From assembly GCA_003220345.1 (NCBI GenBank), contig QHSC01000092.1, positions 1 through 64,000 of the forward strand: a DNA stretch of 64,000 nt. Reading direction: 5' to 3'. This document shows positions 1-64,000 of this stretch, one piece after another. The stretch's first letter is position 1, and every line of letters begins with the position of its first letter. Under the pieces are notes generated by a model. That model saw only the letters and a list, made by a program, of their open reading frames with translations. It did no database searches and was not told where the DNA came from. The stretch comes from Candidatus Rokuibacteriota bacterium. GTDB lineage: Bacteria > Methylomirabilota > Methylomirabilia > Rokubacteriales > CSP1-6. The translations under genes and the position numbers were made by a program.

Positions 1-1
1 A

Positions 2-493
2 CATGCGGAAAAGGGGGCGGCGCGGGCCGGCCGCAGCCTCGAAGGATTCCGCAACTGTGCGCTCACCAACATCGCGCTGCTCGACCCCGGCGAGGACGTC
101 ACCTCGAACCGCGTGATTCGCACGATCGGGCCGAACGTGATGGCCAGCGTCTACTACTTCTACGACGAGGTGCACGAGCGGGGCATCGATCCGCCGACCT
201 TTCTCCGGCCCATGTGGAAGCGATACTGCGCCCTCGTCGAGAAGACCCCGCCCGAGCGCCGGCACTTCCGCACCCACGAGTTCCACTACACGTACCTGCA
301 TCCGGGCGAGGCCGAGCTGATCGACGCCGACCTGATCCGGGCGACGTGCCTTGTCGGCTCCGCAGACGAGCTGATCGAACAGATCCGTGAGCTCGAGCGT
401 CAGGGCCTTCAGGAGCTCATGTTCGCCACCGGCGTGGACGAGAAGTGGCGCTTCGCCGAGGCCTTCGCGCGCCAGGTGATGGAGCGCGTCTAA
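2..493 (+). CDS. LLM-class flavin-dependent oxidoreductase, 3' part only
   Basis: C-terminal 163 residues of a luciferase-like (LLM) flavin/F420-dependent oxidoreductase; these TIM-barrel enzymes are usually 300-350 residues, so about half lies upstream of the window. The frame is open from base 2, so the GTG at 113 in the ORF track is internal. Support is the family-typical C-terminal segment: the VGSADELIEQIRELERQGLQ stretch (a 'gating' of substrate by G-[ST]-x-E/D-x-[LI] helix) followed by a short strand and a final helix. Substrate cannot be told from this part. It stands 69 nt ahead of the DUF5674 gene on the same strand. Alternative: an F420-dependent rather than FMN-dependent member. 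Confidence 0.75.
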   Translation, partial: HAEKGAARAGRSLEGFRNCALTNIALLDPGEDVTSNRVIRTIGPNVMASVYYFYDEVHERGIDPPTFLRPMWKRYCALVEKTPPERRHFRTHEFHYTYLHPGEAELIDADLIRATCLVGSADELIEQIRELERQGLQELMFATGVDEKWRFAEAFARQVMERV

Positions 494-562
494 TGCCCGT
501 GTCAGAAATCCGCGGACAACGCGTTTGGCCAGGCAGCCCCGCACACGTTATGATCGTCGCCC

Positions 563-910
563 ATGCCGATCCGGATCCTGAACACTCCGGTGACACTCGA
601 GGAGCTGAGACGACTTGCCGCGGATCAGTTCGGAGATTTCGTCAAGGCGGTGGTAGATGTGGGTCGCGGCGTGATGGCCATCGGCGGAGAGTTGCACGCT
701 GACGAGGAGGCCACGCTGCTCGACGAAGGGGCTCGTCAAGCGGATCTCTGGGGCATCAATCTGTACCCCGACCGACCGGTGGAAGAGATGGTGGAGTTCG
801 ACTCGATGATCAATGTTCGTCCGTCTCAGAGCAATCGATCGCGGGGAGTCGAGGACCCGACTGTCCGGCGCCAGATCCAGGTCATCGTCGAGAGGCTGGT
901 CGTTCGGTGA
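563..910 (+). CDS. DUF5674 family protein
   Basis: 115 residues, matching my memory of the conserved small family DUF5674 along its full length: an N-terminal LEELRRLAADQFGDFVKAVV block, then GGELHADEEATLL, LWGINLYP and a C-terminal FDSMINVRPSQSNRSRGVED block. No biochemical function is known to me. The dense conserved charged and glycine motifs suggest a folded cytosolic protein, possibly an enzyme or nucleic-acid-binding protein. ATG start at 563 with only a weak Shine-Dalgarno. The stop overlaps the next gene by 4 nt (GTGA), so the two are probably translationally coupled; I recall this pairing in other genomes. Confidence 0.8.
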   Translation: MPIRILNTPVTLEELRRLAADQFGDFVKAVVDVGRGVMAIGGELHADEEATLLDEGARQADLWGINLYPDRPVEEMVEFDSMINVRPSQSNRSRGVEDPTVRRQIQVIVERLVVR

Positions 911-1245
911 GCGAGCCGCGTCACCAGCACCGTGACCTGGCGGCTGGACGGTGGGGGCAGCTCTCGCTCGCCGAGCAACTTGGCAATGTCGGCAGCGAGG
1001 TCGGACGAATGCTCCGCTGGCGAGACCGCGACGACCGTCTGATGTCGAGCGCTTTCGATCGAGCGCTGGAGCTGCTGGACCTGACGCTCGCCGACTCGCG
1101 CTGGCGCGGTCGCTTACGCGAAATTGCCAGGGTGCGGGAGCTCCTGTGCGATGCCATGGCCGGCGGCCGCGACTATGCCACCATGCTGGAGGACCTGGAC
1201 CGCTACTTCCTCGCCTTCGCCATGGCGGCGCGTAGAAGCCGATAG
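907..1245 (+). CDS. Conserved hypothetical protein paired with DUF5674
   Basis: 112 residues, GTG start inside the stop of the DUF5674 gene. Predicted all-helical: a WGQLSLAEQLGNVGSEVGRM segment, a basic stretch (RWRDRDDR), then FDRALELLDLTLAD and a C-terminal DLDRYFLAFAMAAR helix. I recall small proteins with the pattern LSLAEQMANIGSEV...RALELLDLTI in archaea and bacteria, so this is a conserved family rather than a spurious ORF; I know no function for it. The coupling to DUF5674 suggests the two products act together. A toxin-antitoxin arrangement is possible by architecture only, with nothing in the sequence to prove it. Confidence 0.65.
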   Translation: MSEPRHQHRDLAAGRWGQLSLAEQLGNVGSEVGRMLRWRDRDDRLMSSAFDRALELLDLTLADSRWRGRLREIARVRELLCDAMAGGRDYATMLEDLDRYFLAFAMAARRSR

Positions 1246-1272
1246 TCTAAGCCAGGACTCTCCATATCGATA

Positions 1273-1755
1273 TCACGCGCGGCCGGTCGTGCTTTCCAGG
1301 CGGAGGGCGGCGCATTCATCGTAGAGGATGCCGTCGACGATGGTGACGGGTTGGCCGACCATGGCCAGGAGCTTCTCGATCTTGTAGTCGCCGAAGCGCA
1401 GGCCCATGCGGGCATAGCGCGCCCCGATCACCACCTTGGCAATGCCGGACACGCAGATGGCGAAGCAGCACATGGCGCACGGCTCCACCGTGGTGTAGAG
1501 GACGCAGTCGGCGAGCGGACCCTGACCCGCGCGGTAGCTGGGATTCACGACGCGGAGCCGCGTGGAGAGGCGCCGCAGCACCACCGTCTCCGCGTGGGCG
1601 GTCACGTCGAAGGTGGAAACCGCCTCGTTGTGCCCGCGCGCGAGGACCTCGCCACCGCGCACGATGACGCCGCCCACCGCCATGTTGCCCTCGGCGAGGC
1701 CGGCGCGCGCTTCTTCCAGCGCGATCCGCATGAACCGCTCGTGCTCGGTATCCAT
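1273..1755 (-). CDS. Nucleoside/guanine deaminase-type zinc hydrolase (CDA superfamily)
   Basis: 160 residues with the complete cytidine-deaminase-fold active site: HAE at residues 54-56 (zinc-ligand His and proton-shuttle Glu) and PCAMC with Cys93 and Cys96 as the other zinc ligands. The length and the TTVEPCAMC context fit the guanine deaminase/TadA/CMP-deaminase branch, which hydrolytically deaminates a purine or pyrimidine base, nucleoside or nucleotide in the cytosol. The usual PFGA strand near residue 25 reads NMAVGGVIV, so the substrate pocket may differ from characterised enzymes. Start: ATG with AGGAG 7 nt upstream. It lies downstream of the hybrid kinase on the same strand, separated by a 55-bp repeat tract. 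Confidence 0.8.
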   Translation of the reverse strand: MDTEHERFMRIALEEARAGLAEGNMAVGGVIVRGGEVLARGHNEAVSTFDVTAHAETVVLRRLSTRLRVVNPSYRAGQGPLADCVLYTTVEPCAMCCFAICVSGIAKVVIGARYARMGLRFGDYKIEKLLAMVGQPVTIVDGILYDECAALRLESTTGRA

Positions 1756-1936
1756 GTCGCCTCTCCTCCGGGGCCGACGACGAATGTGCGTGCAGCTACG
1801 CTCTTCGCACGCCCACCGCTGTATTGCAAGACTTGCCTCGCGCGTGATCGGTGGGGGGGTGTCGGGGGAGAAGCGGCGACGCTCCCCCCTGACTTGAACA
1901 GACCGGTGGGGGGGTGTCGGGGGAGGAGCGGCGACG

Positions 1937-4237
<2,301 letters not shown>

Positions 4238-4390
4238 GCTCTCCCCGCTTCCTCCTGGAAGTCGCCGTCCCATGCCCTGCGGTGTCCGAGCAGTACCCTT
4301 CGCCGGAGTTATCGGCAGGGGCCGGCCCGGAGCGGAGGGGGTAGGAGAGTGGGAATTGACGGTCCCGGCGGCTTGGGCTAGGCTCGGCGC

Positions 4391-5821
4391 GTGCTCGATC
4401 TCGTGATCCGTGGCGGGCAGGTCGTGACGTCCCAGGGCGTGGCCATCGCCGACGTGGGCGTGGAGGGGGAGCGCATCGCCATCCTCGGCACGCCGGGCTC
4501 GCTCCCCGCGGAGTCGGCGCGCGTCATCGACGCCACGGGCAAGATCGTGGTGCCGGGGGGCGTCGAGCCGCACGCGCACCTCGCGCACCCCATCATGTCG
4601 CACCCCGATGAGCCCAGCATCACCCTCGGCCCCGAGGAAGACACCAAGGGCATGGCCTGCGGCGGCACGACGACCCACGTGGATTTCTGCTTCGTGCGGC
4701 CCGGTGGCGAGATCATGCCGATGCTGGAGCAGCGGGCGGCGCGGTGGAAAGGGCAGTCCTACGTCGACTACGCTTTCCACATCACGCTGGCGGGGGCGCT
4801 GCCCCTGCGGACCTTCGAGCAGATCCCCGAGGCAATCCAGCAGGGGCACCCGTCCTTCAAGGTGTTCACGACGAGCATCCTGCCCCCGCATCCCAAGCGC
4901 CCCACGAACCGCATCGACTTCGGCCGCATCGGCTTCGCCATGGAGAAGGTGGCCAAGCACGGCGGCATCATGATCGTGCACGGCGAGGACGAGGATCTCG
5001 TCCAGTTCAACTACGAGCTCTTCCGCGAGCAAGACCGGATGGACGGGTCGAACCTCCACCTCGTGCACACCAATCTATCCGAGCTGCTCGCCTTCCGGCG
5101 CACCATCGCGCTCGCGCGGGCCAAGGGGGCGGGCATCTACTTCGTTCACACCTCGGCGCGGGAAGGGGTGGAGGCCATCGCGGAGGCTCGCGCCGCGGGT
5201 CTGCCCGTGTACGGCGAGACGCTCCACCAGTACGCGTGCTTCAACGCGGAGTACTACAAGACCCCGCGTGGCTTCTGCTCGCACACGTATCCCTCGCTGA
5301 AGTTCCCGGAGGATCAGGCCGCGCTCTGGAACGGGCTCGTGCACGGCGGGCTCTCCACCCTGGCCACCGACGAGTACCCGACGAGCCTCGCCCTCAAGCT
5401 CAGGGGAAAGACCATCGAGGACGTCACGGGCGGCAACGTGGGCGCCGAGGCGCGCATGGGCATCGGCTTCACCGAGGGTGTGGGCAAGCGCGGCATGTCG
5501 CTCGAGCGGTACGTGGACATCACCGCGACGAATGCCGCCAAGATCCTCGGCCTCTACCCTCGCAAGGGTGTCATCGCGCCGGGCAGCGACGCCGACTTCG
5601 CCCTCATCGATCCGACCATCCGCAAGACGCTGACCAAGGACGATTTCCACGTCACGGACTACAGCCCCTGGGAGGGCTGGCAGGTGACGGGCTGGCCGGT
5701 CATGACCATCCTGCGCGGGCGCGTCATCGCCGACCGCGGCAAGCTCCTCGGCAGCACGGGCGATGGCCAGCTCCTCACGCGCAAGATCGACCCGCGGGTC
5801 CTGAACCGGCCCGCCTGCTGA
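4391..5821 (+). CDS. Dihydropyrimidinase/hydantoinase-like amidohydrolase
   Basis: 476 residues, GTG start. Cyclic-amidohydrolase pattern is complete: HAH at 61-63, a carboxylatable Lys157 in PSFKVFT, His197 in MIVHGED, His253 in YFVHTSA and Asp327 in LATDEYP, as expected for a binuclear-metal TIM barrel that opens dihydropyrimidine or hydantoin-type rings. The usual STDHCPF context of the last Asp reads ATDEYPT, so substrate choice may be unusual. It leads an operon with a MaoC hydratase (14 nt gap), a CitE-like lyase and a glycosyltransferase. Acyl-CoA-type partners suggest that a ring-opened product may enter a CoA route; that is inference. Allantoinase or another ring hydrolase is possible. 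Confidence 0.82.
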
Positions 5822-5835
5822 TCGGAGGCTCTCCC

Positions 5836-6291
5836 ATGGCCGGCAAGCTCTTCGAAGAGCTCGCGGTGGGCCAGGTGTTCCAGCATCAGCCCGGCCGCAC
5901 CGTCACCGAAGCCGACAACGTGCTGTTCTCGTGCCTGACCATGAACCCGCAGCCGCTCCACGTGGACTTCCACGCCGCGGCCAAGGCCGAGTTCGGCAAG
6001 CCGCTCGTCAACAGCCTCTTCACCCTTGGCGTCGCCGTGGGGCTCTCCGTCGGAGAGACGACGCTGGGCACCACGGTGGGCAACCTGGGCTTCGAGAAGG
6101 TGGAGTTTCCCAAGCCGGTCTTTCACGGCGACACCATCTATGCGGAGACGGAAGTGGTGGAGAAGCGCGAGTCGAAGTCTCGGCCCGAATGGGGGATCGT
6201 CACCTTCGAGCACCGTGCGAAGAACCAGCACGGCGAGCTCATCATGCGCTGCCGCCGCGCCGCCATGATGCGCCGGAAGGGCAAGGCGTGA
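5836..6291 (+). CDS. MaoC-like (R)-specific enoyl-CoA hydratase/dehydratase
   Basis: 151 residues, a single hot-dog domain of the MaoC family. The active-site segment is visible: an N-terminal [21 protein letters not shown] helix (Asp and His of the hydratase 2 motif), followed by the [19 protein letters not shown] strand-helix and a [15 protein letters not shown] strand. Such enzymes reversibly hydrate enoyl-CoA thioesters in the cytosol; mesaconyl-CoA hydratases are related. The start is preceded by GGAGG and the stop overlaps the next ATG by one base (TGATG). Pairing with a CitE-like lyase is typical of short dicarboxyl- or methyl-branched acyl-CoA metabolism. Confidence 0.85.
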
Positions 6292-7175
6292 TGCGCCGAT
6301 CGCTTCACTTCGTCCCCGGCGGACAGGAGCGGATGATCGCCAAGGCCCTCACCCTCCCCGCGGATGGCCTCATCCTCGATCTCGAGGACGCGGTGCCTCC
6401 TTCATTGAAGCCCGCGACGCGGCCCATCGTGCGTCGCTGGCTCGAGACCCTCGACTTCGGCGGGCGCGAGCGGTGGGTGCGGATGAATCCGATCTTCACC
6501 GAGCACGCCATCCCCGACCTGGAGGAGACCATCACCGCCCGGCCCGATGGATACCTGGTGCCCAAGCCGCGCTCGGCCGCCGACGTGCGCCAGGTGGCGC
6601 AGGCCCTCGAGCGGCTCGAGGAGAAACACGGGATCCCCTTCGGGTCGACCAAGCTCATCCTCATCGCCACGGAGACGCCGCGCGGGCTCCTCAACATCGG
6701 CGAGGTCGCCGCGGCCAGCCCGCGGATCACCGCGCTGTCCTGGGGCATCGAGGACCTGGGGGCGGCCATGGGCCTGCCCCGCGTTCGGGATGAGTCGGGG
6801 CGCTATCTGGACATTCCCCGCCACGCGCGTGTCATGTGCGCGGTGGCAGCCTCGGCCGCAGGCGTGGAATGGCTCGACACCGTCTACACGGATATTCCCG
6901 ATCTCGAAGGGCTGCGGCGCGAGTGCAGGGAAGGCGTGGCCATGGGCTTCAGCGGGAAGCTGTCGATCCATCCGAGCCAGGTCGAGGTGATCAACCAGGA
7001 GTTCACGCCCTCCAAGGCCGACGCCGAGGATGCCCTCGCGCTCATCGCGGCCTTCGAAGAGCACGCGCGCAAGGGCGCGGGCGCCTTCGCCTGGAAGGGC
7101 CAGATGATGGACCAGCCCCACCTCACCCGCGCGCAAAAGATCGCCGAGCGCGCCCGGCAGGCAGGGGTCATCTGA
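6291..7175 (+). CDS. CitE-like HpcH/HpaI-family lyase (malyl-CoA/citramalyl-CoA lyase or thioesterase type)
   Basis: 294 residues. The start shows the family hallmark RSLHFVPGGQERMIAKAL and the metal-binding LDLEDAVPP. Further on come the catalytic-type Arg in RWVRMNP, the Glu in LIATETPRGLLN and the Asp in GIEDLGAAMG. These TIM-barrel enzymes cleave or form C-C bonds of beta-hydroxyacyl-CoAs (malyl-CoA, citramalyl-CoA) with Mg2+; one branch acts as malyl-CoA thioesterase. No CitD/CitF partner is present, so this is not citrate lyase proper. It is translationally coupled to the MaoC gene upstream and overlaps the glycosyltransferase gene downstream by CTGA. Confidence 0.83.
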   Translation: MRRSLHFVPGGQERMIAKALTLPADGLILDLEDAVPPSLKPATRPIVRRWLETLDFGGRERWVRMNPIFTEHAIPDLEETITARPDGYLVPKPRSAADVRQVAQALERLEEKHGIPFGSTKLILIATETPRGLLNIGEVAAASPRITALSWGIEDLGAAMGLPRVRDESGRYLDIPRHARVMCAVAASAAGVEWLDTVYTDIPDLEGLRRECREGVAMGFSGKLSIHPSQVEVINQEFTPSKADAEDALALIAAFEEHARKGAGAFAWKGQMMDQPHLTRAQKIAERARQAGVI

Positions 7176-8752
7176 CGGCAGCGCAGGCCTCGCGCCGCGC
7201 CGGACTCTGGCTCGCGGCGCTCCTTCTCGCGAGTGCCGTCGTCTTCGCGCTTCCTCTCGGCCGCCGCCCGCTCAGCAACCAGGACGAGGCCCGCTATGGT
7301 CTCCTCGCCCGGGAGGCCGTCGAGCATGGCCGCTGGATCCTCCCCGGCGTGCGCGACGAGGTCTACCTCAACAAGCCGCCCCTTTACTTCTGGGTCGTCG
7401 CGGTCTTCGCCCTGCCCTTTGGGGCTGTCACGGATGCCACCGCGCCCATCGCGTCCGTGCTGTCGGCCCTCATGGGGCTCCTCGGCGTGTTCGCCGTCGG
7501 GCGTCGATTGTGGGACGACGACACGGGGCTGGCCGCGGCCGTGGTGCTCGCCACCAGCCCCTTCTATTTCTTCATGGCGCACCAGGTGCTCACCGACATG
7601 ATGCTGACCGCGTGGATGACCTGGGCGCTCTACTTCTACCTCGCCTCGCTGGACGAGGGCGCCCGGCGCGGCGCGCTGGTGGGCTTCTATCTGTGCGCGG
7701 CGGGCGGCCTCGCCGCCAAGGGGCCGGCCGCCCTCATGGTGCTGGTGGCCGCCGTCGCCGCGAGCCTCGCCACGGACGGCGCGCAGGGGCTCAAGCGGCT
7801 CCGGCTGCCCATGGGGGTCGGCATCCTCGCTCTGACGGCGCTGCCGTGGCTCCTGCCCTATCTCCTCCAGCGCGAGAAGAGCTACGGGCGAGCCGTGGTG
7901 ATGACGGACTATCTCGGCTGGTACTTCAAGAGCGCGGTCGGCTCGAGGCTGCAGGCGATCGCCGGACACCTGCTGCGCTTCTTGCCGTGGGGCGCTTTCC
8001 TGATCCCGGCGGCGTGGTGGTGGACGCGGTCGCGCGACGTCGGCCGGCGGCGGGTTCTCGTGTGGGCCGCGACGCTCATCGTGCTGCTGAGCCTCTCGGG
8101 CGAGCAGCGCGCGCGCTACTTCCTTCCCCTCTGGCCCGTGCTGGCGCTCTTCGTCGGCCAGTTCTTCACGAGGGCCCCGGCCCGCCTCGTGGCATGGGCG
8201 AGCGGCGCCTATCTCCTGGTGATGATGGGAGCGGGGGCCTTTCTGCTCTGGGGGGGCGTGTCCGATCCCGACGCCGTCTTTCTTCCCGCCGCGCCGTGGG
8301 AGCGCTGGCTGGTGGCGGGCGCCCTCGTCATCGGGGCGGCGCTCGGGCTCTGGCAGCTTCTCCGCGGCGGCAACGGGTTCGCGGCGGCCACGTGGATGGC
8401 CGCCGGGCTCGGCATTGCTCTCGCGGTGACCGCCGTCGAGTATCCCGCTCGCTTCGCCCAGGCCAACGACTATCGCGGCGTGGCCCAGCGCTTCGTCTCG
8501 CGCCTCGACGCCGGCGCTCCGCTGCTCTCCTATCCGGACGCCAACCTCGCCTGGGATTTCTACATGCGACACCCCGTGCGCGAGGTGCGGAGCGACGCGG
8601 AGGTGAAATCTCTCCTCGCTTCAACGCCCGGGGCGCGCCTCATGCTGCGCGAGGAGGACTGGACCCGTCTTCGCGCCGTCGCCCATCCCACCTGGCGCGT
8701 GCTGGACGAGGGCACGGTGGGCCGCCGCCACTTCGTGCTCCTCGGCGACTAG
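7172..8752 (+). CDS. ArnT/PMT-like GT39-family membrane glycosyltransferase
   Basis: 526 residues with about 10-12 membrane helices. The first periplasmic loop carries SNQDEARYGLLAREAVEHG, the Asp-Glu signature of lipid-linked sugar transferases such as ArnT. Such enzymes move a sugar from a polyprenyl phosphate donor to lipid A or another surface acceptor on the outer face of the inner membrane. The frame has no ATG, GTG or TTG between the lyase gene and the signature; CTG at 7172, overlapping the previous stop as CTGA and preceded by CAGGGG, gives an intact first helix. The ORF track starts at 6836, inside the lyase gene, which is improbable. Acceptor unknown. Confidence 0.78.
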   Translation: MTAAQASRRAGLWLAALLLASAVVFALPLGRRPLSNQDEARYGLLAREAVEHGRWILPGVRDEVYLNKPPLYFWVVAVFALPFGAVTDATAPIASVLSALMGLLGVFAVGRRLWDDDTGLAAAVVLATSPFYFFMAHQVLTDMMLTAWMTWALYFYLASLDEGARRGALVGFYLCAAGGLAAKGPAALMVLVAAVAASLATDGAQGLKRLRLPMGVGILALTALPWLLPYLLQREKSYGRAVVMTDYLGWYFKSAVGSRLQAIAGHLLRFLPWGAFLIPAAWWWTRSRDVGRRRVLVWAATLIVLLSLSGEQRARYFLPLWPVLALFVGQFFTRAPARLVAWASGAYLLVMMGAGAFLLWGGVSDPDAVFLPAAPWERWLVAGALVIGAALGLWQLLRGGNGFAAATWMAAGLGIALAVTAVEYPARFAQANDYRGVAQRFVSRLDAGAPLLSYPDANLAWDFYMRHPVREVRSDAEVKSLLASTPGARLMLREEDWTRLRAVAHPTWRVLDEGTVGRRHFVLLGD

Positions 8753-9825
8753 AACATCAGCACCGTGCGCGCGACCTCGCCCGCCTTCATGGCGCGAAAC
8801 GCTTCGTTCACGTCCTCGAGCTTGCCGCGACGGGTGATCATCTCGTCCAGCTTGAGGCGGCCCTGGCGGTACAGGTCGATGTAGCGCGGCATGTCCACCT
8901 TGAAGCGGTTGGAGCCCATGCTGCAACCCTGGATCTTCTTCTCGCGGAGGAACATGGGGCCGTCGAGCTCGATCTTCTGTCCCACCGGGATCATGCCCAC
9001 CACGGTGGCGGTGCCGCCCGGCCGGATGCAATCGAAGCACTGCTCGGCGGCGATCTTGAGGCCGATGCACTCGAAGGAGTAGTCTGCGCCGCCATTGGTC
9101 AGATCGCGAATGGCCTTCACGGGATCGCCGGACGACGCGTTGACGCCGTGGGTGGCGCCCAGCTCGCGCGCCTTGGCCAGCTTGGACTCCACCGTGTCCA
9201 CCGCGATGATCGTGCGCGCCCCCGCGATGCGGGCGCCCTGGATGGCGGCCAGGCCCACGCCACCCGCGCCGAAGACGGCCACGGTGCTGCCCGCTTCGAT
9301 CCGGGCCGTGTTCAGCACGGCGCCCACGCCCGTGGTGACGCCGCAGCCGATGAGGGCGGCGCGATCCAGCGGCATGGTGTCGTCGATCTTCACGAGGGCG
9401 TTCTCGTGGACGAGCATCTTCTCCGCGTAGGCGGAAAGGTTGGCGAACTGGTTGACGGCTTGGCCCTTCCACGACAGCTTGGGCGGATCCGTCTTGGCCC
9501 GCACGGGCCGCGTCTGGCAGAGATGGGTCTTGCCGGTGAGGCAGTAGTCGCAATGGCCGCAGAAGACGGAGAGACAAGCGATGACGTGATCGCCCGGCTT
9601 GAACTCGCCCACCTGGAGGCCGACCTCTTCCACGATCCCGGCGGCCTCGTGGCCCAGGATGGCGGGGGTGGGGAAGGGATAGAAGCCGTCGACGAAGTGC
9701 AGGTCGCTGTGGCAGACGCCGGAGGCGACGGTGCGCACGAGCACCTCGCGACCCATGGGCTTGTCGATGTCGACTTCCTCGATCGTCAGGGGCTGATGCG
9801 GGCCATGGAACATGGCAGCTTTCAT
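8749..9825 (-). CDS. Zinc-dependent alcohol dehydrogenase (MDR family)
   Basis: 358 residues. Catalytic zinc ligands Cys38 and the GHE pair at 58-60 are present, as is the structural zinc lobe CGHCDYC...C (about 89-103). A GAGGVGL Rossmann motif follows, for NAD(P). The sequence resembles the class III / NDMA-dependent or acyclic alcohol dehydrogenase branch, oxidising alcohols to aldehydes in the cytosol. ATG preceded by GGAGG. It is convergent with the GT39 gene: the tetranucleotide CTAG (8749-8752) supplies the stop codon of both. Substrate unknown; the downstream CoA-transferase and PoxB genes suggest a catabolic setting. Confidence 0.87.
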   Translation of the reverse strand: MKAAMFHGPHQPLTIEEVDIDKPMGREVLVRTVASGVCHSDLHFVDGFYPFPTPAILGHEAAGIVEEVGLQVGEFKPGDHVIACLSVFCGHCDYCLTGKTHLCQTRPVRAKTDPPKLSWKGQAVNQFANLSAYAEKMLVHENALVKIDDTMPLDRAALIGCGVTTGVGAVLNTARIEAGSTVAVFGAGGVGLAAIQGARIAGARTIIAVDTVESKLAKARELGATHGVNASSGDPVKAIRDLTNGGADYSFECIGLKIAAEQCFDCIRPGGTATVVGMIPVGQKIELDGPMFLREKKIQGCSMGSNRFKVDMPRYIDLYRQGRLKLDEMITRRGKLEDVNEAFRAMKAGEVARTVLMF

Positions 9826-9917
9826 GGAGGCCTCCTCTTGGATTTACGGGCCCGGGAGCGTCTCACCGGGAGCAGGCCCAGAGAGTGCGCCGCCGTGCCC
9901 GACGTGTCAAGCCGTGA

Positions 9918-10523
9918 TCAGACGGCGCCCGACTCCGACCGCGGGAGACCGTCGAGATGGTCGATGGAGTTCAGCAGCCGGACTCGCCAGGGGGCGGGAT
10001 AGTCGATGATGGTGAGGGCCGTGTTCTCCCAGCGCTCCGGCGCCTCCTGCCCGTCGGGCAGGATCAGGTGCCGCCCGGCCAGCGAGCGACAGACGAGGCC
10101 GTGCGTGACGACGGCGAGGTTTCCCTTGGCCGCGGCGGCCGTCTGCTGGACGAGCGCCCAGGCGCGATCGACGCGAGCGTGGAAGACCTCCCAGCTTTCC
10201 CCGTTCGGCGGCGTGTAGGCCGGGGCGAACATGTCGAAGCGCAGCTCCGCGTAGGGCGTGCCGCGGATGTCGCCGAAGTTGCGCTCCTGGAGGAGGGGGT
10301 CATATCGCACGGGGGCGCCGGTGGCGCCCCGCAGGTAGTCGGCCGTGGTGACCGCTCGCGCAAGATCGCTCGAGAGGATGCTGGCGATGCCCTCTCGCTC
10401 GAGGCGCCGGGCCAGCCGCTCGGCCTGGGTCATGCCGCGGGGCGAGAGCGGGTTGTCGGGAAGCTGGACGGTGCGCGACGCATTGCCCAGCGTCTCGCCG
10501 TGGCGGATGAGAAAGATGGACAC
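9918..10523 (-). CDS. Histidine phosphatase family protein
   Basis: 201 residues of the phosphoglycerate-mutase-like superfamily. The N-terminal IRHGET places the phosphohistidine at residue 8; the Arg partner lies in SSDLARAVTTA, and the second catalytic His is in VVTHGLV. The middle segment LLQERNFGDIRG is the common Glu-containing acid/base loop. Members act as phosphatases of sugar phosphates, cofactor precursors or phosphoproteins; nothing here fixes the substrate. Same strand as the CoA-transferase (32 nt upstream), so probably co-transcribed. Confidence 0.85.
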   Translation of the reverse strand: MSIFLIRHGETLGNASRTVQLPDNPLSPRGMTQAERLARRLEREGIASILSSDLARAVTTADYLRGATGAPVRYDPLLQERNFGDIRGTPYAELRFDMFAPAYTPPNGESWEVFHARVDRAWALVQQTAAAAKGNLAVVTHGLVCRSLAGRHLILPDGQEAPERWENTALTIIDYPAPWRVRLLNSIDHLDGLPRSESGAV

Positions 10524-10555
10524 GAGGCTTTACCGACGAAGTGGGATGGTGCGAC

Positions 10556-11752
10556 TCAGATCACGCGGTCACGACGAAGGCCCGCGATGTCCCCCGCCGC
10601 ATAGCCCAGGCCGGCCAGGACGTCGTCGGTATGCTGGCCGAGCTTCGGCGCCGTCACCCGCACGGCCACCGCGCTGTCGGACATCTTCACGGGCGTCCGG
10701 ATGTGGGGCACGCGGCCGAGCTCGGTATCCTCGGCGTGCACGACCATCTCGCGGTGCAGCACCTGCGGATCGGCGAAGAGCTGCTCGTAGGTGTACACGG
10801 GCCCGCACGGCACTCCCGCGTCGTCCAGCGCCTTGATCCAGTGCGCGGTGGGCGCCGTGGCCAGGACCGCCGAGATCTCCTTCTCGAGGGCGAAGCGATT
10901 CTTCCGGCGATCGGGGCCGCGGCGGAAGCGCGGGTCCTCGAGCCACTCGGGATGGCCGAGGGCGGGCGCGCAGCGCTCCCAGATGCCCTGGCCGGCCGCG
11001 CCGATCATCATGTAGCCGTCCTTGGTCTCGAAGCGCTGGTACGGCGCGTTCTGCCGATGGCGGGAGCCCATTCGCTTGGGCTCCACGTGATCGGCGAGCC
11101 AGCCCGCGCTCGTCCACGAGGAAAAGGCCACCGCCGTCTCCAGGAGCGAGCACTCGACGCGCTGTCCCTGGCCCGTGCGCTGCCGCTCGTAGAGGGCGGC
11201 GAGGATGCCCTGCACTCCCCACATGCCGGTGCCGAGATCGCAGATGGGCAGGCCCACCGAGGTCGGAGGCCCGTCCGGCTCTCCCGTGACGTGCATGATC
11301 CCGCCCATGCCTTGCGCGATCAGATCGAAGCCGCCCTTCTCGCGATAGGGCCCATCAGAGCCGAAGCCGGAAAGCTGGGCATAGACGAGGCGCGGGTTCT
11401 TCTCCTTGAGCGTCTCGAAGCCGAGCCCGGCCCGCTCCATGACGGTGGCGCGGTAGTTTTCCACGAGCACGTCCATGCCGGCGACGAGCTTGAGGAAGAT
11501 CTCCTTGCCGCGGGGCGACTTGTAATCGAGCGTCAGGCTCTTCTTGTTGCGGTTGATGTAGCGGAAGTAGGGATTGCGCTCGCTGCCGTCGCCCATGGCG
11601 CGCGAGGAATCGCCCGCCCCGGGCCGCTCCACCTTGATCACGTCGGCGCCCATGTCGGCCAGGATCATGGTGCAGTACGGCCCCGCCATGTGCTCGGTCA
11701 GGTCGAGAACCCTGAGCCCATCCAGGGGCCCGCGCGCGTTCTTCTGGGCCAT
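10556..11752 (-). CDS. Family III CoA-transferase (CaiB/BaiF/Frc type)
   Basis: 398 residues, the usual length. It opens with GPLDGLRVLDLTEHMAGPYC, followed by DVIKVERPGAGD, the ENYRATVMERAGLG segment and YAQLSGFGSDGP; LPICDLGTGM holds the position of the catalytic Asp that forms the acyl-aspartyl intermediate. It transfers CoA between an acyl-CoA and a free carboxylic acid in the cytosol. GGAGG precedes the ATG. It follows poxB on the same strand after 74 nt. The acid substrate cannot be predicted; formyl-CoA, succinyl-CoA and carnitine-type donors are all known in the family. Confidence 0.88.
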   Translation of the reverse strand: MAQKNARGPLDGLRVLDLTEHMAGPYCTMILADMGADVIKVERPGAGDSSRAMGDGSERNPYFRYINRNKKSLTLDYKSPRGKEIFLKLVAGMDVLVENYRATVMERAGLGFETLKEKNPRLVYAQLSGFGSDGPYREKGGFDLIAQGMGGIMHVTGEPDGPPTSVGLPICDLGTGMWGVQGILAALYERQRTGQGQRVECSLLETAVAFSSWTSAGWLADHVEPKRMGSRHRQNAPYQRFETKDGYMMIGAAGQGIWERCAPALGHPEWLEDPRFRRGPDRRKNRFALEKEISAVLATAPTAHWIKALDDAGVPCGPVYTYEQLFADPQVLHREMVVHAEDTELGRVPHIRTPVKMSDSAVAVRVTAPKLGQHTDDVLAGLGYAAGDIAGLRRDRVI

Positions 11753-11826
11753 GTCACCTCCGTGAAAGTCACGTCTTCATGCCGGCCGCTCACGAAGCCG
11801 GAGGGCATCATAGCTTGCCCGCGCCT

Positions 11827-13551
11827 CTAACGGAAGAGATTGACCTTGGCCAGATCGATGATTTCCTCGCCGCGCCCGCTCAGCACGGCCTTGAGCATGA
11901 AGAGACCGAAGCCGGTCATCTGATCGAGCTTGATCGAGGGCGGCATGGCCAGCTCCTGCCGGTGGACGAGAACCTCGACGAGGGCGGGTCCGTCATGACG
12001 GAGAGCCTGCGTGATCATCGGCCGAACCTGTTCGGGCGCTTCCGCGGTCATCCCCAGGAGGCCGGCCGCCTCGGCCATCTTCGCGAAATCCGGGTTGTGA
12101 AGATCGGTGGCGAAGTCCAGGAAACCGGCGGCCTTCATCTCCAGCTCCACGAAGGCGAGGGCGTTGTTCTTGAAGACGATCACCTTGACGGGCGCCTGCA
12201 GCTGCCGCAGGGAGAGCAGATCTCCCATGAGCATGGCGAGACCGCCGTCTCCAGACAAGGAGATGACCTGGCGTCGGGGATGACTGACCTGGGCGCCGAT
12301 GGCCTGGGGGAGGGCATTGGCCATGGAGCCGTGATTGAAGGAGCCGAGCAGGCGCCGCTGGCCGTTCATGGTGAGATAGCGCGCCGCCCAGACGGTCGGG
12401 GTGCCCACGTCGCAGGAAAACACGGCGTCCGGGGCGGCGATCTCGTCGAGCACCCGAACCACGTACTGGGGATGAATGGTTTTCTTGCCCGGCTCGCCCT
12501 GGGCCAGCTCGTCGAGGCTCTTCCGCGCTTTCCGATAATGGTCGAGCGAGGCTCGGAGGTGCTTGTCGTCTCCATTCTGCTCGAGCTGGGGCAGGAGAGC
12601 CCGGAGGGTCGTCTTGGTGTCCCCCACGAAACCGTGGTCGACCTTGGTGCGCCGGCCGAGCTGCTCGCCGCGGAGGTCGATCTGCACGACGGTCGCGTCC
12701 GTGGGAAAGAACTGCTGGTACGGGAAGTCCGTCCCGATCATCAGCAAGAGGTCACAGTTCATCATGGCGTGATAGCCGGAGGAGAAGCCGAGCAGCCCGG
12801 TCATGCCCACGTCGAAAGGATTGTCGTACTCGATGAACTCCTTTCCGCGCATGGCATGCACGATGGGAGCGTTCAGCTTGCCCGCGAGCTGGATCAGCTC
12901 GGTATGGGCCCCCGCGCAGCCCGCACCTGCCAGGATGGTGACCTTCTGCGTCGCATTGAGAAGCTTGGCCAACACGAAGATCTCCTCGGGCGAAGGAGAC
13001 ACGCTGGGCTTGGGCGGGGGGAAATGCAGGCGCGGGTGATCCGCGAGGGCGTCGCGCAAGGCGATGTCTCCGGGCAGGGCGATGACCGACACGCCGCGCC
13101 GCGAGAGCGCCGTCTGGATGGCGATCTCCAGGACCCTGGGCATGTGCTCGGGCTGGGACACCAGCTCGCAATAGTGGCTGCACTGCGCGAAGAGGTGCTC
13201 CGGGCGGGTCTCCTGGAAGTATCCGCTGCCGATCTCGTGGCTGGGGATCTGCGCGGCGATGGCGAGGACGGGCACCCGGCTGCGGTGACAGTCGTAGAGG
13301 CCGTTGATCAGGTGCAGATTGCCGGGACCACAGCTGCCTGCGCAGACGGCCAGGCCTCCGGTGAGATGCGCGTCTGCGCCCGCGGCGAAGGCCGCCGTCT
13401 CCTCGTGCCTCACGTGCACCCACCGCACACGCTCCTGCCGGCGAATCGAATCGGTGATTCCGTTCAGGGAGTCGCCGGCTACGCCGTAGATCCTCTCGAC
13501 TCCCTGGGCGACCAGAGTGTCGACGAGGAGATCCGCGATCGTCTTGGCCAT
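11827..13551 (-). CDS. poxB: Pyruvate oxidase / pyruvate:quinone oxidoreductase (ThDP, FAD)
   Basis: 574 residues, close to E. coli PoxB (572) and colinear from memory: GVAGDSLNGI near the N-terminus, the ThDP-activating Glu in VRHEETAAFAAGA, CAGSCGPGNLHLINGLYDCHR, and the ThDP-binding SGDGGLAM with the matching NN. Most telling is the C-terminal segment LSGRGEEIIDLAK, the amphipathic peptide by which PoxB docks on the membrane to pass electrons to quinone. It therefore probably decarboxylates pyruvate to acetate plus CO2 at the inner membrane. A TACAAT box is visible 70 nt upstream. Acetolactate synthase and other ThDP enzymes lack that tail. Confidence 0.9.
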   Translation of the reverse strand: MAKTIADLLVDTLVAQGVERIYGVAGDSLNGITDSIRRQERVRWVHVRHEETAAFAAGADAHLTGGLAVCAGSCGPGNLHLINGLYDCHRSRVPVLAIAAQIPSHEIGSGYFQETRPEHLFAQCSHYCELVSQPEHMPRVLEIAIQTALSRRGVSVIALPGDIALRDALADHPRLHFPPPKPSVSPSPEEIFVLAKLLNATQKVTILAGAGCAGAHTELIQLAGKLNAPIVHAMRGKEFIEYDNPFDVGMTGLLGFSSGYHAMMNCDLLLMIGTDFPYQQFFPTDATVVQIDLRGEQLGRRTKVDHGFVGDTKTTLRALLPQLEQNGDDKHLRASLDHYRKARKSLDELAQGEPGKKTIHPQYVVRVLDEIAAPDAVFSCDVGTPTVWAARYLTMNGQRRLLGSFNHGSMANALPQAIGAQVSHPRRQVISLSGDGGLAMLMGDLLSLRQLQAPVKVIVFKNNALAFVELEMKAAGFLDFATDLHNPDFAKMAEAAGLLGMTAEAPEQVRPMITQALRHDGPALVEVLVHRQELAMPPSIKLDQMTGFGLFMLKAVLSGRGEEIIDLAKVNLFR

Positions 13552-13709
13552 GGCACCTCACGCTCCTTTTTTCATGACGCAAAAGCCCCTCTTTCGGCGG
13601 TGGAGCTCGCGTTCGTTCTCATTGTAGTCCTGGCATCAACCGTCCGGGGCGCGCGGAGGGGCCGGATCCGGTTGACGATGGCGTCCCCCCTGTGCCAGCG
13701 TGATGGCCC

Positions 13710-14489
13710 GTGAGAAAACAAGGCCGCCGTCCCCCTCTCGGGCGTGACGTGATGCTGTGCTTGCTCGCCTGGGCCGCGGGTATCGTCGACGCGGTCAGCT
13801 ACCTGGGCCTCGGCCGCGTGTTCACCGCGATGATGACGGGAAACACGGTGTTGCTCGCCCTGGCCATCGGACAGGGGGAGAGCATGGCCATCTTGCGCTC
13901 GGCCCTCGCCCTCGCCGGGTTCAGCGTGGGCGCGGCAACGGGGGCGTTCATCGTCTCGCGGGGGCGGTCACGAGACGAGTGGCCCCCGAGTGTCACGGCC
14001 GCCTTCGCCTTCGAGGCGCTCCTTCTCGCGGGATTCACGGCGGTGTGGCACGTGGCGGGGAGCACGCTCACCACCGGTACGACCAACCTGCTCATCGTCC
14101 TCTCAGGTCTCGCCATGGGCGTCCAGGCCGCGGCGGTGCGCCATCTGGGGATTCCCGGGGTGGCAACGACGTATCTCACGGGCACGCTCACGAGCCTGAT
14201 GGCCGAGCTGGTGGGCTGGGGGCGCGCGCTGGCAGGGGCGTCGCTGCGCGCGGCCTCGAGCGCCGAGAGGGCGATCGACGCGTCGGCGAGCCTGAAGTGG
14301 CCGCAGCGCATCGGGCTCCTCACCGGGATTTTCTTCGTCTACGCCCTGGGCGCGCTCGTGGGCGGCGCGCTGCACGCGCGCTCATCGACGCTGGTGGCCT
14401 GGCTGCCCTTCGCGGCGGTCGTCGTGGTCGTGGTGAACGGAGTGATGCGTCATCGACATGCCGGGCACGGCTCCCGAGGAGGAAGCTAG
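13710..14489 (+). CDS. DUF1275 (YoaK-like) integral membrane protein
   Basis: 259 residues, six to seven predicted membrane helices. The family signature is the first two helices: AAGIVDAVSYLGLGRVFTAMMTGN, with conserved Asp and TGN. A second repeat-like half contains GVQAAAVRHLGIPGVATTYLTGTL. Function of DUF1275 is unknown; a transporter role is commonly guessed. GTG start at 13710 chosen because it precedes the first helix directly. Transcribed away from poxB across a 158-nt gap in which I see nothing beyond the poxB promoter region. Confidence 0.85.
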   Translation: MRKQGRRPPLGRDVMLCLLAWAAGIVDAVSYLGLGRVFTAMMTGNTVLLALAIGQGESMAILRSALALAGFSVGAATGAFIVSRGRSRDEWPPSVTAAFAFEALLLAGFTAVWHVAGSTLTTGTTNLLIVLSGLAMGVQAAAVRHLGIPGVATTYLTGTLTSLMAELVGWGRALAGASLRAASSAERAIDASASLKWPQRIGLLTGIFFVYALGALVGGALHARSSTLVAWLPFAAVVVVVVNGVMRHRHAGHGSRGGS

Positions 14490-14616
14490 CCATGGGGCGG
14501 CCCGGGCGTTTCCGTGCGTGAGGTGTTTTCGGTCTGCCACAGCCTGACTCAACCGCCAAGGCATGCCCTTCACGGCTCTTCCCTATGGATATATACTTCA
14601 GCGATTGGCAAAGACG

Positions 14617-15930
14617 ATGGAAACGGACTCCGCCCGCCCCCGGCAGACCGCAGACGCCCTTCAAGGCATGATTCTCGACGCCCGCCGGGTCGAGCTCGAG
14701 CTGGTGGAGGAGCTGACGGACGATCAGATGCTGGGGGCCAGACGGCATTTCGTGGAGCCACCGATCTGGGAGATCGGGCACGTCGGCTGGTTCCAGGAGT
14801 ACTGGATCCTGCGTCACCTCGACGGCGCTTCTCCGCTTCTGTCGGGCTCGGACGGAATCTACGATTCGTTCAACGTTTCCTACACACGCCGCTGGGACCA
14901 TCGCTTCCCGTCTCGTCGGGCGACGCTTGCCTATATCGGGGATGTGCTTCGACGGAGTGTGGACCGGCTGGGCTCGCGCGAGCCGAGTCCCCAGGAGGCG
15001 TACTTCTACACGCTGGCCGCGCTGCACGAGGACATGCACGCGGAGAACCTGACCCTGATCCGGCAGACGCTGGGTTATCCCCGGCCCGCCCTGTCGAGCC
15101 TCGATCCGGTGTCGGCGGCACCCGTGATCGATCCGACGTACCAGCCTCGCGACGTCGAGGTGCGCGGCGGCGCGTTCATGCTTGGCGCCTCGCCCGACGA
15201 ACCCTTCGTCTTCGACAACGAGAAGTGGGCGCATCCCGTGGAGGTGGCTCCCTTCCGGATCTCCTCCACGGCCGTGACGAACGCCGAGTACGAGGCCTTC
15301 GTCGACGACGGCGGCTACCGCCGGCGTGAGCTGTGGGGCCGCCGGGGCTGGGATTGGCGACGGCGCGAGCAGGCCGAGCATCCGCTGTTCTGGATCCGCG
15401 GGGATGACCGCCGCTGGCGCGAGTGCCGGTTCGGTCTTCCCGCTCTGCTCGAGCCGTGGCACCCCGTTGTCCACGTCAACTGGTACGAGGCCGAGGCGTA
15501 CTGCCGCTGGGCCCGCCGCCGGCTTCCCAGCGAGGCGGAGTGGGAGATGGCCGCCACGCTCGATCCCGCCACGGGCGGCAAGCGACGCTTCCCGTGGGGC
15601 AACGAGCCGCCCACGCCCGAGCGGACCAATCTCGACTACCGGGCGGGGGGAACCATCGACGTCCGCGCGCTGCCTGCCGGCGACAGCGCGGTCGGCTGCC
15701 GACAGATGATCGGCAACACGTGGGAGTGGGTGGCGGACACCTTCGAGCCGTATCCCGGGTACATCTGCGATCCCTACCAGGAGTATTCCCAGCCGTACTT
15801 CGGCCAGAAGAAGGTGCTCAAGGGCGGGGGCTGGACGACGCGCTCCCGCTTGATCCGGAGCACCTGGCGCAATTTTTACAAGCACCACCGCAGGAACATC
15901 TTCTCGGGGTTCAGAACCGCCGCGAGGTGA
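14617..15930 (+). CDS. EgtB/SenA-like non-haem iron sulfoxide/selenoxide synthase (DinB + FGE-sulfatase domains)
   Basis: 437 residues. An N-terminal DinB-like helical domain carries the iron-binding HX3HXE motif HEDMHAE (His137, His141, Glu143) and an earlier His in WEIGHVGWFQE. The C-terminal FGE-sulfatase (C-type lectin) domain spans about 165-435, with GEAEWEMAA-type, IGNTWEWVADTF and RSTWRNFYKHHRRNIFSGFR segments. Such enzymes couple a thiol or selenol to the imidazole of trimethylhistidine (EgtB, SenA) or histidine (OvoA). The EPPIWEIGHVGWFQE context resembles SenA more than EgtB in my memory. No EgtD, SenB or SenC gene is nearby. ATG 14617 preferred; the track's 14563 would put a TATACT-type box inside the gene. 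Confidence 0.7.
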   Translation: METDSARPRQTADALQGMILDARRVELELVEELTDDQMLGARRHFVEPPIWEIGHVGWFQEYWILRHLDGASPLLSGSDGIYDSFNVSYTRRWDHRFPSRRATLAYIGDVLRRSVDRLGSREPSPQEAYFYTLAALHEDMHAENLTLIRQTLGYPRPALSSLDPVSAAPVIDPTYQPRDVEVRGGAFMLGASPDEPFVFDNEKWAHPVEVAPFRISSTAVTNAEYEAFVDDGGYRRRELWGRRGWDWRRREQAEHPLFWIRGDDRRWRECRFGLPALLEPWHPVVHVNWYEAEAYCRWARRRLPSEAEWEMAATLDPATGGKRRFPWGNEPPTPERTNLDYRAGGTIDVRALPAGDSAVGCRQMIGNTWEWVADTFEPYPGYICDPYQEYSQPYFGQKKVLKGGGWTTRSRLIRSTWRNFYKHHRRNIFSGFRTAAR

Positions 15931-16018
15931 CGGGCCTCGCGGGCACGGAAGCCCTCGCCGGCCCACGAGCGGTGCGCGCGGCTATTTCCTCCGCCTCGCC
16001 GCGGCTTCCCGTCTGATA

Positions 16019-17269
16019 ATGGCCGCCATGTCTCGTAGGCCACCGCGCGCAGTGATGCCCACGGCGAGCGCCCGCACTCGAGCCCCGGAGATCCGCGCCC
16101 TGTCAGGCATCCGCGGTATCCCCGTTCTGCTCATCGTGCTCTTCCACTATCACGAATGGAATGGGTACCCGTTCGAGTTCTGGTACGACGCCATCGTCGC
16201 GAAGGGCTATCTCTGGGTCGAGTTCTTCTTTGCGCTGAGCGGCTTCATTCTCTTCTACGTGTACGGGTCGCAGGGCGCCGAGCTCCTCAGGGCCAGGCCG
16301 CTGACCCGGTTTCTCGTCACGCGCCTGTCGCGCATCTATCCGCTGCAGCTGGCCACGCTGCTCGTCATTCTCGGCATAGACGTCTGGGACAGGACGGCCG
16401 CTCCCCACCGGCCCGGCGCGTCGATCTTCGACGTGGCGGGCAATCCAGAGATGACGGTGGGGACGTTCCTCAGCAACCTCGCCCTGATCCAGGCGTGGAA
16501 CATCCACGACAAGTTGACCTGGAACTCGCCAGCATGGTTCGTGAGCGTGGAAGCGTTCCTGTACCTGGCGTTTCCTGCCCTCCTCGCCCTGTCGGGCGCT
16601 CGGTTCGGCGGGCGGACGGTCGTGGTCGGCGCGGCGAGCGCGGCGCTGCTCGTCATCCTCGCGGTGACGTCCGGGATGGGCATGGACCTGGCCCATCGCA
16701 ACGGCGTCCCGCGCGGTCTGGCGGATTTTGGCATCGGCCTTTTCCTCGGCGCGCTGTTCGTCGAGATCCGGAGGAGAGGCGCCCGCTGGAAGCCCCTACC
16801 GTCGAGCGTCCACACGCTTGTCCAAGTCGCGGTGGTGGCGGAGCTGGTCGCCGGCTTCTATTCGAGCGGGGCCCCGCGGACGCCGCGCGATCTGATGATC
16901 GTGGTGCCCATGTACCTCCTGATCTTCCTGCTCGCCTTCGACCGAGGCCTGATCGCGGAGGCCTTGCGCGCGCGTTGGCTCAGAAAGCTCGGAGAATGGT
17001 CGTTCGCCATCTACATGGTCCAGTTCATCGTGCTGATCTTGCTGCCCTTCGCCGGCCTGCGGTCGATGCGCTGGGCGGAGGCAACCCTGGCCGTGCTCGG
17101 CGCGGCCGTCGCGGGCGGCCTCGCGCATCGGTTCATCGAGCGACCGATGGGCGAGCTGATGCGCGAGCGGCTCCTGAGCGCCAGCGCGGCAAGCGTCACG
17201 ACGGGTCACGCCCCTTCCAGCGGCGGCGCGGCCAGCCCGCTCGACCGTCGCCCCGCTCGGCGGCGGTAG
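16019..17269 (+). CDS. Acyltransferase family 3 (OafA/WecH-like) membrane protein
   Basis: 416 residues with about ten membrane helices, typical for acyltransferase 3. Family marks: the N-terminal EIRALSGIRGIPVLLIVLFHY with the conserved His, GYLWVEFFFALSGFILFYVY, and the Arg-rich loop TRLSRIYPLQLATL. These proteins O-acylate (often acetylate) exported glycans or lipids at the inner membrane. The start at 16019 is uncertain; a second ATG at 16028 is equally possible. The last 64 nt overlap the end of the convergent DUF4349 gene, and the C-terminal 25 residues read like non-conserved tail. Confidence 0.85.
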   Translation: MAAMSRRPPRAVMPTASARTRAPEIRALSGIRGIPVLLIVLFHYHEWNGYPFEFWYDAIVAKGYLWVEFFFALSGFILFYVYGSQGAELLRARPLTRFLVTRLSRIYPLQLATLLVILGIDVWDRTAAPHRPGASIFDVAGNPEMTVGTFLSNLALIQAWNIHDKLTWNSPAWFVSVEAFLYLAFPALLALSGARFGGRTVVVGAASAALLVILAVTSGMGMDLAHRNGVPRGLADFGIGLFLGALFVEIRRRGARWKPLPSSVHTLVQVAVVAELVAGFYSSGAPRTPRDLMIVVPMYLLIFLLAFDRGLIAEALRARWLRKLGEWSFAIYMVQFIVLILLPFAGLRSMRWAEATLAVLGAAVAGGLAHRFIERPMGELMRERLLSASAASVTTGHAPSSGGAASPLDRRPARRR

Positions 17270-18201
17270 ATCATCCAGAGGACAAGGGCGGCGAGGGCGA
17301 GCGGGCTCAGCTGAGCGACGAGCACGGCGGCGGCGAGGGTGAGGCTGAACGCCGTGGACCAGCCCTCGGCGAAGGCCTGCTTCACCTGCTCGACGAAGCG
17401 TGGGAAGAGCCCGTCCGGGGGAGCGACGAGCGGCGCGCGAACGAGCGCGACCTGGATGGTGGCGAGGTCCGTGCGGGCCTTGAGGAAGCGCAGGCGTCCT
17501 GCCGTGCGCTCGATCTCCCCGCGCACGCGGGCCAGCTCGTTCTCGAGGCTCAGCAGATCCTGCACCTTCTGGGCCTTGCCCATGAAGCTCAGGAGCTGCC
17601 CTTCGTGGCGCTCGAGGTTGCGGATGCGGGCTTCGAGGTCGACGAACTCCTCGCTCACGTCCTGCCCGCCGATCTGGCGACCGGTCACGCGCCCGACGCC
17701 GTCGAGATCGCCCAGCACTCTCGCGAACTGAGGGGGCGGCACGTAGGCCGTGATGGTCGCCCGCGCCGTGCCTTTCTGGTCCACCTGGCTGTCCGTGGAG
17801 CTGATGAAGCCGCCGGCGGACTCGACCACACCGGTGAGCCGGGACACGCCCTGGTCGACATCCGCGAGCTCCACGCGGAGGGTGGCGTGACGGATGATGC
17901 GCCGGCCCCAGCCTTCGGACACGGGCGCGGTTGCATTGATGGCCGGCGCTGACGACGGCAGGACCACACTTCTGCTCGCGACCATGCCTTCGAGCTTTGC
18001 CCGCTCCTCGGCGAAGCCCCGAGGAGACGGCTGGTAATCGGCCGGCGACGGACCCGCGCGATGAGCGTCGAGAACTCGGAGCCCCGTGACCGCGGCAAGG
18101 CTCGCGAGCCCGATGATGACGAGAGCGAGGCCTGGTCTCGAGCGAATGATCCTGAACAGGGCGACAGCAATGGAAGGAACGGGCTTCAGCCAGGGACGCA
18201 T
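17206..18201 (-). CDS. DUF4349 domain membrane protein
   Basis: 331 residues. An N-terminal membrane helix (about 24-43), an extracytoplasmic DUF4349 region (about 100-275) beginning IIRHATLRVELADVDQGVSRL and containing GGFISSTDSQ, a helical coiled-coil-like stretch (VDLEARIRNLERHEGQLLSFM ... VQDLLSLENELARVRGEIE), then a second helix near 290-315 and a basic tail. Function of the family is unknown; it is generally a predicted lipoprotein or membrane protein. ATG is preceded by AAGGAGG. It overlaps the acyltransferase gene tail to tail. The 73 nt upstream carry a CCGGAGGAAGTTCCGG hairpin. Confidence 0.85.
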   Translation of the reverse strand: MRPWLKPVPSIAVALFRIIRSRPGLALVIIGLASLAAVTGLRVLDAHRAGPSPADYQPSPRGFAEERAKLEGMVASRSVVLPSSAPAINATAPVSEGWGRRIIRHATLRVELADVDQGVSRLTGVVESAGGFISSTDSQVDQKGTARATITAYVPPPQFARVLGDLDGVGRVTGRQIGGQDVSEEFVDLEARIRNLERHEGQLLSFMGKAQKVQDLLSLENELARVRGEIERTAGRLRFLKARTDLATIQVALVRAPLVAPPDGLFPRFVEQVKQAFAEGWSTAFSLTLAAAVLVAQLSPLALAALVLWMIYRRRAGRRSSGLAAPPLEGA

Positions 18202-18275
18202 CGTGTGTCCTCCTTGCCCCTTAGACCGACAGGGCCGGAGGAAGTTCCGGCGGTCCGGCCCGACTCGGCCGGCCT

Positions 18276-19385
18276 TCAGCTCAGGACGGCGACCTTCTTC
18301 CGCTCGATGAGGCCGAAGTCGATGACGGCGCCGAGCCCGGGGCCCTTGAAGGCGTGGACAAGGCCTTGCTTGTCGACCTCGATGTCCTCGGCGAGGCCGT
18401 ACTTCTGGGCCCCCGCCGGCAGCAGCACCTCGAAGAACTGGCAGTTCTCGATGGCCATGGTCACGTGGAGGTTGGCCACGTTGTTGAGCGAGTTGCCGCC
18501 GTGGTGGATCTCGAAATTCATGTGGAAGGCCTCGGCGAGGTGCGCGGCCTTCACGAGGGCCGTGATGCCGCCCTTCACGGCCACGTCGCCGCGGAGATAG
18601 TCCGTGGCCTGGTGAACGAGCCAGGGCGCGAAGGCGGTGAGCCCGCCCGGCGAGTATTCGGTGGCCAGGATTGGGATGGACAGGTGCTGCTTGAGCTTCA
18701 CATAGCTCAGCAGGTCGTCGTCGGCGAGCGGGTCCTCGTACCAGTGAAAGCCGAGCTCCTCGACGACCTTGCCCACGCGGAGGGCCTCCGGGTACTGGTA
18801 GGCCCAGGTCGAGTCGAGCATGACGGTGAAGCCGTCTCCCACGGCGCGCCGGACGGCGCGACAGACCTCGGCATCGACGACGGGATCGGTGGGCGGGTGG
18901 ATCTTGTAGGCCGTCCAGCCTTCGGCCTTGAAGCGCGTCGCTTCCTCCGCGTACGCCTCCTTGCTCGGCAGGACGGCGGAGCTGGCATAGGCGGGCGCGC
19001 TCTCACGGTACGAGCCGAGCAGGCGGTAGATGGGCAGCCCCGCCACCTTACCCGCGATGTCCCAGAGAGCCACGTCCATGGCCCCGATGGCGCGATAGGT
19101 GGTCTGGCGGTTCTTGTGCCACATCGCCCGGTACAGGCGCTCGCGCTCGAGCGGGTCCTGGTTGACCACGACGGGCTTCAGGTACTGGATGAGCGATTGC
19201 CCGTCCATGTGCGCGCCACGCATGGAGGAGCCGAGGAAGGCGTGGCCCTTGACGCCCTCGTCGGTCTCGATGGTCACGAGGCCGAGCTGGCTCTTGCCGC
19301 TGAACTTCCCCGTGTGCCGGCCGTACGTGGTGGCCGGAATGTCGTCCCAGCCGAACAGCGTGAGATGGACGTCGGTGATCTTCAT
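18276..19385 (-). CDS. Mandelate racemase/muconate lactonizing enzyme (enolase superfamily)
   Basis: 369 residues, full length. The enolase-superfamily layout is clear: an N-terminal capping domain, then barrel residues YKIHP (Lys of the KxK-type strand, here KxH), Asp in MLDSTW, Glu in YEDPL and Glu in ATEYSP as Mg2+ ligands, and His in FEIHHGGNSL near strand 7. It abstracts the alpha proton of a carboxylate to racemise, dehydrate or cycloisomerise it. The KxH variation and the HHGG loop suggest an acid-sugar or related dehydratase, but I cannot assign a substrate. It lies upstream of the SsuABC-like importer's 3' end, separated by an inverted-repeat element. Confidence 0.85.
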   Translation of the reverse strand: MKITDVHLTLFGWDDIPATTYGRHTGKFSGKSQLGLVTIETDEGVKGHAFLGSSMRGAHMDGQSLIQYLKPVVVNQDPLERERLYRAMWHKNRQTTYRAIGAMDVALWDIAGKVAGLPIYRLLGSYRESAPAYASSAVLPSKEAYAEEATRFKAEGWTAYKIHPPTDPVVDAEVCRAVRRAVGDGFTVMLDSTWAYQYPEALRVGKVVEELGFHWYEDPLADDDLLSYVKLKQHLSIPILATEYSPGGLTAFAPWLVHQATDYLRGDVAVKGGITALVKAAHLAEAFHMNFEIHHGGNSLNNVANLHVTMAIENCQFFEVLLPAGAQKYGLAEDIEVDKQGLVHAFKGPGLGAVIDFGLIERKKVAVLS

Positions 19386-19423
19386 GGTGGGGGGAGACTA
19401 TCACAGGTGCTGTGACGCCGGAC

Positions 19424-19531
19424 CCCCTCACCCTGCCCTCTCTCCCGAGTCGGGGGAGAGGGATCCAAAATGAACGAGAGCGTTCGCATTGCGAATCCCT
19501 CTCCCCTCTGGGGAGAGGGCAGGGTGAGGGG
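19424..19531. repeat. Nested inverted-repeat (REP/BIME-like) element
   Basis: Outer arms CCCCTCACCCTGCCCTCTC (from 19424) and GAGAGGGCAGGGTGAGGGG (ending 19531) are perfect complements. Inside lie two smaller hairpins (TCTCCCGAGTCGGGGGAGA and CTCTCCCCTCTGGGGAGAG) and a GGGAGAGGGAT...ATCCCTCTCCC pairing. The element fills the gap between two minus-strand genes. CCCTCACCC...GGGTGAGGG elements are familiar as dispersed non-coding repeats in many GC-rich bacteria; it may also terminate or process the transcript. Confidence 0.8.
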
Positions 19532-19547
19532 CGAAGCTCGTACCTAC

Positions 19548-20345
19548 TTACGCTCCCATCTCGACCGCGCGGATGGACTCGATGCGGATTTCCTCGGTGA
19601 GGCGTGCCTTGTACGCGGAGAACTCCGGGGTGGTCTTGACCGTGTAGTGACGCGGGTGAGACAGGTCGATGGCGATGTCGCTCTTGATCCGCCCCGGGCG
19701 GGCGGTCATGACGGCCACCCGGTTGCCGATGAAGATGGCCTCGTCGATGTCGTGGGTCACGAAGAGGACGGTCTTGCGGTCCGCTTCCCAGATCCCGAGC
19801 AACAGCTCCTGCATCAGCGCGCGCGTCTGGTTGTCGAGAGCGCCGAAGGGCTCGTCGAGCAGGAGCACCTTCGGATCGTTGGCGAGGGCCCGGGCCAGCG
19901 CGGTCCGCTGCTGCATTCCGCCCGACAGCATCCGCGGATAGTGGTGCTCGAAGCCGCCCAGGCCCACCCGCTCGATGTAGTGCGCGATGATGCGCCGGCG
20001 CTCGGCGGGGGCCGTGCCCTTCTCGCGCAGACCGAACCCGATGTTCTCCGCGACGGTGAGCCAGGGGAAGAGCGTGTAGGACTGGAAGACCATGCCGCGC
20101 TCGGCGCCCGGCCCGGTCACGGGCTCGCCATCGAGGAGCACGCGGCCCGTGGTGGGGCGGTCGAGTCCGGCCACGATGCGCAAGAGCGTCGACTTGCCGC
20201 AACCGGAAGGGCCGAGCAGGCAGATGAAGTCGTTGTCGGCGATGCGGAGGGAGGTCGGCTCGATGGCCCGGGTGGGCGGTCCTCCGCGCACACCGGGAAA
20301 GGTGCGGCCCACCTCTTCGATGGCGAGAGTGGGCACGCTGCCCAC
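19548..20345 (-). CDS. SsuB/TauB-like ABC transporter ATPase
   Basis: 265 residues. Walker A GPSGCGKST, Q-loop in MVFQSYTLFPWLTV, signature LSGGMQQRTALARAL, Walker B VLLLDEPFGALD and the switch His in THDIDEA are all present. The AxxLGAFE-free, TauB/SsuB-type C-terminus binds no sensor domain. It powers import of nitrate/sulfonate/taurine-type or other small organic ligands with the permease and binding protein that follow upstream on the strand. The ORF track begins at 21044 within the permease gene; GTG 20345 (or GTG 20363, overlapping the permease stop) is where the ATPase homology begins. Confidence 0.88.
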   Translation of the reverse strand: MGSVPTLAIEEVGRTFPGVRGGPPTRAIEPTSLRIADNDFICLLGPSGCGKSTLLRIVAGLDRPTTGRVLLDGEPVTGPGAERGMVFQSYTLFPWLTVAENIGFGLREKGTAPAERRRIIAHYIERVGLGGFEHHYPRMLSGGMQQRTALARALANDPKVLLLDEPFGALDNQTRALMQELLLGIWEADRKTVLFVTHDIDEAIFIGNRVAVMTARPGRIKSDIAIDLSHPRHYTVKTTPEFSAYKARLTEEIRIESIRAVEMGA

Positions 20346-20347
20346 GC

Positions 20348-21121
20348 TCAGGCGAGGCTCCACGGAAAAAGCCGCTGGTTCAGCGTCTTGAACAGGTAGT
20401 CCGAGACGAGCCCGATCACGCCGATGACCACGATGCCGAAGATGATCTGGCCCGTGTCGAGCAGGGCCTGGCTGTCCGTGATCATGTGTCCGATCCCGCT
20501 GGAGGCCCCGATCAGCTCGGCCACGATGACGTACGTCCACGCCCAGCCGAGTACCAGACGCAGCGACTCGGCGATGTCCGGCGCGCTCGAGGGCAGGAGC
20601 ACGCGCCGGACGATGCCGCCCGCGCTCGCCCCCAGGGTGTAGGCAGCCTCGACGAGGTCTCGCCGGGTCGAGCCCACGATGACGGCGACCATGAGCACGA
20701 TCTGAAAGAACGAGCCGATGAAGATGACGGCGAGCTTTTCCTTCTCGCCGATGCCCGCCCACAGGATGAGAAGGGGGATGAAGCCCGAGGCAGGCAGGTA
20801 GCGCGCGAAGGAGATGAAGGGCTCGAAGAAGGCCTCGATCGGCTTGTAGGCGCCCATCGCCGCGCCCAGGGGCACCCCGATGACGGCGGCGATGACGAAG
20901 CCCCCGACCACGCGCCAGATGGTGACGCCGATGTCGACATAGAAGCCGTGGAGGACGAGGAGCCGCCAGCCCGAGACGACCATGGTGATCGGGTCGGCCA
21001 GGAACGTCCGGTTGACGAAGCCGCCGAGGGTGGCCACGCCCCACCCGAGGAAGAAGAGCGCGAAGAAGGCGAGGCCGAGGGTGATCTTGGCCGCGCGCGA
21101 GACGGGAACGAGCGGCGTCAG
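20348..21121 (-). CDS. SsuC/TauC-like ABC transporter permease
   Basis: 257 residues from CTG 21121, about six membrane helices. The EAA loop is EAAYTLGASAGGIVRRVLLPSSAPDI, the coupling helix contacting the ATPase. The ORF-track start, GTG 21037, would cut the first helix (KITLGLAFFALFFLGWGVA), which this family has. The frame between the upstream stop (about 21163) and 21037 holds no ATG, GTG or TTG, only one CTG, at 21121; a sequencing error is the other explanation. C-terminal side overlaps or abuts the ATPase gene. Confidence 0.82.
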   Translation of the reverse strand: MTPLVPVSRAAKITLGLAFFALFFLGWGVATLGGFVNRTFLADPITMVVSGWRLLVLHGFYVDIGVTIWRVVGGFVIAAVIGVPLGAAMGAYKPIEAFFEPFISFARYLPASGFIPLLILWAGIGEKEKLAVIFIGSFFQIVLMVAVIVGSTRRDLVEAAYTLGASAGGIVRRVLLPSSAPDIAESLRLVLGWAWTYVIVAELIGASSGIGHMITDSQALLDTGQIIFGIVVIGVIGLVSDYLFKTLNQRLFPWSLA

Positions 21122-21140
21122 CGTAGGGCCCGCCGGCCGC

Positions 21141-22091
21141 TCACTTGATGAAGCGCGTGTCTATGGTGGAGGCGACGTCCGGTTGCGTCTTGATGATGCC
21201 GAGCTCGAGGAGCAGGTCGGTGGCCTCCTTGCTGAAGGCCTGGATCTCTCCCGCAAAGAACTTGCGGTTCGCCTCGCGATTCTGCCAGCGGAGATACGAC
21301 TGCGACTTCTCGAACTGCTCGCCCGTCTGCTTGACCACGGCGCCCATGATCTCGAAGCTCTTCTTCGGCTCGCGCCCGATCAGCTCGACGGCCTCGAAGT
21401 AGCTGTCCACCATGCCCTGGACCAGCTTGGGGCTCTCCTGGATGAACTTCGGCGTGCAGCCGAAGGTGTCCATCACCATCGGATAGTCGAGGGTGGTCGC
21501 GATGATCTTGCCCGCCTCCGGCTTGTCCCGCACGCCGGAGAGATACGGCTCATAGGTCATGGCCGCGTCGTTCTGCCCCGCGATGAAGGCCTGGGCGGCG
21601 GGGCCGGGCTCGAGGGTGGCGATGGTCACGTCCTTCACGGAGAGCCCGTTCTTCTTGAGCATCCAGGCGAGCGTGAAGTAGGGGGCCGTCCCCGGGGCCG
21701 AGGCCGCCACGGTCTTGCCCTTGAGGTCCGCGATCCTGGCGATGTTGTTCCGGACCACCATGCCGTCCGCCCCGTACGACTTGTCGAGCTGGACGACCTG
21801 CCGGGTGGCCACGCCGTTGGCGTTCCAGAGGATCCACGTCTCCACCGTGGTCGCCGCGCACTGCACGTCGCCCGAGGCAATGGCCAGATGCCGGTCCTTC
21901 TGCGGGATGAACTTGATGGTGACGTCGACGCCGTTCTTCTTGAAGATGCCCGTCTTCTCCGCGAGGGACAGCGGGGCGAAGCCCGTCCACCCACTCATGG
22001 CCACGGTGACCTTGGGCAGATCTTGAGCGGGGGCGACGGCGATGGCCGAGACGGCGAGGAGACCGGCAATGAGGCTCGTGACGGCGCGCAT
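21141..22091 (-). CDS. SsuA/NMT1-like ABC substrate-binding protein
   Basis: 316 residues with a signal peptide (MRAVTSLIAGLLAVSAIAVAPAQ, cleavage near 23-25) and the NMT1/THI5-type binding fold: GWTGFAPLSLAEKTGIFKKNGV, DGMVVRNN, and ADLKGKTVAASAPGTAPYF. It binds the ligand in the periplasm and delivers it to the permease encoded 19 nt downstream. ATG 22091 is chosen because AGGAGGG lies 6 nt upstream; the ORF-track start adds 23 non-signal residues. Nitrate, sulfonate, taurine and pyrimidine binders share this fold, so the ligand is open. Confidence 0.87.
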   Translation of the reverse strand: MRAVTSLIAGLLAVSAIAVAPAQDLPKVTVAMSGWTGFAPLSLAEKTGIFKKNGVDVTIKFIPQKDRHLAIASGDVQCAATTVETWILWNANGVATRQVVQLDKSYGADGMVVRNNIARIADLKGKTVAASAPGTAPYFTLAWMLKKNGLSVKDVTIATLEPGPAAQAFIAGQNDAAMTYEPYLSGVRDKPEAGKIIATTLDYPMVMDTFGCTPKFIQESPKLVQGMVDSYFEAVELIGREPKKSFEIMGAVVKQTGEQFEKSQSYLRWQNREANRKFFAGEIQAFSKEATDLLLELGIIKTQPDVASTIDTRFIK

Positions 22092-22205
22092 GGGCATCCC
22101 TCCTGAGCGATTCATGAGCACTGAGGCGCCGATCCGGCCCGACATACCTGAGCCGTTCACGGCGCCCAGAGAATACTACACGCGCCACAAGTGGAGGAGC
22201 GGGAG

Positions 22206-22550
22206 CTAGCTGGTCTGCCTGGTCATGCGGAAGCGAAGGTGAGGATTGCCGGGATTGATCATCATGCCTTCTATGGCAGCGCCCGCCCGTCGCCCCCAGA
22301 GAACCACCTGACATGCCGAAGCTTCCTCGCCCCAGGGCGTGACGCGGCAACCGTTGGCCGGCGTCATCTCCACGCCGTCGCAGAGAAGCGTTCGGTCTCT
22401 CACCGTATAGCGGCCCGAGTAGCGGTAGAGCGCATCGCTGCCCGAGAGACAGCGCTCGTCGTCGAGAATGACCACGCCCTGGTTCCTGTCTCCAGTCCAC
22501 GTCAGGTAATCGATCGTCCACGTGCCCTGCCAGTCGCCTGTCTTCGACAT
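22206..22550 (-). CDS. Small GrlR-like protein
   Basis: 114 residues, mainly beta-strand: GTWTIDYLTWTGDRNQGVVILDDERCLSGSDALYRYSGRYTV. This order (GxW...GxGVVxxxxGxxxGGDxxYxYxGxY) is what I recall of GrlR-type calycin folds, first named for a negative regulator of type III secretion but widespread as small proteins of unknown role. AAAGGAG precedes the ATG by 9 nt. It stands alone between the SsuA-like gene and a divergent SDR; no secretion genes are in the window, so a secretion role should not be assumed. Confidence 0.5.
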   Translation of the reverse strand: MSKTGDWQGTWTIDYLTWTGDRNQGVVILDDERCLSGSDALYRYSGRYTVRDRTLLCDGVEMTPANGCRVTPWGEEASACQVVLWGRRAGAAIEGMMINPGNPHLRFRMTRQTS

Positions 22551-22776
22551 GACCTTGGCTCCTTTCTGGCCTACCGGATCCTCTTAGCTAACATACAACA
22601 TCTTGTGGGGCATCCGTCAAGAGAACCCTACTGATTGTACCGGAAGGGAGACAGGCTCGGGGCCGAGCCACGGGCACCAGGTGCGGCGTAGCTGAACCGC
22701 CGTCGGCCGGCCAAGCCGTCGCCGCTCGCGTACACTCCCCGGGGAGGCGTTCGCCCGGTCGGGCTCCGCCGACATC

Positions 22777-22812
22777 GACATCCAACAGGACATCCAACAG
22801 AACATCCAACAG
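22777..22812. repeat. 12-bp tandem repeat in the leader of the SDR gene
   Basis: GACATCCAACAG is repeated at 22777 and 22789 and as AACATCCAACAG at 22801, flanked by partial units GACATC (22771) and GACAACAG (22813-22820). The ribosome-binding GGGGGGAGG follows at once, then the ATG at 22835. The rest of the 284-nt gap between 22551 and 22834 shows nothing I can name. Confidence 0.9.
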
Positions 22813-22834
22813 GACAACAGGGGGGAGGTTTCGC

Positions 22835-23617
22835 ATGGGCTTGCTCGAGGGAAAGGTTGCCATCGTCACGGGAGCGTCCAAGGGCATCGGGCGCGTCATG
22901 AGCCTGCGCTTCGCGCGGGAGGGGGCGCGCGTGGTCTGCACCGCCCGCTCGGCCGATCTCGTCAAGGAGACGGCGGCGCAGGTGGGCGCGGCGGGAGGCA
23001 AGGCCATCGCGGTGATGGGCGACGCCGCTGTCGAGGAGGACGTGCGCCGCCTCGTCGCCGAGAGCCTCAAGGCCTTCGGGAAGATCGACGTCCTGGTCAA
23101 CAATGCGGGCGACGGCGGAGTCACCAAGCCCGTCCAGGACTATTCGATGGAGGACTGGCGCTACACCATCGATTCCTGTCTCACCAGCTCCTACCTCTGC
23201 ACCCGTTTCGTGGTCCCGGAGATGATCAAGGCGGGCGGCGGCGCCATCGTCAATATCTCCTCGGGGGCGGGCCGTCGCGGGCTTCCCTATCGGATCGGCT
23301 ACTGCTCGGCCAAGGCGGGGCAGGTGGGCATGACGTACGGCATGGCCCTCGAGCTGGCGCCTCACGGCATTCGCGTCAACTGCGTCGCCCCGGGCGCCGT
23401 GGATGGCGATCGCATCGACCGGGTCATCGCCGGCCAGGCCTCGGTCAAGGGGATCTCCGTGGAAGCCCAGCGAAAGGCGATGATCGAGCGCATGCCGCTC
23501 AAGCGGTTCGTGACGGCCGAGGACATCGTCGACGCCACGCTGTTTCTGGCCAGCGACATGGCGCGGAGCGTCTCGGGCCAGGTCGTCGCCGTCAATGCGG
23601 GCGAGCCCGCGGGCTGA
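22835..23617 (+). CDS. SDR family NAD(P)-dependent oxidoreductase
   Basis: 260 residues of the classical short-chain dehydrogenase family: TGASKGIG cofactor motif (about 12-19), NNAG at strand 4, catalytic Ser in NISSGAG, and the YCSAK pair (Tyr and Lys). C-terminal SGQVVAVNAG closes the fold. It oxidises or reduces a hydroxyl/keto group in the cytosol; FabG-like, but the substrate is undefined. A strong GGGGGGAGG site lies 7 nt before the ATG. It is monocistronic, convergent with the DUF1992 gene (10 nt apart). Confidence 0.88.
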   Translation: MGLLEGKVAIVTGASKGIGRVMSLRFAREGARVVCTARSADLVKETAAQVGAAGGKAIAVMGDAAVEEDVRRLVAESLKAFGKIDVLVNNAGDGGVTKPVQDYSMEDWRYTIDSCLTSSYLCTRFVVPEMIKAGGGAIVNISSGAGRRGLPYRIGYCSAKAGQVGMTYGMALELAPHGIRVNCVAPGAVDGDRIDRVIAGQASVKGISVEAQRKAMIERMPLKRFVTAEDIVDATLFLASDMARSVSGQVVAVNAGEPAG

Positions 23618-23627
23618 AGGAGCGCGC

Positions 23628-24044
23628 CTAGCTGGAGGCGCGTTCGATCGGCGAGCGGGCGCGCCACTCCGCCACGACGGCCTCGACATCCAGAGGGCCC
23701 AGGCGAGAGGGAGGCCCTTCGGCGCCTCGCGAGTTCACCTTTGCGATCTCGGCGTTGAGGGCCTGCAGCCGCCGCCTGACCTCGGCTTCATCACGTAGCC
23801 GCGGGAGCGCCGCCAGCTCGGTTTCGACCTTGCGCAGAAGCTGGAGCGTCGCGGGCAACGCCGATATCTGTTCTCTCTGCATGAGCTTCTTCTGCCACCA
23901 CAGGGGGTCATAGGGCGCCGTGAGATCGGGCAATGGCTTGCCCGCCCCGGGAAGGTGATCGAATTCGCCCTCTTCCTGGCCGCGCTGAATCTGCTGCTCG
24001 ATCCAGGACTCCCACGAGGTGCCCGGAGGCTTGCGCTCGGTCAT
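23628..24044 (-). CDS. DUF1992 (DnaJ homologue subfamily C member 28-like) protein
   Basis: 138 residues. The N-terminal DUF1992 signature is clear: SWIEQQIQRGQEEGEFDHLP followed by GAGKPLPD and the WWQKKLMQRE segment. The remainder is helical, with LRRKVETE-type and NAEIAKVNSRG helices. The family is widespread (YhdN in E. coli) and of unknown function. ATG at 24044; a 31-nt gap separates it from the upstream dehydrogenase gene on the same strand, so co-transcription is likely. Confidence 0.85.
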   Translation of the reverse strand: MTERKPPGTSWESWIEQQIQRGQEEGEFDHLPGAGKPLPDLTAPYDPLWWQKKLMQREQISALPATLQLLRKVETELAALPRLRDEAEVRRRLQALNAEIAKVNSRGAEGPPSRLGPLDVEAVVAEWRARSPIERASS

Positions 24045-24075
24045 GACCCTCGTCTCCCCTTTCAGGATAGCAGAT

Positions 24076-24966
24076 TCATTCCTTCTTGCTCGGGGGGAGG
24101 CCGGAAAGATTCGCCAGCGCGTCGAACATCACCGCGAAGTCGTACTGAGCGAGTCCGAGCCCACGCGCCATGTTGAGGACCTCGTGGGTGAGGGTGGTCG
24201 AGGGCATGGTCACGCCGAAGGTGTGGGCGAGGTCGAGAGCCAGACGCAGGTCCTTCTGCATCATGTCGACGTCGAAGAGCGCCTCCGCGGGCATCCGGAG
24301 AACGAAGGGGCCGCGGTACTTGACCATGGGCGAGGCGACCACGCTCTTCATGAGCGCCTCCACGGCCCGCTCGCGTGTGACGCCGGCCTTCTCGGCGAGG
24401 AGCACGGCCTCCGAGAACGCGAGCATCTGGACGGCGAGGCCCAGATTGACGGCGATCTTCATGGTCACGGCGAGGCCCAGCGGTCCCACGTGGGTGATGG
24501 TGGGGCCGATGGCGAGCAGATACGGACGCACGCGCTCGAGAACGGCGGGATCGCCACCGACCACGAAGGCGAGCTGGCCGGCTTCCAGCGTGATGGGGCT
24601 GCCCGATACGGGTGCGTCGAGCATGGCCGCCCCCCGCGCGGCGACCTCGCCCCCGAGCCGGCGCGTCACGTCGGGGCTGACCGTGCTCATCTCGACGTAG
24701 GTCTTGCCCGGTCCGAGGCCGGCCAGGATCCCGTCGGGTCCGCCCGTCACGGCCTCGAGGGCCGCGGAGTCGGTGACCATGGTGAAGATCGCATCCGCCT
24801 GCTCGGCCACGTCGCGTGGCGATTTCGCCAGACGCATGCCCGCATCCACCAGCCCCTGGGCCTTGGCGGCGGTGCGGTTGTAGCCCACGAGCGGGAAACG
24901 GGCGTCGAGCAGGCGCTTCGCCATGCGTCCGCCCATGGCGCCCAGACCGACGAAGCCAGGGGTCAC
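24076..24966 (-). CDS. 3-hydroxyisobutyrate dehydrogenase-like NAD(P)-dependent reductase
   Basis: 296 residues of the beta-hydroxyacid dehydrogenase family. Dinucleotide site GFVGLGAMGGRMAKRLL at the N-terminus, substrate motif DAPVSGSPITLEAGQL, and the catalytic Lys in AVTMKIAVNLGLA. It reversibly oxidises a beta-hydroxyacid to the semialdehyde, or reduces an aldehyde such as glyoxylate or succinic semialdehyde. GTG 24966 is chosen: it sits in a GTGA overlap with the RidA-like gene and starts directly before the Rossmann strand; the ORF-track extension runs antiparallel to nothing conserved. Confidence 0.87.
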   Translation of the reverse strand: MTPGFVGLGAMGGRMAKRLLDARFPLVGYNRTAAKAQGLVDAGMRLAKSPRDVAEQADAIFTMVTDSAALEAVTGGPDGILAGLGPGKTYVEMSTVSPDVTRRLGGEVAARGAAMLDAPVSGSPITLEAGQLAFVVGGDPAVLERVRPYLLAIGPTITHVGPLGLAVTMKIAVNLGLAVQMLAFSEAVLLAEKAGVTRERAVEALMKSVVASPMVKYRGPFVLRMPAEALFDVDMMQKDLRLALDLAHTFGVTMPSTTLTHEVLNMARGLGLAQYDFAVMFDALANLSGLPPSKKE

Positions 24967-25454
24967 CGCCGGCGTCCTCTTGGCGCGCGCCGGGCAAGGC
25001 GGCGCGGGCGAGCCTTCTCGGGGGCCGCCGAGTCGGCGACGGCGATGGCGCTGATCTCGATCTTGCAGTTGCGATGCGTGGCGAGCCTCGAGACTTCCAC
25101 CGTGGTCGTGGTGGGGAGGTGCCCGGCGAGATAGTCGGCCCACACCCGGTTCAGATCGTCCTGCTCGCTCAAGTCCGTGAGATAGCGCGTGGCGGACACC
25201 AGGTCGTCCAGCGTGCAGCCGGCCGCTGAGAGCGTCTTCTTGAGGTTCTCCATGGCGAGCACGGCCTGCTCGCGCATGGTCTGGGGCAGGGCGAATTCCT
25301 CTTCGCGATGCGGGTGGCTGTGGTAGACGGGCGCCGCGGTGACGCCCGAGAGGAAGACCAGGCTGCCGCGGCGGACGAGCAAGGCGGGGGCATAGGGCAT
25401 CGTCACGTCCCGCCGGCGGTCGGCATGGTGCACGGAGCGCACGTCTTTTGCCAT
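24963..25454 (-). CDS. RidA/YjgF-family protein without the canonical Arg
   Basis: 163 residues. The Rid fold is visible in LVFLSGVTAAPVY, TMREQAVLAMENLKKTLSAAGCTLDDLV and VEVSRLATHRNCKIEISAIAVA. The Arg that defines 2-imino-acid deaminases (P-A-R-x3-V-x3-L) is replaced: PTTTTVEVSRL. It is thus more likely one of the non-deaminase Rid subfamilies with another hydrolytic or binding role. The basic tail (PRRLARRAPRGRRR) is unusual. ATG 25454 preferred over the track's GTG 25487. Coupled by GTGA to the dehydrogenase gene. Confidence 0.8.
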   Translation of the reverse strand: MAKDVRSVHHADRRRDVTMPYAPALLVRRGSLVFLSGVTAAPVYHSHPHREEEFALPQTMREQAVLAMENLKKTLSAAGCTLDDLVSATRYLTDLSEQDDLNRVWADYLAGHLPTTTTVEVSRLATHRNCKIEISAIAVADSAAPEKARPRRLARRAPRGRRR

Positions 25455-25514
25455 GACCCCGGCATGATTCCCGTTCCGCGGCGTCACGTCAAGCGATTCG
25501 GCGATCTGCCGGGA

Positions 25515-26219
25515 TCAGAGGCCGAGAAAAGCCTCCCGGACACGCGCGTTCGCCAGGAGCTCCCGTCCGGTGCCCGCCAGGACCACCCGGCCCGACTCGA
25601 GCACGAAGGCCCGGTGCGCCAGAGCCAGCGCGTGCTCGGTGTTCTGCTCGACGAGCAACACCGTGACGCCGGCGCGGTTGATGTCGCCGATGACCCGGAA
25701 CATCTCCTCGACCATGATGGGGGCGAGCCCGAGCGATGGCTCGTCGAGCATGAGAATGCGCGGACCGGCCATGAGGCCGCGGCCGATGGCGACCATCTGC
25801 TGCTCGCCTCCCGACAGCGTGCCCGCAAGCTGACGGCGGCGCTCGGCCAGCTTCGGGAAGATCGTGAAGACCTCCGCGAGCCGCCGAGGCCGTTGGGCCC
25901 GCGCTGTGCGCGGGTAGCCTCCGATCAGGAGGTTGTCGAGCACCGTCATCTCGGGGAAGAGCTTCCGCCCCTCCGGCACGTGCACCACACCGAGGTCCAC
26001 GATCTGGGCGGGCGAGAGGCCGTCCAGCCGGCGATCATCCAGAGATATCCGGCCGCCGGTGGGGAGCAGAAGACCCGAGAGGGTTTTCAGGGTCGTGGTC
26101 TTGCCGGCGCCGTTCGCGCCGACGACGGAGACGATCTCGCCGTCGGGGATGTCGAAGGTGACGCCCCACAGCGCCTGCATCTTGCCGTAGGCGACCTCGA
26201 GATCCTCCACGCGTAGCAT
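25515..26219 (-). CDS. livF: LivF-type branched-chain amino-acid ABC ATPase (system 1)
   Basis: 234 residues: A-loop Tyr in AYGKMQALWGV, Walker A GANGAGKTT, signature LSGGEQQMVAIGRGL, Walker B ILMLDEPSLGLAP and VVHVPEGRKLFPEMTVLDNL, all typical LivF. ATG 26219 follows the LivG stop by one base; the track start is inside livG. It is the last gene of livKHMGF system 1. Ligand is set by the binding protein and may be an amino acid, amide, urea-like or other compound. Confidence 0.93.
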   Translation of the reverse strand: MLRVEDLEVAYGKMQALWGVTFDIPDGEIVSVVGANGAGKTTTLKTLSGLLLPTGGRISLDDRRLDGLSPAQIVDLGVVHVPEGRKLFPEMTVLDNLLIGGYPRTARAQRPRRLAEVFTIFPKLAERRRQLAGTLSGGEQQMVAIGRGLMAGPRILMLDEPSLGLAPIMVEEMFRVIGDINRAGVTVLLVEQNTEHALALAHRAFVLESGRVVLAGTGRELLANARVREAFLGL

Positions 26220-26220
26220 G

Positions 26221-26940
26221 CTAGGCCACCCGCGTGCCCAGATAGGCGGCGATGACGTTGGGGTCCTGGACCACGCGGTCGGGCGGGCCATCCGCAATCT
26301 TCTCCCCGTGGTGGATCACGACCACGCGGTCGGAAATCCGCATGATGGCCTTCATCACGTGCTCAACGAGCACCACCGTCACGCCGTCGGCGCGAATCTG
26401 CTTGACGAGGACGGACGCCTCATCCACCTCGCGCGGGTTGAGGCCCCCCATGGGCTCGTCGAGCAGGAGCACCCTCGGACGGGTCGCGAGGGCGCGCGCG
26501 ACCTCGAGGCGCTTCTGCGCGCCGAGCGTGAGATCGGCGGCGGGGGCGTCCAGCCGGTCGCCGAGCCCCATGCGCTCGAGGAGCTGGCCGGCCAGCTCTT
26601 CGGCGCGTCTCCGTGTCGGCTCGTGAGTGAATGCCGCCAGGGTGACGTTCTCGCGCACGGAGAGCCGGGGGAACGGCTTGACCAGCTGGAAGGTGCGGGC
26701 AATACCGCGCCGGATGACCGCGTGGGGGCGCAGGCCGACGATGCTCCGGCCCTCGAGGAAGATCTGGCCGGAGGTAGGGCGCAAGAACCCTGTGATCAAG
26801 TTGAACACCGTGGTCTTGCCGGCGCCATTGGGCCCGATGAGTCCGAGAATCTCGCCCGGCTCGACCGCGAAGGAGAACCGGTCGACGGCGCGGAGCCCCC
26901 CGAAGTCCCGGGTGAGATCGGAGACGGTCAGGAGCGCCAC
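26221..26940 (-). CDS. livG: LivG-type ABC ATPase (system 1)
   Basis: 239 residues: FGGLRAVDRFSFAVEPGEI with the aromatic A-loop, Walker A GPNGAGKTT, GIARTFQLVKPFPRLSVREN (Q-loop in the LivG form), signature in DLTLGAQKRLEVARAL, Walker B VLLLDEPMGGLNP and a C-terminal VVIHHGEKIADGPPDRVVQDPNVIAAYLG. The signature reads LTLGAQKR rather than LSYGQQRR, a mild deviation. GTG start. Lies 10 nt after the LivM gene. Confidence 0.93.
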   Translation of the reverse strand: MALLTVSDLTRDFGGLRAVDRFSFAVEPGEILGLIGPNGAGKTTVFNLITGFLRPTSGQIFLEGRSIVGLRPHAVIRRGIARTFQLVKPFPRLSVRENVTLAAFTHEPTRRRAEELAGQLLERMGLGDRLDAPAADLTLGAQKRLEVARALATRPRVLLLDEPMGGLNPREVDEASVLVKQIRADGVTVVLVEHVMKAIMRISDRVVVIHHGEKIADGPPDRVVQDPNVIAAYLGTRVA

Positions 26941-26950
26941 GGCCCGACCC

Positions 26951-27898
26951 TCACCGTTTCACCGCCCAGACGCGCCGCACGCCGCCCCATATCCCCTCGG
27001 GCAGGTAACGGATGGCCAGCATCATGAAGAGCCCGTAGAAGATCAGATGACCCACCTGGAAGCGCTCGCGAAACAACTCTCCGAGGGTCGTGAGGAAGAC
27101 CGCTCCGATCACGGGCCCGATCACGGTGGCGAGGCCACCCACCACCGCGATGAACACCATCTCCACCGAGAGGGCGATCGGAAAGACGGCGTCCGGGTCC
27201 ACGTAGCGGAAATACAATCCGTAGAACCCTCCCGCCAGCCCGGTGAAGAAGGCGGAGAGCGCGAGCGTCAGCACCTTGGCCCGCACCGTGTCGATGCCGA
27301 CCGACTCCGCGGCATCCTCGTCTTCCCGGATGGCGAGGAGATAGGCTCCCAGCCGTGCCCGGGACAGCCGCCAGGTCGCCAGCATGGCGAGCGCCGCCAG
27401 GGCGGCGATGATGAAGTAGAAGGGAGCCTTGCTTTCCCAGTCGAGCGCCCGACCTCCGAGCCTCACCGGGGGCAGGGCGGTGATCAGAAGCCCTACCGGG
27501 CCGTTCGTGAGCGCATCCCAGTTCAGCGCGATCAGTCTCACGATCTCCGCCACGGCCAGCGTGGAGAGCGAGAAGTAAGGCCCGCGCAGGCGGAAACAGA
27601 TCAGCCCGATGGGAAGCGAGACGAGCACGGCGGCGGCGCCGCCCAGGGCCATCCCGTACCAGGGCGCCAGACCGAGCCGGAGGTAGAGGATCATCGTCGC
27701 GTACGCGCCCACGCCGAAGAAGGTCGCGTGCCCGAAGGAGACCTGACCCGCGAAGCCGCCGAGGAGATTCCACGACACGCCGAGCAAGGTCCAGAGCAGC
27801 ACCGTGATGGCGAGGTGGAGGAGGAACTGATTCGACGTCAGGAAGGGCGGCGCCATCATCAGGACGGCGACAACGGCGACGGCGGCCGCGCGCCTCAT
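26951..27898 (-). CDS. livM: LivM-type ABC permease (system 1)
   Basis: 315 residues with about 9-10 membrane helices. LivM marks: WNLLGGFAGQVSFGHATFFGVGAYAT in the N-terminal half, FRLRGPYFSLSTLAVAEIVR, and the cytoplasmic coupling segment LLAIREDEDAAESVGID. ATG 27898 overlaps the livH stop as ATGA; the ORF-track start at 28594 is antisense-like read-through inside livH. Works as a heterodimer with LivH. Confidence 0.92.
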   Translation of the reverse strand: MRRAAAVAVVAVLMMAPPFLTSNQFLLHLAITVLLWTLLGVSWNLLGGFAGQVSFGHATFFGVGAYATMILYLRLGLAPWYGMALGGAAAVLVSLPIGLICFRLRGPYFSLSTLAVAEIVRLIALNWDALTNGPVGLLITALPPVRLGGRALDWESKAPFYFIIAALAALAMLATWRLSRARLGAYLLAIREDEDAAESVGIDTVRAKVLTLALSAFFTGLAGGFYGLYFRYVDPDAVFPIALSVEMVFIAVVGGLATVIGPVIGAVFLTTLGELFRERFQVGHLIFYGLFMMLAIRYLPEGIWGGVRRVWAVKR

Positions 27899-28761
27899 GA
27901 CTTGCCGACGCCGAACAGGCCGGAGGGCCGGAAGAGGAGCACGAGCAGGAAGATGACGAAGCCAATCGTGTCCTTGTAGGCGACGGAGACGTAGACGGCG
28001 CCCAGCGACTCGACGAGGCCGAGGAGGATCCCGCCCGCGATGGCCCCCGCCACGGAGCCCAGCCCGCCCAGCACCACGATGACGAAGCACTTGGCGATGA
28101 GGATCTCGCCCACGGTGGGATACAGATAGAGCGAGGGTCCCAGCAGCACGCCCGCGGCGCCGGCCAGGGCGCTCCCCAGGCCGAAGGTGACCATGGCGAC
28201 GCGCCCGACGTCGATGCCCATGAGGGCGGCCGCCTCGGCATTCTGGCTGGTCGCGCGAATGGCGCGCCCGAGGTCGGTACGCGCGAGGAAGAGGTACAGG
28301 GCCAGGGTGATGGCGGCCGCCAGGACGAAGGCGAGGGCGAGCGGGATGGGCACGGCAATCCCGAAGGGCCGCAGCGGCGTGATCGCGTACGGGAGCTTGA
28401 TCGTGCGGTAGTCGCCCGTCCACGAGAAGAGCGCGAGATTCGCGATGAGCAGCGAGAGCCCCGCCGTGTAGAGCAGGGTATTGAGCTCGCCGCCCGGGAT
28501 GATCGAGCGGAGAAGGAAGCGGTAGATGAGCATGCCTCCCAGGAACATGAGGGGGACCCAGAGGAGGAGGGACACGAAAGGGTCGATCCGCCACAGGACG
28601 TGACTCCAGAATGCGCCATACATGCCGAGCATCACCAGGTCGCCGTGGGCCAGGTTGATGATCCGCATGACGCCGAACACCACGGTGAGCCCCACGCCGA
28701 TCATGGCGTAGAGCGAGCCGGTCAGGACGCCGCTGACGAGGCTCTGGACGAAGGTTTCCAC
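27895..28761 (-). CDS. livH: LivH-type ABC permease (system 1)
   Basis: 288 residues, about 8 membrane helices. Diagnostic: LVSGVLTGSLYAMIGVGLTVVFGVMRIINLAHGDLVMLG at the start, LGRAIRATSQNAEAAALMGID as coupling loop, and VVLGGLGSVAGAIAGGILLGLVESL near the end. It stands 84 nt after livK; that gap holds a strong hairpin (28774-28838), which may shield or attenuate the message so that the binding protein is made in excess. Confidence 0.93.
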   Translation of the reverse strand: METFVQSLVSGVLTGSLYAMIGVGLTVVFGVMRIINLAHGDLVMLGMYGAFWSHVLWRIDPFVSLLLWVPLMFLGGMLIYRFLLRSIIPGGELNTLLYTAGLSLLIANLALFSWTGDYRTIKLPYAITPLRPFGIAVPIPLALAFVLAAAITLALYLFLARTDLGRAIRATSQNAEAAALMGIDVGRVAMVTFGLGSALAGAAGVLLGPSLYLYPTVGEILIAKCFVIVVLGGLGSVAGAIAGGILLGLVESLGAVYVSVAYKDTIGFVIFLLVLLFRPSGLFGVGKS

Positions 28762-28773
28762 TTGAACGGAGGC

Positions 28774-28838
28774 CGACGGCGGCGGAGGGCTCCTTGGCTC
28801 AAAGAGCCATTTCGCCCGAAGTCCTCCGCCCGCCGTCG
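28774..28838 (-). repeat. Hairpin between livK and livH
   Basis: Arms CGACGGCGGCGGAGG (28774-28788) and CCTCCGCCCGCCGTCG (28823-28838) pair with one bulge; inside, GGCTC-AAA-GAGCC forms a second stem. No run of U follows in the transcript, so it resembles an intra-operon stabilising or attenuating hairpin rather than a full intrinsic terminator. Confidence 0.65.
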
Positions 28839-28845
28839 TCCGGAG

Positions 28846-30084
28846 TTAGCGCTTGACCGTATTGTCCGGGAAAACGTAGTTGGTCTCGGCGTTGGCCTTG
28901 GGCCAGACGTTCATGAGCTTGCCGTCCAGCCACTGCGCGAGCACCGAGTGGTCGGGGGAGTAGATGTTCTGGTTCGTGTACTTGTCGCCGAGCGGACCGG
29001 CCCAGTTCCCGAACTTGACCTTGCCGAACACGGTGGTCATGTCGGTCTTGAGCAGGGCCTGGCGGATGGCATCGCGATCGGCGTCCAGATTGCCGGTGAG
29101 CGACGAGCGCCGCAGCGCGTCCGCGAGCACGTAGATGATGGCGTAGCCCTCGACCTCGTGCTCCTTGGGCCAGATGCCGTACTTGTCGTGGAACTTCTTG
29201 TAGAACTCCTTGGCGGCCGGGTCATTGGGGTTGCCCGACCACGCGGCCGAGGAGAAGACGTTCTGGCTCTGCGGCCCCAGCTCCTTGGCGAGATCCTCGA
29301 CGCCGAACCCGCCGCCGAACCCGACGAAGGCGCGCGGCGCCACGCCGATCTCCTTGGCGTGCTTGGTGAGGAGGATGGCGTCGGTGGTGGCCACGGCCAC
29401 CATCAGGAGGAAGTCCGGGTTGCTCGCCTTGACCTTGGTCATCACCGGCTTGAAGTCGAGGCTGTTGACCGGGTAGGCCTCGTCATTGACGATCGGCACG
29501 TTCTTCGACTTGAGGAACGTCAGCGCCGAGTTCGCGATGGTCTTGCCGAAGACCGTGTTGTCGTAGACGACGGCCGCGGACTTCGGCATGGCGCCCGGCA
29601 CTTCCGTGATGAACTTGTTGAACGCCTGCGGGTAGATGGACCCCGTGGGGTTGTTCCGGAACACCCACTCGAATCCCTTCGAGGTGATGATGTCGGCCGA
29701 GGGGTGGTCGACGACGTACGGTGTCTTGAGCCGCTGGGCCACGGAGGCGATCTCGACGGCCTGGCCCGAGGCGCGGCCCCCCGTGAGGACGAGCACCTTG
29801 GTCTGGGTGATGAGCTTCTCGGCCACAGTGGCGGCCAGCGCGTTCTTGGCCTGGTGGTCGTCGATGATGACCTCGATCTTCTTGCCGTTGACGCCACCCT
29901 TCGCGTTGATCTCCTCGACGGCCATCCCGTACGCCTTCTTGAACTTGTCGCCGAAGGGGGCGTCGGGCCCGGTCATGGGCTGGGGCGCCCCGATCTTGAG
30001 CGTGTCCTGCGCCACGGCGGGCGCCGTCGCGGCGGCGACGAGAAGCATCCCTGACGCGAGGCTGAGAACAAGGCTTCGTCGCAT
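28846..30084 (-). CDS. LivK-like periplasmic amino-acid-type binding protein (system 1)
   Basis: 412 residues: signal peptide (about 1-25, ending APAVAQ), then the type I periplasmic fold of Peripla_BP_6: KIGAPQPMTGPDAPFG, EEINAKGGVNGKKIEVIIDDHQ, and AAVVYDNTVFGKTIANSAL. First gene of livKHMGF system 1. AAGGAGG lies 8 nt before the ATG, and a TTGACA-18-TACAGT promoter lies about 50 nt upstream. The ligand is not predictable; many such proteins in soil bacteria bind aromatic or amide compounds rather than leucine. Confidence 0.9.
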   Translation of the reverse strand: MRRSLVLSLASGMLLVAAATAPAVAQDTLKIGAPQPMTGPDAPFGDKFKKAYGMAVEEINAKGGVNGKKIEVIIDDHQAKNALAATVAEKLITQTKVLVLTGGRASGQAVEIASVAQRLKTPYVVDHPSADIITSKGFEWVFRNNPTGSIYPQAFNKFITEVPGAMPKSAAVVYDNTVFGKTIANSALTFLKSKNVPIVNDEAYPVNSLDFKPVMTKVKASNPDFLLMVAVATTDAILLTKHAKEIGVAPRAFVGFGGGFGVEDLAKELGPQSQNVFSSAAWSGNPNDPAAKEFYKKFHDKYGIWPKEHEVEGYAIIYVLADALRRSSLTGNLDADRDAIRQALLKTDMTTVFGKVKFGNWAGPLGDKYTNQNIYSPDHSVLAQWLDGKLMNVWPKANAETNYVFPDNTVKR

Positions 30085-30127
30085 GACCAGTGCCTCCTTG
30101 CACGGTGACTGGGTGATGGGCGGGGAG

Positions 30128-30157
30128 ACTGTAGAGTCGGGCCGGAAGGATTGTCAA
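30128..30157 (-). promoter_or_regulatory. Sigma70-like promoter of liv system 1
   Basis: On the minus strand TTGACA (30157-30152), an 18-nt spacer and TACAGT (30133-30128). The -35 matches the consensus fully and the -10 at four of six positions. The expected transcript start leaves a leader of about 35 nt carrying AAGGAGG. Confidence 0.6.
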
Positions 30158-30206
30158 GGATGGGCATCGTCTCTCCGCGATGGTTGCCGAAGGGCCCGCG
30201 GCTACC

Positions 30207-31244
30207 TCACGTCCTTGCTCCAAGCTCGCGGCGCACCATCTGGGCGCCTTCCACGAGGGCGCGAAGCTTGGCGCGGGCCGCCTGCCGGCTGCGCGGCACC
30301 AGGCCGCAATCCGTGCAGGGAAAGAGCCGGCCGGGCTCCACGTGCGGCAGCGCCTTCCTGATGCGCTCGGCCACGAGGGCGGGCGACTCGACCTCCTCGG
30401 TGCCCACGTCGATGACGCCGAGGAGGATGTCCTTTCCGCGCGCCTCCGCGAGGAGGGCCACGTCGACCCCGGAGGCCGCGCACTCCACCGAGATCTGAGC
30501 GATCCGCGTCTCGCGAAGGAGCGGAAGGGTGACGGCGTACTGGCCCCATTCCGTGTTGGCTTTCTTCCAGGCGAGCACGCGGGGGATCCCGTAGCTGTAG
30601 CAGATGTGGATGGCCGTGGTGCAGCTCACGCCTTCGATGGCGGCCTCGAGAGCCCGGATCCCCCAGGCCTTGACCTTGTCGAGATAGATGTTGAAGCACG
30701 GCTCGTCGAACTGGATCACCGCCGCCCCCGCCGCGGCGAGGTCGCGCGCCTCGGCGTTCAGGAGCGCGGCGAAGCGCATGGCCAGGCTCTCCTCGTCCTG
30801 CCCGTAGTGCTCGTCGAGCGTGGTGTCGACCATGGTCATGGGACCGGGCAACGCGACCTTGATCGGGCGACGGGTGTGGGCCTTTGCGAAGGCCAGCGCG
30901 GGGCCCATGACGGGCGCGGGCCGCGTCACCTCGCCGACGATCCGCGCCACCTCCTGCTCGGCGACGTAGCGGCCGCCGCGCGTGCGCTTCTTCCCGAGCC
31001 GCTGCGTGTCGGTCCCCGTCAGGCCGTCGAGGAATCCCCAGATGTAGTGCCGGCGCCGCTGCTCGCCGTCGCTGACGATGTCGATGCCCGCCTCCTCCTG
31101 GTCGAGGAGACAGAGCCGCACGGCGTCGTCCTGGGCCTCGCGCAGTCGATCGGCGGGCGGCCCCCACGGCGCGAAGAGCTGAAGACGTGGATCGGCGAGC
31201 CAGGACGGCTTGGGAAGGCTGCCTGCGAGCGTCGTGGTGAGCAT
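30207..31244 (-). CDS. MetE-like cobalamin-independent methionine synthase, catalytic domain only (core-MetE type)
   Basis: 345 residues, equal to the C-terminal catalytic half of MetE (full-length about 750). Zinc-site residues are visible: His213 and Cys215 in IHICYS, Glu254 in ISVECA and a Cys in CTDCGLVP near 317; VIQFDEPCF is the strand-4 motif. Such short proteins transfer a methyl group to homocysteine, and some use methylcobalamin or methylated corrinoid proteins instead of methyl-folate. The gene lies 122 nt upstream of liv system 1 on the same strand. Vitamin-B12-independent thiol methyltransferases of other specificity are the main alternative. Confidence 0.8.
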   Translation of the reverse strand: MLTTTLAGSLPKPSWLADPRLQLFAPWGPPADRLREAQDDAVRLCLLDQEEAGIDIVSDGEQRRRHYIWGFLDGLTGTDTQRLGKKRTRGGRYVAEQEVARIVGEVTRPAPVMGPALAFAKAHTRRPIKVALPGPMTMVDTTLDEHYGQDEESLAMRFAALLNAEARDLAAAGAAVIQFDEPCFNIYLDKVKAWGIRALEAAIEGVSCTTAIHICYSYGIPRVLAWKKANTEWGQYAVTLPLLRETRIAQISVECAASGVDVALLAEARGKDILLGVIDVGTEEVESPALVAERIRKALPHVEPGRLFPCTDCGLVPRSRQAARAKLRALVEGAQMVRRELGART

Positions 31245-31320
31245 GGCCGGGCCACAATAGCGGGGCGCGCGGGATGAGTCAATTCACGGATCGGCAACGT
31301 TCGCGTGGCACGACACGCGC

Positions 31321-31326
31321 TATAAT
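31321..31326 (+). promoter_or_regulatory. TATAAT -10 box upstream of the sugar-type binding protein gene
   Basis: A perfect TATAAT, 65 nt ahead of the ATG at 31392, in the 147-nt divergent gap with the MetE-like gene. No good -35 sits 16-18 nt upstream (CGTTCG), so expression may need an activator. Confidence 0.4.
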
Positions 31327-31391
31327 CCCGGCGCCATGACGAGCCGCCGTCCCGTGCTTCAGAGGACCACCCACCACCGGAGGAGCGAAGG

Positions 31392-32672
31392 ATGAGACGA
31401 GCGCTTGCCCTGCTGCTGATCGCGGGTCTTCTCGGCGCGGCTGGCCCGGCCGTCGCCCAGGGCCCCATCGTGGCCCAGTTCTGGTACTCCTTCGGCGGCA
31501 AGAACCGCGAGGTCACCGAGGCCCACATCAAGAAGTTCAACGAGTCGCAGTCCAAGTACCGGATCGAGGGAACCTTCCAGGGCGACTACTTCCAGGCCCT
31601 GGCCAAGATCCGCGCGGCGGCGGCGACCAAGACCGCCCCCGCCGTCTTCCACGTGATCGGCGAGGCCATGCCCCAGCTCTGGCAGGCGGGGCTGTTCGAG
31701 AACCTCGAGCCCTATGCCAAGGGCGCCAACGGCACCAATCTCGAGGACTTCCTTCCCGGCCAGACCCAGCACACGTACTTCGATTATCTCGGCAAGCCGC
31801 CCGCGCCGCTCTTCGCCCTCCCGTTCTTCCGCAGCACGCCCATCCTCTACTACAACGCCGAGATGCTGCAGGCCAAGGGCGTCAAGGTGCCGACGACCTG
31901 GGACGAGCTGCACGACGTCGCGGGCAAGCTGACCGTGCGTGAGGGCAGCGATGTCAAGGTCTACGGCTTCGAGGTGCCCATCGACTGGTGGTTCTGGTAC
32001 GCGATGCTCCACGAGGCGGGCGGCAGCCTGCTCACCGCTGACGGCAAGAAGGCCGCGTTCCGCGAGAAGGGCGCCGAGGCGCTGCAGTTCTGGGTGGACC
32101 TGGTCAACAAGGACAAGACCATGAAGCGGCCTCCCGGCAAGGACTACAACGCCTGGGAGGTGACCAACACGGATTTCCTGAACCAGCGCGTGGCCATGAT
32201 CTACACCTCCACCGCCTTCCTCAACTACATGACGGAGAACGCGAAGTTCAAGTTCGGGACCGCCTTCCTGCCCGGGAAGGCCAAGCAGGCGGTGCCGACG
32301 GGCGGCACCTTCTTCGTCATCGCCAGGGACGCGCCCGCGCCGCAGAAGGAGGCGGGCTGGGCCTTCATCAAGTGGATGACCGATCCCGCCCAGACCATCT
32401 CGCTCTCCAAGGCCACGGGCTACATGCCCATCCGCACCTCGGCCGTGAACTCGCCGGAGATGCAGGATTTCTACAAGCAGAACCCGAACTACAAGACGGC
32501 CATCGACCAGCTCCGCACGGCCCAGCGCTTCCCGTTCTCGCCGGGGCTCATCGAGATCCAGCGTGAGGTGATCCAGCCGAACCTCGAGGCGGCCGTCCTC
32601 GGCATCAAGACCTCGGCGGAGATCATGCAGGCGGCCGAAGCCAAGGCCAACGAAATCCTGGGCAAGCAATAG
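31392..32672 (+). CDS. Extracellular solute-binding protein family 1 (UgpB/MalE-like)
   Basis: 426 residues: signal peptide to about residue 23 (PAVAQ), then the SBP_bac_1 fold with QFWYSFGGKNREVTEAHIKKFNESQ, a PILYYNAEMLQAKGVKVPTTWDEL hinge segment and the VPTGGTFFVIARDAPAPQKEAGWAFIKWMTDP block near the end. The GGKN context and overall length resemble glycerol-3-phosphate binders (UgpB). It captures a sugar or polyol phosphate-type ligand in the periplasm for the two permeases encoded next. GGAGGAGCGAAGG precedes the ATG. Confidence 0.9.
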   Translation: MRRALALLLIAGLLGAAGPAVAQGPIVAQFWYSFGGKNREVTEAHIKKFNESQSKYRIEGTFQGDYFQALAKIRAAAATKTAPAVFHVIGEAMPQLWQAGLFENLEPYAKGANGTNLEDFLPGQTQHTYFDYLGKPPAPLFALPFFRSTPILYYNAEMLQAKGVKVPTTWDELHDVAGKLTVREGSDVKVYGFEVPIDWWFWYAMLHEAGGSLLTADGKKAAFREKGAEALQFWVDLVNKDKTMKRPPGKDYNAWEVTNTDFLNQRVAMIYTSTAFLNYMTENAKFKFGTAFLPGKAKQAVPTGGTFFVIARDAPAPQKEAGWAFIKWMTDPAQTISLSKATGYMPIRTSAVNSPEMQDFYKQNPNYKTAIDQLRTAQRFPFSPGLIEIQREVIQPNLEAAVLGIKTSAEIMQAAEAKANEILGKQ

Positions 32673-32673
32673 G

Positions 32674-33549
32674 CTGCTGAAACCTGCGCGCGACGCGTGG
32701 CTGGGATGGGGGCTGGTCGCGCCCTCGCTGCTGCTCTTCGCGCTCGTGTACCTCTACCCGGTCGCCTACTCGGCGTGGGTGAGCGTTTACGAGTGGGATC
32801 TCTCGACCCCCGCGCGCTACGTGGGCCTCCAGAACTACCGCGCCCTCTGGTCCGCGGAGTTCGGCGAAGTCGTCGCCAACACCGTCTGGTATTCCGTGGG
32901 CGTCGTCGTCCTGTCCCAGGCCCTGGGGCTGGCTCTCGCCCTCGCGCTCAACAACCGCACGCGACTCGGCGCGCTCTTCCAGGCCTCGATCTTCAGCTCG
33001 TACGTCGTCTCCTGGGTCGCCGTGTCGCTCCTCTGGATCTGGCTCCTCGACCCGCAGTACGGGCTCGTCACCTACCTGCTCCGGCTCGTCGGGCTGCCGT
33101 CGGTGAACTGGCTCGGCGACCACCGCATCGCGCTCTGGTCGCTCGTGCTCGTGACGGTGTGGAAGACGGTGGGCTATCCGCTCGTGATCTATCTCGCCGG
33201 CCTGCAGGCCATCCCCGGCGACCTCCTGGAGGCGGCCGCCCTCGATGGCGCGGGCAGCTGGCAGCGCTTCCGCCACATCACCTGGCCGCTCCTCGCCCCC
33301 ACCAGCCTGTTCCTCTTGATCACGCTCACCGTGGCGAGCTTCCAGGGCTTCGACATCGTCCGGATCATGACCCAGGGCGGGCCGGTCACCGCCACCATGA
33401 TCTACGTCTACTACATCTACGAGCAGGCCTTTCAGTACTTCAAGCTCGGCAAGGCGTCGGCGGCCGTCGTGATCTTCTTCGCACTGATCGTGGGCCTGAC
33501 CTTCCTCCAGTGGCTGCTCTTCCGGCGGCGCCTTCACTACACGGCATGA
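32674..33549 (+). CDS. UgpA/MalF-like carbohydrate ABC permease
   Basis: 291 residues from CTG 32674, six membrane helices. AWLGWGLVAPSLLLFALVYLYPVAYSAWVSVYEWDL is the typical first helix and loop; the coupling EAA segment is LEAAALDGAGSWQRFRHITWPLL. The ORF-track start GTG 32746 falls inside helix 1. Upstream of it, the frame back into the binding-protein gene has no ATG, GTG or TTG; CTG 32674 or 32677, just after that gene's stop, are the only near-cognate starts. Overlaps the next gene by ATGA. Confidence 0.85.
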   Translation: MLKPARDAWLGWGLVAPSLLLFALVYLYPVAYSAWVSVYEWDLSTPARYVGLQNYRALWSAEFGEVVANTVWYSVGVVVLSQALGLALALALNNRTRLGALFQASIFSSYVVSWVAVSLLWIWLLDPQYGLVTYLLRLVGLPSVNWLGDHRIALWSLVLVTVWKTVGYPLVIYLAGLQAIPGDLLEAAALDGAGSWQRFRHITWPLLAPTSLFLLITLTVASFQGFDIVRIMTQGGPVTATMIYVYYIYEQAFQYFKLGKASAAVVIFFALIVGLTFLQWLLFRRRLHYTA

Positions 33550-34373
33550 CGAGCTCGAGTCCTCTCATTCGCGCGCTCACCATCGCCGGGCTCGCCGCGG
33601 TGGCGCTCGTCGAGGTCTTCCCCTACCTCTGGATGCTCAGCACGTCGCTGAAGGACCTTCCCAGCGTGACCCAGTTCCCGCCCACGCTGCTTCCGCATCC
33701 GCCCCGCTGGGACAACTACGCCAAGGCCTGGAGCTCCGGGCCGTTTCTCCACTACGCGATGAACAATGTCATCCAGACCCTGGGCATCCTCGTGCTCCAG
33801 CTCTTCTTTGGCTGCCTCGCGGGCTACGGGTTCAGCAAGACTCGCTTTCGCGGCCGCGACGCCTGCTTCCTGATCGTGATCGCCTGCCTCGTGGTGCCGC
33901 CCCAGGTGCGCTTCGTCCCCCTCTACATGCTCTTCAGCAAGGTCGGCCTGCTCAACACCTACGCCTCGCTCATCCTGCCCTATGCCGTCTCCGCCCTCGG
34001 CACCTTCCTCATCCGCGAGGCCTTCATGCAGATCAGCGACGATATCGTGGATGCCGCGCGCGTGGACGGGGCGGGCGTGCTCACCATCATCTTCCGCATC
34101 ATGGCGCCGATCGCCCGACCCACCCTGGTCGCCTTCTCGCTGTTCAGCGTGGTCTATCACTGGAACGACTTCTTCTGGCCTCTCGTGATGACCACCAACG
34201 AGGCGGTGCGCACGCTGCCCATCGGCGTGGCCATGCTGCGCGAGGAGGGGACGGGGGCGCGGTGGCACATCATCATGGCGGGCAGCATGTTCGTGGTCGC
34301 CCCGGTGCTCCTGGTCTTCGCGGTCGCCCAGCGCCACATCATTCGCGCCTTCACGTTCACATCGCTCAAGTGA
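33546..34373 (+). CDS. UgpE/MalG-like carbohydrate ABC permease
   Basis: 275 residues, six membrane helices. Family marks: EVFPYLWMLSTSLKD in the first loop, NNVIQTLGILVLQLFFGCLAGYGFSKTRF, and the EAA segment DAARVDGAGVLTIIFRIMAPIARP. ATG 33546 overlaps the partner permease stop (ATGA). No UgpC/MalK ATPase gene follows: the next gene, 95 nt on, belongs to another transporter, so the ATPase must be shared or encoded elsewhere. Confidence 0.9.
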   Translation: MTSSSPLIRALTIAGLAAVALVEVFPYLWMLSTSLKDLPSVTQFPPTLLPHPPRWDNYAKAWSSGPFLHYAMNNVIQTLGILVLQLFFGCLAGYGFSKTRFRGRDACFLIVIACLVVPPQVRFVPLYMLFSKVGLLNTYASLILPYAVSALGTFLIREAFMQISDDIVDAARVDGAGVLTIIFRIMAPIARPTLVAFSLFSVVYHWNDFFWPLVMTTNEAVRTLPIGVAMLREEGTGARWHIIMAGSMFVVAPVLLVFAVAQRHIIRAFTFTSLK

Positions 34374-34383
34374 TCGGGGAACC

Positions 34384-34412
34384 TTGACAGGTCACCGCAA
34401 GTTTGCTAAAAG
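34384..34412 (+). promoter_or_regulatory. Sigma70-like promoter of liv system 2
   Basis: TTGACA (34384-34389), a 17-nt spacer and TAAAAG (34407-34412) in an unusually AT-rich patch. The leader would be about 48 nt and carries GAGGAGGA 5 nt before the ATG at 34468. The location right after the UgpE-like stop separates the two transporter operons. Confidence 0.6.
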
Positions 34413-34467
34413 AAAGGGCAATTCCGAGCTGACCCGACTCATTCCCGAACATTTGAGGAGGACCCGA

Positions 34468-35646
34468 ATGACCACATCGCTGTGGAAACTCGCGGGCGCC
34501 GCAGCCGTGACGGTGCTCTTCGGCATATCCGAAGTCGAGGCGCAGGCCCCGCTCAAGATCGGCGCTTCGCTGTCGTTGACCGGCACCTACGCCAAGCCCG
34601 GCACGTACCAGAAAGAGGGCTACGAGATCTGCGCCGACGAGCTCAACGCCAAGGGTGGGCTTCTCGGGCGCAAGGTCGAGTTCGTGATGTACGACGACCA
34701 GTCCTCCACCCAGACCGCGCAGCGGCTCTACGAGAAGCTCATCACGGAGGACAAGGTGGAGGCGGTGATGGGCCCGTACTCCTCCGCGATCACCGAGTCG
34801 GTGGCGGGAATCAGTGAAAAGTACAAGAAGGTCATGGTCTCGCCCCTGGCCGCGACCACGTCGATCTTCCGGCAAGGGCGCAAGTACATCTTCATGGTCA
34901 TCTCTCCGGCCGAGTTCTACCTGGAAGGGCTCGTGGACATGGGGGCCAAGCGCGGGCTCAAGACCATCGCCATCGTCAACGAGGACACGCTCTTCCCCAA
35001 GGCCACCGTGGTGGGCACGGAGGAGCTGGCGAAGAAGCGCGGGCTCCAGGTTGTCCTCCGGGAGGCCTACCCGAAGGGGAACACGGATTTCTCGGCGCTC
35101 CTTGTGAAGATCAAGGCGGTCAATCCGGACATCATCGCGGCGGCGACCTACTTCGACGACGCCGTCGCCATCACGCGGCAGATGAAGGAGCTGAACGTCA
35201 ATCCGAAGATGTTCGGGGTGACCGTGGGTGGCGACATCCCCGAGTTCCACACGCTCCTCAAGCAGAATGCGGAATACGTGTACGGCTCGACCCAGTGGGA
35301 CGAGGTGCTGCCGTATCCGGGACAGAAGGAATTCCTGTCCGCCTACCAGAAGAAGTTCAAGCACGAGCCTTCGTACCACGCGGCCGCGGGCTACGCGGGC
35401 TGCCTCATCTATGCCGAGGGCGTCAAGCGCGCGAAGAGCCTGGATGCCGATCTCGTCCGCGCCGAGCTCTTGAAGCTCAAGATCCGCACGGCCTTCGGAG
35501 ACTACACGGTGGACCAGGACGGCTTCCAGACGGCGCACAAGATGGTGATGATCCAGTGGCAGGACGGCAAGCGGGTGGTCGTGTGGCCGGATGACCTGGC
35601 CAGCGGCAAGCTTCGCTTCCCCACGCCGCCCTGGAGCCAGCGGTAG
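34468..35646 (+). CDS. LivK-like periplasmic binding protein (system 2)
   Basis: 392 residues. Signal peptide to about 24 (ISEVEAQ), then a Peripla_BP_6 fold: KIGASLSLTGTYAKPGTYQKEGYEI, DELNAKGGLLGRKVEFVMYDDQS and VMGPYSSAITESVAGISEKY. ATG 34468 is taken because of GAGGAGGA upstream; the track start at 34384 lies in the promoter. Leads livK-H-M-G-GT-MT-F. The TGTYAKPG ligand loop differs from that of system 1, so the ligands probably differ. Confidence 0.9.
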   Translation: MTTSLWKLAGAAAVTVLFGISEVEAQAPLKIGASLSLTGTYAKPGTYQKEGYEICADELNAKGGLLGRKVEFVMYDDQSSTQTAQRLYEKLITEDKVEAVMGPYSSAITESVAGISEKYKKVMVSPLAATTSIFRQGRKYIFMVISPAEFYLEGLVDMGAKRGLKTIAIVNEDTLFPKATVVGTEELAKKRGLQVVLREAYPKGNTDFSALLVKIKAVNPDIIAAATYFDDAVAITRQMKELNVNPKMFGVTVGGDIPEFHTLLKQNAEYVYGSTQWDEVLPYPGQKEFLSAYQKKFKHEPSYHAAAGYAGCLIYAEGVKRAKSLDADLVRAELLKLKIRTAFGDYTVDQDGFQTAHKMVMIQWQDGKRVVVWPDDLASGKLRFPTPPWSQR

Positions 35647-35655
35647 CCTGAGCCC

Positions 35656-36528
35656 TTGTCCGTCATCACGCCCGCCATGCTAGGCCAGGTCGTCATCTCT
35701 GGCCTGCTGGCGGGCGCGCTGTATGCCATGGTCGCCCTCGGGCTCGGGCTCATCTTCGGCGTGATGCGCGTGCTCAATGTCTCCCACGGCCCGCTGCTCA
35801 TGCTGGGGGCGTACACGACGTTCTGGCTCTTCCAGTGGCTCGGGCTGAACCCCTACCTCTCGCTCCTTGTCACGATGCCGCTTCTCTTCCTGGTCGGCAT
35901 GGCCTTGCAGCGTCTCTTCGTCCGACGCGTGGTGGACGCCCCCGAGCTCTCCTCGCTCCTCCTCACGTTCGGGGTGTCCATCGCCATCGTGAACCTTGCC
36001 CAGCTCGCCTTCACGGCCGACCTCCGTTCCGTGGAATACCTGACCGGCTCCTTCGTGTGGGGACCGTTCGCCTTCTCCAAGTCGCGCGTCATCGCCTGCG
36101 CCTTCGCCATCGTCATCACCACCGCCGCCTTCCTGTTCCTCCGGAAGACGCGTCTCGGCAAGGCGGTGCGCGCCGTCTCGCAGAGCCGTGAGGTCGCCCA
36201 GGTCTGCGGCATCGATGTCGGCCGCATCCACATGCTGGCCTTCGGTATCGGCTCGGCCCTGGCCGCGGCGGGCGGGTCGCTGGTGGCCGTCATGGTGGCG
36301 ATCCAGCCCGAGATGGGACAGGTCTACACCTTCAAGTCCTTCCTCGTCATCGTGCTGGGCGGGGCGGGGAACTATCCGGGGGCGCTCCTGGGCGGCCTCC
36401 TCCTGGGACTGATCGAGCAGCTCTCCTCGCTCTTCCTCACCACCCAGGTCAATGAAGCGGTCGCCTATGTCCTGCTGGTTCTCGTCCTGCTCGTGCGTCC
36501 CACCGGCCTCCTGAAGGGCCGCGCGTGA
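35656..36528 (+). CDS. livH: LivH-type ABC permease (system 2)
   Basis: 290 residues, TTG start. VISGLLAGALYAMVALGLGLIFGVMRVLNVSHGPLLMLGAY, coupling loop GKAVRAVSQSREVAQVCGIDVGRI and VIVLGGAGNYPGALLGGLLLGLIEQL are standard LivH blocks; about eight membrane helices. Overlaps the LivM start by GTGA. Confidence 0.93.
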   Translation: MSVITPAMLGQVVISGLLAGALYAMVALGLGLIFGVMRVLNVSHGPLLMLGAYTTFWLFQWLGLNPYLSLLVTMPLLFLVGMALQRLFVRRVVDAPELSSLLLTFGVSIAIVNLAQLAFTADLRSVEYLTGSFVWGPFAFSKSRVIACAFAIVITTAAFLFLRKTRLGKAVRAVSQSREVAQVCGIDVGRIHMLAFGIGSALAAAGGSLVAVMVAIQPEMGQVYTFKSFLVIVLGGAGNYPGALLGGLLLGLIEQLSSLFLTTQVNEAVAYVLLVLVLLVRPTGLLKGRA

Positions 36529-37445
36529 AGCGTTGGCTCTCGTCCGGCTTCTGCGTGCTGCTCCTCGGGCTCGCCCTCTATCCCATGGCCGGCACCGGCT
36601 ACGGCATCCGCTTCATGCTCCAACTCTTCATGTGGATCGCTCTCGCCCAGTCGTGGAACCTGATCTCCGGGCTCACGGGCTATGTGTCGTTCGGTCATAT
36701 CGTGTTCTTCGGCATGGGCGCCTATACCGCGGCCATCCTCATCGCCAAGCTCGGCTGGCCCTGGCTCCTGGCCAGCCTCGCCGGCGGCGTGGGGGCGATC
36801 GTGCTGGCCACGGTGATCGGCTGGCCCTGTCTGCGCCTGAAGGGTCCCTACTTCGCCATTTCGATGCTGGGGCTCAACGAGGTCCTGCGCGTGGCGGTGT
36901 CCTATTTCGAAGGGCTCACGGGCGGGGGCAGCGGGCTCTCCCTCCCGTCCCTCTACGCCAGCGTGGCCATCTATTATTCCATGGGGATCGTGGCGCTGGC
37001 CGTGACCGCCCTCGCCTATGTCGTCGTCACCTCGCGCTTTGGGCTCCGGCTGATGACGATCCGCGAGGACGAGATCGCGGCGGAGGCCATGGGCATCGAT
37101 ACCTTCCGCTACAAGCTCTACGCGTTTCTGCTCTCCGCCGTCGGCCCGGGTATCGTGGGCGGCCTCGCCGCGCGCGATCAGAGCTATATCGAGCCGGTCT
37201 CCGTCTTCCCGCTCATCATGACCATCACGATGATCGTGATGGTGCTCTTCGGCGGCAAGGGCACGATCTGGGGGCCGGTGCTCGGGGCGGTCCTGCTCTT
37301 CACCCTCCAGGAGATGATCTGGTCCCGCTTCATCTATGTCCACCAGCTCCTCTTCGGTGCCATCATCGTCATCGTGGTGCTCTTCATGCCCCGCGGCATC
37401 CTGGGTGTCCTGCAGCAGAAATACAACCTCCCCCGGACCATCTAG
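36525..37445 (+). CDS. livM: LivM-type ABC permease (system 2)
   Basis: 306 residues, GTG start within the livH stop. SWNLISGLTGYVSFGHIVFFGMGAYTAA, LRLKGPYFAISMLGLNEVLR and MTIREDEIAAEAMGID identify LivM; about nine membrane helices. The gap to livG (205 nt) is filled by a long inverted repeat, the only spacing in this otherwise overlapping operon. Confidence 0.93.
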   Translation: MKRWLSSGFCVLLLGLALYPMAGTGYGIRFMLQLFMWIALAQSWNLISGLTGYVSFGHIVFFGMGAYTAAILIAKLGWPWLLASLAGGVGAIVLATVIGWPCLRLKGPYFAISMLGLNEVLRVAVSYFEGLTGGGSGLSLPSLYASVAIYYSMGIVALAVTALAYVVVTSRFGLRLMTIREDEIAAEAMGIDTFRYKLYAFLLSAVGPGIVGGLAARDQSYIEPVSVFPLIMTITMIVMVLFGGKGTIWGPVLGAVLLFTLQEMIWSRFIYVHQLLFGAIIVIVVLFMPRGILGVLQQKYNLPRTI

Positions 37446-37475
37446 TCTTGGCTTTCAAAAATCCGACACCACGCG

Positions 37476-37628
37476 GCGGCGGGTGGGGCAGGGGGCATCC
37501 CCCGCGGACCCGTATCTTCTGCGCGCCATCGAAGCCAAAGACCTCATTCTCGTGGCTCCTTACGAGACTCCACAGCGGGCCGCGAGTCAGCGTGGTCCGC
37601 GGGGGATGCCCCCTGCTCCGCCCGCCGC
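37476..37628. repeat. Long inverted repeat between livM and livG
   Basis: Arms of 35 nt (37476-37510 and 37594-37628) are complementary with two mismatches; the core is CAGGGGGCATCCCCCGCGG. The 83-nt loop has no recognisable gene. The element lies inside the operon, so it is either a mobile REP/MITE-like insertion or a strong processing hairpin. Confidence 0.8.
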
Positions 37629-37650
37629 ATTGTCGGCACGCACAACTTTG

Positions 37651-38355
37651 ATGCCGCCCATCTTAGAAATCGACCGAGTCGTCAAACGCTTCGGTGGCGT
37701 CACCGCCGTGGATCACGTCTCCTTGAGCCTGGAGGCCGGGCACATCTACGGCCTGATCGGCCCCAACGGCTCGGGCAAGACCACGCTCTTCAACTGCATC
37801 ACCGGCGTCGAGCAGCGTGACGAGGGCGAGATCCGCTTCAAAAGGCGACGGATCGACGGGCTCAAGCCGCATCAGGTCTTTCACGAAGGCATCGGGCGCA
37901 CCTTCCAGATCATCCGGGTCTTTCCCGAGCTCACGGCGCTGGAGAACTTGCTCGTGGTCACCACCGATGACTACGCGCAGGCGAGCGAGCGCGCCCGCGA
38001 GCTCCTCCGCTTCGTCAAGCTCGAGGGGTTGGCCGGCGAGTACGCGGGCAATCTCTCCTACGGCCAGCAGAAGCTCGTGGAGTTCATCCGCGTCCTCATG
38101 ACGGACCCGGAGCTCATCCTCCTCGACGAGCCGGCGGCGGGCGTCAACCGCACCCTCCTCAACGACCTCCTGGATGCCGTGCGGCAGCTGCGTGATCGAG
38201 GCAAGACCGTGCTCCTCGTGGAGCACGACATGAAGGTCGTGATGGGACTCTGCGAGACGGTCTTCGTCCTCGACCACGGCGAGAAGCTGGCCGAGGGACC
38301 GCCCGGCGTCATCCAGACCGACGAGCGAGTGATTGAAGCCTATTTTGGTCGCTAG
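37651..38355 (+). CDS. livG: LivG-type ABC ATPase (system 2)
   Basis: 234 residues: RFGGVTAVDHVSLSLEAG, Walker A GPNGSGKTT, GIGRTFQIIRVFPELTALENL, signature LSYGQQKLVEFIRVL, Walker B LILLDEPAAGVN, and the C-terminal VFVLDHGEKLAEGPPGVIQTDERVIEAYFG. The ATG at 37651 follows the inverted repeat; the track start runs through it. The 3' end overlaps the glycosyltransferase gene by 23 nt. Confidence 0.92.
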   Translation: MPPILEIDRVVKRFGGVTAVDHVSLSLEAGHIYGLIGPNGSGKTTLFNCITGVEQRDEGEIRFKRRRIDGLKPHQVFHEGIGRTFQIIRVFPELTALENLLVVTTDDYAQASERARELLRFVKLEGLAGEYAGNLSYGQQKLVEFIRVLMTDPELILLDEPAAGVNRTLLNDLLDAVRQLRDRGKTVLLVEHDMKVVMGLCETVFVLDHGEKLAEGPPGVIQTDERVIEAYFGR

Positions 38356-39817
38356 CGCCGGCCTCGCCCTCTATCTCGTCTGGCGCTCCCTGAGCTGGCC
38401 GCTCATCCACGATGCCCCCCTCATGCACTACGTCGCCTGGCTCATCACCCAGGGCGCGGTGCCGTACCGCGACGTCTTCGACATGAATCTCCCCGGCGTC
38501 TACCTGGTTCACGTGGCCGTGATCAAGACGCTGGGGGAAGGGAGTGTGGCCTGGCGGCTCTTCGACCTGGGGTGGCTCGCCGCCACCGCCGCCGCGCTCT
38601 GGGGCTTCTGCCGGCGCATGGGTGATGACTGGAGCGGGCTCGGCGCCGCGCTCCTGTTCATCCTCTATCATCTAGCCGGCGGCGCCTGGCGCGCGGGCCA
38701 GCGCGATTTCTTGCTTGCCCTGCTCCTCGTGCTGGCGGCCTGGGGTGTGGCGCGGAGCTGGGAGACGGGTGAAACCCTCGTGCCGCTCGCGTGGGGGGGT
38801 CTGGCGGCGGGCGCCGGCATCATGATCAAGCCCCACGTGGCGGCCTTCTGGCTCGCCTGCGCGCCCATCGTGATCCTGGGCGCGAGCCGGGCGCGGCGTT
38901 CCGCCGTTGCCGCCGTGGCCGTCTGGACGGGCGCCGGCCTCGCCGTCCCCGTGCTCGTGCTCGGCTGGCTCGCGATGCGCGGCGGGCTCGGCGCCTTCGC
39001 CGACATCACCACCGGGTATGTCTTGCCGCTCTACAGCCGAGTAGGTGGCGAGCCGATCTGGCAGGTGATGCGCTGGCACGCCTACGGCTGGCAGATCTGG
39101 ATCTGCCTGGTTGCCCTCGCGCTCCTGGGGGCGGCCCAGCGCATCCCCGCGCCGTATGGAATCAGGCGCGCGCTCGCCGTCCTGGGCGCGGTCTATGGCG
39201 GCTGGCATTTCACGAGCCAGGGCAAGGGATGGGAGTATCACCTCTACCCGCTGGCCGTCTTTCTCTGCGTCCTCGGCTCCATGGCCCTGGCCCCGGCCTC
39301 TCGGGCGACGGCGAGCCGGTGGAACGTCGCGCCGGGTCTGTCGCGGGCGGCCAGCCTGGCCGTCCTCGTGACCGTCGTGGCGTTCCTTGGCCTCAAGGGC
39401 GTGGACGCCGCCGATGCGCCCTGGATCGCAGCCAAGGAGCGGCGCGTCTCGGCGCTGGTGCGTGACCTCGAGCCGCTCGTGGGACCCGGCGGCACCGTGC
39501 AGGTGATGGACGTGACCGAGGGCGGGATTCACGCGCTCCTGCGCCTGCACCTCCGAGAGCCCACGCGCTTCCTCTACGACTTTCACTTCTTTCACGACGA
39601 GGGAGACCCGCGCATCCAGGCCCTTCGCGCCGAGTTCTCGCGCGGCCTCGAGACGCGGCCTCCCGTTGCCGTGGTGATCTTCCGCGACACGTGGCGCCGC
39701 GCGGGCTATGCCCGGCTGGAGGCGCTCCCGGCAGTCACCCGCCTCCTCCAGACTGACTACCGCCTCGCCGTCGAGGGCGACGGCTATCGGATCTATGCGC
39801 AGCGAAGCCGTTCGTAG
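38333..39817 (+). CDS. GT39-like (PMT/ArnT fold) membrane glycosyltransferase inside liv system 2
   Basis: 494 residues with about 10-11 helices; TTG 38333 or 38345. After helix 1 comes HDAPLMHYVAWLITQGAVPYRDVFDMNLPGVYLVH: the D-x-P and PYRDVFDMN segments are typical of the GT39-like dolichyl/polyprenyl-phosphate sugar transferases. The C-terminal region (about 370-490) is soluble and probably periplasmic. It overlaps livG (23 nt) and the methyltransferase gene (23 nt), so it is embedded in the operon. Substrate unknown. It is not a close copy of the GT39 at 7.2 kb. Confidence 0.75.
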   Translation: MKPILVASAGLALYLVWRSLSWPLIHDAPLMHYVAWLITQGAVPYRDVFDMNLPGVYLVHVAVIKTLGEGSVAWRLFDLGWLAATAAALWGFCRRMGDDWSGLGAALLFILYHLAGGAWRAGQRDFLLALLLVLAAWGVARSWETGETLVPLAWGGLAAGAGIMIKPHVAAFWLACAPIVILGASRARRSAVAAVAVWTGAGLAVPVLVLGWLAMRGGLGAFADITTGYVLPLYSRVGGEPIWQVMRWHAYGWQIWICLVALALLGAAQRIPAPYGIRRALAVLGAVYGGWHFTSQGKGWEYHLYPLAVFLCVLGSMALAPASRATASRWNVAPGLSRAASLAVLVTVVAFLGLKGVDAADAPWIAAKERRVSALVRDLEPLVGPGGTVQVMDVTEGGIHALLRLHLREPTRFLYDFHFFHDEGDPRIQALRAEFSRGLETRPPVAVVIFRDTWRRAGYARLEALPAVTRLLQTDYRLAVEGDGYRIYAQRSRS

Positions 39818-40439
39818 AGTCATTCGCGCCTACGACGACTGGATCGTCCGCGGCTACTGCTGGGGGCGCTTCTGGATCCTTCGCCAGCGCTTTCTGGACG
39901 AGATCGGCCAGTATCTACCCGAGCGCGGACGAGTGCTCGATCTCGGCTGTGGATTCGGCCTCTTCTCGCTGTACTACGCCAGCGTGCTGCCGGAGGTCAG
40001 GCTCCAGGGGCTGGACCGCAATCCGCGTCGCATCGCCATGGCGCAAGCGGCGGCGCGGCGGCTCGGCCTGACCAATGTGAGCTACGACGTGGGCGACGTC
40101 ATGGACTTTCGCGGCGGGGAACGGGTTGACGCGGTCTACATGCTCGACATCGTGCACCACATTCCTGCCGACGCCGTTCGGCCCCTTCTCGAGCAGGTTG
40201 CCAAGGTCCTGCCGGCGGGCGGGCTCCTCCTGATCAAGGACGTGGACCGGACGCCCGCCTACAAGCGATGGTTCACGCATGTCCTCGACAAGGTCATGGA
40301 TCCGGGCACGCCCGTGCGCTACTGGGACGCGGATGAGCTGATGGCCACGCTGACCGAGAGCGGCTTCGGCGTCCGTCGTCACCTCATGGTGGACATCTTG
40401 CCGTACCCGCACATTCTCTACATTTGCGTGCGCCAGTGA
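39795..40439 (+). CDS. Class I SAM-dependent methyltransferase
   Basis: 214 residues. SAM-binding motif I VLDLGCGFGLFSLYYAS, acidic motif LQGLDRNPRRI, then DVGDVMDF and AVYMLDIVHHIPAD (motif IV-like). The hydrophobic, Lys/Arg-rich second half (TPAYKRWFTHVLDKVM) suggests a membrane-near or lipid-linked acceptor, as in ubiquinone/glycolipid-type methyltransferases; that is inference. ATG 39795 lies inside the glycosyltransferase gene, and its stop shares a base with the livF ATG (TGATG). Confidence 0.83.
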   Translation: MRSEAVRRVIRAYDDWIVRGYCWGRFWILRQRFLDEIGQYLPERGRVLDLGCGFGLFSLYYASVLPEVRLQGLDRNPRRIAMAQAAARRLGLTNVSYDVGDVMDFRGGERVDAVYMLDIVHHIPADAVRPLLEQVAKVLPAGGLLLIKDVDRTPAYKRWFTHVLDKVMDPGTPVRYWDADELMATLTESGFGVRRHLMVDILPYPHILYICVRQ

Positions 40440-41158
40440 TGGCGCCGCCGCTCCTTCTGCAGGCGCAGGGGCTGACCGCGGGCTACGGCAAGATGCCCAT
40501 CCTCCATGACGTCTCCCTCGACGTGCGCGCGGGCGAGATGGTCAGCATCATCGGCCCCAACGGCGCCGGCAAGTCGACCGCGCTCAAGAGCATCGTCGGC
40601 TTCGTGAAGGTCTCGAGCGGGCACGTGCGCTTCGACGGCCAGGAGATCACCGGGCTGCGGCCCGATCAGGTCTTGCCTCGCGGCCTCGCCTACGTGCCCC
40701 AGGGGCGGATCGTCTTCCCGCAGATGACCGTGCTCGAGAACCTCGAGATGGGGGGCTACATCGAGCGCGATGGGCAGCGCATCCGCAAAGCCCTCGAGCA
40801 GGTCTTCGGCCTCTTCCCCATCCTGGGCGAGCGGCAGCGCCAGAAGGCGGGCACCATGTCGGGCGGCGAGCAGCAGATGGTCGCCATCGCCCGCGCCCTC
40901 ATGACCCGGCCCAAGCTCATCCTCCTGGACGAGCCGTCGCTGGGGCTCTCGCCCAAGTTCGTCTCGCTGATCTTCGACAAGCTCATGGCCATGAAGCACT
41001 CGGGCTACACCCTCGTGGTCGTGGAGCAGAACGCGGCCAAGGCGCTGGCTGTGGCCGATCGCGGCTATGTCCTCGAGCTCGGCAGGAACCGCTTCGAGGG
41101 GACGGGCGCGGCGCTGCTGGCCGACCCTGAGGTGAAGCGTCTTTACCTCGGCGGGTAA
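40439..41158 (+). CDS. livF: LivF-type ABC ATPase (system 2)
   Basis: 239 residues: A-loop GYGKMPILHDVSLDVRAGE, Walker A GPNGAGKST, YVPQGRIVFPQMTVLENLEMGGY, signature MSGGEQQMVAIARAL, Walker B LILLDEPSLGLSPK. Complete. It is separated from livG by the GT/methyltransferase pair but coupled to the latter by TGATG. ATG 40439 rather than GTG 40424 is chosen for that reason. Confidence 0.93.
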   Translation: MAPPLLLQAQGLTAGYGKMPILHDVSLDVRAGEMVSIIGPNGAGKSTALKSIVGFVKVSSGHVRFDGQEITGLRPDQVLPRGLAYVPQGRIVFPQMTVLENLEMGGYIERDGQRIRKALEQVFGLFPILGERQRQKAGTMSGGEQQMVAIARALMTRPKLILLDEPSLGLSPKFVSLIFDKLMAMKHSGYTLVVVEQNAAKALAVADRGYVLELGRNRFEGTGAALLADPEVKRLYLGG

Positions 41159-41201
41159 TTTCTGTATGGTGTACCGGGCTCAAGGGAGGAGATAGACTCG
41201 A

Positions 41202-42305
41202 ATGGATCGTTTGTTGCGGCCTTCTGCCGCCGCCGGCCTCGTCATCGCCATTGCCTTCATCGCTCTGCTGGTCGGGTTCCCGAGCTTGGCCGCCCGGATG
41301 TCAGCCAATCGCGTTCAAGCCGCCACCGCGCCCTCTTCCGGCAAGACGGCCTCCACGGAACCGGCCAAAGTCGAGCACGCCGGCGGCGGGCACGCGGGCT
41401 TCACGGACAAGGCCATCCTCGAGCGGGGCAAGCAGACCTACACGAAATATTGCGCCTCGTGTCACGGCGACGCGGGCCTGGGCGATGGCCCGGGGGGCGC
41501 CAACCTTCCCATCAAGCCGCAGAATCTCACGCTCGGCGCGGTGATGAACCCCCTGCCCGATCACTTCCTGCACAAGATCATCGCGGATGGGCCCCAGGCG
41601 GTCGGGCTGTCCGAGCTGATGCCGCCCTTCAAGCCGCAGCTGGGAGATCGTGCGATCGACGAGGTCATCGCGTATGTCCGTACTCTGGCCAATCCGCCCT
41701 ACGAGCCCGAGCGGGTGCTGCCGGTGGCGGAGAAGCGTGAGGGTCCCGTCCAGCCCATCCTGTTCAGCCACGTCATCCACGCGGGGTCGTATCGCCTCGA
41801 CTGCCAGTACTGTCACACGGGCGCCCGGCGGAGCAGCTCGGCCGGCTTGCCGTCGGTGGAGCGATGCATGGGGTGTCACAAGATCGTGGCCGCCCAGGGC
41901 AACGCGCAGGTGCAGAAGCTTCACGCGTTCTGGGAAAAGCAGCAGCCCATCCCGTGGGTGCGCATCTTCAAGATTCCCGAGCATGCGCAGTTCCCCCACA
42001 AGAATCACATCGCGGCGGGGCTCCAGTGCCAGACCTGTCACGGCCGCATCGAGGCCATGGAGCAGGTGCACGCCAAGACGGGACAGAACATCGTCAACGA
42101 TCTGGCCAACCTCTCCGGGATGGCGATTCCGCCCACGAAGCTGACCATGGGCTGGTGCGTCGAGTGCCATCGCGCGGTGAACGACAAGGGCGTGCAGGCG
42201 GTCCAGCCCGTGGCCGACGCCTGGGGCTCGGCACCCAGGCCGCCGACGGCGGACGACACGAAGCCGCGCAAGGCGCCGCTGGAGTGCGTGGCCTGCCACC
42301 ATTGA
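41202..42305 (+). CDS. Hexahaem cytochrome: monohaem c domain fused to an ActA-like pentahaem domain
   Basis: 367 residues. An N-terminal membrane helix (about 11-31), then six CXXCH sites: CASCH (84-88), CQYCH (201-205), CMGCH (222-226), CQTCH (276-280), CVECH (319-323) and CVACH (362-366) at the extreme C-terminus. Residues 64-165 form a class I cytochrome c (RGKQTYTKYCASCHGDAGLGDG ... VIAYVRTL). From 185 on, the text FSHVIHAGSYRLDCQYCHTGARRSSSAGLP and PIPWVRIFKIPEHAQFPHKNH matches the pentahaem ActA subunit of alternative complex III. It is exposed in the periplasm. No ActBCDEF gene follows. GGGAGGAG precedes the ATG. Confidence 0.85.
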   Translation: MDRLLRPSAAAGLVIAIAFIALLVGFPSLAARMSANRVQAATAPSSGKTASTEPAKVEHAGGGHAGFTDKAILERGKQTYTKYCASCHGDAGLGDGPGGANLPIKPQNLTLGAVMNPLPDHFLHKIIADGPQAVGLSELMPPFKPQLGDRAIDEVIAYVRTLANPPYEPERVLPVAEKREGPVQPILFSHVIHAGSYRLDCQYCHTGARRSSSAGLPSVERCMGCHKIVAAQGNAQVQKLHAFWEKQQPIPWVRIFKIPEHAQFPHKNHIAAGLQCQTCHGRIEAMEQVHAKTGQNIVNDLANLSGMAIPPTKLTMGWCVECHRAVNDKGVQAVQPVADAWGSAPRPPTADDTKPRKAPLECVACHH

Positions 42306-42366
42306 TGGCGGGCTACCCGCGGTAGGAAGCCTTCCCACCTAGCCGAACGAGCTGCAAGACCGACCC

Positions 42367-43278
42367 GTGTCTCCTCGCTCCCACAAGTTCGTCCAGGTGG
42401 ATGTGTTCACCGACCGCGTGTTCGGTGGCAATCCGCTCGCCGTGCTCCTCGACGCGCGCGGGCTCGACGACGCCCTCATGCAGCAGATCGCGCGCGAGAT
42501 GAATCTCTCCGAGACTGTCTTTCTGTTCCCGCCCACGCGCCCTGACTGCGTCGCCGCCCTCCGGATCTTCACGCCGGCTCGCGAGGTGCCCTTCGCCGGG
42601 CATCCGACCATCGGCACCACGTGGGTCCTGGCCGCCCGGGGCATGGCGCCCAAGGGCGCGGCCCGCTTCACCCTGGAGGAAAAGATCGGACCCGTGCCCG
42701 TCGAGCTCGAAGGCGATCCGGGGCGCCCGAGCTTCATCTGGATGAGCCAGCAGGACGCGACCTTCGATCCCGCCCTCGAGAACCGCGAGGCCGTCGCCCG
42801 CGCGCTCGGCCTCACTGCGGCCGACCTCTGGCCCGCCGTCCCCATCCAGCCCGGCTCCACCGGCAACAAGTTTCTCTTCGTGCCGCTGCGCGACAAGGCG
42901 ACGGTGGACCGCGCCGTCCTCGACGTGCGCGCCATGCTGGAGGCCATGGGCGAGCGGCCGCGCATGGGCATCTTCGTCTTCGCTCCCGATCCGGACGCCG
43001 CGGCAGGCCGCGTGTACTCGCGCATGTTCGGCCCGCACAGCTCGGGCATTCCGGAGGACCCGGCCACGGGCTCGGCCAGCGGCCCGCTCGGCGCCTACCT
43101 CGTGCTGAACGGGATGGTGAAGGGGTCGGGCGACGTGAAGATCGTGAGCGAGCAGGGAGCCAAGATGGGCCGGCAGAGCTTCGTGCACATCCGGCTCGCC
43201 ACGCGCGGCGGCGCCGTGACCGACATCAGAGTGGGCGGCGGCGTGGTGCCCGTGCTCGAGGGCGAATTGAGGATCTGA
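42367..43278 (+). CDS. PhzF-family isomerase/epimerase
   Basis: 303 residues, GTG start. PhzF/diaminopimelate-epimerase fold with the N-terminal FVQVDVFTDRVFGGNPLAVLLDA, catalytic Glu in NLSETVFLF, substrate loop PFAGHPTIGT and the C-terminal EDPATGSASGPLGAYL. Members isomerise small acids such as trans-2,3-dihydro-3-hydroxyanthranilate in phenazine synthesis; most, as here, stand outside phenazine clusters and have unknown substrates. Convergent with the MmgE/PrpD gene (4 nt between stops). Confidence 0.88.
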   Translation: MSPRSHKFVQVDVFTDRVFGGNPLAVLLDARGLDDALMQQIAREMNLSETVFLFPPTRPDCVAALRIFTPAREVPFAGHPTIGTTWVLAARGMAPKGAARFTLEEKIGPVPVELEGDPGRPSFIWMSQQDATFDPALENREAVARALGLTAADLWPAVPIQPGSTGNKFLFVPLRDKATVDRAVLDVRAMLEAMGERPRMGIFVFAPDPDAAAGRVYSRMFGPHSSGIPEDPATGSASGPLGAYLVLNGMVKGSGDVKIVSEQGAKMGRQSFVHIRLATRGGAVTDIRVGGGVVPVLEGELRI

Positions 43279-43282
43279 TCCG

Positions 43283-44644
43283 TCACGTGGTAGGCGAGAG
43301 AATCGCGGTCAGGCTCCGGAGGTCGGGGCAGCCGTCGAGCGTTTCGACCATCTGGCGCACGGAGTCGACGCGGTCCTCGGCGAGGACCAGTCGCGCGCAG
43401 TCGCGGAACTTCTCGCGCAACTGATCGATGGTCAACGGATGGCTGGGATGGCCCGGCACCGGGCGCGGGCCCAGAGCGACCTCGCGGCCGTCCCGCAGCT
43501 GAAGCGTGACACGCGTCCACATGTGGCGCTCGAGCTCGCTGGGGATCTCCGGATCCACCACCATGCGCGTGCGCTTCATCAGCTCCCGGATGGCCGGATC
43601 CTGCGCCTTGTCGTCCTGGAAGGTCTGCATGCCGACCTTGCCCTCGCAGAGGGCCGCTGCGGCGGAGAACTCGCCCGAGAACTTGGCCTCGAGTCCGCTC
43701 TTCGGGTTCGAGTGGATGAGGATGCGCGGCACGGTCGGATGCACGCCGATGGTGACCCGGGCGATATCGTCGGGCGCGACCCGGAGGGTCCGCTGGAGCT
43801 CGAGGGCGCTGTCGATGATGGAGTGAGTGCAGGCGCAGGACGGATAGGGCTTGACGGCCACGCCCGTGGTCAGGATCTTCCAGGGCGCCCCCAGCCGCTC
43901 GAGGGCGCTCTCCTCTCGCTTCCCGGCGCTCAGGACGGCGAGGTAGCCCTGCGGTCCCTCGATGGCCTGCTCGGAGGCAGTGAAGCCTTCGCGGGCGAGC
44001 AGCGCCGAGAGCACTCCGCTGCGCGCCGCGTGGCCGGCGTGAAAGGGCTTGGTCATGGTGCCGAAGTTTTCCTTGAGCCCCGAGGCCTGGGTGGCCGCGA
44101 TGGCCAGCGCCGTCCGGGTCTGCGCGCCGTCGAGCCCGAGGAGCCGGGAGGCCGCGGCCGCCGCGCCGATCGCCCCCAGCGTCCCCGTGGCGTGGAAGCC
44201 CTTCTCGTAGTGCGCGGGGTTGATCACCTCGGCGAGCGTCGTCTCGACCTCGAAGCCGAGCAGGAAGGCGTGCACGAGCGCGCGGCCGTCCGCGAGCGCC
44301 AGCTCGCCGGCCGCGAGGGCCGCCGAGAGGACGGGCGCCGAGGGGTGGCCCAGCATGGCGAAGTTGGTGTCGTCGAAGTCGAGCGCGTGCGCGGCGGTGC
44401 CATTGGCGAGGGCGGCCCACACGGCGCCCGTGCGTCGCCGCGTGCCCACGATGGTGGCGAGGGGCGCGCCGCCCTCGCTTTCCGCGATCTGCTGAACGAT
44501 CCGCGCTGCCGGCTCCGCGGAGCCCGCGAGCATGACGCCCACGCAGTCGAGAATGGCGCGACGCGCGGCGTCCACGGCGGCGACGGGGCAGTCTTCCCAG
44601 CGGCTCTTGACGATGAACTCGGCGATCACGGAGGTGGCGCGCAT
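43283..44644 (-). CDS. MmgE/PrpD family protein
   Basis: 453 residues, typical length. Family blocks: FIVKSRWEDCPVAAVDAARRAILDCVGVMLAGS, ALANGTAAHALDFDDTNF (the hallmark HALDxDD), HATGTLGAIGAAAAASRLLGLD and PYPSCACTHSIIDSAL. The family includes 2-methylcitrate, cis-aconitate-forming and related dehydratases without an Fe-S cluster; many members act on unknown acids. Divergently transcribed from the membrane protein gene at 44687, with only 42 nt between them. Confidence 0.87.
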   Translation of the reverse strand: MRATSVIAEFIVKSRWEDCPVAAVDAARRAILDCVGVMLAGSAEPAARIVQQIAESEGGAPLATIVGTRRRTGAVWAALANGTAAHALDFDDTNFAMLGHPSAPVLSAALAAGELALADGRALVHAFLLGFEVETTLAEVINPAHYEKGFHATGTLGAIGAAAAASRLLGLDGAQTRTALAIAATQASGLKENFGTMTKPFHAGHAARSGVLSALLAREGFTASEQAIEGPQGYLAVLSAGKREESALERLGAPWKILTTGVAVKPYPSCACTHSIIDSALELQRTLRVAPDDIARVTIGVHPTVPRILIHSNPKSGLEAKFSGEFSAAAALCEGKVGMQTFQDDKAQDPAIRELMKRTRMVVDPEIPSELERHMWTRVTLQLRDGREVALGPRPVPGHPSHPLTIDQLREKFRDCARLVLAEDRVDSVRQMVETLDGCPDLRSLTAILSPTT

Positions 44645-44686
44645 GAGCCAGAGCCTAGCACAGGTCTGTTATCATCGCCCCTGGCC

Positions 44687-46030
44687 ATGCTCTTTCGCGT
44701 CGCACTGTTCCTTGTCATCGGCTCGCTCGCCGCCGCTCCCCGGCCCGCGCTCGCGCAGATGTTCTTCTCCGCGAAGCCGGACGCGCCATTCACGGTCGGG
44801 CCCCTGACGGTGCGGGCCACCGTCACCCCGGCCCTCGGGCCCGTCGACGTGTCCGTCCTCTGGTCCCTCGACATGCCGTCCGGCAAGAGCCGCGGGGGGA
44901 TCGAGCAGGACCTCTTCCTCCTCTGGCCCGGGGAGATCTCGAGTCCGATCGACAAGAAGCCCAACGACAAGACTCTCGAGCAGTATGTCGAGCAGCGCGG
45001 CTTCGCCGCCACCGGCGGTGGCCGGCTACCCCTCTACGCTCTCAACCTCTACGCGCAGGGCGCGGACGCGGCGCCCAAGCTCGTCGGGGAGCTGCCCTTC
45101 GTGACTTTCGTGCAGGACAGCCACGCGCTGGGGCTGAGCCCGCCCGCGAGCTGGATCCGCATCCCGTGGATGCCCCAGATGGCCGACCGCGTCTTCATGA
45201 TGGAGCTGCGCATGCGGGTGGCCGGAATCATCAAGCCCAAACGGGTCGGCTGGATCGAGAGCGTCTTCGCGGGTGACCGCCACGAGCTCCAGCTCTCCTT
45301 CCACGAGGTGCGCGACCGGCCCGTCTTCCCGATGTATGCCGAGCACCGCGACCGCGCGCTCCGGCTGGCCGACGCCCCCGCCGAGCTCGTGGCCCACTTC
45401 GCACAGTCCGACTCATTGCGCATCGCGGAGATCTATCCGCCCACCAGCATCCGGCGCCTCAGCGAGACTCTCGAGACCACGGAGGTGGTCTCGCTCTTCC
45501 TGGGTGCCACCGAGGGCACGGTTCCTCAGCACCTGGAGGTGCAATTCGGTTACTATTCCCGGCTGCAGGGCCTCCTGCTCGTGGCGATACCGCTGCTGCT
45601 GCTGGCCGCCGGCCCCGCTCTCGGCCCCATACTCGGCCGCGCCGCCTCGAGGGTGATCGCCGGCCTCACCGCGCGCATCCAGTGGACGCCGCGGGGCGTG
45701 GGGCGATCACGCCACGGGGGTGTCCTGCTGGGCCGGGAGGTGCTCGAACGCATCAAGCCGGGCGTTACGACCGTCGAAGAAGTCCTCGCCCTCTGTGGCC
45801 CGGAGGTCGAGGAGCAGCAGCGCCTGGACGATCCGGATCATCGGACGCTCGTGTACCGAGGATGGCGCGCGGAGCCCATGACCCGCCGTCTCATCGGCTG
45901 GCTCTCGATAGTACAAGGCTGGAATATCGTTTCCCACGAAGTGCGCATCGAGGTGGAGCGGGGCGTGGTCAAGAACGTGCAGGCTCATGTACGGCGGAAC
46001 CGATCCGCCCGCCCGGAGCCGCCCGCATGA
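44687..46030 (+). CDS. Unrecognised secreted/membrane-anchored protein with BamE-like C-terminal part
   Basis: 447 residues; I do not recognise the family. A signal sequence (about 1-24, ending ALAQM) is followed by a roughly 290-residue extracytoplasmic domain rich in beta structure, a membrane helix (about 310-335, LLLVAIPLLLLAAGPALG), a basic stretch, and a C-terminal part, ERIKPGVTTVEEVLALCGPE, that resembles the BamE/OmlA-type repeat. If the helix spans the membrane, the tail would be cytoplasmic, unusual for a BamE-like fold. ATG 44687 chosen for the signal peptide; a TATCAT box lies 11 nt upstream. The track start is inside the MmgE gene. Confidence 0.6.
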   Translation: MLFRVALFLVIGSLAAAPRPALAQMFFSAKPDAPFTVGPLTVRATVTPALGPVDVSVLWSLDMPSGKSRGGIEQDLFLLWPGEISSPIDKKPNDKTLEQYVEQRGFAATGGGRLPLYALNLYAQGADAAPKLVGELPFVTFVQDSHALGLSPPASWIRIPWMPQMADRVFMMELRMRVAGIIKPKRVGWIESVFAGDRHELQLSFHEVRDRPVFPMYAEHRDRALRLADAPAELVAHFAQSDSLRIAEIYPPTSIRRLSETLETTEVVSLFLGATEGTVPQHLEVQFGYYSRLQGLLLVAIPLLLLAAGPALGPILGRAASRVIAGLTARIQWTPRGVGRSRHGGVLLGREVLERIKPGVTTVEEVLALCGPEVEEQQRLDDPDHRTLVYRGWRAEPMTRRLIGWLSIVQGWNIVSHEVRIEVERGVVKNVQAHVRRNRSARPEPPA

Positions 46031-46090
46031 ACGCTCACGAGAGGCAGGGCCGGCCGCAGACGTGACCGGCACGAACGAGGAGGAACGCTG

Positions 46091-47740
46091 ATGGACGAGC
46101 CACAGGTCTCATCGATAAGCCGTCGCGATCTGCTGAAGCTGGGAGGGGCCGCCATCGCTGCCGGCTCCGGGCTCCCGCTCCTGGATCCGAAGCCGGCGAC
46201 GGCCCAGACCCCCAAGCGGGGCGGCACCTTCCGCCTCCGCATCCACGTGGCGCCCGTCCACTTCGATCCCCAGCAGACGGTGGCCTTTCCCACCATGCAG
46301 GCGATGTCCTTCACCCATAGCCGGCTCGTGAAGGTCAAGGCGGGCTCCTCGGTGAAGCCAGGTACGCAGCCGCTCGAGGCTGATCTGGCCGAGTCCTGGA
46401 CCCAGCCCAACGACACCACGTACATCTTCAAGCTGCGGCGCGGTGCGCGCTGGCATGCAAAGCCACCCGTCAACGGACGCGAGGTGACGGCGGAGGACGT
46501 CAAGTACAGCTACGAGCGCTTCCTCCTGCCCGCCAATCCCAACCGCGGCCTGCTCGAGCAGGTGGACAAGATCGAGGCGGTGGACCGGCACACGGTCAAG
46601 TTCACGCTCAAGGAGCCCTTCGCGTGGTTCCTCGACTCGCTCGCGTCACCCTCGACGTGGATTATCGCCAAGGAAGCCGTGGAGCAGTACGGCGACCTCA
46701 AGCGGCCCGAGAGCTGCGTCGGGACGGGACCGTGGATGCTCGAGCGCTACGAGCCCAACGTGCGATGCACCTGGGTGCGCAACCCCAACTACTTCATCCC
46801 CGGGCTGCCCTACGTCGACAACGTCGAGGTGTCGATCGAGACCGACCCCGCCACCGCGCTGGCGGTGTGGCTGTCCGGCCGCTACGATTTCGCCCCCGAG
46901 TACGGGATGGTCGTGCGCCGGAGCGATCTCGAGGCGGCCAAGCAGCGCAAGCCGAATCTGCAGATGCAGGACTACATCGTCGTCTTCGGGGGCATCACGT
47001 GGGCGAAGTTCGACCAGGATCCCTTCAAGGATCTCCGCGTGCGTCGAGCCCTCCAGATCGCCACCAACTGGCGAGAGGTGCTCGAGACCAACGCGTGGTC
47101 TCAGGGTCGGGGGGCGCCCAACCCGGCCATTCCCGCCGCCTTCAAGGACTGGTCCCTTCCCATCGACCAGCTGCCGCCCGAGAGCCGGAGGCTCTACGAC
47201 TTCGACCCGCAGGAGGCGAAGAGGCTCCTGACGGAGGCCGGTCACTCGAGCGGGTTCAAGACCACGCTGGAGACGACGGCGGGATACGGGCCCGACTACA
47301 TCGACGCCGTTCAGGTCACGGTGGCGGGATGGAAGAAGGCCGGCATCGACGCGGAGATCAAGCTCAAGGAGTACGGCGCCTTCATCTCGAGCACGATCTT
47401 CGGCAAGTTCGACAAGATGGGCGGCGGGCTCTTCGGGGGCTGGACCGATCCCGACAGCTATCTGTATCGCTACTTCTTGCCGGGGCAGCCGCTCAACGCC
47501 TCGGGAGTCAACGATCCCAAGCTCACGGAGATGATCAAGCTCCAGCGTCGCACGTTCAACGTCGCCAAGCGCCGCGAGATGATCTACGACATCCAGCGTT
47601 ACATCTCCCAGCACGTCTGGGCGCTGTACGGGCCGTCCGTCAGCGCGGTCGCCGCCTGGGAGCCCTACGTCAAGAACTTCGGGCCCAACATCGGTCACGA
47701 CTATGGCGGGCGCCTCATGGTCGCCTGGCTGGATCGCTGA
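46091..47740 (+). CDS. ABC substrate-binding protein family 5 (oligopeptide/nickel-type), Tat-like signal
   Basis: 549 residues. N-terminal SISRRDLLKLGGAAIAAGSG is a twin-arginine-type signal. The mature part has the SBP_bac_5 fold: GGTFRLRIHVAPVHFDPQQTV, DLAESWTQPNDTTYIFKLRRGARWH, TAEDVKYSYERFL and IATNWREVLE. It binds peptides, opines, glutathione or similar in the periplasm. No dppBCDF-type permease or ATPase gene lies near; it is followed after 3 nt by an SDR gene. GGAGGAACGCTG precedes the ATG. Confidence 0.88.
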   Translation: MDEPQVSSISRRDLLKLGGAAIAAGSGLPLLDPKPATAQTPKRGGTFRLRIHVAPVHFDPQQTVAFPTMQAMSFTHSRLVKVKAGSSVKPGTQPLEADLAESWTQPNDTTYIFKLRRGARWHAKPPVNGREVTAEDVKYSYERFLLPANPNRGLLEQVDKIEAVDRHTVKFTLKEPFAWFLDSLASPSTWIIAKEAVEQYGDLKRPESCVGTGPWMLERYEPNVRCTWVRNPNYFIPGLPYVDNVEVSIETDPATALAVWLSGRYDFAPEYGMVVRRSDLEAAKQRKPNLQMQDYIVVFGGITWAKFDQDPFKDLRVRRALQIATNWREVLETNAWSQGRGAPNPAIPAAFKDWSLPIDQLPPESRRLYDFDPQEAKRLLTEAGHSSGFKTTLETTAGYGPDYIDAVQVTVAGWKKAGIDAEIKLKEYGAFISSTIFGKFDKMGGGLFGGWTDPDSYLYRYFLPGQPLNASGVNDPKLTEMIKLQRRTFNVAKRREMIYDIQRYISQHVWALYGPSVSAVAAWEPYVKNFGPNIGHDYGGRLMVAWLDR

Positions 47741-47743
47741 GGC

Positions 47744-48571
47744 ATGAAGCTCAAGGACAAGGTAGCGCTGGTGACGGGCGCGGGCTCGGGCATCGGCCGC
47801 GCCATCGCGCAGCTCTTCGCCGAGGAAGGCGCGCGCGTCATCGCCAACGACGTGCGTGAAGAGGCCGCGAAGGAGACGGTGGCGGCGATCTCCTCCGGGG
47901 GATGCGCCATCCAGGCCGACGTCGCCGACAGCGCGCAGGTCAGGGCGATGTTCGCGCAGATCGAGCGCGAGTTCGGGACGCTGGACGTGCTCGTCAACAA
48001 CGCGGGGATCGGGACGGCGGGCAGCTCGGGCGCGAATCGAGACAGGATTCGCGAGCGGTCCGACGCGCGGATGGCCGAGATGCTGAGCGGCCAGGGCATC
48101 CAGACCCACTGGGACATCACCCAGGAGATGAGCGACGAGGCCTGGCATCGCATGATCGCCGTGCACCTGAACGGGACGTTCTTCTGCACGCGCGAGGCCC
48201 TCAAGCTCATGAGCCGGCGCAACCAGGGCGCCATCATCAACATGTCGAGCGTGGCCGCCCTCATGGGGCTCGACACCGTGCCGCACTACAGCGCGGCCAA
48301 GGCGGGCATCCTGGGATTCACCCGCGCCGTCGCCCGCGAGATGGGCTCGCGCAAGATCCGCGTCAACGCCATCTGCCCCGGCTTCATCGACACGCCCATG
48401 ACCCAGCCCATCTCGCCGATGATGCGCGCGGCCACCGTCGCGCGCACCCCACTCGGCCGCTGGGCGGAGCCCGTGGAGGTGGCCAGGACCGCCCTCTTCC
48501 TCGCCTCCGACGACAGCGCCTTCTTCACGGGCCAGTGGCTCTCCCCCAACGGCGGCCTCTTCATCGGCTGA
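47744..48571 (+). CDS. SDR family oxidoreductase
   Basis: 275 residues, classical SDR: TGAGSGIG (about 12-19), NNAG, catalytic Ser in MSSVAALMG, and HYSAAK with Tyr and Lys; ends FFTGQWLSPNGG. It carries an insertion (about 85-130, ANRDRIRERSDARMAEMLSGQ) between strand 4 and helix 4 that is longer than in FabG. Co-transcribed with the binding protein before it. Substrate unknown. A GGGGTCAGGTCT hairpin stands immediately behind the stop. Confidence 0.87.
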   Translation: MKLKDKVALVTGAGSGIGRAIAQLFAEEGARVIANDVREEAAKETVAAISSGGCAIQADVADSAQVRAMFAQIEREFGTLDVLVNNAGIGTAGSSGANRDRIRERSDARMAEMLSGQGIQTHWDITQEMSDEAWHRMIAVHLNGTFFCTREALKLMSRRNQGAIINMSSVAALMGLDTVPHYSAAKAGILGFTRAVAREMGSRKIRVNAICPGFIDTPMTQPISPMMRAATVARTPLGRWAEPVEVARTALFLASDDSAFFTGQWLSPNGGLFIG

Positions 48572-48579
48572 GCGGGGCT

Positions 48580-48684
48580 GAGCGGGGTCAGGTCTCACAT
48601 TCCAACATCCAACGGTCTATTCTTGAGGGCCCGACGCCGCGCGCCTCGTCCAAATGTTGGAATGTGAGACCTGACCCCCCGCTC
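48580..48684. repeat. REP-like GGGGTCAGGTCT inverted repeat (element A)
   Basis: Left arm from 48580 (GAGCGGGGTCAGGTCTCACA...) and right arm from 48654 to 48684 are complementary over about 29 nt, apart from two extra G/C. The loop is 45 nt. It sits between two convergent stop codons (48571 and 48683) and may work as a bidirectional terminator. The same arm sequence recurs at 55226-55310. Confidence 0.85.
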
Positions 48685-49240
48685 AATCGATGCGAAAGCG
48701 GGCCCGGATTTCGTCGGGGCGCTCGGAGTAGGGCGGGATCGCCTCGGCCGGATCGAACGCCACTTCCACCACGAGCACGGCCGGCTCGCCGGCAGATCGC
48801 GCATTCGGAAAGGTCGCGCGAAGGCCGGCCACGTCGCGCACGCTCTCCACGTGGCGAATGCCCGCCGCGCGGGCGAGGGCCGCCCAGTCGACGGGCGCGG
48901 GAGGCAGCGCCTGGCCGCCGGAAGACTCATAGCGCCCGTTGACCCAGAGCAGGATGCTGAGGTTCGGAGGGCGGGCGGCGGCCACGGTGGCCAGCACATT
49001 GGGACTCATCAGGAGCGAGCCGTCTCCCTCGAGGGCGACCAGGTGGCGATCCGGACGCTGCAGGGCCATGCCCAGCGCGAGCGGAATGGCCGCCCCCATG
49101 GAGTCGCAAAGCGCGAAGACGGGGCTGGGCACCTCCATGTGGGGCAGATAGCGCGCGTTGGCGCCCAGACAGGAGACGAGAACGTCGCGCGGCGTCAGCA
49201 TGGACACCAGCGCGTCGAGGAGCGGCTTGCGCGCGCTCAC
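48683..49240 (-). CDS. ThDP-dependent decarboxylase, C-terminal (beta/PP) subunit, ComE/phosphonopyruvate-decarboxylase type
   Basis: 185 residues, GTG start overlapping the alpha subunit stop (GTGA). The ThDP/Mg2+ motif is LEGDGSLLMSPNVLATVAAARPPNLSILLWVNGRYESSGG; the early DVLVSCLGANARYLPHM and SMGAAIPLALGMAL are typical of sulfopyruvate decarboxylase beta subunits. With the alpha subunit it should decarboxylate a 2-oxo acid bearing a sulfonate, phosphonate or other acidic group. The ORF-track start at 49504 is antisense-like extension in the alpha gene. Its last codons touch the REP-like element. Confidence 0.8.
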   Translation of the reverse strand: MSARKPLLDALVSMLTPRDVLVSCLGANARYLPHMEVPSPVFALCDSMGAAIPLALGMALQRPDRHLVALEGDGSLLMSPNVLATVAAARPPNLSILLWVNGRYESSGGQALPPAPVDWAALARAAGIRHVESVRDVAGLRATFPNARSAGEPAVLVVEVAFDPAEAIPPYSERPDEIRARFRID

Positions 49241-49731
49241 GCCAGATCCTCGCCGCTGATGAGCAGGACGTAGGGGCTCGCGGACTCGGCGGCCGCCTCC
49301 ACGCCCTGCCTGACCTGGGCGGCGAGATCGCGCCCACGATCGACGACGGCATACCGGAGTCGCCAGGCCTGGAGCGTGGCCTCCGTCACGCGGCCCTTGG
49401 GCTCGTGATAGTAGATGGGGTCGCGCGAGTCGCCGCGGAAGGAGACGAGAAAGAAGCAGGGGAGACGGTAGAGCTCCACGAGGCCCGCGAGGATGCCGCC
49501 GCAATTCAAGAGGCCGGCGTTCTGGATGAGCACGGCGCCGCGCCCACCCGCCAGGTTCGCCCCGCAGGCGACGGCCACCGCTTCCTCCTCGCGGGCCACA
49601 TCCACCACGCGGATGGCGGACGAGCGGCGCACCTCCTCCACGAGCTTGCCGATCCAGGTGTCCGGCACCGAGGCCGCGATGGTCACGCCCGCGCTCTCGA
49701 GGCCGGCGACGATCTGGCGCGCTCCGGTCAT
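49237..49731 (-). CDS. ThDP-dependent decarboxylase, N-terminal (alpha/PYR) subunit, ComD type
   Basis: 164 residues. GVTIAASVPDTWIGKLVEEV, VDVAREEEAVAVACGANLAGG (with the ThDP-activating Glu) and VLIQNAGLLNCGGILAGLVELYRLP correspond to the PYR domain of split sulfopyruvate/phosphonopyruvate decarboxylases. ATG 49731 lies one base after the stop of a PotA-like remnant; the ORF-track extension is that remnant in another frame. Whether the substrate is sulfopyruvate, phosphonopyruvate or an unrelated 2-oxo acid cannot be told; no sulfolactate or phosphonate gene is present. Confidence 0.8.
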   Translation of the reverse strand: MTGARQIVAGLESAGVTIAASVPDTWIGKLVEEVRRSSAIRVVDVAREEEAVAVACGANLAGGRGAVLIQNAGLLNCGGILAGLVELYRLPCFFLVSFRGDSRDPIYYHEPKGRVTEATLQAWRLRYAVVDRGRDLAAQVRQGVEAAAESASPYVLLISGEDLA

Positions 49732-49732
49732 G

Positions 49733-49945
49733 TCAGCTTCGTGGCCCGGATGCTGTCGCCGCTCGCGGCGTGAGAGACATGAAGGCCTCCGCGGGCAGAT
49801 GCAGGAGGAGCGTCCGCCCCGGCACGAGGCCGGGAGGCGCGGGCTCGGGGACAAAGGCCAAGAGCCGCCGGCCTCCGACGATCTCCGCCGTCACCTCGGT
49901 CTGCAGCCCCCGGTAGGTAACGCCGACGATGCGCGCCGTGGCATT
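49733..49945 (-). pseudogene. Remnant: C-terminal TOBE region of a PotA-like ABC ATPase
   Basis: 70 codons in an open frame with no ATG or GTG near its 5' end: NATARIVGVTYRGLQTEVTA, then a VGGRRLLAFVPEPAPPGLVP stretch and LLLHLPAEAFMSL. This is the final TOBE_2 strand pattern of spermidine/putrescine-type (PotA) ATPases. The frame is closed upstream by a TAG, and all of the ATPase domain is missing. The remnant's stop is one base from the ThDP alpha-subunit ATG, so the intact ancestor probably had potA-like and decarboxylase genes in one operon. It is absent from the ORF track. Confidence 0.65.
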
Positions 49946-50097
49946 CCTCCTGTAGGTGGGAAAACTCGCGGCTATCCTAGTGCAATCGGTCGTCGCACGT
50001 CCAGCGGAGCTGCCCCCTGATCCACTCAGCCCTCGCCTCGCGGCGCAAATATCTCCTCACCTTGACACTGCGCGAGAGGCCGTGTTACTCACCCGCA

Positions 50098-51471
50098 ATG
50101 GACGACGGCGTTCTGCTGCGTACCGAAGGGCTGTGTCGCAACTTCGGCAGCCTCGCCGCCGTGCAGGACGTCACCCTCACCGTTCGCGCGGGCGAGCTTC
50201 GCTCGATCATCGGCCCCAACGGGGCGGGGAAGACGACGCTGTTTCGCCTGATCTCGGGCGAGATGTCGCCGAGCTCGGGCCGCATCCAGTTCAAAGGCCG
50301 GGAGATCGCGGGGCTGCCGCAGCACACGGTGGCCAGGCTCGGCATCGCCAAGTCCTACCAGATCACCAATATCTTTCCGCATCTCAGCGTGCTCGAGAAC
50401 GTGCGCGTGGCCGCGCAGGGGTATGCGCACGCCTTCGACTTCTGGTCGCGAGCCGACCGTCTGAGCGCGGCGCGGGAGCGCGCCCGGGTCGTCCTCGATT
50501 CGGTGGGCCTCGGCGAGAAGACCGAGCGCGTGGCCGCCTTTCTCTCCCATGGCGAGAAGCGTCACCTCGAGATCGCCATCGCCCTCGCGCCCGAGCCGAC
50601 CCTGCTCCTCCTCGACGAGCCGACGGCGGGCATGAGCCCCGAGGAGACGGACTCGACCATGGTGCTCATCCGCGCCCTCGCCAAGGGGCGGACCATCCTC
50701 GTCGTCGAGCACAAGATGAAGCTCGTGATGGGCATTTCCGACCGCATCACGGTCCTGCATCAGGGCCAGGTCCTGGCCGAGGGCACCCCCGAAGAGATCC
50801 GGAACAGCGCCCACATCCTTCAGGGCGTCTCGCTGACTCTCGAGCCTAGCGAGGTGGTCGCGCTCATCGGGCGCAACGGAGCGGGGAAGACCACGACGCT
50901 CCGGACGATCATGGGCATCGCCAAGCCCACCCGAGGCTCCATCCGGTTTCGCGGCGAGGACATCACGCACCGGGAGCCCCACGAGGTGGCCCGGCGCGGC
51001 ATCGCGTGGATCCCCGAGGAGCGCCGCGTGCTGCCCAACCTGACCGTGCTGCAGAATCTCCAGCTCGGGATGCTCGGGGCGAGGACGCAGGACCAGGACG
51101 CGGTGGTCGAGACCGCCTTCGACTATTTCCCGAGGCTCCGCGAGCGCAAGAATCAGCCCGGCCGGCTTCTTTCCGGCGGCGAGCAGCAGATGCTCGCCAT
51201 TGCGCGGGGGCTGGTGGCCCGACCCGAGCTGATGCTGGTGGACGAGCCGACGGAAGGCCTCGCCCCCCTGCTCGTCGAGAGCCTCACGGAGATCCTGGGC
51301 TCCATCAACAAGAGCGGCACGTCCATCCTGCTCGTCGAGCAGACGCTCGACGTCGCTCTCTCCCTCGCGCATCGCCTCTACGTGATGGACCAGGGCCAGG
51401 TGCAGTTCACGGGAACTCCTGACGAGCTCCGCAGGAATCCCGCCGTGCAGCAGCGCTTCCTCGGCGTTTAG
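50098..51471 (+). CDS. LivG-LivF fused ABC ATPase (system 3)
   Basis: 457 residues with two ATPase domains. Half 1 (1-235) is LivG: A-loop Phe in RNFGSLAAV, Walker A GPNGAGKTT, signature FLSHGEKRHLEIAIAL, Walker B LLLLDEPTAGMSP. Half 2 (236-457) is LivF: Walker A GRNGAGKTTT, WIPEERRVLPNLTVLQNL, signature LSGGEQQMLAIARGL, Walker B LMLVDEPTEGLAP. The junction EEIRNSAHILQGVSL joins the last loop of LivG to the middle of LivF: LivG's final VIEAYLG-type helix and about the first 20 residues of LivF, with its A-loop Tyr, are missing. It faces the livKHM-VOC cluster tail to tail and is its likely motor. ATG 50098 taken over TTG 50062. Confidence 0.9.
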   Translation: MDDGVLLRTEGLCRNFGSLAAVQDVTLTVRAGELRSIIGPNGAGKTTLFRLISGEMSPSSGRIQFKGREIAGLPQHTVARLGIAKSYQITNIFPHLSVLENVRVAAQGYAHAFDFWSRADRLSAARERARVVLDSVGLGEKTERVAAFLSHGEKRHLEIAIALAPEPTLLLLDEPTAGMSPEETDSTMVLIRALAKGRTILVVEHKMKLVMGISDRITVLHQGQVLAEGTPEEIRNSAHILQGVSLTLEPSEVVALIGRNGAGKTTTLRTIMGIAKPTRGSIRFRGEDITHREPHEVARRGIAWIPEERRVLPNLTVLQNLQLGMLGARTQDQDAVVETAFDYFPRLRERKNQPGRLLSGGEQQMLAIARGLVARPELMLVDEPTEGLAPLLVESLTEILGSINKSGTSILLVEQTLDVALSLAHRLYVMDQGQVQFTGTPDELRRNPAVQQRFLGV

Positions 51472-51586
51472 CAGGCGGCGGATAAAGTCCCATCTGTTTC
51501 GTTGTCGCCCTCGGCTGCACGCTCAACGCACAGAGAGCACGCCTCGCGTGTGGATCAACTCGGGCCGCGGTGAGGATGAGCACGGC

Positions 51587-52042
51587 TCAGCCCATGGAGG
51601 CCACGGGCTTGCGCGACTTGGTGATGCAGCGGCAGGTGCCGATCTGATGCAGCTCGATCATGTTACCGAAGGGGTCGTGCATGAAGATCTGCTGGGACTC
51701 GGGTCCGACCACCCCGCGCGTGACCCAGAAGCTCGTGCCGAGCCGCTCCAGCTCCTGCTTCGCCTCCTGGATGTCCGGCACGGCGAGGGCCACGTGAGGG
51801 TGCGAGGGATCCTTGCCCGGGCCCTCCGCGAACTTCGACTGGCCGTCCACGCCCATGAGATGGATCTGCGCGGTGCCTCCCACGTCCATCCAGTAGCCGT
51901 CGATGGTCGGGATGTGCGGCCGGCCCGGATCGGGATCGAGCCCGAGCACGTCGTGATAGAAGGAGAGCGCCTTCTTGATGTCGGGCTCCGACGGACCGAT
52001 GCGGATGCCGTGGTGGTGGAGCTCAAGCACTTTGATGGCCAT
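51587..52042 (-). CDS. VOC-family (glyoxalase/dioxygenase fold) protein
   Basis: 151 residues, two beta-alpha-beta3 modules: LHHHGIRIGPSEPDIKKALSFYHDVLGLDPDPG and SHPHVALAVPDIQEAKQELERLG, ending with DPFGNMIELHQ, whose Glu is the usual metal ligand. First-module His and the HVAL His complete a possible metal site. It could be a lyase, epimerase, dioxygenase or binding protein. Its start overlaps livM by 20 nt, so it belongs to liv operon 3 and may act on the imported compound. The 115 nt between it and the fused ATPase hold nothing I can name. Confidence 0.82.
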   Translation of the reverse strand: MAIKVLELHHHGIRIGPSEPDIKKALSFYHDVLGLDPDPGRPHIPTIDGYWMDVGGTAQIHLMGVDGQSKFAEGPGKDPSHPHVALAVPDIQEAKQELERLGTSFWVTRGVVGPESQQIFMHDPFGNMIELHQIGTCRCITKSRKPVASMG

Positions 52043-52997
52043 GGCGACCTCCCGTGAGCGTGCCCCAGATGCCCCTGGGCAGAAAGAGGACGAACGTCAT
52101 GAAGATGAGCCCGATGGCGATCGGCCAGCGCTCGGTGAATGCGCTCAGCCGGTCTTCCAGCAGCAGGAAGGTGCCGGCGCCGACGAAGGGGCCGAAGAAC
52201 GTGCCCGCGCCGCCGAGGAGCGTCATGATCACCACCTGCCCCGACGTGACCCAGTAGAGAGATTCGACGGGCACGACAGCCAGGCGGAGGGCGTCGAGCG
52301 CGCCCGCGAGGCCCGCGAAGAGCGCGGAAAAGACGAAGGACAGGTGCTTGATCCGCCGGACGTCATAGCCGCACGCCGCCGCGCGGTCGCCGTTCTCACG
52401 GATCGCCCGGAGCACGGAGCCGAAGGGCGAGTCGAGGATCCGCTTGAGCCCGGCAACGGAGAGACACACCAGCGCGAAAGCGAAGTAGTAAAAGGCGAGC
52501 GGGCTTTCGATGCTGATCTTCCAGCCGAAGAGGTTCACCGGCAGCTGCGGAATGCCGCGCAGTCCATCGTCGCCGCCCGTGATGTCGGCCAGGTGGAAGG
52601 CGATGAAGTACAGGAGCTGGGCGAAGGCCAGCGTGAGCATGGCGAAGTAGATGCCGCGGCGCCTCAGACAGAAGAAACCGATGGCCGCGCCGCCCAGGAC
52701 GGCGAGGAGCGGCCCCGCCGCGAGCCCCAGCCAGAGCGAGCCCAGCTTGAGCTTGGCAAGCGCGATGCCCGTGCCGTAGGCGCCGAGGCCGTAGTAGGCG
52801 GCGTGGCCGAAGGACAGGAGTCCCGTATAGCCGTAGAGGAGATTGAAGCCCAGCGCGAACAGGCCGAAGATCAGCACCTGCGAGGCAAGCGCCTTGTAGG
52901 GGACCAGGAACGGGAAGACGGCGAAGAAGACAGCGAACGCCCCCACCGGATGGCGGCCCAGCCATCGAGCGACAGCGGCCGCGCCGGGCACCCTCAC
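52023..52997 (-). CDS. livM: LivM-type ABC permease (system 3)
   Basis: 324 residues, about nine membrane helices: FNLLYGYTGLLSFGHAAYYGLGAYGTG, LRRRGIYFAMLTLAFAQLLYFIAFH, and the coupling LRAIRENGDRAAACGYD. GTG 52997 overlaps the livH stop by GTGA, which fixes the start; the track start is within livH. The GYTGLLSFGHAAY form resembles urea/amide-type (Urt-like) and aromatic-acid-type permeases as well as leucine ones. Confidence 0.92.
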   Translation of the reverse strand: MRVPGAAAVARWLGRHPVGAFAVFFAVFPFLVPYKALASQVLIFGLFALGFNLLYGYTGLLSFGHAAYYGLGAYGTGIALAKLKLGSLWLGLAAGPLLAVLGGAAIGFFCLRRRGIYFAMLTLAFAQLLYFIAFHLADITGGDDGLRGIPQLPVNLFGWKISIESPLAFYYFAFALVCLSVAGLKRILDSPFGSVLRAIRENGDRAAACGYDVRRIKHLSFVFSALFAGLAGALDALRLAVVPVESLYWVTSGQVVIMTLLGGAGTFFGPFVGAGTFLLLEDRLSAFTERWPIAIGLIFMTFVLFLPRGIWGTLTGGRHGHQSA

Positions 52998-53875
52998 TCC
53001 ATGAGCCCGGCCTCGCCGAAGAAACCGCTGGGCCGGACGAGGAGGACCAGCGCCATCACGACGAAGACCATGATCTCGGCGAGCTTGGGCGCGAAGAAGG
53101 TGGTGATGCCCACCACCTGCCCCATCATGATCCCGGCCACCACCGCGCCGAGCAGGCTGCCCATCCCGCCCACCACGACGACCACGAACGACTCGATGAC
53201 CATGGTGACGCCCATCTCCGCGTAGGCGCCCCGCATGGGGCCGGCGAGCGCTCCCGCGAGACCGGCCAAGGCGCACCCGATGCCGAAGACGAGCAGCCAG
53301 ATGCGGTTGAGATCGATGCCGAGAGCGCGGACCATGAGCGGGTCGCGCGAGCCCGCGCGGATGACGAGGCCGACATTGGTCCGCGTGAGGAAGGCCCAGA
53401 GGGCGAGCAGCACGACCACGGTGACTGCGATGACGAAGAGGCGATACGCGGGGAACGCCATGAAGCCCAGGTTGACGGCCCCCCCCAGCTCACGGGGGGG
53501 ATCGAGGGTGAGCCCGATCTTTCCCCAGATGAGCTTGGCCGTCTCGATGAGCACGAGCGAGAGTCCGAAAGTGAGGAGGAGCGGATCGTCCGGGCCCCGC
53601 CCGTAGAGCCTCCGGATGAGGAAGCGCTCGACGAGGAGCCCGAACGTCCCCACCATGAGCGGCGCCACCAGCAGGGCCACCCAGAAGTTGCGCGTGAAGC
53701 CCAGGAGGAACACGGTGCAGTAGGCGCCCAGCATGTAGAGCGCCCCGTGGGCGAAGTTCACCACGGTCATGAGCCCGAAGATCAGCGACAGGCCGATGGC
53801 GAGCAGCACGAAGATCATTCCCAGCACCAGGCCCGTAAAGATCTGGGGCAGGACCGCAGCGAGCGAGACTTCCAT
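52994..53875 (-). CDS. livH: LivH-type ABC permease (system 3)
   Basis: 293 residues, about eight membrane helices: IFTGLVLGMIFVLLAIGLSLIFGLMTVVNFAHGALYMLGAY, VGLVIRAGSRDPLMVRALGID as coupling loop, VVVVGGMGSLLGAVVAGIMMG. Starts 6 nt after the binding-protein stop, so tightly co-transcribed. Confidence 0.93.
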   Translation of the reverse strand: MEVSLAAVLPQIFTGLVLGMIFVLLAIGLSLIFGLMTVVNFAHGALYMLGAYCTVFLLGFTRNFWVALLVAPLMVGTFGLLVERFLIRRLYGRGPDDPLLLTFGLSLVLIETAKLIWGKIGLTLDPPRELGGAVNLGFMAFPAYRLFVIAVTVVVLLALWAFLTRTNVGLVIRAGSRDPLMVRALGIDLNRIWLLVFGIGCALAGLAGALAGPMRGAYAEMGVTMVIESFVVVVVGGMGSLLGAVVAGIMMGQVVGITTFFAPKLAEIMVFVVMALVLLVRPSGFFGEAGLME

Positions 53876-53881
53876 CAGGAC

Positions 53882-55099
53882 CTAGACGAACCCCTTCTCG
53901 GCGCAGGTCCGGTCGTTCTTCTCGTCCGCAGTCACCTTCGCGACCATGTCCATCAGCCCCCACTCGCCCTTGGTCTTGCCGGGGCCGCGCCCCTTGACGA
54001 TCCACATGTCCTGCATTGCCTTGTTGTCACAGGTCCGCCACCACTGCTTGCCCTTGAAGTGGTCGTAGACGGGGCTCTTCCGGAGCGCGTTCGCGACGGC
54101 TTCCGAGTCGGTCGACTTGGCCAGCTCGACTCCGCGCGCGACCTCGAGCACCCCCGAGTAGGAGTACGCGCCGTAGTCGCCGGGCGGCATGTTGAACTTC
54201 TTCATGGACGCCTCGACGAACTTCCGCGCGGAGGGGATCGTGTCCTGGAGCTCCCAGTACCAGTTGATCGAGCCGTAGACGTCCGAGTAGAGCTCCGGGC
54301 CACCTTCCTTCAGGTAAGAGATCCACAGGAGCGGCTGGGCGAGCTTCATGGACTTGTCCATGCCGAAGCTCCGCGCCTGCTTGAGGAAGGCGATATTGTC
54401 CGCGCCGGGCGTCACCGACATGAGCACCTCGGGCTTGGCCGCCTGGATCTTGGGAAGGTGAGCGGAGAACTCGGCGCTCCCGAGCGGGTACGGAGTGGCG
54501 CCGAGGAGGGTGCCGCCGTTTTTCTGAAGCGTGTCCTGGAGGACCGCGTTGTTCTGCTTGCCCCAGGCATAGTCGGCGTAGATGATCCACCACTTTTTGC
54601 CGAGGTTCTGGGCCGTCCAGGTGCCCATCACGCGGGAGGTGATGGTGGGGTTGAGGGCCTCGTGGAAGGTGATGGGGCTGGTATCGGGCTTGGCGCTGAT
54701 CTCGTCGGACTGGCTGGTGGAGATGAAGAGAACTTTGGACTTCTTGGTCTGCTCGTTGATCGCCATCTGGACGTGCGCGGCGAGCCCGCCCACGATGAAC
54801 AGGCACTTCTCGTTTTCGATGAGCTCCTTCGTGCGCTGGGCGCCCACCGCCGGCTTGAGCTGGTCGTCGCGGAAGAGCACCTCGACCTTGCGGCTCATGA
54901 CGCCGCCCTTTGCGTTGAGCTCGTCCACGGCGAGCTGCGCACCTCGCTGCATGTCCGCGGCCAGGGCCGCGAAGGGCCCGGTCAGAGGGAGCGGGCAGCC
55001 GATGCGGATCGGGTCGCCGCCCTGCGCGCGAAGGACAGCCGGGAAAGCGGCGGTGGCGACAGCCGCGGAAGTGCCTGCAAGGAATGAGCGCCGGTTCAT
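53882..55099 (-). CDS. LivK-like periplasmic binding protein (system 3), Tat-like signal
   Basis: 405 residues. N-terminal NRRSFLAGTSAAVATAAF with AVLRAQ cleavage resembles a twin-arginine signal, unlike the Sec-type signals of systems 1 and 2. Mature fold Peripla_BP_6: RIGCPLPLTGPFAALAADMQRGAQLAVDELNAKGGVMSRKVEVLFRDDQ. ATG 55099 has GGAGG 7 nt upstream; the track start at 55177 falls on the promoter. Two C-terminal Cys (TCDNK and RTCAEKG) could form a disulfide. Confidence 0.9.
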   Translation of the reverse strand: MNRRSFLAGTSAAVATAAFPAVLRAQGGDPIRIGCPLPLTGPFAALAADMQRGAQLAVDELNAKGGVMSRKVEVLFRDDQLKPAVGAQRTKELIENEKCLFIVGGLAAHVQMAINEQTKKSKVLFISTSQSDEISAKPDTSPITFHEALNPTITSRVMGTWTAQNLGKKWWIIYADYAWGKQNNAVLQDTLQKNGGTLLGATPYPLGSAEFSAHLPKIQAAKPEVLMSVTPGADNIAFLKQARSFGMDKSMKLAQPLLWISYLKEGGPELYSDVYGSINWYWELQDTIPSARKFVEASMKKFNMPPGDYGAYSYSGVLEVARGVELAKSTDSEAVANALRKSPVYDHFKGKQWWRTCDNKAMQDMWIVKGRGPGKTKGEWGLMDMVAKVTADEKNDRTCAEKGFV

Positions 55100-55147
55100 G
55101 GAAAGCCTCCTCAGCCTTGAGGGGAACGCCGATCTTGAATGCGCGCC

Positions 55148-55177
55148 ATGATAGGAGACAGCCCCCAGGCCTGTCAA
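55148..55177 (-). promoter_or_regulatory. Sigma70-like promoter of liv system 3
   Basis: On the minus strand TTGACA (55177-55172), an 18-nt spacer and TATCAT (55153-55148). Same -35 and spacing as the system 1 promoter. Repeat element B begins directly at the upstream edge of the -35 box. Confidence 0.62.
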
Positions 55178-55310
55178 ACCGGGGTCAGGTCTTGCAATCC
55201 CACACAGCAGGTCAAACCGGCAAACCGGGGTCAGGTCTCACAATCCTACATCGACGTCGCGAGGGGGCTGGAGCGGGCTGGCGGATGTTGGATTGTGAGA
55301 CCTGACCCCG
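55177..55310. repeat. REP-like GGGGTCAGGTCT element B
   Basis: Left arm CGGGGTCAGGTCTCACAATC (from 55226 to 55252) and right arm (55284-55310) are complementary over 27 nt with one mismatch; loop 31 nt. A partial extra left copy, CCGGGGTCAGGTCTTGCAATCC, lies at about 55181-55202, with the preceding GTCAAACCGG also duplicated. Same family as element A (48580-48684). It fills the gap between a kinase stop and the liv system 3 promoter. Confidence 0.85.
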
Positions 55311-55335
55311 ACTAGGCGTCCCCCGACTAGGCGTC
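55306..55335. repeat. 15-bp tandem duplication across the kinase stop codon
   Basis: CCCCGACTAGGCGTC occurs at 55306-55320 and again at 55321-55335. The second copy contains the kinase TAG stop and its last codons, the first the end of element B's right arm. The duplication is thus at the very junction of repeat and gene. Confidence 0.85.
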
Positions 55336-58050
55336 GAGGAGTTCGCGCAGCTTGCGGGTGAGGACGGCTTCGGTGAACGGCTTCTGGAGGAACTCCGTCT
55401 GGGGAGCGAGCACCCCGTGGTGCACGACGGCATGGTCCGTATAGCCCGACATGTAGAGGACCTTGGTCTCCGGCCGCTGGGCGGCGAGCCGCTCGGCCAG
55501 CTCACGCCCGTTCATCTCCGGCATGACCACGTCGGTGAGCATCAGGTCGATCTTCCCCGCGTGCGCCGCGCTGATCCCGAGGGCCTCCGCGCCGTGGCGG
55601 GCCTCCAGGACGGTGTAGCCGCAGCCCGCGAGGATGTCGCGGGCGAGATCGCGCACCGCGTCCTCGTCCTCGACGAGGAGAACGGTCTCCATGCCGTGGG
55701 CCGGCGCGGCGAGGAGAACGCCCCCGTGGCCTGCGTCGACGGGTTCCCCGACCCGCGGCAGGTAGATCTTGAACGTGGTGCCCTGCCCCGGCTCGCTATA
55801 GACCCAGATATTTCCACCGCTCTGCTTGACGATGCCGTAGACCATGGCCAGGCCCAGCCCGGTCCCCTTGCGCGGCCCCTTGGTCGTGAAAAACGGCTCG
55901 AAAATGCGTGCCTGCGTCTGCGCATCCATGCCGGTGCCGGTATCGCTCAGGGCCAGCATGACGTGCGGCCCCGGCCGCGCCCCCACGTGCTTGCGCGCAT
56001 AGGCGACATCCAGCTCGATGTTGGCCGTCTCGAGGGTGAGCCGTCCTCCCTCGGGCATCGCGTCACGCGCGTTGACGGCCAGGTTCATGATGATCTGCTC
56101 GATCTGCCCCGGATCGGCCTTCACATGCCCGAGGGACGAGCCCAGGCCGGTGACGAGGGCGATGTCCTCTCCGATCAACCGCCGGAGCATCTCGCCCATC
56201 TTCGAGACGACCGCGTTCAGGTCGAGCACCGCCGGGTTCAGCACCTGCTTCCGGCTGAAGGCGAGGAGCTGACGCGTCAGGTCGGCGGCCCGGAGCGCCG
56301 TCTGCTCGATGACCTTGGCTGTCGAGTGCCTCGGGTCCGCGTCGCCGAGGTCCTTCATGAGCATCTCCGTCCGGCCCATGATCACCATGAGGAGGTTGTT
56401 GAAGTCGTGGGCGACCCCGCCCGCCAGATGCCCGATGGCTTCCATCTTGCCGGCCTGGGCGAGCTGATCCTGGGTCTGGGCGAGCTCTTCGTAGGCCCGC
56501 TGCGTCTCGTGGTAGAGCCGGCTGTTCTCGAGGGCGACCGCAGCCTGCGCGGCAAAGGCGGTGGCGATGATCAGATCCTCGGCGCAGAACCCCTCCGGCC
56601 GGCGAGAGAGAATGGTGAGGACGCCCACGACGCGCTCTCCAACCTTGACGGGCACGGCAAGCATGGCTCGGTAGCCGCGTCGCGAACAGCTCTCTCGATG
56701 TGTCGCCGTCACCCGCAGATCGTTCGCGAGGTCCGCCACGAGGAGCGGCTCGCCGCCCACGGCGACCCGTCCGGCGAGGCTCTCTCCGAACTTGAGCCGG
56801 GGGGTGATCAGGACTTCCTTGGCGTCGCCCCACGATCCGGCCAGCACGAGCTCCTCGCCTTCCACGCGCCGGAACCCGACCGATTCCGAGTTGAGAAGCC
56901 GGCCGCACGCTTCGGATATCGTGGTGAGCAGCGATTCCACCGGCTGGATCTTGGAGAGCTGGCGGCTCACCTCGAGGAGCGTCTCCAGGTGGTTCTGATG
57001 GGTCTGCACGGCCTCCCGCATCCGGGCATTGCGAATCGCGATGGCGGCCTGGTCGGCAAGCAGCGCGATGAGCTCCCGTTCTTCCGAGGTGAAAGACCGC
57101 GGCTCGCGGAAGAAGATGGCCAGCACCCCCACGGTCTGCTCGTCGGCAATCAGGGGAAGGCCGGCAAAGCCGCGGAGCCCGGCCACCGTGGAAAGGCGCC
57201 GGTTGCGCAGCTTGGGATCATTGCCGATATCCAGAATGTAGTCAGGCGTCCGCGACTCGGCGATGCGTCCGGTCAGACCCTCGCCATACGGGATGACCGG
57301 GACCTCGGTCACGATCTGCTCGACCTGGGGATCGAAGCTGAAGCCACCTTCGGTGCGAAGCACGCGGGCCACCGGATCCGCCACGGAGACGCGAGTGCTC
57401 GCGGCGCCGAGCAAGGTGGTGGCCGCCCGCGCCACCGCCTGGCAGACCTCGGAGGCGCCCTCGGCCGAGGTCATCAGCCGCGTGAGCGCGCTGAGGGTTT
57501 TGAGCTTGTCCGCGCGCGCCTCGGCTTCCCGGTAGAGACGGGCATTCTCGAGAGCGATGGCCGCCTGAGCCGCGAAGGCGGTGGCGATCGACACGTCCTC
57601 CGACGAGAAGCCCTCCGCGCGCAGGGTGCGAATGCTCAGCGCTCCCAGCACCTGCTCGCCGATCTTGAGGGGCACACCGAGAAACGCGCGATAGCCGCCG
57701 CGCAGGTAGGCCACGCGGCTGGCCGGGGCGATTCGCGGATCGTTCGCGGGGTCCGACAGGAGGAGGGGCTCGCCCGTGGCGACGACGGTGCCGGTCAGAC
57801 TCTCGCCGATCTTGATCCTCGCGTTCGGCATAGCCGTCTGGGCATCGCCCCAGACGCCCATGAGCACGAGTTCATCACCCTCCACCACTCGGATGCCTAC
57901 GGAATCCGAGTCGAGGAGAGACCCGCACGCCTCGGCCATCTTCCCCAGCAGCTTCTCCAGAGGAAGGAACGCCGAGAGCTGACGGGTGATCTCGAGCAGC
58001 GTTTCGAGCCGCGGCGGTATGGTCGACAGCTCAGCCGTAGGTGCGGCCAT
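55327..58050 (-). CDS. Cytosolic hybrid histidine kinase (GAF-GAF-GAF-HisKA-HATPase-REC)
   Basis: 907 residues without membrane helices. Three GAF domains (about 15-185, 205-345, 350-520); the first and third are close copies (LLEITRQLSAF...GSLLDSDSVG against LLEVSRQLSKI...GRLLNSESVG), an internal duplication. Then a coiled stretch, the phosphoacceptor helix GHLAGGVAHDFNNLLMVIMG, HATPase_c (NLAVNARDAMPEGG and GTGLGLAMVYGIVKQSGG), and a receiver with LMLTDVVMPEMNG. It senses a small ligand or redox state in the cytosol. ATG 58050 is preferred, with GAGAGGA 6 nt upstream, over ATG 58119. Divergent from the cyclase gene. Confidence 0.88.
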   Translation of the reverse strand: MAAPTAELSTIPPRLETLLEITRQLSAFLPLEKLLGKMAEACGSLLDSDSVGIRVVEGDELVLMGVWGDAQTAMPNARIKIGESLTGTVVATGEPLLLSDPANDPRIAPASRVAYLRGGYRAFLGVPLKIGEQVLGALSIRTLRAEGFSSEDVSIATAFAAQAAIALENARLYREAEARADKLKTLSALTRLMTSAEGASEVCQAVARAATTLLGAASTRVSVADPVARVLRTEGGFSFDPQVEQIVTEVPVIPYGEGLTGRIAESRTPDYILDIGNDPKLRNRRLSTVAGLRGFAGLPLIADEQTVGVLAIFFREPRSFTSEERELIALLADQAAIAIRNARMREAVQTHQNHLETLLEVSRQLSKIQPVESLLTTISEACGRLLNSESVGFRRVEGEELVLAGSWGDAKEVLITPRLKFGESLAGRVAVGGEPLLVADLANDLRVTATHRESCSRRGYRAMLAVPVKVGERVVGVLTILSRRPEGFCAEDLIIATAFAAQAAVALENSRLYHETQRAYEELAQTQDQLAQAGKMEAIGHLAGGVAHDFNNLLMVIMGRTEMLMKDLGDADPRHSTAKVIEQTALRAADLTRQLLAFSRKQVLNPAVLDLNAVVSKMGEMLRRLIGEDIALVTGLGSSLGHVKADPGQIEQIIMNLAVNARDAMPEGGRLTLETANIELDVAYARKHVGARPGPHVMLALSDTGTGMDAQTQARIFEPFFTTKGPRKGTGLGLAMVYGIVKQSGGNIWVYSEPGQGTTFKIYLPRVGEPVDAGHGGVLLAAPAHGMETVLLVEDEDAVRDLARDILAGCGYTVLEARHGAEALGISAAHAGKIDLMLTDVVMPEMNGRELAERLAAQRPETKVLYMSGYTDHAVVHHGVLAPQTEFLQKPFTEAVLTRKLRELLDA

Positions 58051-58495
58051 CACGTCCTCTCTCGAAGGTCCGTTAGCCAACGGTCGAGCATCGTGTCTAG
58101 AGCGCTTATTGGGTTTCATTCGGTGAGTCACAAGAGCCCGGTGGGGAGACTCGCAAGCCCCATGCCACGGTCGACCACTCGCCGAAAGCGTACTAAGTAG
58201 CTGAAGTGTCGGCAGAAATGGACTCATCTGAGACTGTCAAACGATTGACAGATGAGGGACGGGCCAACACTTTGGGTTGAGTTGTGACAACTATTTGCGG
58301 TGCCTCGATTGGATGGAAGATCGGACGGCGGGCGCTCGCCAACTGCCCTTGCGCATTGGGATTGAGCGTGCCAGGGCGCTGCGGGACGAGTCGCTCTCCA
58401 ACGAAGTCGCGCGCCCTGTTGACCGGGCCCGCCACCATCGCTACACTCCCCTGTTATCGGGTGCGAGTTGTGCCTATTTTGCAGGAGGTTGTACC
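58051..58495. other. 445-nt divergent intergenic region with a facing TTGACA palindrome
   Basis: Control region between the kinase (minus) and the cyclase/ATPase (plus). CTGTCAA-ACGA-TTGACAG (58234-58251) is a perfect 7-bp inverted repeat, giving a TTGACA box on each strand facing outward; no good -10 follows either, so it looks more like an operator. A near-palindrome GTTGTGACAAC is at 58281-58291. The plus-strand promoter proper is at 58419-58447. The ORF-track start of the cyclase at 58277 falls here; its 73 added residues look non-coding. Confidence 0.45.
58419..58447 (+). promoter_or_regulatory. Sigma70-like promoter of the cyclase/ATPase/TPR gene
   Basis: TTGACC (58419-58424), 17 nt, TACACT (58442-58447). 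The leader of about 42 nt ends with GCAGGAGG 8 nt before GTG 58496, supporting that start over the longer ORF. Confidence 0.58.
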
Positions 58496-61400
58496 GTGAC
58501 GTGTCCGCGCTGTCAGGCTCCCGCTCGCGAAGGCGCCAAGTTCTGCGAGCAGTGCGGCGCGCGTCTGGCCACGACCTGTCCCTCGTGCAACGCCGAGACC
58601 GCCACGGGCAGCCGATTCTGCGGCGCCTGCGGCACACCTCTGGCGGGAGCGGCGCCCACCCCCACGCGCTTCGGTGATCCGCAGTCCTATACGCCCAAGC
58701 ACCTCGCGGACAAGATCCTCACGGCGCGGGCCCAGCTCGAGGGGGAGCGCAAGCTCGTCACCGTGGTCTTTGCCGATCTCAAGGGCTCCATGGAGCTCCT
58801 GGCCGACCGCGATCCCGAGGAAGCGCGCAAGCTTCTCGATCCGGTGCTCGAGCGGATGATGGAAGCGGTGCATCGCTACGAGGGCACCGTCAACCAGGTC
58901 ATGGGCGACGGCATCATGGCCCTCTTCGGCGCCCCCGTGAGTCACGAGGATCACGCGGTGCGCGCCTGCCATGCCGCGCTCCGGATGCAGGAGACGGTCG
59001 GCTGGTACGCGGACGAGCTCCGGCGCGCGCAGGGCATCGACGTCCAGATCCGCGTGGGGCTCAATTCGGGCGAGGTGGTGGTGCGGGCGATCGACAGCGA
59101 TCTCCACATGGACTACTCCGCCATCGGCCAGACCACGCACCTGGCCGCGCGGATGGAGCAGCTCGCGCGCCCGGGCACCGCTCTCATGACCAAGGACACC
59201 CTTCGCCTGGCCGAGGGCTACATCGAGGTCCGGCCTCTCGGCCCCGTGCCCGTGCGCGGGCTCGCGGAGACCATCGAGGTCTTCGAGATCGTGCGCGCCG
59301 GCGCCGTGCGCTCGCGGCTGCAGGCGGCGGCGGCGCGCGGGCTGACGCCGTTCGTCGGGCGCGACGCCGAGCTGGTCCGGCTGCGCCAGACGCTCGAGAA
59401 GGCGCACGCGGGCCAGGGACAGCTCGTGGCGGTGTCGGGAGAGCCCGGCGTGGGCAAGTCCCGGCTCTTCTGGGAGTTCACCCACTCCCACCGCACGCAC
59501 GGCTGGCTCATCCTCGAGAGCTCGCCGGTCTCCTACGGGAAGATGAACTCGTACCTGCCCGTGAGCGACCTGCTCAAGACCTACTTCGGCATCGGCGACC
59601 ACGACGATGGCCGGCGCATCCGCGAGAAGGTCACGGGCAAGCTCCTCACCCTGGACGAGACGCTGCGCCCCACCATCCCCGTTTTTCTCTCGCTGCTCGA
59701 CGTGCCCATGGACGACGGCGAGTGGCAGGAGCCCGATCCGCGCGAGCGGCGTCGGCGGACCCTCGACGCCCTCAAGCGACTCCTCCTGCGCGAGAGCCAG
59801 GTGCAGCCGCTCCTCGTCATCTTCGAGAACCTCAACTGGGTCGACTCGGAGACCCAGGCCTTCCTCGACAGCCTCGTGGAAAGCCTGCCCGCCGCGCGCA
59901 TCTTGCTGATGGTGAACTACCGGCCGGAATACACGCACGGGTGGGGTGGCAAGAGCTATTACACCCAGTTCCGCATGGATCCGCTCCAGCCCGAGAGCGC
60001 GGAGGAGCTCCTGCAGGCGCTCCTGGGCACCGACGCGGCCCTGGCCCCCCTCAAGCAGCTCCTCGTCAAGCAGACCGAGGGCAATCCCTTCTTCCTCGAG
60101 GAGTGCGTGCAGTCGCTCGTCGAGACCAAGGCGCTCCTGGGCGAGCGGGGCCAGTACAAGATGGCAAAGTCCATCGGCACGCTCCAGATGCCGCCGACCG
60201 TGCAGGCCGTGCTCGCCGCGCGCATCGACCGGCTCCAGCCCGAGGACAAGCGGCTGCTCCAGGCCGCCTCCGTCATCGGCAAGGACGTCTCCTTCGCGCT
60301 GCTCGAGGCCATCGCCGAGCTGCCGGATGAAACGCTGAGGAGCGGGCTCATGCGGCTCCAGGCCGCGGAGTTCATCTACGAGACGAGCCTGTTCCCGACG
60401 CTCGAGTACACGTTCAAGCACGCCCTCACGCACGACGTCGCGTACGCCTCGCTGCTGCAGGGGCGGCGCCGGACCTTGCATGCGCGCGTGGTGGATGCCC
60501 TCGAGCGCGTGCAGGCCGAGCGCCTGGGCGAGCACGTGGACCGGTTGGCGCACCACGCCGTCCGCGGAGAGGTCTGGGAAAAGGCCGTGGCCTATCTCCG
60601 CCAGGCGGCGGCCAAGGCCGCCTCGCGCGCGGGCAACGAGGAAGCCGTCGCGCTCCTCGAGCAGGCCCTGCAGATCCTCGTGCACCTCCCGGACGGGCGG
60701 AGCAAGCTCGAGCTGGCCATCGACATCCGGCTCGAGCTGCGTCCGCCCCTCCTGCAGCTCGGACGCCTGCCCGAGGTTCTCCAGCTCTCTAAAGAAGCCG
60801 AGGAGCTCGGGACCGAGCTGGGCGACGAGTCGCGCCTGGCGCGCGTGTACAGCTATCTCGTCAACTACCACTACTTGAAGGGCGAGCCGGACCTGGCCAT
60901 CGACTACGGCGAGCGCTGCCTGCGCATCGCGGACGCTACGCAGGATCTGGGATTGCAGGCGCTGGCCCGCGGCTATCTCGGCTACAGCTGCCACGCCCAG
61001 GGCCAGTACCGGCGCGCGGAATTCATCCTGCGGGAGAATGTCGACGCGCTCGAGCGCACGCGCGCGACCGACACCGGCACCCAGACGGCGATCTCGTACG
61101 TCACCTCGAGCGGGTGGCTGGCCTTCACTCTGGCCGAGCTCGGGGATTTCCACGCCGCGGATGCGTGCGCGGACCAGGCCATGCGCGCGGCCGATGCGGC
61201 AGGACACGTGTATGGCCAGACCATCGCGCGCACGCTGGCCGGGCTCGTGTGGCTCCGGCGGGGCCATCTCGATCGCGCGCGCGAGCTGCTCCAGCCGAGC
61301 CTGGACGCCTGCCGCGAGAAGCATCTCGACGTGTGGCGGCCCATTCCCTCCTCGCTCCTGGGCTTGACGCTGGCCCTGCGCGGTCACGTCGATTCCGCCC

Positions 61401-62110
61401 TGCCCCTCCTCGAGGACGGCGTGCACCTGAGCGAGGTGCTCGGCATCAACGCCTACCTGGCCCTGTGGACGCTCCACAAGGCCGAAGGCCTGCTCGCGGC
61501 CGGCGAGCCCGCGCGAGCGGGAGAAGCGGCCCGGCACGCTCTCGACCTCGCCATCGCGCACAAGGAGCGGGGGCACCAGGCCTGGGCGTGGCGGCTCCTG
61601 GGTGAGGTGGCGAGCCGCGAGGGCGGGGCGTCGCTCGCGCAGGCGGAAGAGCACTATCGCCAGGCTCTCGGCATCGCCGAGGAGCTCAAGATGCAGCCGC
61701 TGGTGGCTCACGTGCGCATGGGGTGGGGGCGCGTGTGCCGGCTCCGGGGCGATCGCATGCGGGCCGAGGAGCACTTGGTCGCGGCCTTCACCCTGTTCCG
61801 CGAGATGGACGTGCCATTCTGGGTCAAGAAGTGTGGGGAGGAGATGATGCAAGTCGGCGAGATCTTCATCGTGGCGCGCTACAATCCGCAGCTCTACGAA
61901 TATCTCCAGCGCGAGTTCAGCGGCCAGGACCGTGTGCGCATCATCATGGATCGGCGCGTGAGCGAGCGGCGGCAGAGCCGCGGCGCCGCCGCCGAGGAGC
62001 GGCGGCAGAGCGACCGGCGTCAGCACGCGGACGTGGACACGAACTTGCGCGAGCGCGGCTTCGTCATCCTGCCTTCGGAAAGCGCGGGTGGCGGGGCCGA
62101 CGCCTCGTGA
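58496..62110 (+). CDS. Zinc-ribbon / class III nucleotide cyclase / AAA ATPase / TPR regulator
   Basis: 1204 residues. Two CXXC zinc ribbons at the N-terminus (CPRCQAPAREGAKFCEQCG and CPSCNAETATGSRFCGACG); a class III cyclase domain (about 80-275) with both metal Asps (VFADLKGSM, MGDGIMALFG) and IGQTTHLAARMEQLA; an AAA_16-type ATPase (about 285-560) with FVGRDAELVRLRQ, GEPGVGKS and VIFENLNWVDSET; then about 500 residues of TPR-like helices. The C-terminal tail has basic DRRVSERRQ/ERRQSDRRQ motifs. By architecture it is a signal-transducing ATPase of the LuxR/MalT-like STAND type carrying a cyclase instead of a DNA-binding output. It likely makes cAMP or cGMP, if active. Confidence 0.86.
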   Translation: MTCPRCQAPAREGAKFCEQCGARLATTCPSCNAETATGSRFCGACGTPLAGAAPTPTRFGDPQSYTPKHLADKILTARAQLEGERKLVTVVFADLKGSMELLADRDPEEARKLLDPVLERMMEAVHRYEGTVNQVMGDGIMALFGAPVSHEDHAVRACHAALRMQETVGWYADELRRAQGIDVQIRVGLNSGEVVVRAIDSDLHMDYSAIGQTTHLAARMEQLARPGTALMTKDTLRLAEGYIEVRPLGPVPVRGLAETIEVFEIVRAGAVRSRLQAAAARGLTPFVGRDAELVRLRQTLEKAHAGQGQLVAVSGEPGVGKSRLFWEFTHSHRTHGWLILESSPVSYGKMNSYLPVSDLLKTYFGIGDHDDGRRIREKVTGKLLTLDETLRPTIPVFLSLLDVPMDDGEWQEPDPRERRRRTLDALKRLLLRESQVQPLLVIFENLNWVDSETQAFLDSLVESLPAARILLMVNYRPEYTHGWGGKSYYTQFRMDPLQPESAEELLQALLGTDAALAPLKQLLVKQTEGNPFFLEECVQSLVETKALLGERGQYKMAKSIGTLQMPPTVQAVLAARIDRLQPEDKRLLQAASVIGKDVSFALLEAIAELPDETLRSGLMRLQAAEFIYETSLFPTLEYTFKHALTHDVAYASLLQGRRRTLHARVVDALERVQAERLGEHVDRLAHHAVRGEVWEKAVAYLRQAAAKAASRAGNEEAVALLEQALQILVHLPDGRSKLELAIDIRLELRPPLLQLGRLPEVLQLSKEAEELGTELGDESRLARVYSYLVNYHYLKGEPDLAIDYGERCLRIADATQDLGLQALARGYLGYSCHAQGQYRRAEFILRENVDALERTRATDTGTQTAISYVTSSGWLAFTLAELGDFHAADACADQAMRAADAAGHVYGQTIARTLAGLVWLRRGHLDRARELLQPSLDACREKHLDVWRPIPSSLLGLTLALRGHVDSALPLLEDGVHLSEVLGINAYLALWTLHKAEGLLAAGEPARAGEAARHALDLAIAHKERGHQAWAWRLLGEVASREGGASLAQAEEHYRQALGIAEELKMQPLVAHVRMGWGRVCRLRGDRMRAEEHLVAAFTLFREMDVPFWVKKCGEEMMQVGEIFIVARYNPQLYEYLQREFSGQDRVRIIMDRRVSERRQSRGAAAEERRQSDRRQHADVDTNLRERGFVILPSESAGGGADAS

Positions 62111-62529
62111 AGGGCATCGCGCTCTCGGACGACGTCAAGGCCCTGGTGCGGGGCGCCAACTTCGCCCACCTCGCCACTCTCATGCCCGACGGCTCGCCCC
62201 AGGTGGCGCCCGTCTGGGTCGATCTCGAGGGTGATCGCATCCTCGTGTGCACGGGGGAGAACTCCCTCAAGGCCAAGAACACGCGGCGGGACTCCCGCGT
62301 GGGCATGTCCATCGTGTCCTTCGACAATCCCTACGTGGAGGCCCAGCTCCGGGGTCGCGTGGCCGAGCGCTGGAAGGACGCGGACTTCAAGATCATGGAT
62401 CGCGTGTCGCGCAAGTACACGGGCAAGGAGTTTCCCATGCGACAGAATCCCGCCGAGCGCATCGTGCTCGTGGTCGAGATCGAGCGCCAGCGCTTCACCC
62501 GCCTGCCCTTCACGCACTCGCCGGCGTGA
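62107..62529 (+). CDS. PPOX-class F420/FMN-dependent oxidoreductase
   Basis: 140 residues, split-barrel fold: FAHLATLMPDGSPQVAPVWVDLEGDRILVCTGENSLKAKNTRRDSRV is the classic pattern of F420-dependent TIGR03618-type proteins, with Lys/Arg residues that bind the cofactor. Small reductases of unknown substrate. GTG 62107 overlaps the cyclase stop (GTGA). Downstream, the MGMT gene begins 2 nt after its stop (or overlaps through GTG 62526). Confidence 0.87.
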   Translation: MKGIALSDDVKALVRGANFAHLATLMPDGSPQVAPVWVDLEGDRILVCTGENSLKAKNTRRDSRVGMSIVSFDNPYVEAQLRGRVAERWKDADFKIMDRVSRKYTGKEFPMRQNPAERIVLVVEIERQRFTRLPFTHSPA

Positions 62530-62531
62530 CC

Positions 62532-63053
62532 ATGCTCACGCGGGCGACGATCACCGAGCTCCACACCGACACCATCGATTCCGAGATCGGGCCCATCGTC
62601 ATCGTCACCCGCCCCGGGGCGCTGTGCGCCGTCGATTTCGCAGAGTGTGACGAGCGCATGAAGACGCTGCTCTCGCGCCGCTTCGAGGATTTCGCGCTCG
62701 TGCACGAGGACAACCCCCTCGGCGTCAGCGAGAGACTCCTCGCCTACTTCGCCAAGGACTATGCCGCGCTGGACGACGTCGTGGTGGACACGGGGGGCAC
62801 GGAGTTCCAGCGCCGCGTGTGGGTCGCCCTTCGCGCGATTCCTCCCGGCTCCACCCGCACCTATGGGGAGCTGGCCTCGCAGCTCGGCGGTCCCAACGCC
62901 TCCCGTGCCGTGGGCCTGGCCAACTCGCAGAATCCCCTCTCCATCGTGGTTCCCTGCCATCGCCTCGTGGGCAGCGACGGCTCCCTCACGGGGTATGCGG
63001 GCGGGCTCGCGCGCAAGCATTGGCTCTTGCGCCACGAGGGCGCCATCCTCTGA
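62532..63053 (+). CDS. ogt: Methylated-DNA-protein-cysteine S-methyltransferase
   Basis: 173 residues. The active site IVVPCHRLVGSDGSLTGYAGG is complete, with acceptor Cys142 in PCHR; the helix-turn-helix of the C-terminal DNA-binding domain is TYGELASQLGGPNASRAVGLA with Arg finger and NxxxxVV pattern. Suicidal repair of O6-alkylguanine in DNA. Length fits the short Ogt type without an Ada N-terminus. ATG 62532 chosen; GTG 62526 in frame is possible. Confidence 0.92.
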   Translation: MLTRATITELHTDTIDSEIGPIVIVTRPGALCAVDFAECDERMKTLLSRRFEDFALVHEDNPLGVSERLLAYFAKDYAALDDVVVDTGGTEFQRRVWVALRAIPPGSTRTYGELASQLGGPNASRAVGLANSQNPLSIVVPCHRLVGSDGSLTGYAGGLARKHWLLRHEGAIL

Positions 63054-64000
63054 TCCGCGCGGTGGTGTGTCGCGAGCTCGGGCCCCCCGAGCTCATGGCC
63101 GTCGAGGAGATACCGCGGAAGACGCTTGGACATGGACAGATCCGCGTCCGGATCCGCGCCGCCGGCGTCAATTTTCCCGATGTCTTGATGGCGGCGGGCC
63201 TGTATCAGCTCAAGCCCGAGCGCCCATTCACGCCGGGATTCGAGGGGGCGGGCGAAGTCGTCGAGTCAGGCCCGGAGGCGCGGGGCTTCGCCGCCGGAGA
63301 CCGTGTCATCGTCCACCAGCGCTTCGGCTGCTACGCCGACGAAGCGGTGGTCGAGCCCGCCCAGCTCGAGCCGCTGCCCGCCGACTTCAGCTTCGCCGAG
63401 GGCGCCTCGTTCCTCGTCGCCTCGCATACCGCCTATCATGGCCTCGTCCAGCGCGGGCATCTCGGCCGGGGCGAGACGCTGCTCGTCCACGGCGCGGCGG
63501 GAGGCGTGGGGCTGGCCGCCGTGGAGCTGGGCAAGATCCTGGGCGCCACCGTCATCGCCACCGCCTCGAGCGAGGAGAAGCTGGCGGCGGCCAAGAGCCG
63601 CGGCGCCGATCACGGCATCAACTACGAGGCCGAGCCCTTCCCGGAGGCGGTCAAGCGCCTCACGGGTGGCGCGGGAGCCGACGTCATCTACGATCCTGTG
63701 GGTGGCGCGGTCTTCGAGCAGTCGCTGCGCTGCATCGCCTTCGGCGGGCGCTTGCTCACGGTGGGCTTCGCGAGCGGCACTCTCCCCATCGTGAAGGCCA
63801 ATCTCGTGCTCATCAAGGGCTGCTCGGTGGTCGGGGTGCGCGCGGGCGAGGCCGGCCGCCGGAATCCCGCGCTCCGCAAAGCCGCCGTCGAGGCGCTGTT
63901 CACGCTCGCCGCCGCAGGCAAGCTGAAGCCCCACGTCTCGGCCGTGTTCCCCCTGGAGCGCTTCGCGGAGGCGATGCGCCTCCTGAGCGATCGGAAGGCG
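63050..64000 (+). CDS. Zinc-independent quinone oxidoreductase (MDR family), cut by window end
   Basis: 317 codons open to the last base and absent from the ORF track because no stop is reached. Reading from CTG 63050: MIRAVVCRELGPPELMAVEE if CTG is decoded as Met, then RAAGVNFPDVLMAAGLYQ, FEGAGEVVESGP and the dinucleotide site VHGAAGGVGLAAVELGK. No zinc-ligand Cys are present, so it is a QOR/crotonyl-reductase-like NADPH-dependent enzyme. The first strand RAVVCRELGPPE is normally preceded by Met directly, which favours CTG 63050 in a CTGA overlap with the MGMT stop; GTG 63062 would cut it. About 10 residues remain outside. Confidence 0.85.
   Translation, partial: MIRAVVCRELGPPELMAVEEIPRKTLGHGQIRVRIRAAGVNFPDVLMAAGLYQLKPERPFTPGFEGAGEVVESGPEARGFAAGDRVIVHQRFGCYADEAVVEPAQLEPLPADFSFAEGASFLVASHTAYHGLVQRGHLGRGETLLVHGAAGGVGLAAVELGKILGATVIATASSEEKLAAAKSRGADHGINYEAEPFPEAVKRLTGGAGADVIYDPVGGAVFEQSLRCIAFGGRLLTVGFASGTLPIVKANLVLIKGCSVVGVRAGEAGRRNPALRKAAVEALFTLAAAGKLKPHVSAVFPLERFAEAMRLLSDRKA

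Follow-up and report, generated by a model that had tools for sequence, protein, structure and literature searches.

In the solved structures of alternative complex III (ACIII), quinol is oxidised at ActC, from which electrons pass through Fe-S cluster 1 of ActB and along haems I to V of ActA to ActE (PMC5928083). ActA of R. marinus has one N-terminal transmembrane helix and five haems, lacks a fused monohaem domain, and is encoded in the act cluster (PMC5928083). ActA of F. johnsoniae (6btm chain A) combines an N-terminal monohaem domain with a pentahaem domain, giving six haems; its monohaem domain is membrane-anchored and mobile, and is missing from the resolved structure (PMC8552683). Deletion of actA in this bacterium abolishes aa3 oxidase activity, and it is debated what its ActE and the additional haem domain of its ActA do (PMC8552683). 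A six-haem ActA is itself already known from Bacteroidota.

Rokubacteria are soil and groundwater bacteria. Candidatus Rokuibacteriota of the NCBI taxonomy corresponds to the order Rokubacteriales of Methylomirabilota (PMC8780371). The window analysed here is a stretch of 64,000 nucleotides in contig C141 of a metagenome-assembled genome of this group (5.6 Mb in 429 contigs, 96.6% complete, 7.3% contamination). At 41202-42305 on the plus strand, a single open reading frame with an ATG start and no internal stop encodes a 367-residue ActA-type cytochrome c with six CXXCH motifs, at residues 84, 201, 222, 276, 319 and 362. A hydrophobic segment at residues 13-31 (41238-41294, plus strand) is the sole predicted transmembrane anchor, an N-terminal anchor being also present in R. 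marinus ActA, and the hydropathy scan beyond residue 31 revealed no further hydrophobic segment. The transmembrane segments that separate the monohaem and pentahaem domains of the Bacteroidota type are therefore absent. A class I monohaem cytochrome c domain with the haem motif CASCH at residue 84 spans approximately residues 70-165 (41409-41696, plus strand), followed by an ActA pentahaem domain at residues 181-367 (41742-42302, plus strand) that holds the remaining five motifs. Pfam analysis assigned residues 73-162 to the class I/CBB3-type cytochrome c (PF13442/PF00034) and residues ~181-367 to a multihaem cytochrome c.

Sequence search using phmmer revealed that the top matches of the hexahaem protein are four solved ActA subunits, namely 6btm_A (E-value 2e-29), 6f0k_A (2e-24), 8k9e_A (3e-23) and 6lod_A (2e-21). 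The AlphaFold2 model, of moderate confidence (pLDDT 76, pTM 0.68), has the same four ActA chains as its first four fold matches, and its monohaem part resembles ActE and cytochromes of the c6/c552 type. In an alignment of 54 sequences, the five haem motifs of the pentahaem domain are invariant, and the near-invariant ActA residues around them are retained. The six-haem protein of genome G055 (L009/L159, 4656-5585) has lost a cysteine in its pentahaem part, the first one of the haem I motif, which reads GQYCH in place of CQYCH; the operon of this genome runs off the contig upstream of actB. The multihaem domain is also homologous to QrcA, the multihaem subunit of menaquinone reductase (NF041781, E-value 8e-22), in a complex that reduces menaquinone (PMC6303296). 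Identity with QrcA was rejected, as the score of 77.7 bits lies below the curated equivalog cut-off of 180, and the model covers the multihaem part alone.

The same fusion occurs in ~40 independently assembled Rokubacteria genomes, and close relatives align with the protein end to end, from residue 1 to the last, which rules out a misassembly of two genes. A gene for a LivF-type ABC transporter ATPase (40424-41158, plus strand) lies directly upstream with a gap of 43 bp, and this neighbour is kept in genera g1, g11 and g23, which lack the operon copy of actA; the adjacency is not taken to imply a functional link. Downstream are a PhzF-family gene (42367-43278, plus strand) and an MmgE/PrpD-family gene (43283-44644, minus strand), both outside the ACIII system. 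The six haems, the joining of a class I monohaem module to a pentahaem part of the ActA type and these two next genes agree with the original prediction, which had in addition taken the fusion to be of a new type, a point on which the F. johnsoniae protein proves it wrong. The gene does not adjoin actB, a trait of gene order that we did not take as defining for ActA.

Across the family, the hexahaem gene is found in three contexts: after livF (g1, g11 and g23), after mlaA in genera that retain the operon actA, and, in g10, ahead of a gene for a 2-hydroxyacid dehydrogenase. In the mlaA context (L011-L026 and L028), an MlaA-type lipoprotein gene sits directly upstream, and an MsrP-type gene is often located a few kb upstream. 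In the stretch 37336-41158 of the window, a membrane (glycosyltransferase-like) gene and a methyltransferase-like gene are placed between the two genes for branched-chain amino acid ABC transporter ATPases, and similar genes precede livF in L006-L008.

Searching the genome for NrfD revealed an act operon elsewhere, on contig C84 (minus strand), in the order hemL-actB-actC-actD-actE-actF-moeA. Compared to complete Rokubacteria act operons, the identities are 59% for actB, 82% for actC, 68% for actD, 53% for actE and 62% for actF. The best solved relatives of its ActB are ACIII ActB chains, its ActD matches PF11821, the Pfam model of ACIII ActD, and its ActE carries one haem; the partners ActB, ActC, ActD and ActF are encoded in the same genome as the hexahaem protein. 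Elsewhere in Rokubacteria, the place between hemL and actB is usually taken by a pentahaem actA of ~192 residues, and on C84 the ~390 bp separating the two genes contain no CXXCH in any frame. The hexahaem gene is the sole ActA-type match across the window genome. The original prediction, which had seen no other ACIII gene, holds for the surroundings of the hexahaem gene and fails genome-wide; rather than an operon with its own complete ActA and an unconserved fusion, we found actBCDEF without actA and a conserved hexahaem gene.

Contig C374 of the same genome (L091, 4005-10120) encodes another quinone-linked complex, consisting of a molybdopterin oxidoreductase and a fused FeS-NrfD protein, with a dihaem cytochrome nearby. 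A second ACIII-like locus, seen in genome G045 (contig C124; L165, ~5284-14594) and in L117-L120, has a more distant ActA; its ActB is divided between two genes, and it also encodes several cytochromes with four or two haems. No ActA-type gene matching this locus was found in the window genome.

The presence of bc1 was judged by cytochrome b models, as the Rieske model PF00355 is too general and matches many other Rieske proteins. Two models (PF13631 and PF00033) detected no bc-type cytochrome b in the window genome, and none was found in five further genomes without an operon actA (G044, G046, G047, G054 and G056). The sole haem-copper oxidase subunit I of the window genome belongs to a ctaA/B-coxBACD-type cluster, and the subunit II of this oxidase bears a cytochrome c domain, as in the caa3 type. 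Given a single haem-copper oxidase and no bc1-type cytochrome b, ACIII is likely the quinol:cytochrome c step of this organism, and it probably feeds the caa3-type oxidase. An ActA would be required for this step if ACIII functions here as it does in F. johnsoniae.

We surveyed 57 genomes of the family, 52 of which are informative; G034 and G057, whose contigs start at actB, and G053, G055 and G062, in which the start of actB is unseen, were left out. An intact operon actA is present in 42 of the 52. The other ten have actB and no intact operon actA: the window genome G000 and G044-G047 (together every member of the window's genus that was sampled, so that the pattern recurs in four other members), G056, G075-G077 and G054. 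The six-haem gene is present in every one of the ten, compared to 29 of the 42 (13 lack it), a weak association that is not independent by descent; the argument for loss is therefore built on the survival of actBCDEF, on the remnants of actA and on the two clades described below.

Remnants of actA are found between hemL and actB in the three genomes of genus g23. The one in G077 retains the start and haems I-II and then stops, that in G076 is truncated on either side and finishes inside haem III, and the piece left in G075 is another one, surrounding haem III, indicating that the deletions differ. Identity between the remnants and working copies is mostly in the range of 50-67%, little under the 54-81% among working copies themselves, so the decay of the operon actA in g23 does not look old. 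In the ActB tree, in which some genomes are entered under two locus ids (L113/L157 and L115/L158), the ten genomes fall into two separate clades, one composed of g1, g11 and g23 (100/100) and the other being G054 among genera with actA (100/100). Barring regain, this branching requires that the operon actA was lost at least twice.

In the tree of pentahaem domains, all Rokubacteria sequences group together (98/82), hexahaem and operon ActAs included; within this group, a single clade (99/94) holds the six-haem proteins, apart from the operon ActAs. The window gene is under purifying selection, with an NG86 dN of 0.054 and dS of 0.322 against its nearest relative in G047, and dN is lower in the pentahaem part (0.020) than in the monohaem part (0.084). 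ActB is also under purifying selection, with a similar ratio (NG86 dN/dS of about 0.14). In genomes with both copies, the rates of the two pentahaem domains keep the same pace relative to ActB, with slopes of 0.85 for the six-haem protein and 0.88 for the operon ActA. In genomes with the six-haem protein only, the slope is 1.05 ± 0.08, compared to 0.85 with both copies, giving no sign, in rates relative to ActB, of stronger pentahaem constraint after the loss of the operon actA. Altogether, the rates show constraint on the six-haem protein and no clear mark of a takeover.

We propose that the hexahaem protein is probably the ActA subunit of ACIII, in a form with six haems whose gene lies apart from the act operon. 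As the operon lacks actA and the hexahaem gene is the sole candidate replacement, ACIII of the window organism probably draws its subunits from two distant loci, and we infer that the protein assembles with ActB. The N-terminal helix would anchor it in the membrane, and the pentahaem domain would dock on ActB where the lost subunit sat. Electrons from menaquinol, oxidised at ActC, would then pass through Fe-S cluster 1 of ActB to haems I-V of the hexahaem protein, and from haem V to ActE, to the fused monohaem domain or to both. The fused domain might serve as an extra, covalently tethered output haem beside the pentahaem wire, directed towards the caa3-type oxidase. In evolutionary terms, the fusion of a second actA copy to a monohaem cytochrome c may go back to an ancestor of most of the family; the fused and five-haem copies would then have existed side by side until, in at least two lineages, the fused one alone remained as ActA. 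Several findings count against the ActA role: the bc-type cytochrome b of four of the ten genomes without an operon actA (G045 and G075-G077), the rate of the pentahaem domain, which is no slower where the six-haem protein is the only copy, the fragmented and partly contaminated state of the window genome, offset by the same pattern in four other members of its genus, and the 29 genomes that hold the six-haem protein together with an intact five-haem operon ActA. Given this last coexistence, the six-haem protein must have had some function, perhaps outside ACIII, before the operon copy was lost.

Such a role was assumed in the original prediction, which took the protein for a free-standing electron carrier. 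It would then be a separate periplasmic carrier derived from ActA, running between ACIII or other quinol-linked complexes and the oxidases, with ACIII working without any ActA. This would fit a gene that lies beside no act gene, the coexistence with operon ActA, the combination of a single N-terminal anchor with its own monohaem module, and the other NrfD-type complexes of the genome. However, the retained actBCDEF would be left without an ActA despite the selection acting on ActB, an arrangement hard to match with the effect of the actA deletion in F. johnsoniae; moreover, the six-haem gene is kept in every genome without an operon actA, as are the pentahaem residues common to true ActA subunits. 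We thus consider a separate carrier improbable, and less likely than an ActA made in trans. Assignment to another complex, such as the C374 cluster, is less probable still: the cluster does exist in the genome, but it has its own dihaem cytochrome and no tie to the hexahaem gene, the pentahaem domain of which groups with ActA. The least probable of all is that an operon actA is present and was missed through an assembly gap, a binning error or a misassembly between hemL and actB. The window genome is indeed a fragmented and partly contaminated one, yet in nine more genomes hemL and actB share a contig and actA is either absent between them or reduced to remnants, recognisable broken pieces of the gene surviving in three of these.

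A further reading is compatible with a displaced ActA and extends it to genomes with two copies. Either ActA, the five-haem or the six-haem one, might be built into ACIII, which would then have two routes for its output, and the window lineage would have retained the six-haem form alone. The 29 genomes with both copies and the equal rates of the two pentahaem domains relative to ActB are in favour of such exchangeable isoforms, whereas the two copies could instead belong to different complexes. We advance it only tentatively, and we are just as guarded about its generalisation: that in most Rokubacteria ACIII has two exchangeable ActAs, a five-haem one from the operon and a six-haem one with a tethered output cytochrome encoded elsewhere, which wire one quinol-oxidising core to different acceptors, the operon copy having decayed in at least two lineages and left the six-haem form as the only one.

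Returning to the proposed six-haem ActA encoded in trans, loss of the operon actA is seen solely in lineages with the fused copy, and the decaying remnants are still readable. Annotation that demands a complete act operon would score ACIII as incomplete in these genomes and overlook the hexahaem gene. Within the open-access literature searched, we found no report of an independent hexahaem fusion outside the operon accompanied by decay of the operon copy, and nothing on the hexahaem gene in work linking ACIII and Rokubacteria.

Among the described and newly compared systems, the operon ActAs of Rokubacteria (e.g. L027, 9911-10489, and L045, 9890-10468) form the neighbouring clade, with ~55% identity over the pentahaem domain. 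They share with the hexahaem protein a family-specific insert before MGWCxECH, but are five-haem proteins of 192 residues encoded between hemL and actB. In another member of Methylomirabilota (L063), a separate monohaem gene (9902-10291) lies directly upstream of a pentahaem actA (10540-11055) in the act operon. The encoded monohaem protein shares 52% identity with the fused domain of the hexahaem protein, although the two genes are unfused. This pair looks like the arrangement before fusion, and a duplicated and fused pair of the same kind is a plausible source of the hexahaem gene. The ActAs of R. marinus and Chloroflexota (6f0k_A, 8k9e_A and 6lod_A; PMC5928083) have the pentahaem domain in common with the hexahaem protein, which also shares the single N-terminal transmembrane helix of R. 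marinus ActA, but differs from the latter in its sixth haem, its fused monohaem domain and its location outside the act cluster.

The best match in both sequence and fold is nevertheless the six-haem ActA of F. johnsoniae, from which the hexahaem protein differs in several respects. The F. johnsoniae gene is inside the act operon, whereas that of Rokubacteria is outside. In the Bacteroidota forms, the modules are separated by two transmembrane segments, compared to one N-terminal segment and a short linker in Rokubacteria. The Bacteroidota fusions are placed in a different clade of the pentahaem tree, so the two fusions seem to be independent. In Rokubacteria, this linker connects the monohaem domain directly to the N-terminal side of the pentahaem part, so the monohaem domain would differ in reach from that of F. 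johnsoniae. The hand-over of electrons from ACIII to its acceptors is unsettled, and Rokubacteria, which still have ActE and a caa3 oxidase beside the six-haem ActA, add a second and apparently independent six-haem ActA with a different tether.

Follow-up and report, generated by a model that had tools for sequence, protein, structure and literature searches.

We analysed a 64,000-nucleotide stretch of DNA (the window), whose source we take to be a soil or groundwater bacterium related to the Rokubacteria. On its minus strand, a 70-codon reading frame runs from 49945 to 49736 and ends at a TGA codon (49735-49733); its translation is NATARIVGVTYRGLQTEVTAEIVGGRRLLAFVPEPAPPGLVPGRTLLLHLPAEAFMSLTPRAATASGPRS*. 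A plus-strand reading of 49733-49945 was rejected because the frame there is unrelated. When G+C content is high, as in this genome, open frames of such a length carry little meaning by themselves, and homology has to decide what this one represents. Pfam searches matched the 70 codons to TOBE_2 (PF08402) at 22.7 bits, above the gathering threshold of 21, with an E-value of 1e-4. The match covers positions 18-72 of the 76-position profile and thus lacks the beginning of the domain; the intact PotA-like protein of G025, a genome of the same genus, covers positions 1-72. Among 57 genomes of the same family, the best match was the C terminus of this G025 protein (85% identity over 65 residues, E-value 4e-32), and the DNA is 86% identical to G025 contig C138 up to position 8091. 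The remaining matches of the 70 residues in these genomes sit in long open frames, and those examined were the ends of full ATPases. A preliminary description of this DNA had read the frame as the end of a PotA-type ATPase and had named a lack of TOBE_2 similarity as the outcome that would overturn this reading; both the domain match and the identity to the syntenic PotA end bear the reading out. We thus annotate 49736..49939 (minus strand) as the remnant of a PotA-like ATPase, comprising its C-terminal 68 codons (the TOBE_2 part and tail).

Pfam detected no ABC_tran domain in the 70 codons, which therefore lack the ABC_tran-before-TOBE arrangement of a PotA-like ATPase, and an NCBIfam search with the same codons returned no match. 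The remnant does not begin with an in-frame ATG, GTG or TTG. The earlier statement that the frame has neither a start nor an ATPase domain is accordingly accurate for conventional starts, the first in-frame candidates being ACG at 49939, GTG at 49894 and ATG at 49780. Upstream, the frame stays open to 50056, and the DNA past 49940 aligns with the leader of a lost operon rather than with PotA. The remnant is not a functional transporter part.

A single C separates the stop codon of the remnant from the ATG (49731-49729) of the next minus-strand gene (TGA-C-ATG), just as had been described, albeit with the strand unstated. This gene encodes the alpha subunit of a ComD/RhiE-like thiamine diphosphate (ThDP) decarboxylase (49237..49731; TPP_enzyme_N, PF02776, 37.4 bits). 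Its stop codon is overlapped by the GTG start of the ComE/RhiF-like beta gene (48683..49240, minus strand; TPP_enzyme_C, PF02775, 63.7 bits). Both scores exceed the gathering thresholds, and the two adjacent, full-length genes thus have the composition of a split ThDP 2-oxoacid decarboxylase.

Deletion junction and neighbouring deletions

The window is collinear with locus L043 on G025 contig C138, with 84-93% DNA identity. At the syntenic place, G025 carries a PotA-like ATPase of 364 aa with both ABC_tran and TOBE_2. blastn alignment matched window positions 48682-49939 to L043 6833-8091 and positions 49939-50808 to L043 11562-12439. The intervening 3,470 bp, which encode a substrate-binding protein (SBP), PotB, PotC and nearly all of PotA, are absent from the window at a junction between 49939 and 49940 (J1). 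The breakpoint had been proposed near 49946, and the alignment puts it 6 bases away; the transporter that the preliminary description had supposed lost is the SBP-PotB-PotC-PotA segment still present in G025. Judged by eye, microhomology at J1 does not exceed about 4 nt (GCCG).

The order SBP-PotB-PotC-PotA-alpha-beta was found in G025, G023 and G041 (the beta gene of G041 being cut by the contig end), and PotA also directly precedes alpha in G022, G039 and G030. Since these six genomes share the PotA-alpha order, the presence of the transporter is ancestral and its deletion derived; at this junction, outgroups still have the segment that the window lacks. We found no orthologous transporter elsewhere in the source genome (96.6% complete), where the closest SBP relative had 24% identity. 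A DNA search of this genome with the lost genes recovered only paralogous ATPase stretches near 70% identity, and the permease and SBP stretch had no match.

To the right of J1, the window retains the leader that the lost operon had in common with the divergent livG gene (49952..50097, minus strand; aligned with L043 11562-11728). The Shine-Dalgarno sequence AGGAGG of the lost SBP gene is retained as well, at 49946..49951 (minus strand), and now stands 6 nt ahead of the in-frame ACG at 49939-49937. The SBP start of G025 reads AGGAGG-TAGGCC-ATG, and the corresponding sequence of the window, AGGAGG-AATGCC-ACG, runs into the PotA frame. The Shine-Dalgarno pairing energies are -11.7 kcal/mol at the G025 SBP start and -10.3 kcal/mol at the window ACG. 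Neither the leader nor the region around it matched Rfam at a meaningful score, and scans for sigma-70-like promoters and terminators yielded nothing beyond shuffled sequences.

Two further segments are missing close by. At J2 (50808|50809; blastn break at L043 12439/12590), 150 bp spanning the 3′ end of livG and the 5′ end of livF, including the first LivF residues, have been removed in frame, leaving a fused livG-livF ORF of 457 aa (50098..51471, plus strand). The two genes are separate in G025 and six other genomes, and the fused ATPase may be either dead or a tandem ATPase. At J3, about 1.2 kb is gone, and with it an acyl-CoA dehydrogenase gene between livF and a VOC gene that is present in G025, G041, G002, G004, G001 and G023. 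The order livG, livF, acyl-CoA dehydrogenase, VOC is intact in the last five of these, which identifies J2 and J3 as losses in the lineage of the window. J3 breaks inside a dispersed long-hairpin repeat of ~130 bp that directly follows livF (G025 copy, L043 13250-13385; fold z of an intact copy, -8.07). The window copy (51469..51550, plus strand; break at 51550|51562) keeps only the first 82 bases, which are 94% identical to the corresponding part of the G025 copy, and about 25 copies of the repeat occur in this genome among the matches listed.

Some other local features were observed. Read from G025, all three deleted segments start with CAGC at their left ends (window 49940, 50809 and 51551 versus L043 8092, 12440 and 13332), which may be a coincidence. 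A short inverted-repeat element, GGGGTCAGGTCTCACATTCCAAC...GTTGGAATGTGAGACCTGACCCC, resembling the ends of small mobile elements, occurs at 48566-48690 and 55226-55310, with three partial copies in the window. In addition, a gene for a family-5 peptide-type substrate-binding protein (46091-47740) is present in the window and absent at this place in G025.

Origin of the remnant

The explanation that best accommodates these observations, and that we hold to be very probable together with the residual role described below, is that a deletion took the whole uptake system and that the fragment is its scar. The ancestor would have had a divergent gene pair, with livG-livF running rightward and SBP-PotB-PotC-PotA-like ATPase-alpha-beta leftward. 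A deletion of ~3.47 kb, from approximately the SBP start codon to approximately codon 295 of the ATPase, would then have occurred in the lineage of the window. The alignment shows the outcome: the last 68 ATPase codons now directly follow the leader of the operon with its Shine-Dalgarno sequence, and the alpha and beta genes behind them are intact. What remains of the ATPase gene would likely act as an open 5′ region, possibly translated, through which ribosomes reach the alpha start, which here lacks a Shine-Dalgarno sequence. As alpha and beta are intact and conserved, the decarboxylase presumably still works, on a substrate that would be made intracellularly or imported by another route.

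The main challenge to this account is an assembly artefact, in which the operon would be complete in the living organism and the 3.5 kb, like the two other stretches, would be missing from the contig alone. The sequence comes from a metagenome bin that comprises 429 contigs and has an estimated contamination of 7.27%, three derived deletions within 1.6 kb are many for one place, and the dispersed repeat at J3 is of the kind found in many copies. However, no more than about 4 nt is common to the two sides of J1 or of J2, which is much shorter than any k-mer used in assembly and leaves nothing to bridge; moreover, the missing segments were found on no other contig of the bin, and the rest of the contig is collinear with G025. 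We therefore consider an artefact quite unlikely. That alpha-beta was instead inserted into potA, rather than potA being deleted, would fit with the occurrence of this gene pair in other contexts, such as after an acyl-CoA dehydrogenase in G013-G021, but it is refuted by the syntenic order of G025, G023 and G041, in which alpha directly follows a full-length PotA, and the DNA to the right of J1 is operon leader and not potA. The probability left to insertion is negligible.

Deletion also accounts for the fragment better than does the idea of a small, independent TOBE protein that has its own function, such as binding a ligand or associating with another PotA. Such a protein would be in keeping with the frame still being open, with the strong Shine-Dalgarno sequence 6 nt before the in-frame ACG, and with core changes that are mostly synonymous: relative to G025, dN/dS is 0.21 for the remnant including its tail and 0.11 for each of alpha and beta. 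A recent deletion, however, explains the low remnant value equally well, without any present function. Furthermore, the first 17 TOBE_2 positions and a conventional start are absent, and elsewhere in the 57 genomes the matches belong to long frames. Of the polarised amino-acid changes, 5 of 6 in the remnant fell on the branch of the window, compared with 11 of 20 for alpha and beta combined, although these numbers are small. Taken together, we regard a free-standing TOBE protein as very improbable.

Translation of the alpha gene

In most relatives, the start codon of alpha either overlaps the stop codon of the preceding gene or directly adjoins it, usually with no evident Shine-Dalgarno sequence, an arrangement that points to translational coupling of the two genes. 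At the alpha start, the pairing energy is -2.5 kcal/mol in the window versus -7.9 kcal/mol in G025. Several candidate start sites in the remnant were considered, among them ATG 49780, which would begin a candidate coupling mini-ORF, MSLTPRAATASGPRS* (49733..49780, minus strand), with a GGAGG five bases ahead of it at 49790-49786 and a TGA 1 nt before the alpha ATG. The pairing energy at this ATG is -9.5 kcal/mol in the window versus +0.4 kcal/mol at the same site in G025, and 2.7% of the internal ATGs in window genes score as well. On the basis of these start-site features, it is possible that part of the remnant is translated and serves alpha. A stronger version, which we consider unlikely, is that the deletion rewired translation of the decarboxylase: alpha would have lost its Shine-Dalgarno sequence, the ATPase tail would have gained the GGAGG and would encode a 15-codon leader peptide, and ribosomes terminating at its stop codon would re-initiate on alpha. 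If so, the scar would be a newly made translational leader.

The importer-decarboxylase pairing and known systems

The remnant is the end of an ATPase of the PotA/PotABCD type (TIGR01187, PF08402; also PhnSTUV-like). The operon of the relatives resembles PotABCD in having an SBP, two permeases and an ATPase with a C-terminal TOBE_2 domain, whereas the window keeps only the last 68 codons. The preliminary description had expected an intact potA-comD-comE-like order in relatives to reveal the decarboxylase substrate. The order was indeed found, but the substrate was not revealed by it because the parts of the intact transporter scored below the NCBIfam equivalog cut-offs. Conservation of the operon makes it plausible that the lost transporter once supplied the decarboxylase.

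Known heteromeric ThDP decarboxylases are ComDE, acting on sulfopyruvate, and RhiEF, acting on phosphonopyruvate (PDB 9iz3/9iz4; PMC12141560). Like these, the present pair consists of two adjacent genes, TPP_N alpha and TPP_C beta; it is homologous to ComDE over nearly the full length and to RhiE and RhiF with E-values of 4e-7 and 7e-13, respectively. The scores nevertheless fall below the ComD, ComE and Ppd cut-offs (TIGR03845, 106.8 versus 147.95 for alpha; TIGR03846, 104 versus 221.5 for beta; TIGR03297, 69.9 and 95.0 versus 312.5, the last being a single-chain model beyond the reach of a split pair). The window alpha also differs in its motif VLIQNAGLLNCGG, and the neighbours of alpha-beta in relatives include genes for hydantoinase A/B, an SDR and molybdopterin hydroxylase (xanthine-dehydrogenase-type) subunits. 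Alpha-beta probably act on a different 2-oxo acid than do ComDE and RhiEF.

The phenomenon is ordinary gene loss, and deletion of importer genes is already known. In Clostridioides difficile, ABC transporter genes (SBP and ATPase) have been lost convergently, repeats at the locus are thought to facilitate the loss, and experiments tied it to reduced tyrosine uptake (PMC5951980). Importer genes for an SBP and an ATPase are likewise deleted here; unlike the C. difficile case, this deletion is known from one assembled genome, and J1 lacks a long repeat, the hairpin repeat being at J3 only. A literature search on gene loss in Rokubacteria turned up nothing specific, C. difficile providing the only analogue found. 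The present case indicates that a decapitated domain can be spotted, and an ancestral operon correctly inferred, by a reader of raw sequence.

A by-product of this analysis is an uncharacterised, patchily distributed pairing, in Rokubacteria, of a PotABCD-like importer with a ComDE/RhiEF-like split decarboxylase, frequently next to the hydantoinase A/B and xanthine-dehydrogenase-type genes. A scan of genome contigs with alpha returned eight Rokubacteria loci and no wider distribution. The importer occurs with no alpha-beta nearby in three genomes (G026-G028), and alpha-beta are found at eight related loci that lack the importer, so the association of the two is recurrent but not obligatory. 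Genomes with and without the importer form a pair suited to testing its cargo. In some relatives, an acyl-CoA dehydrogenase gene lies directly before alpha. In genus g7 (L047-L051), this is the arrangement at the location that the importer occupies in G041; it possibly reflects a second, independent loss of the importer or its gain in G041.
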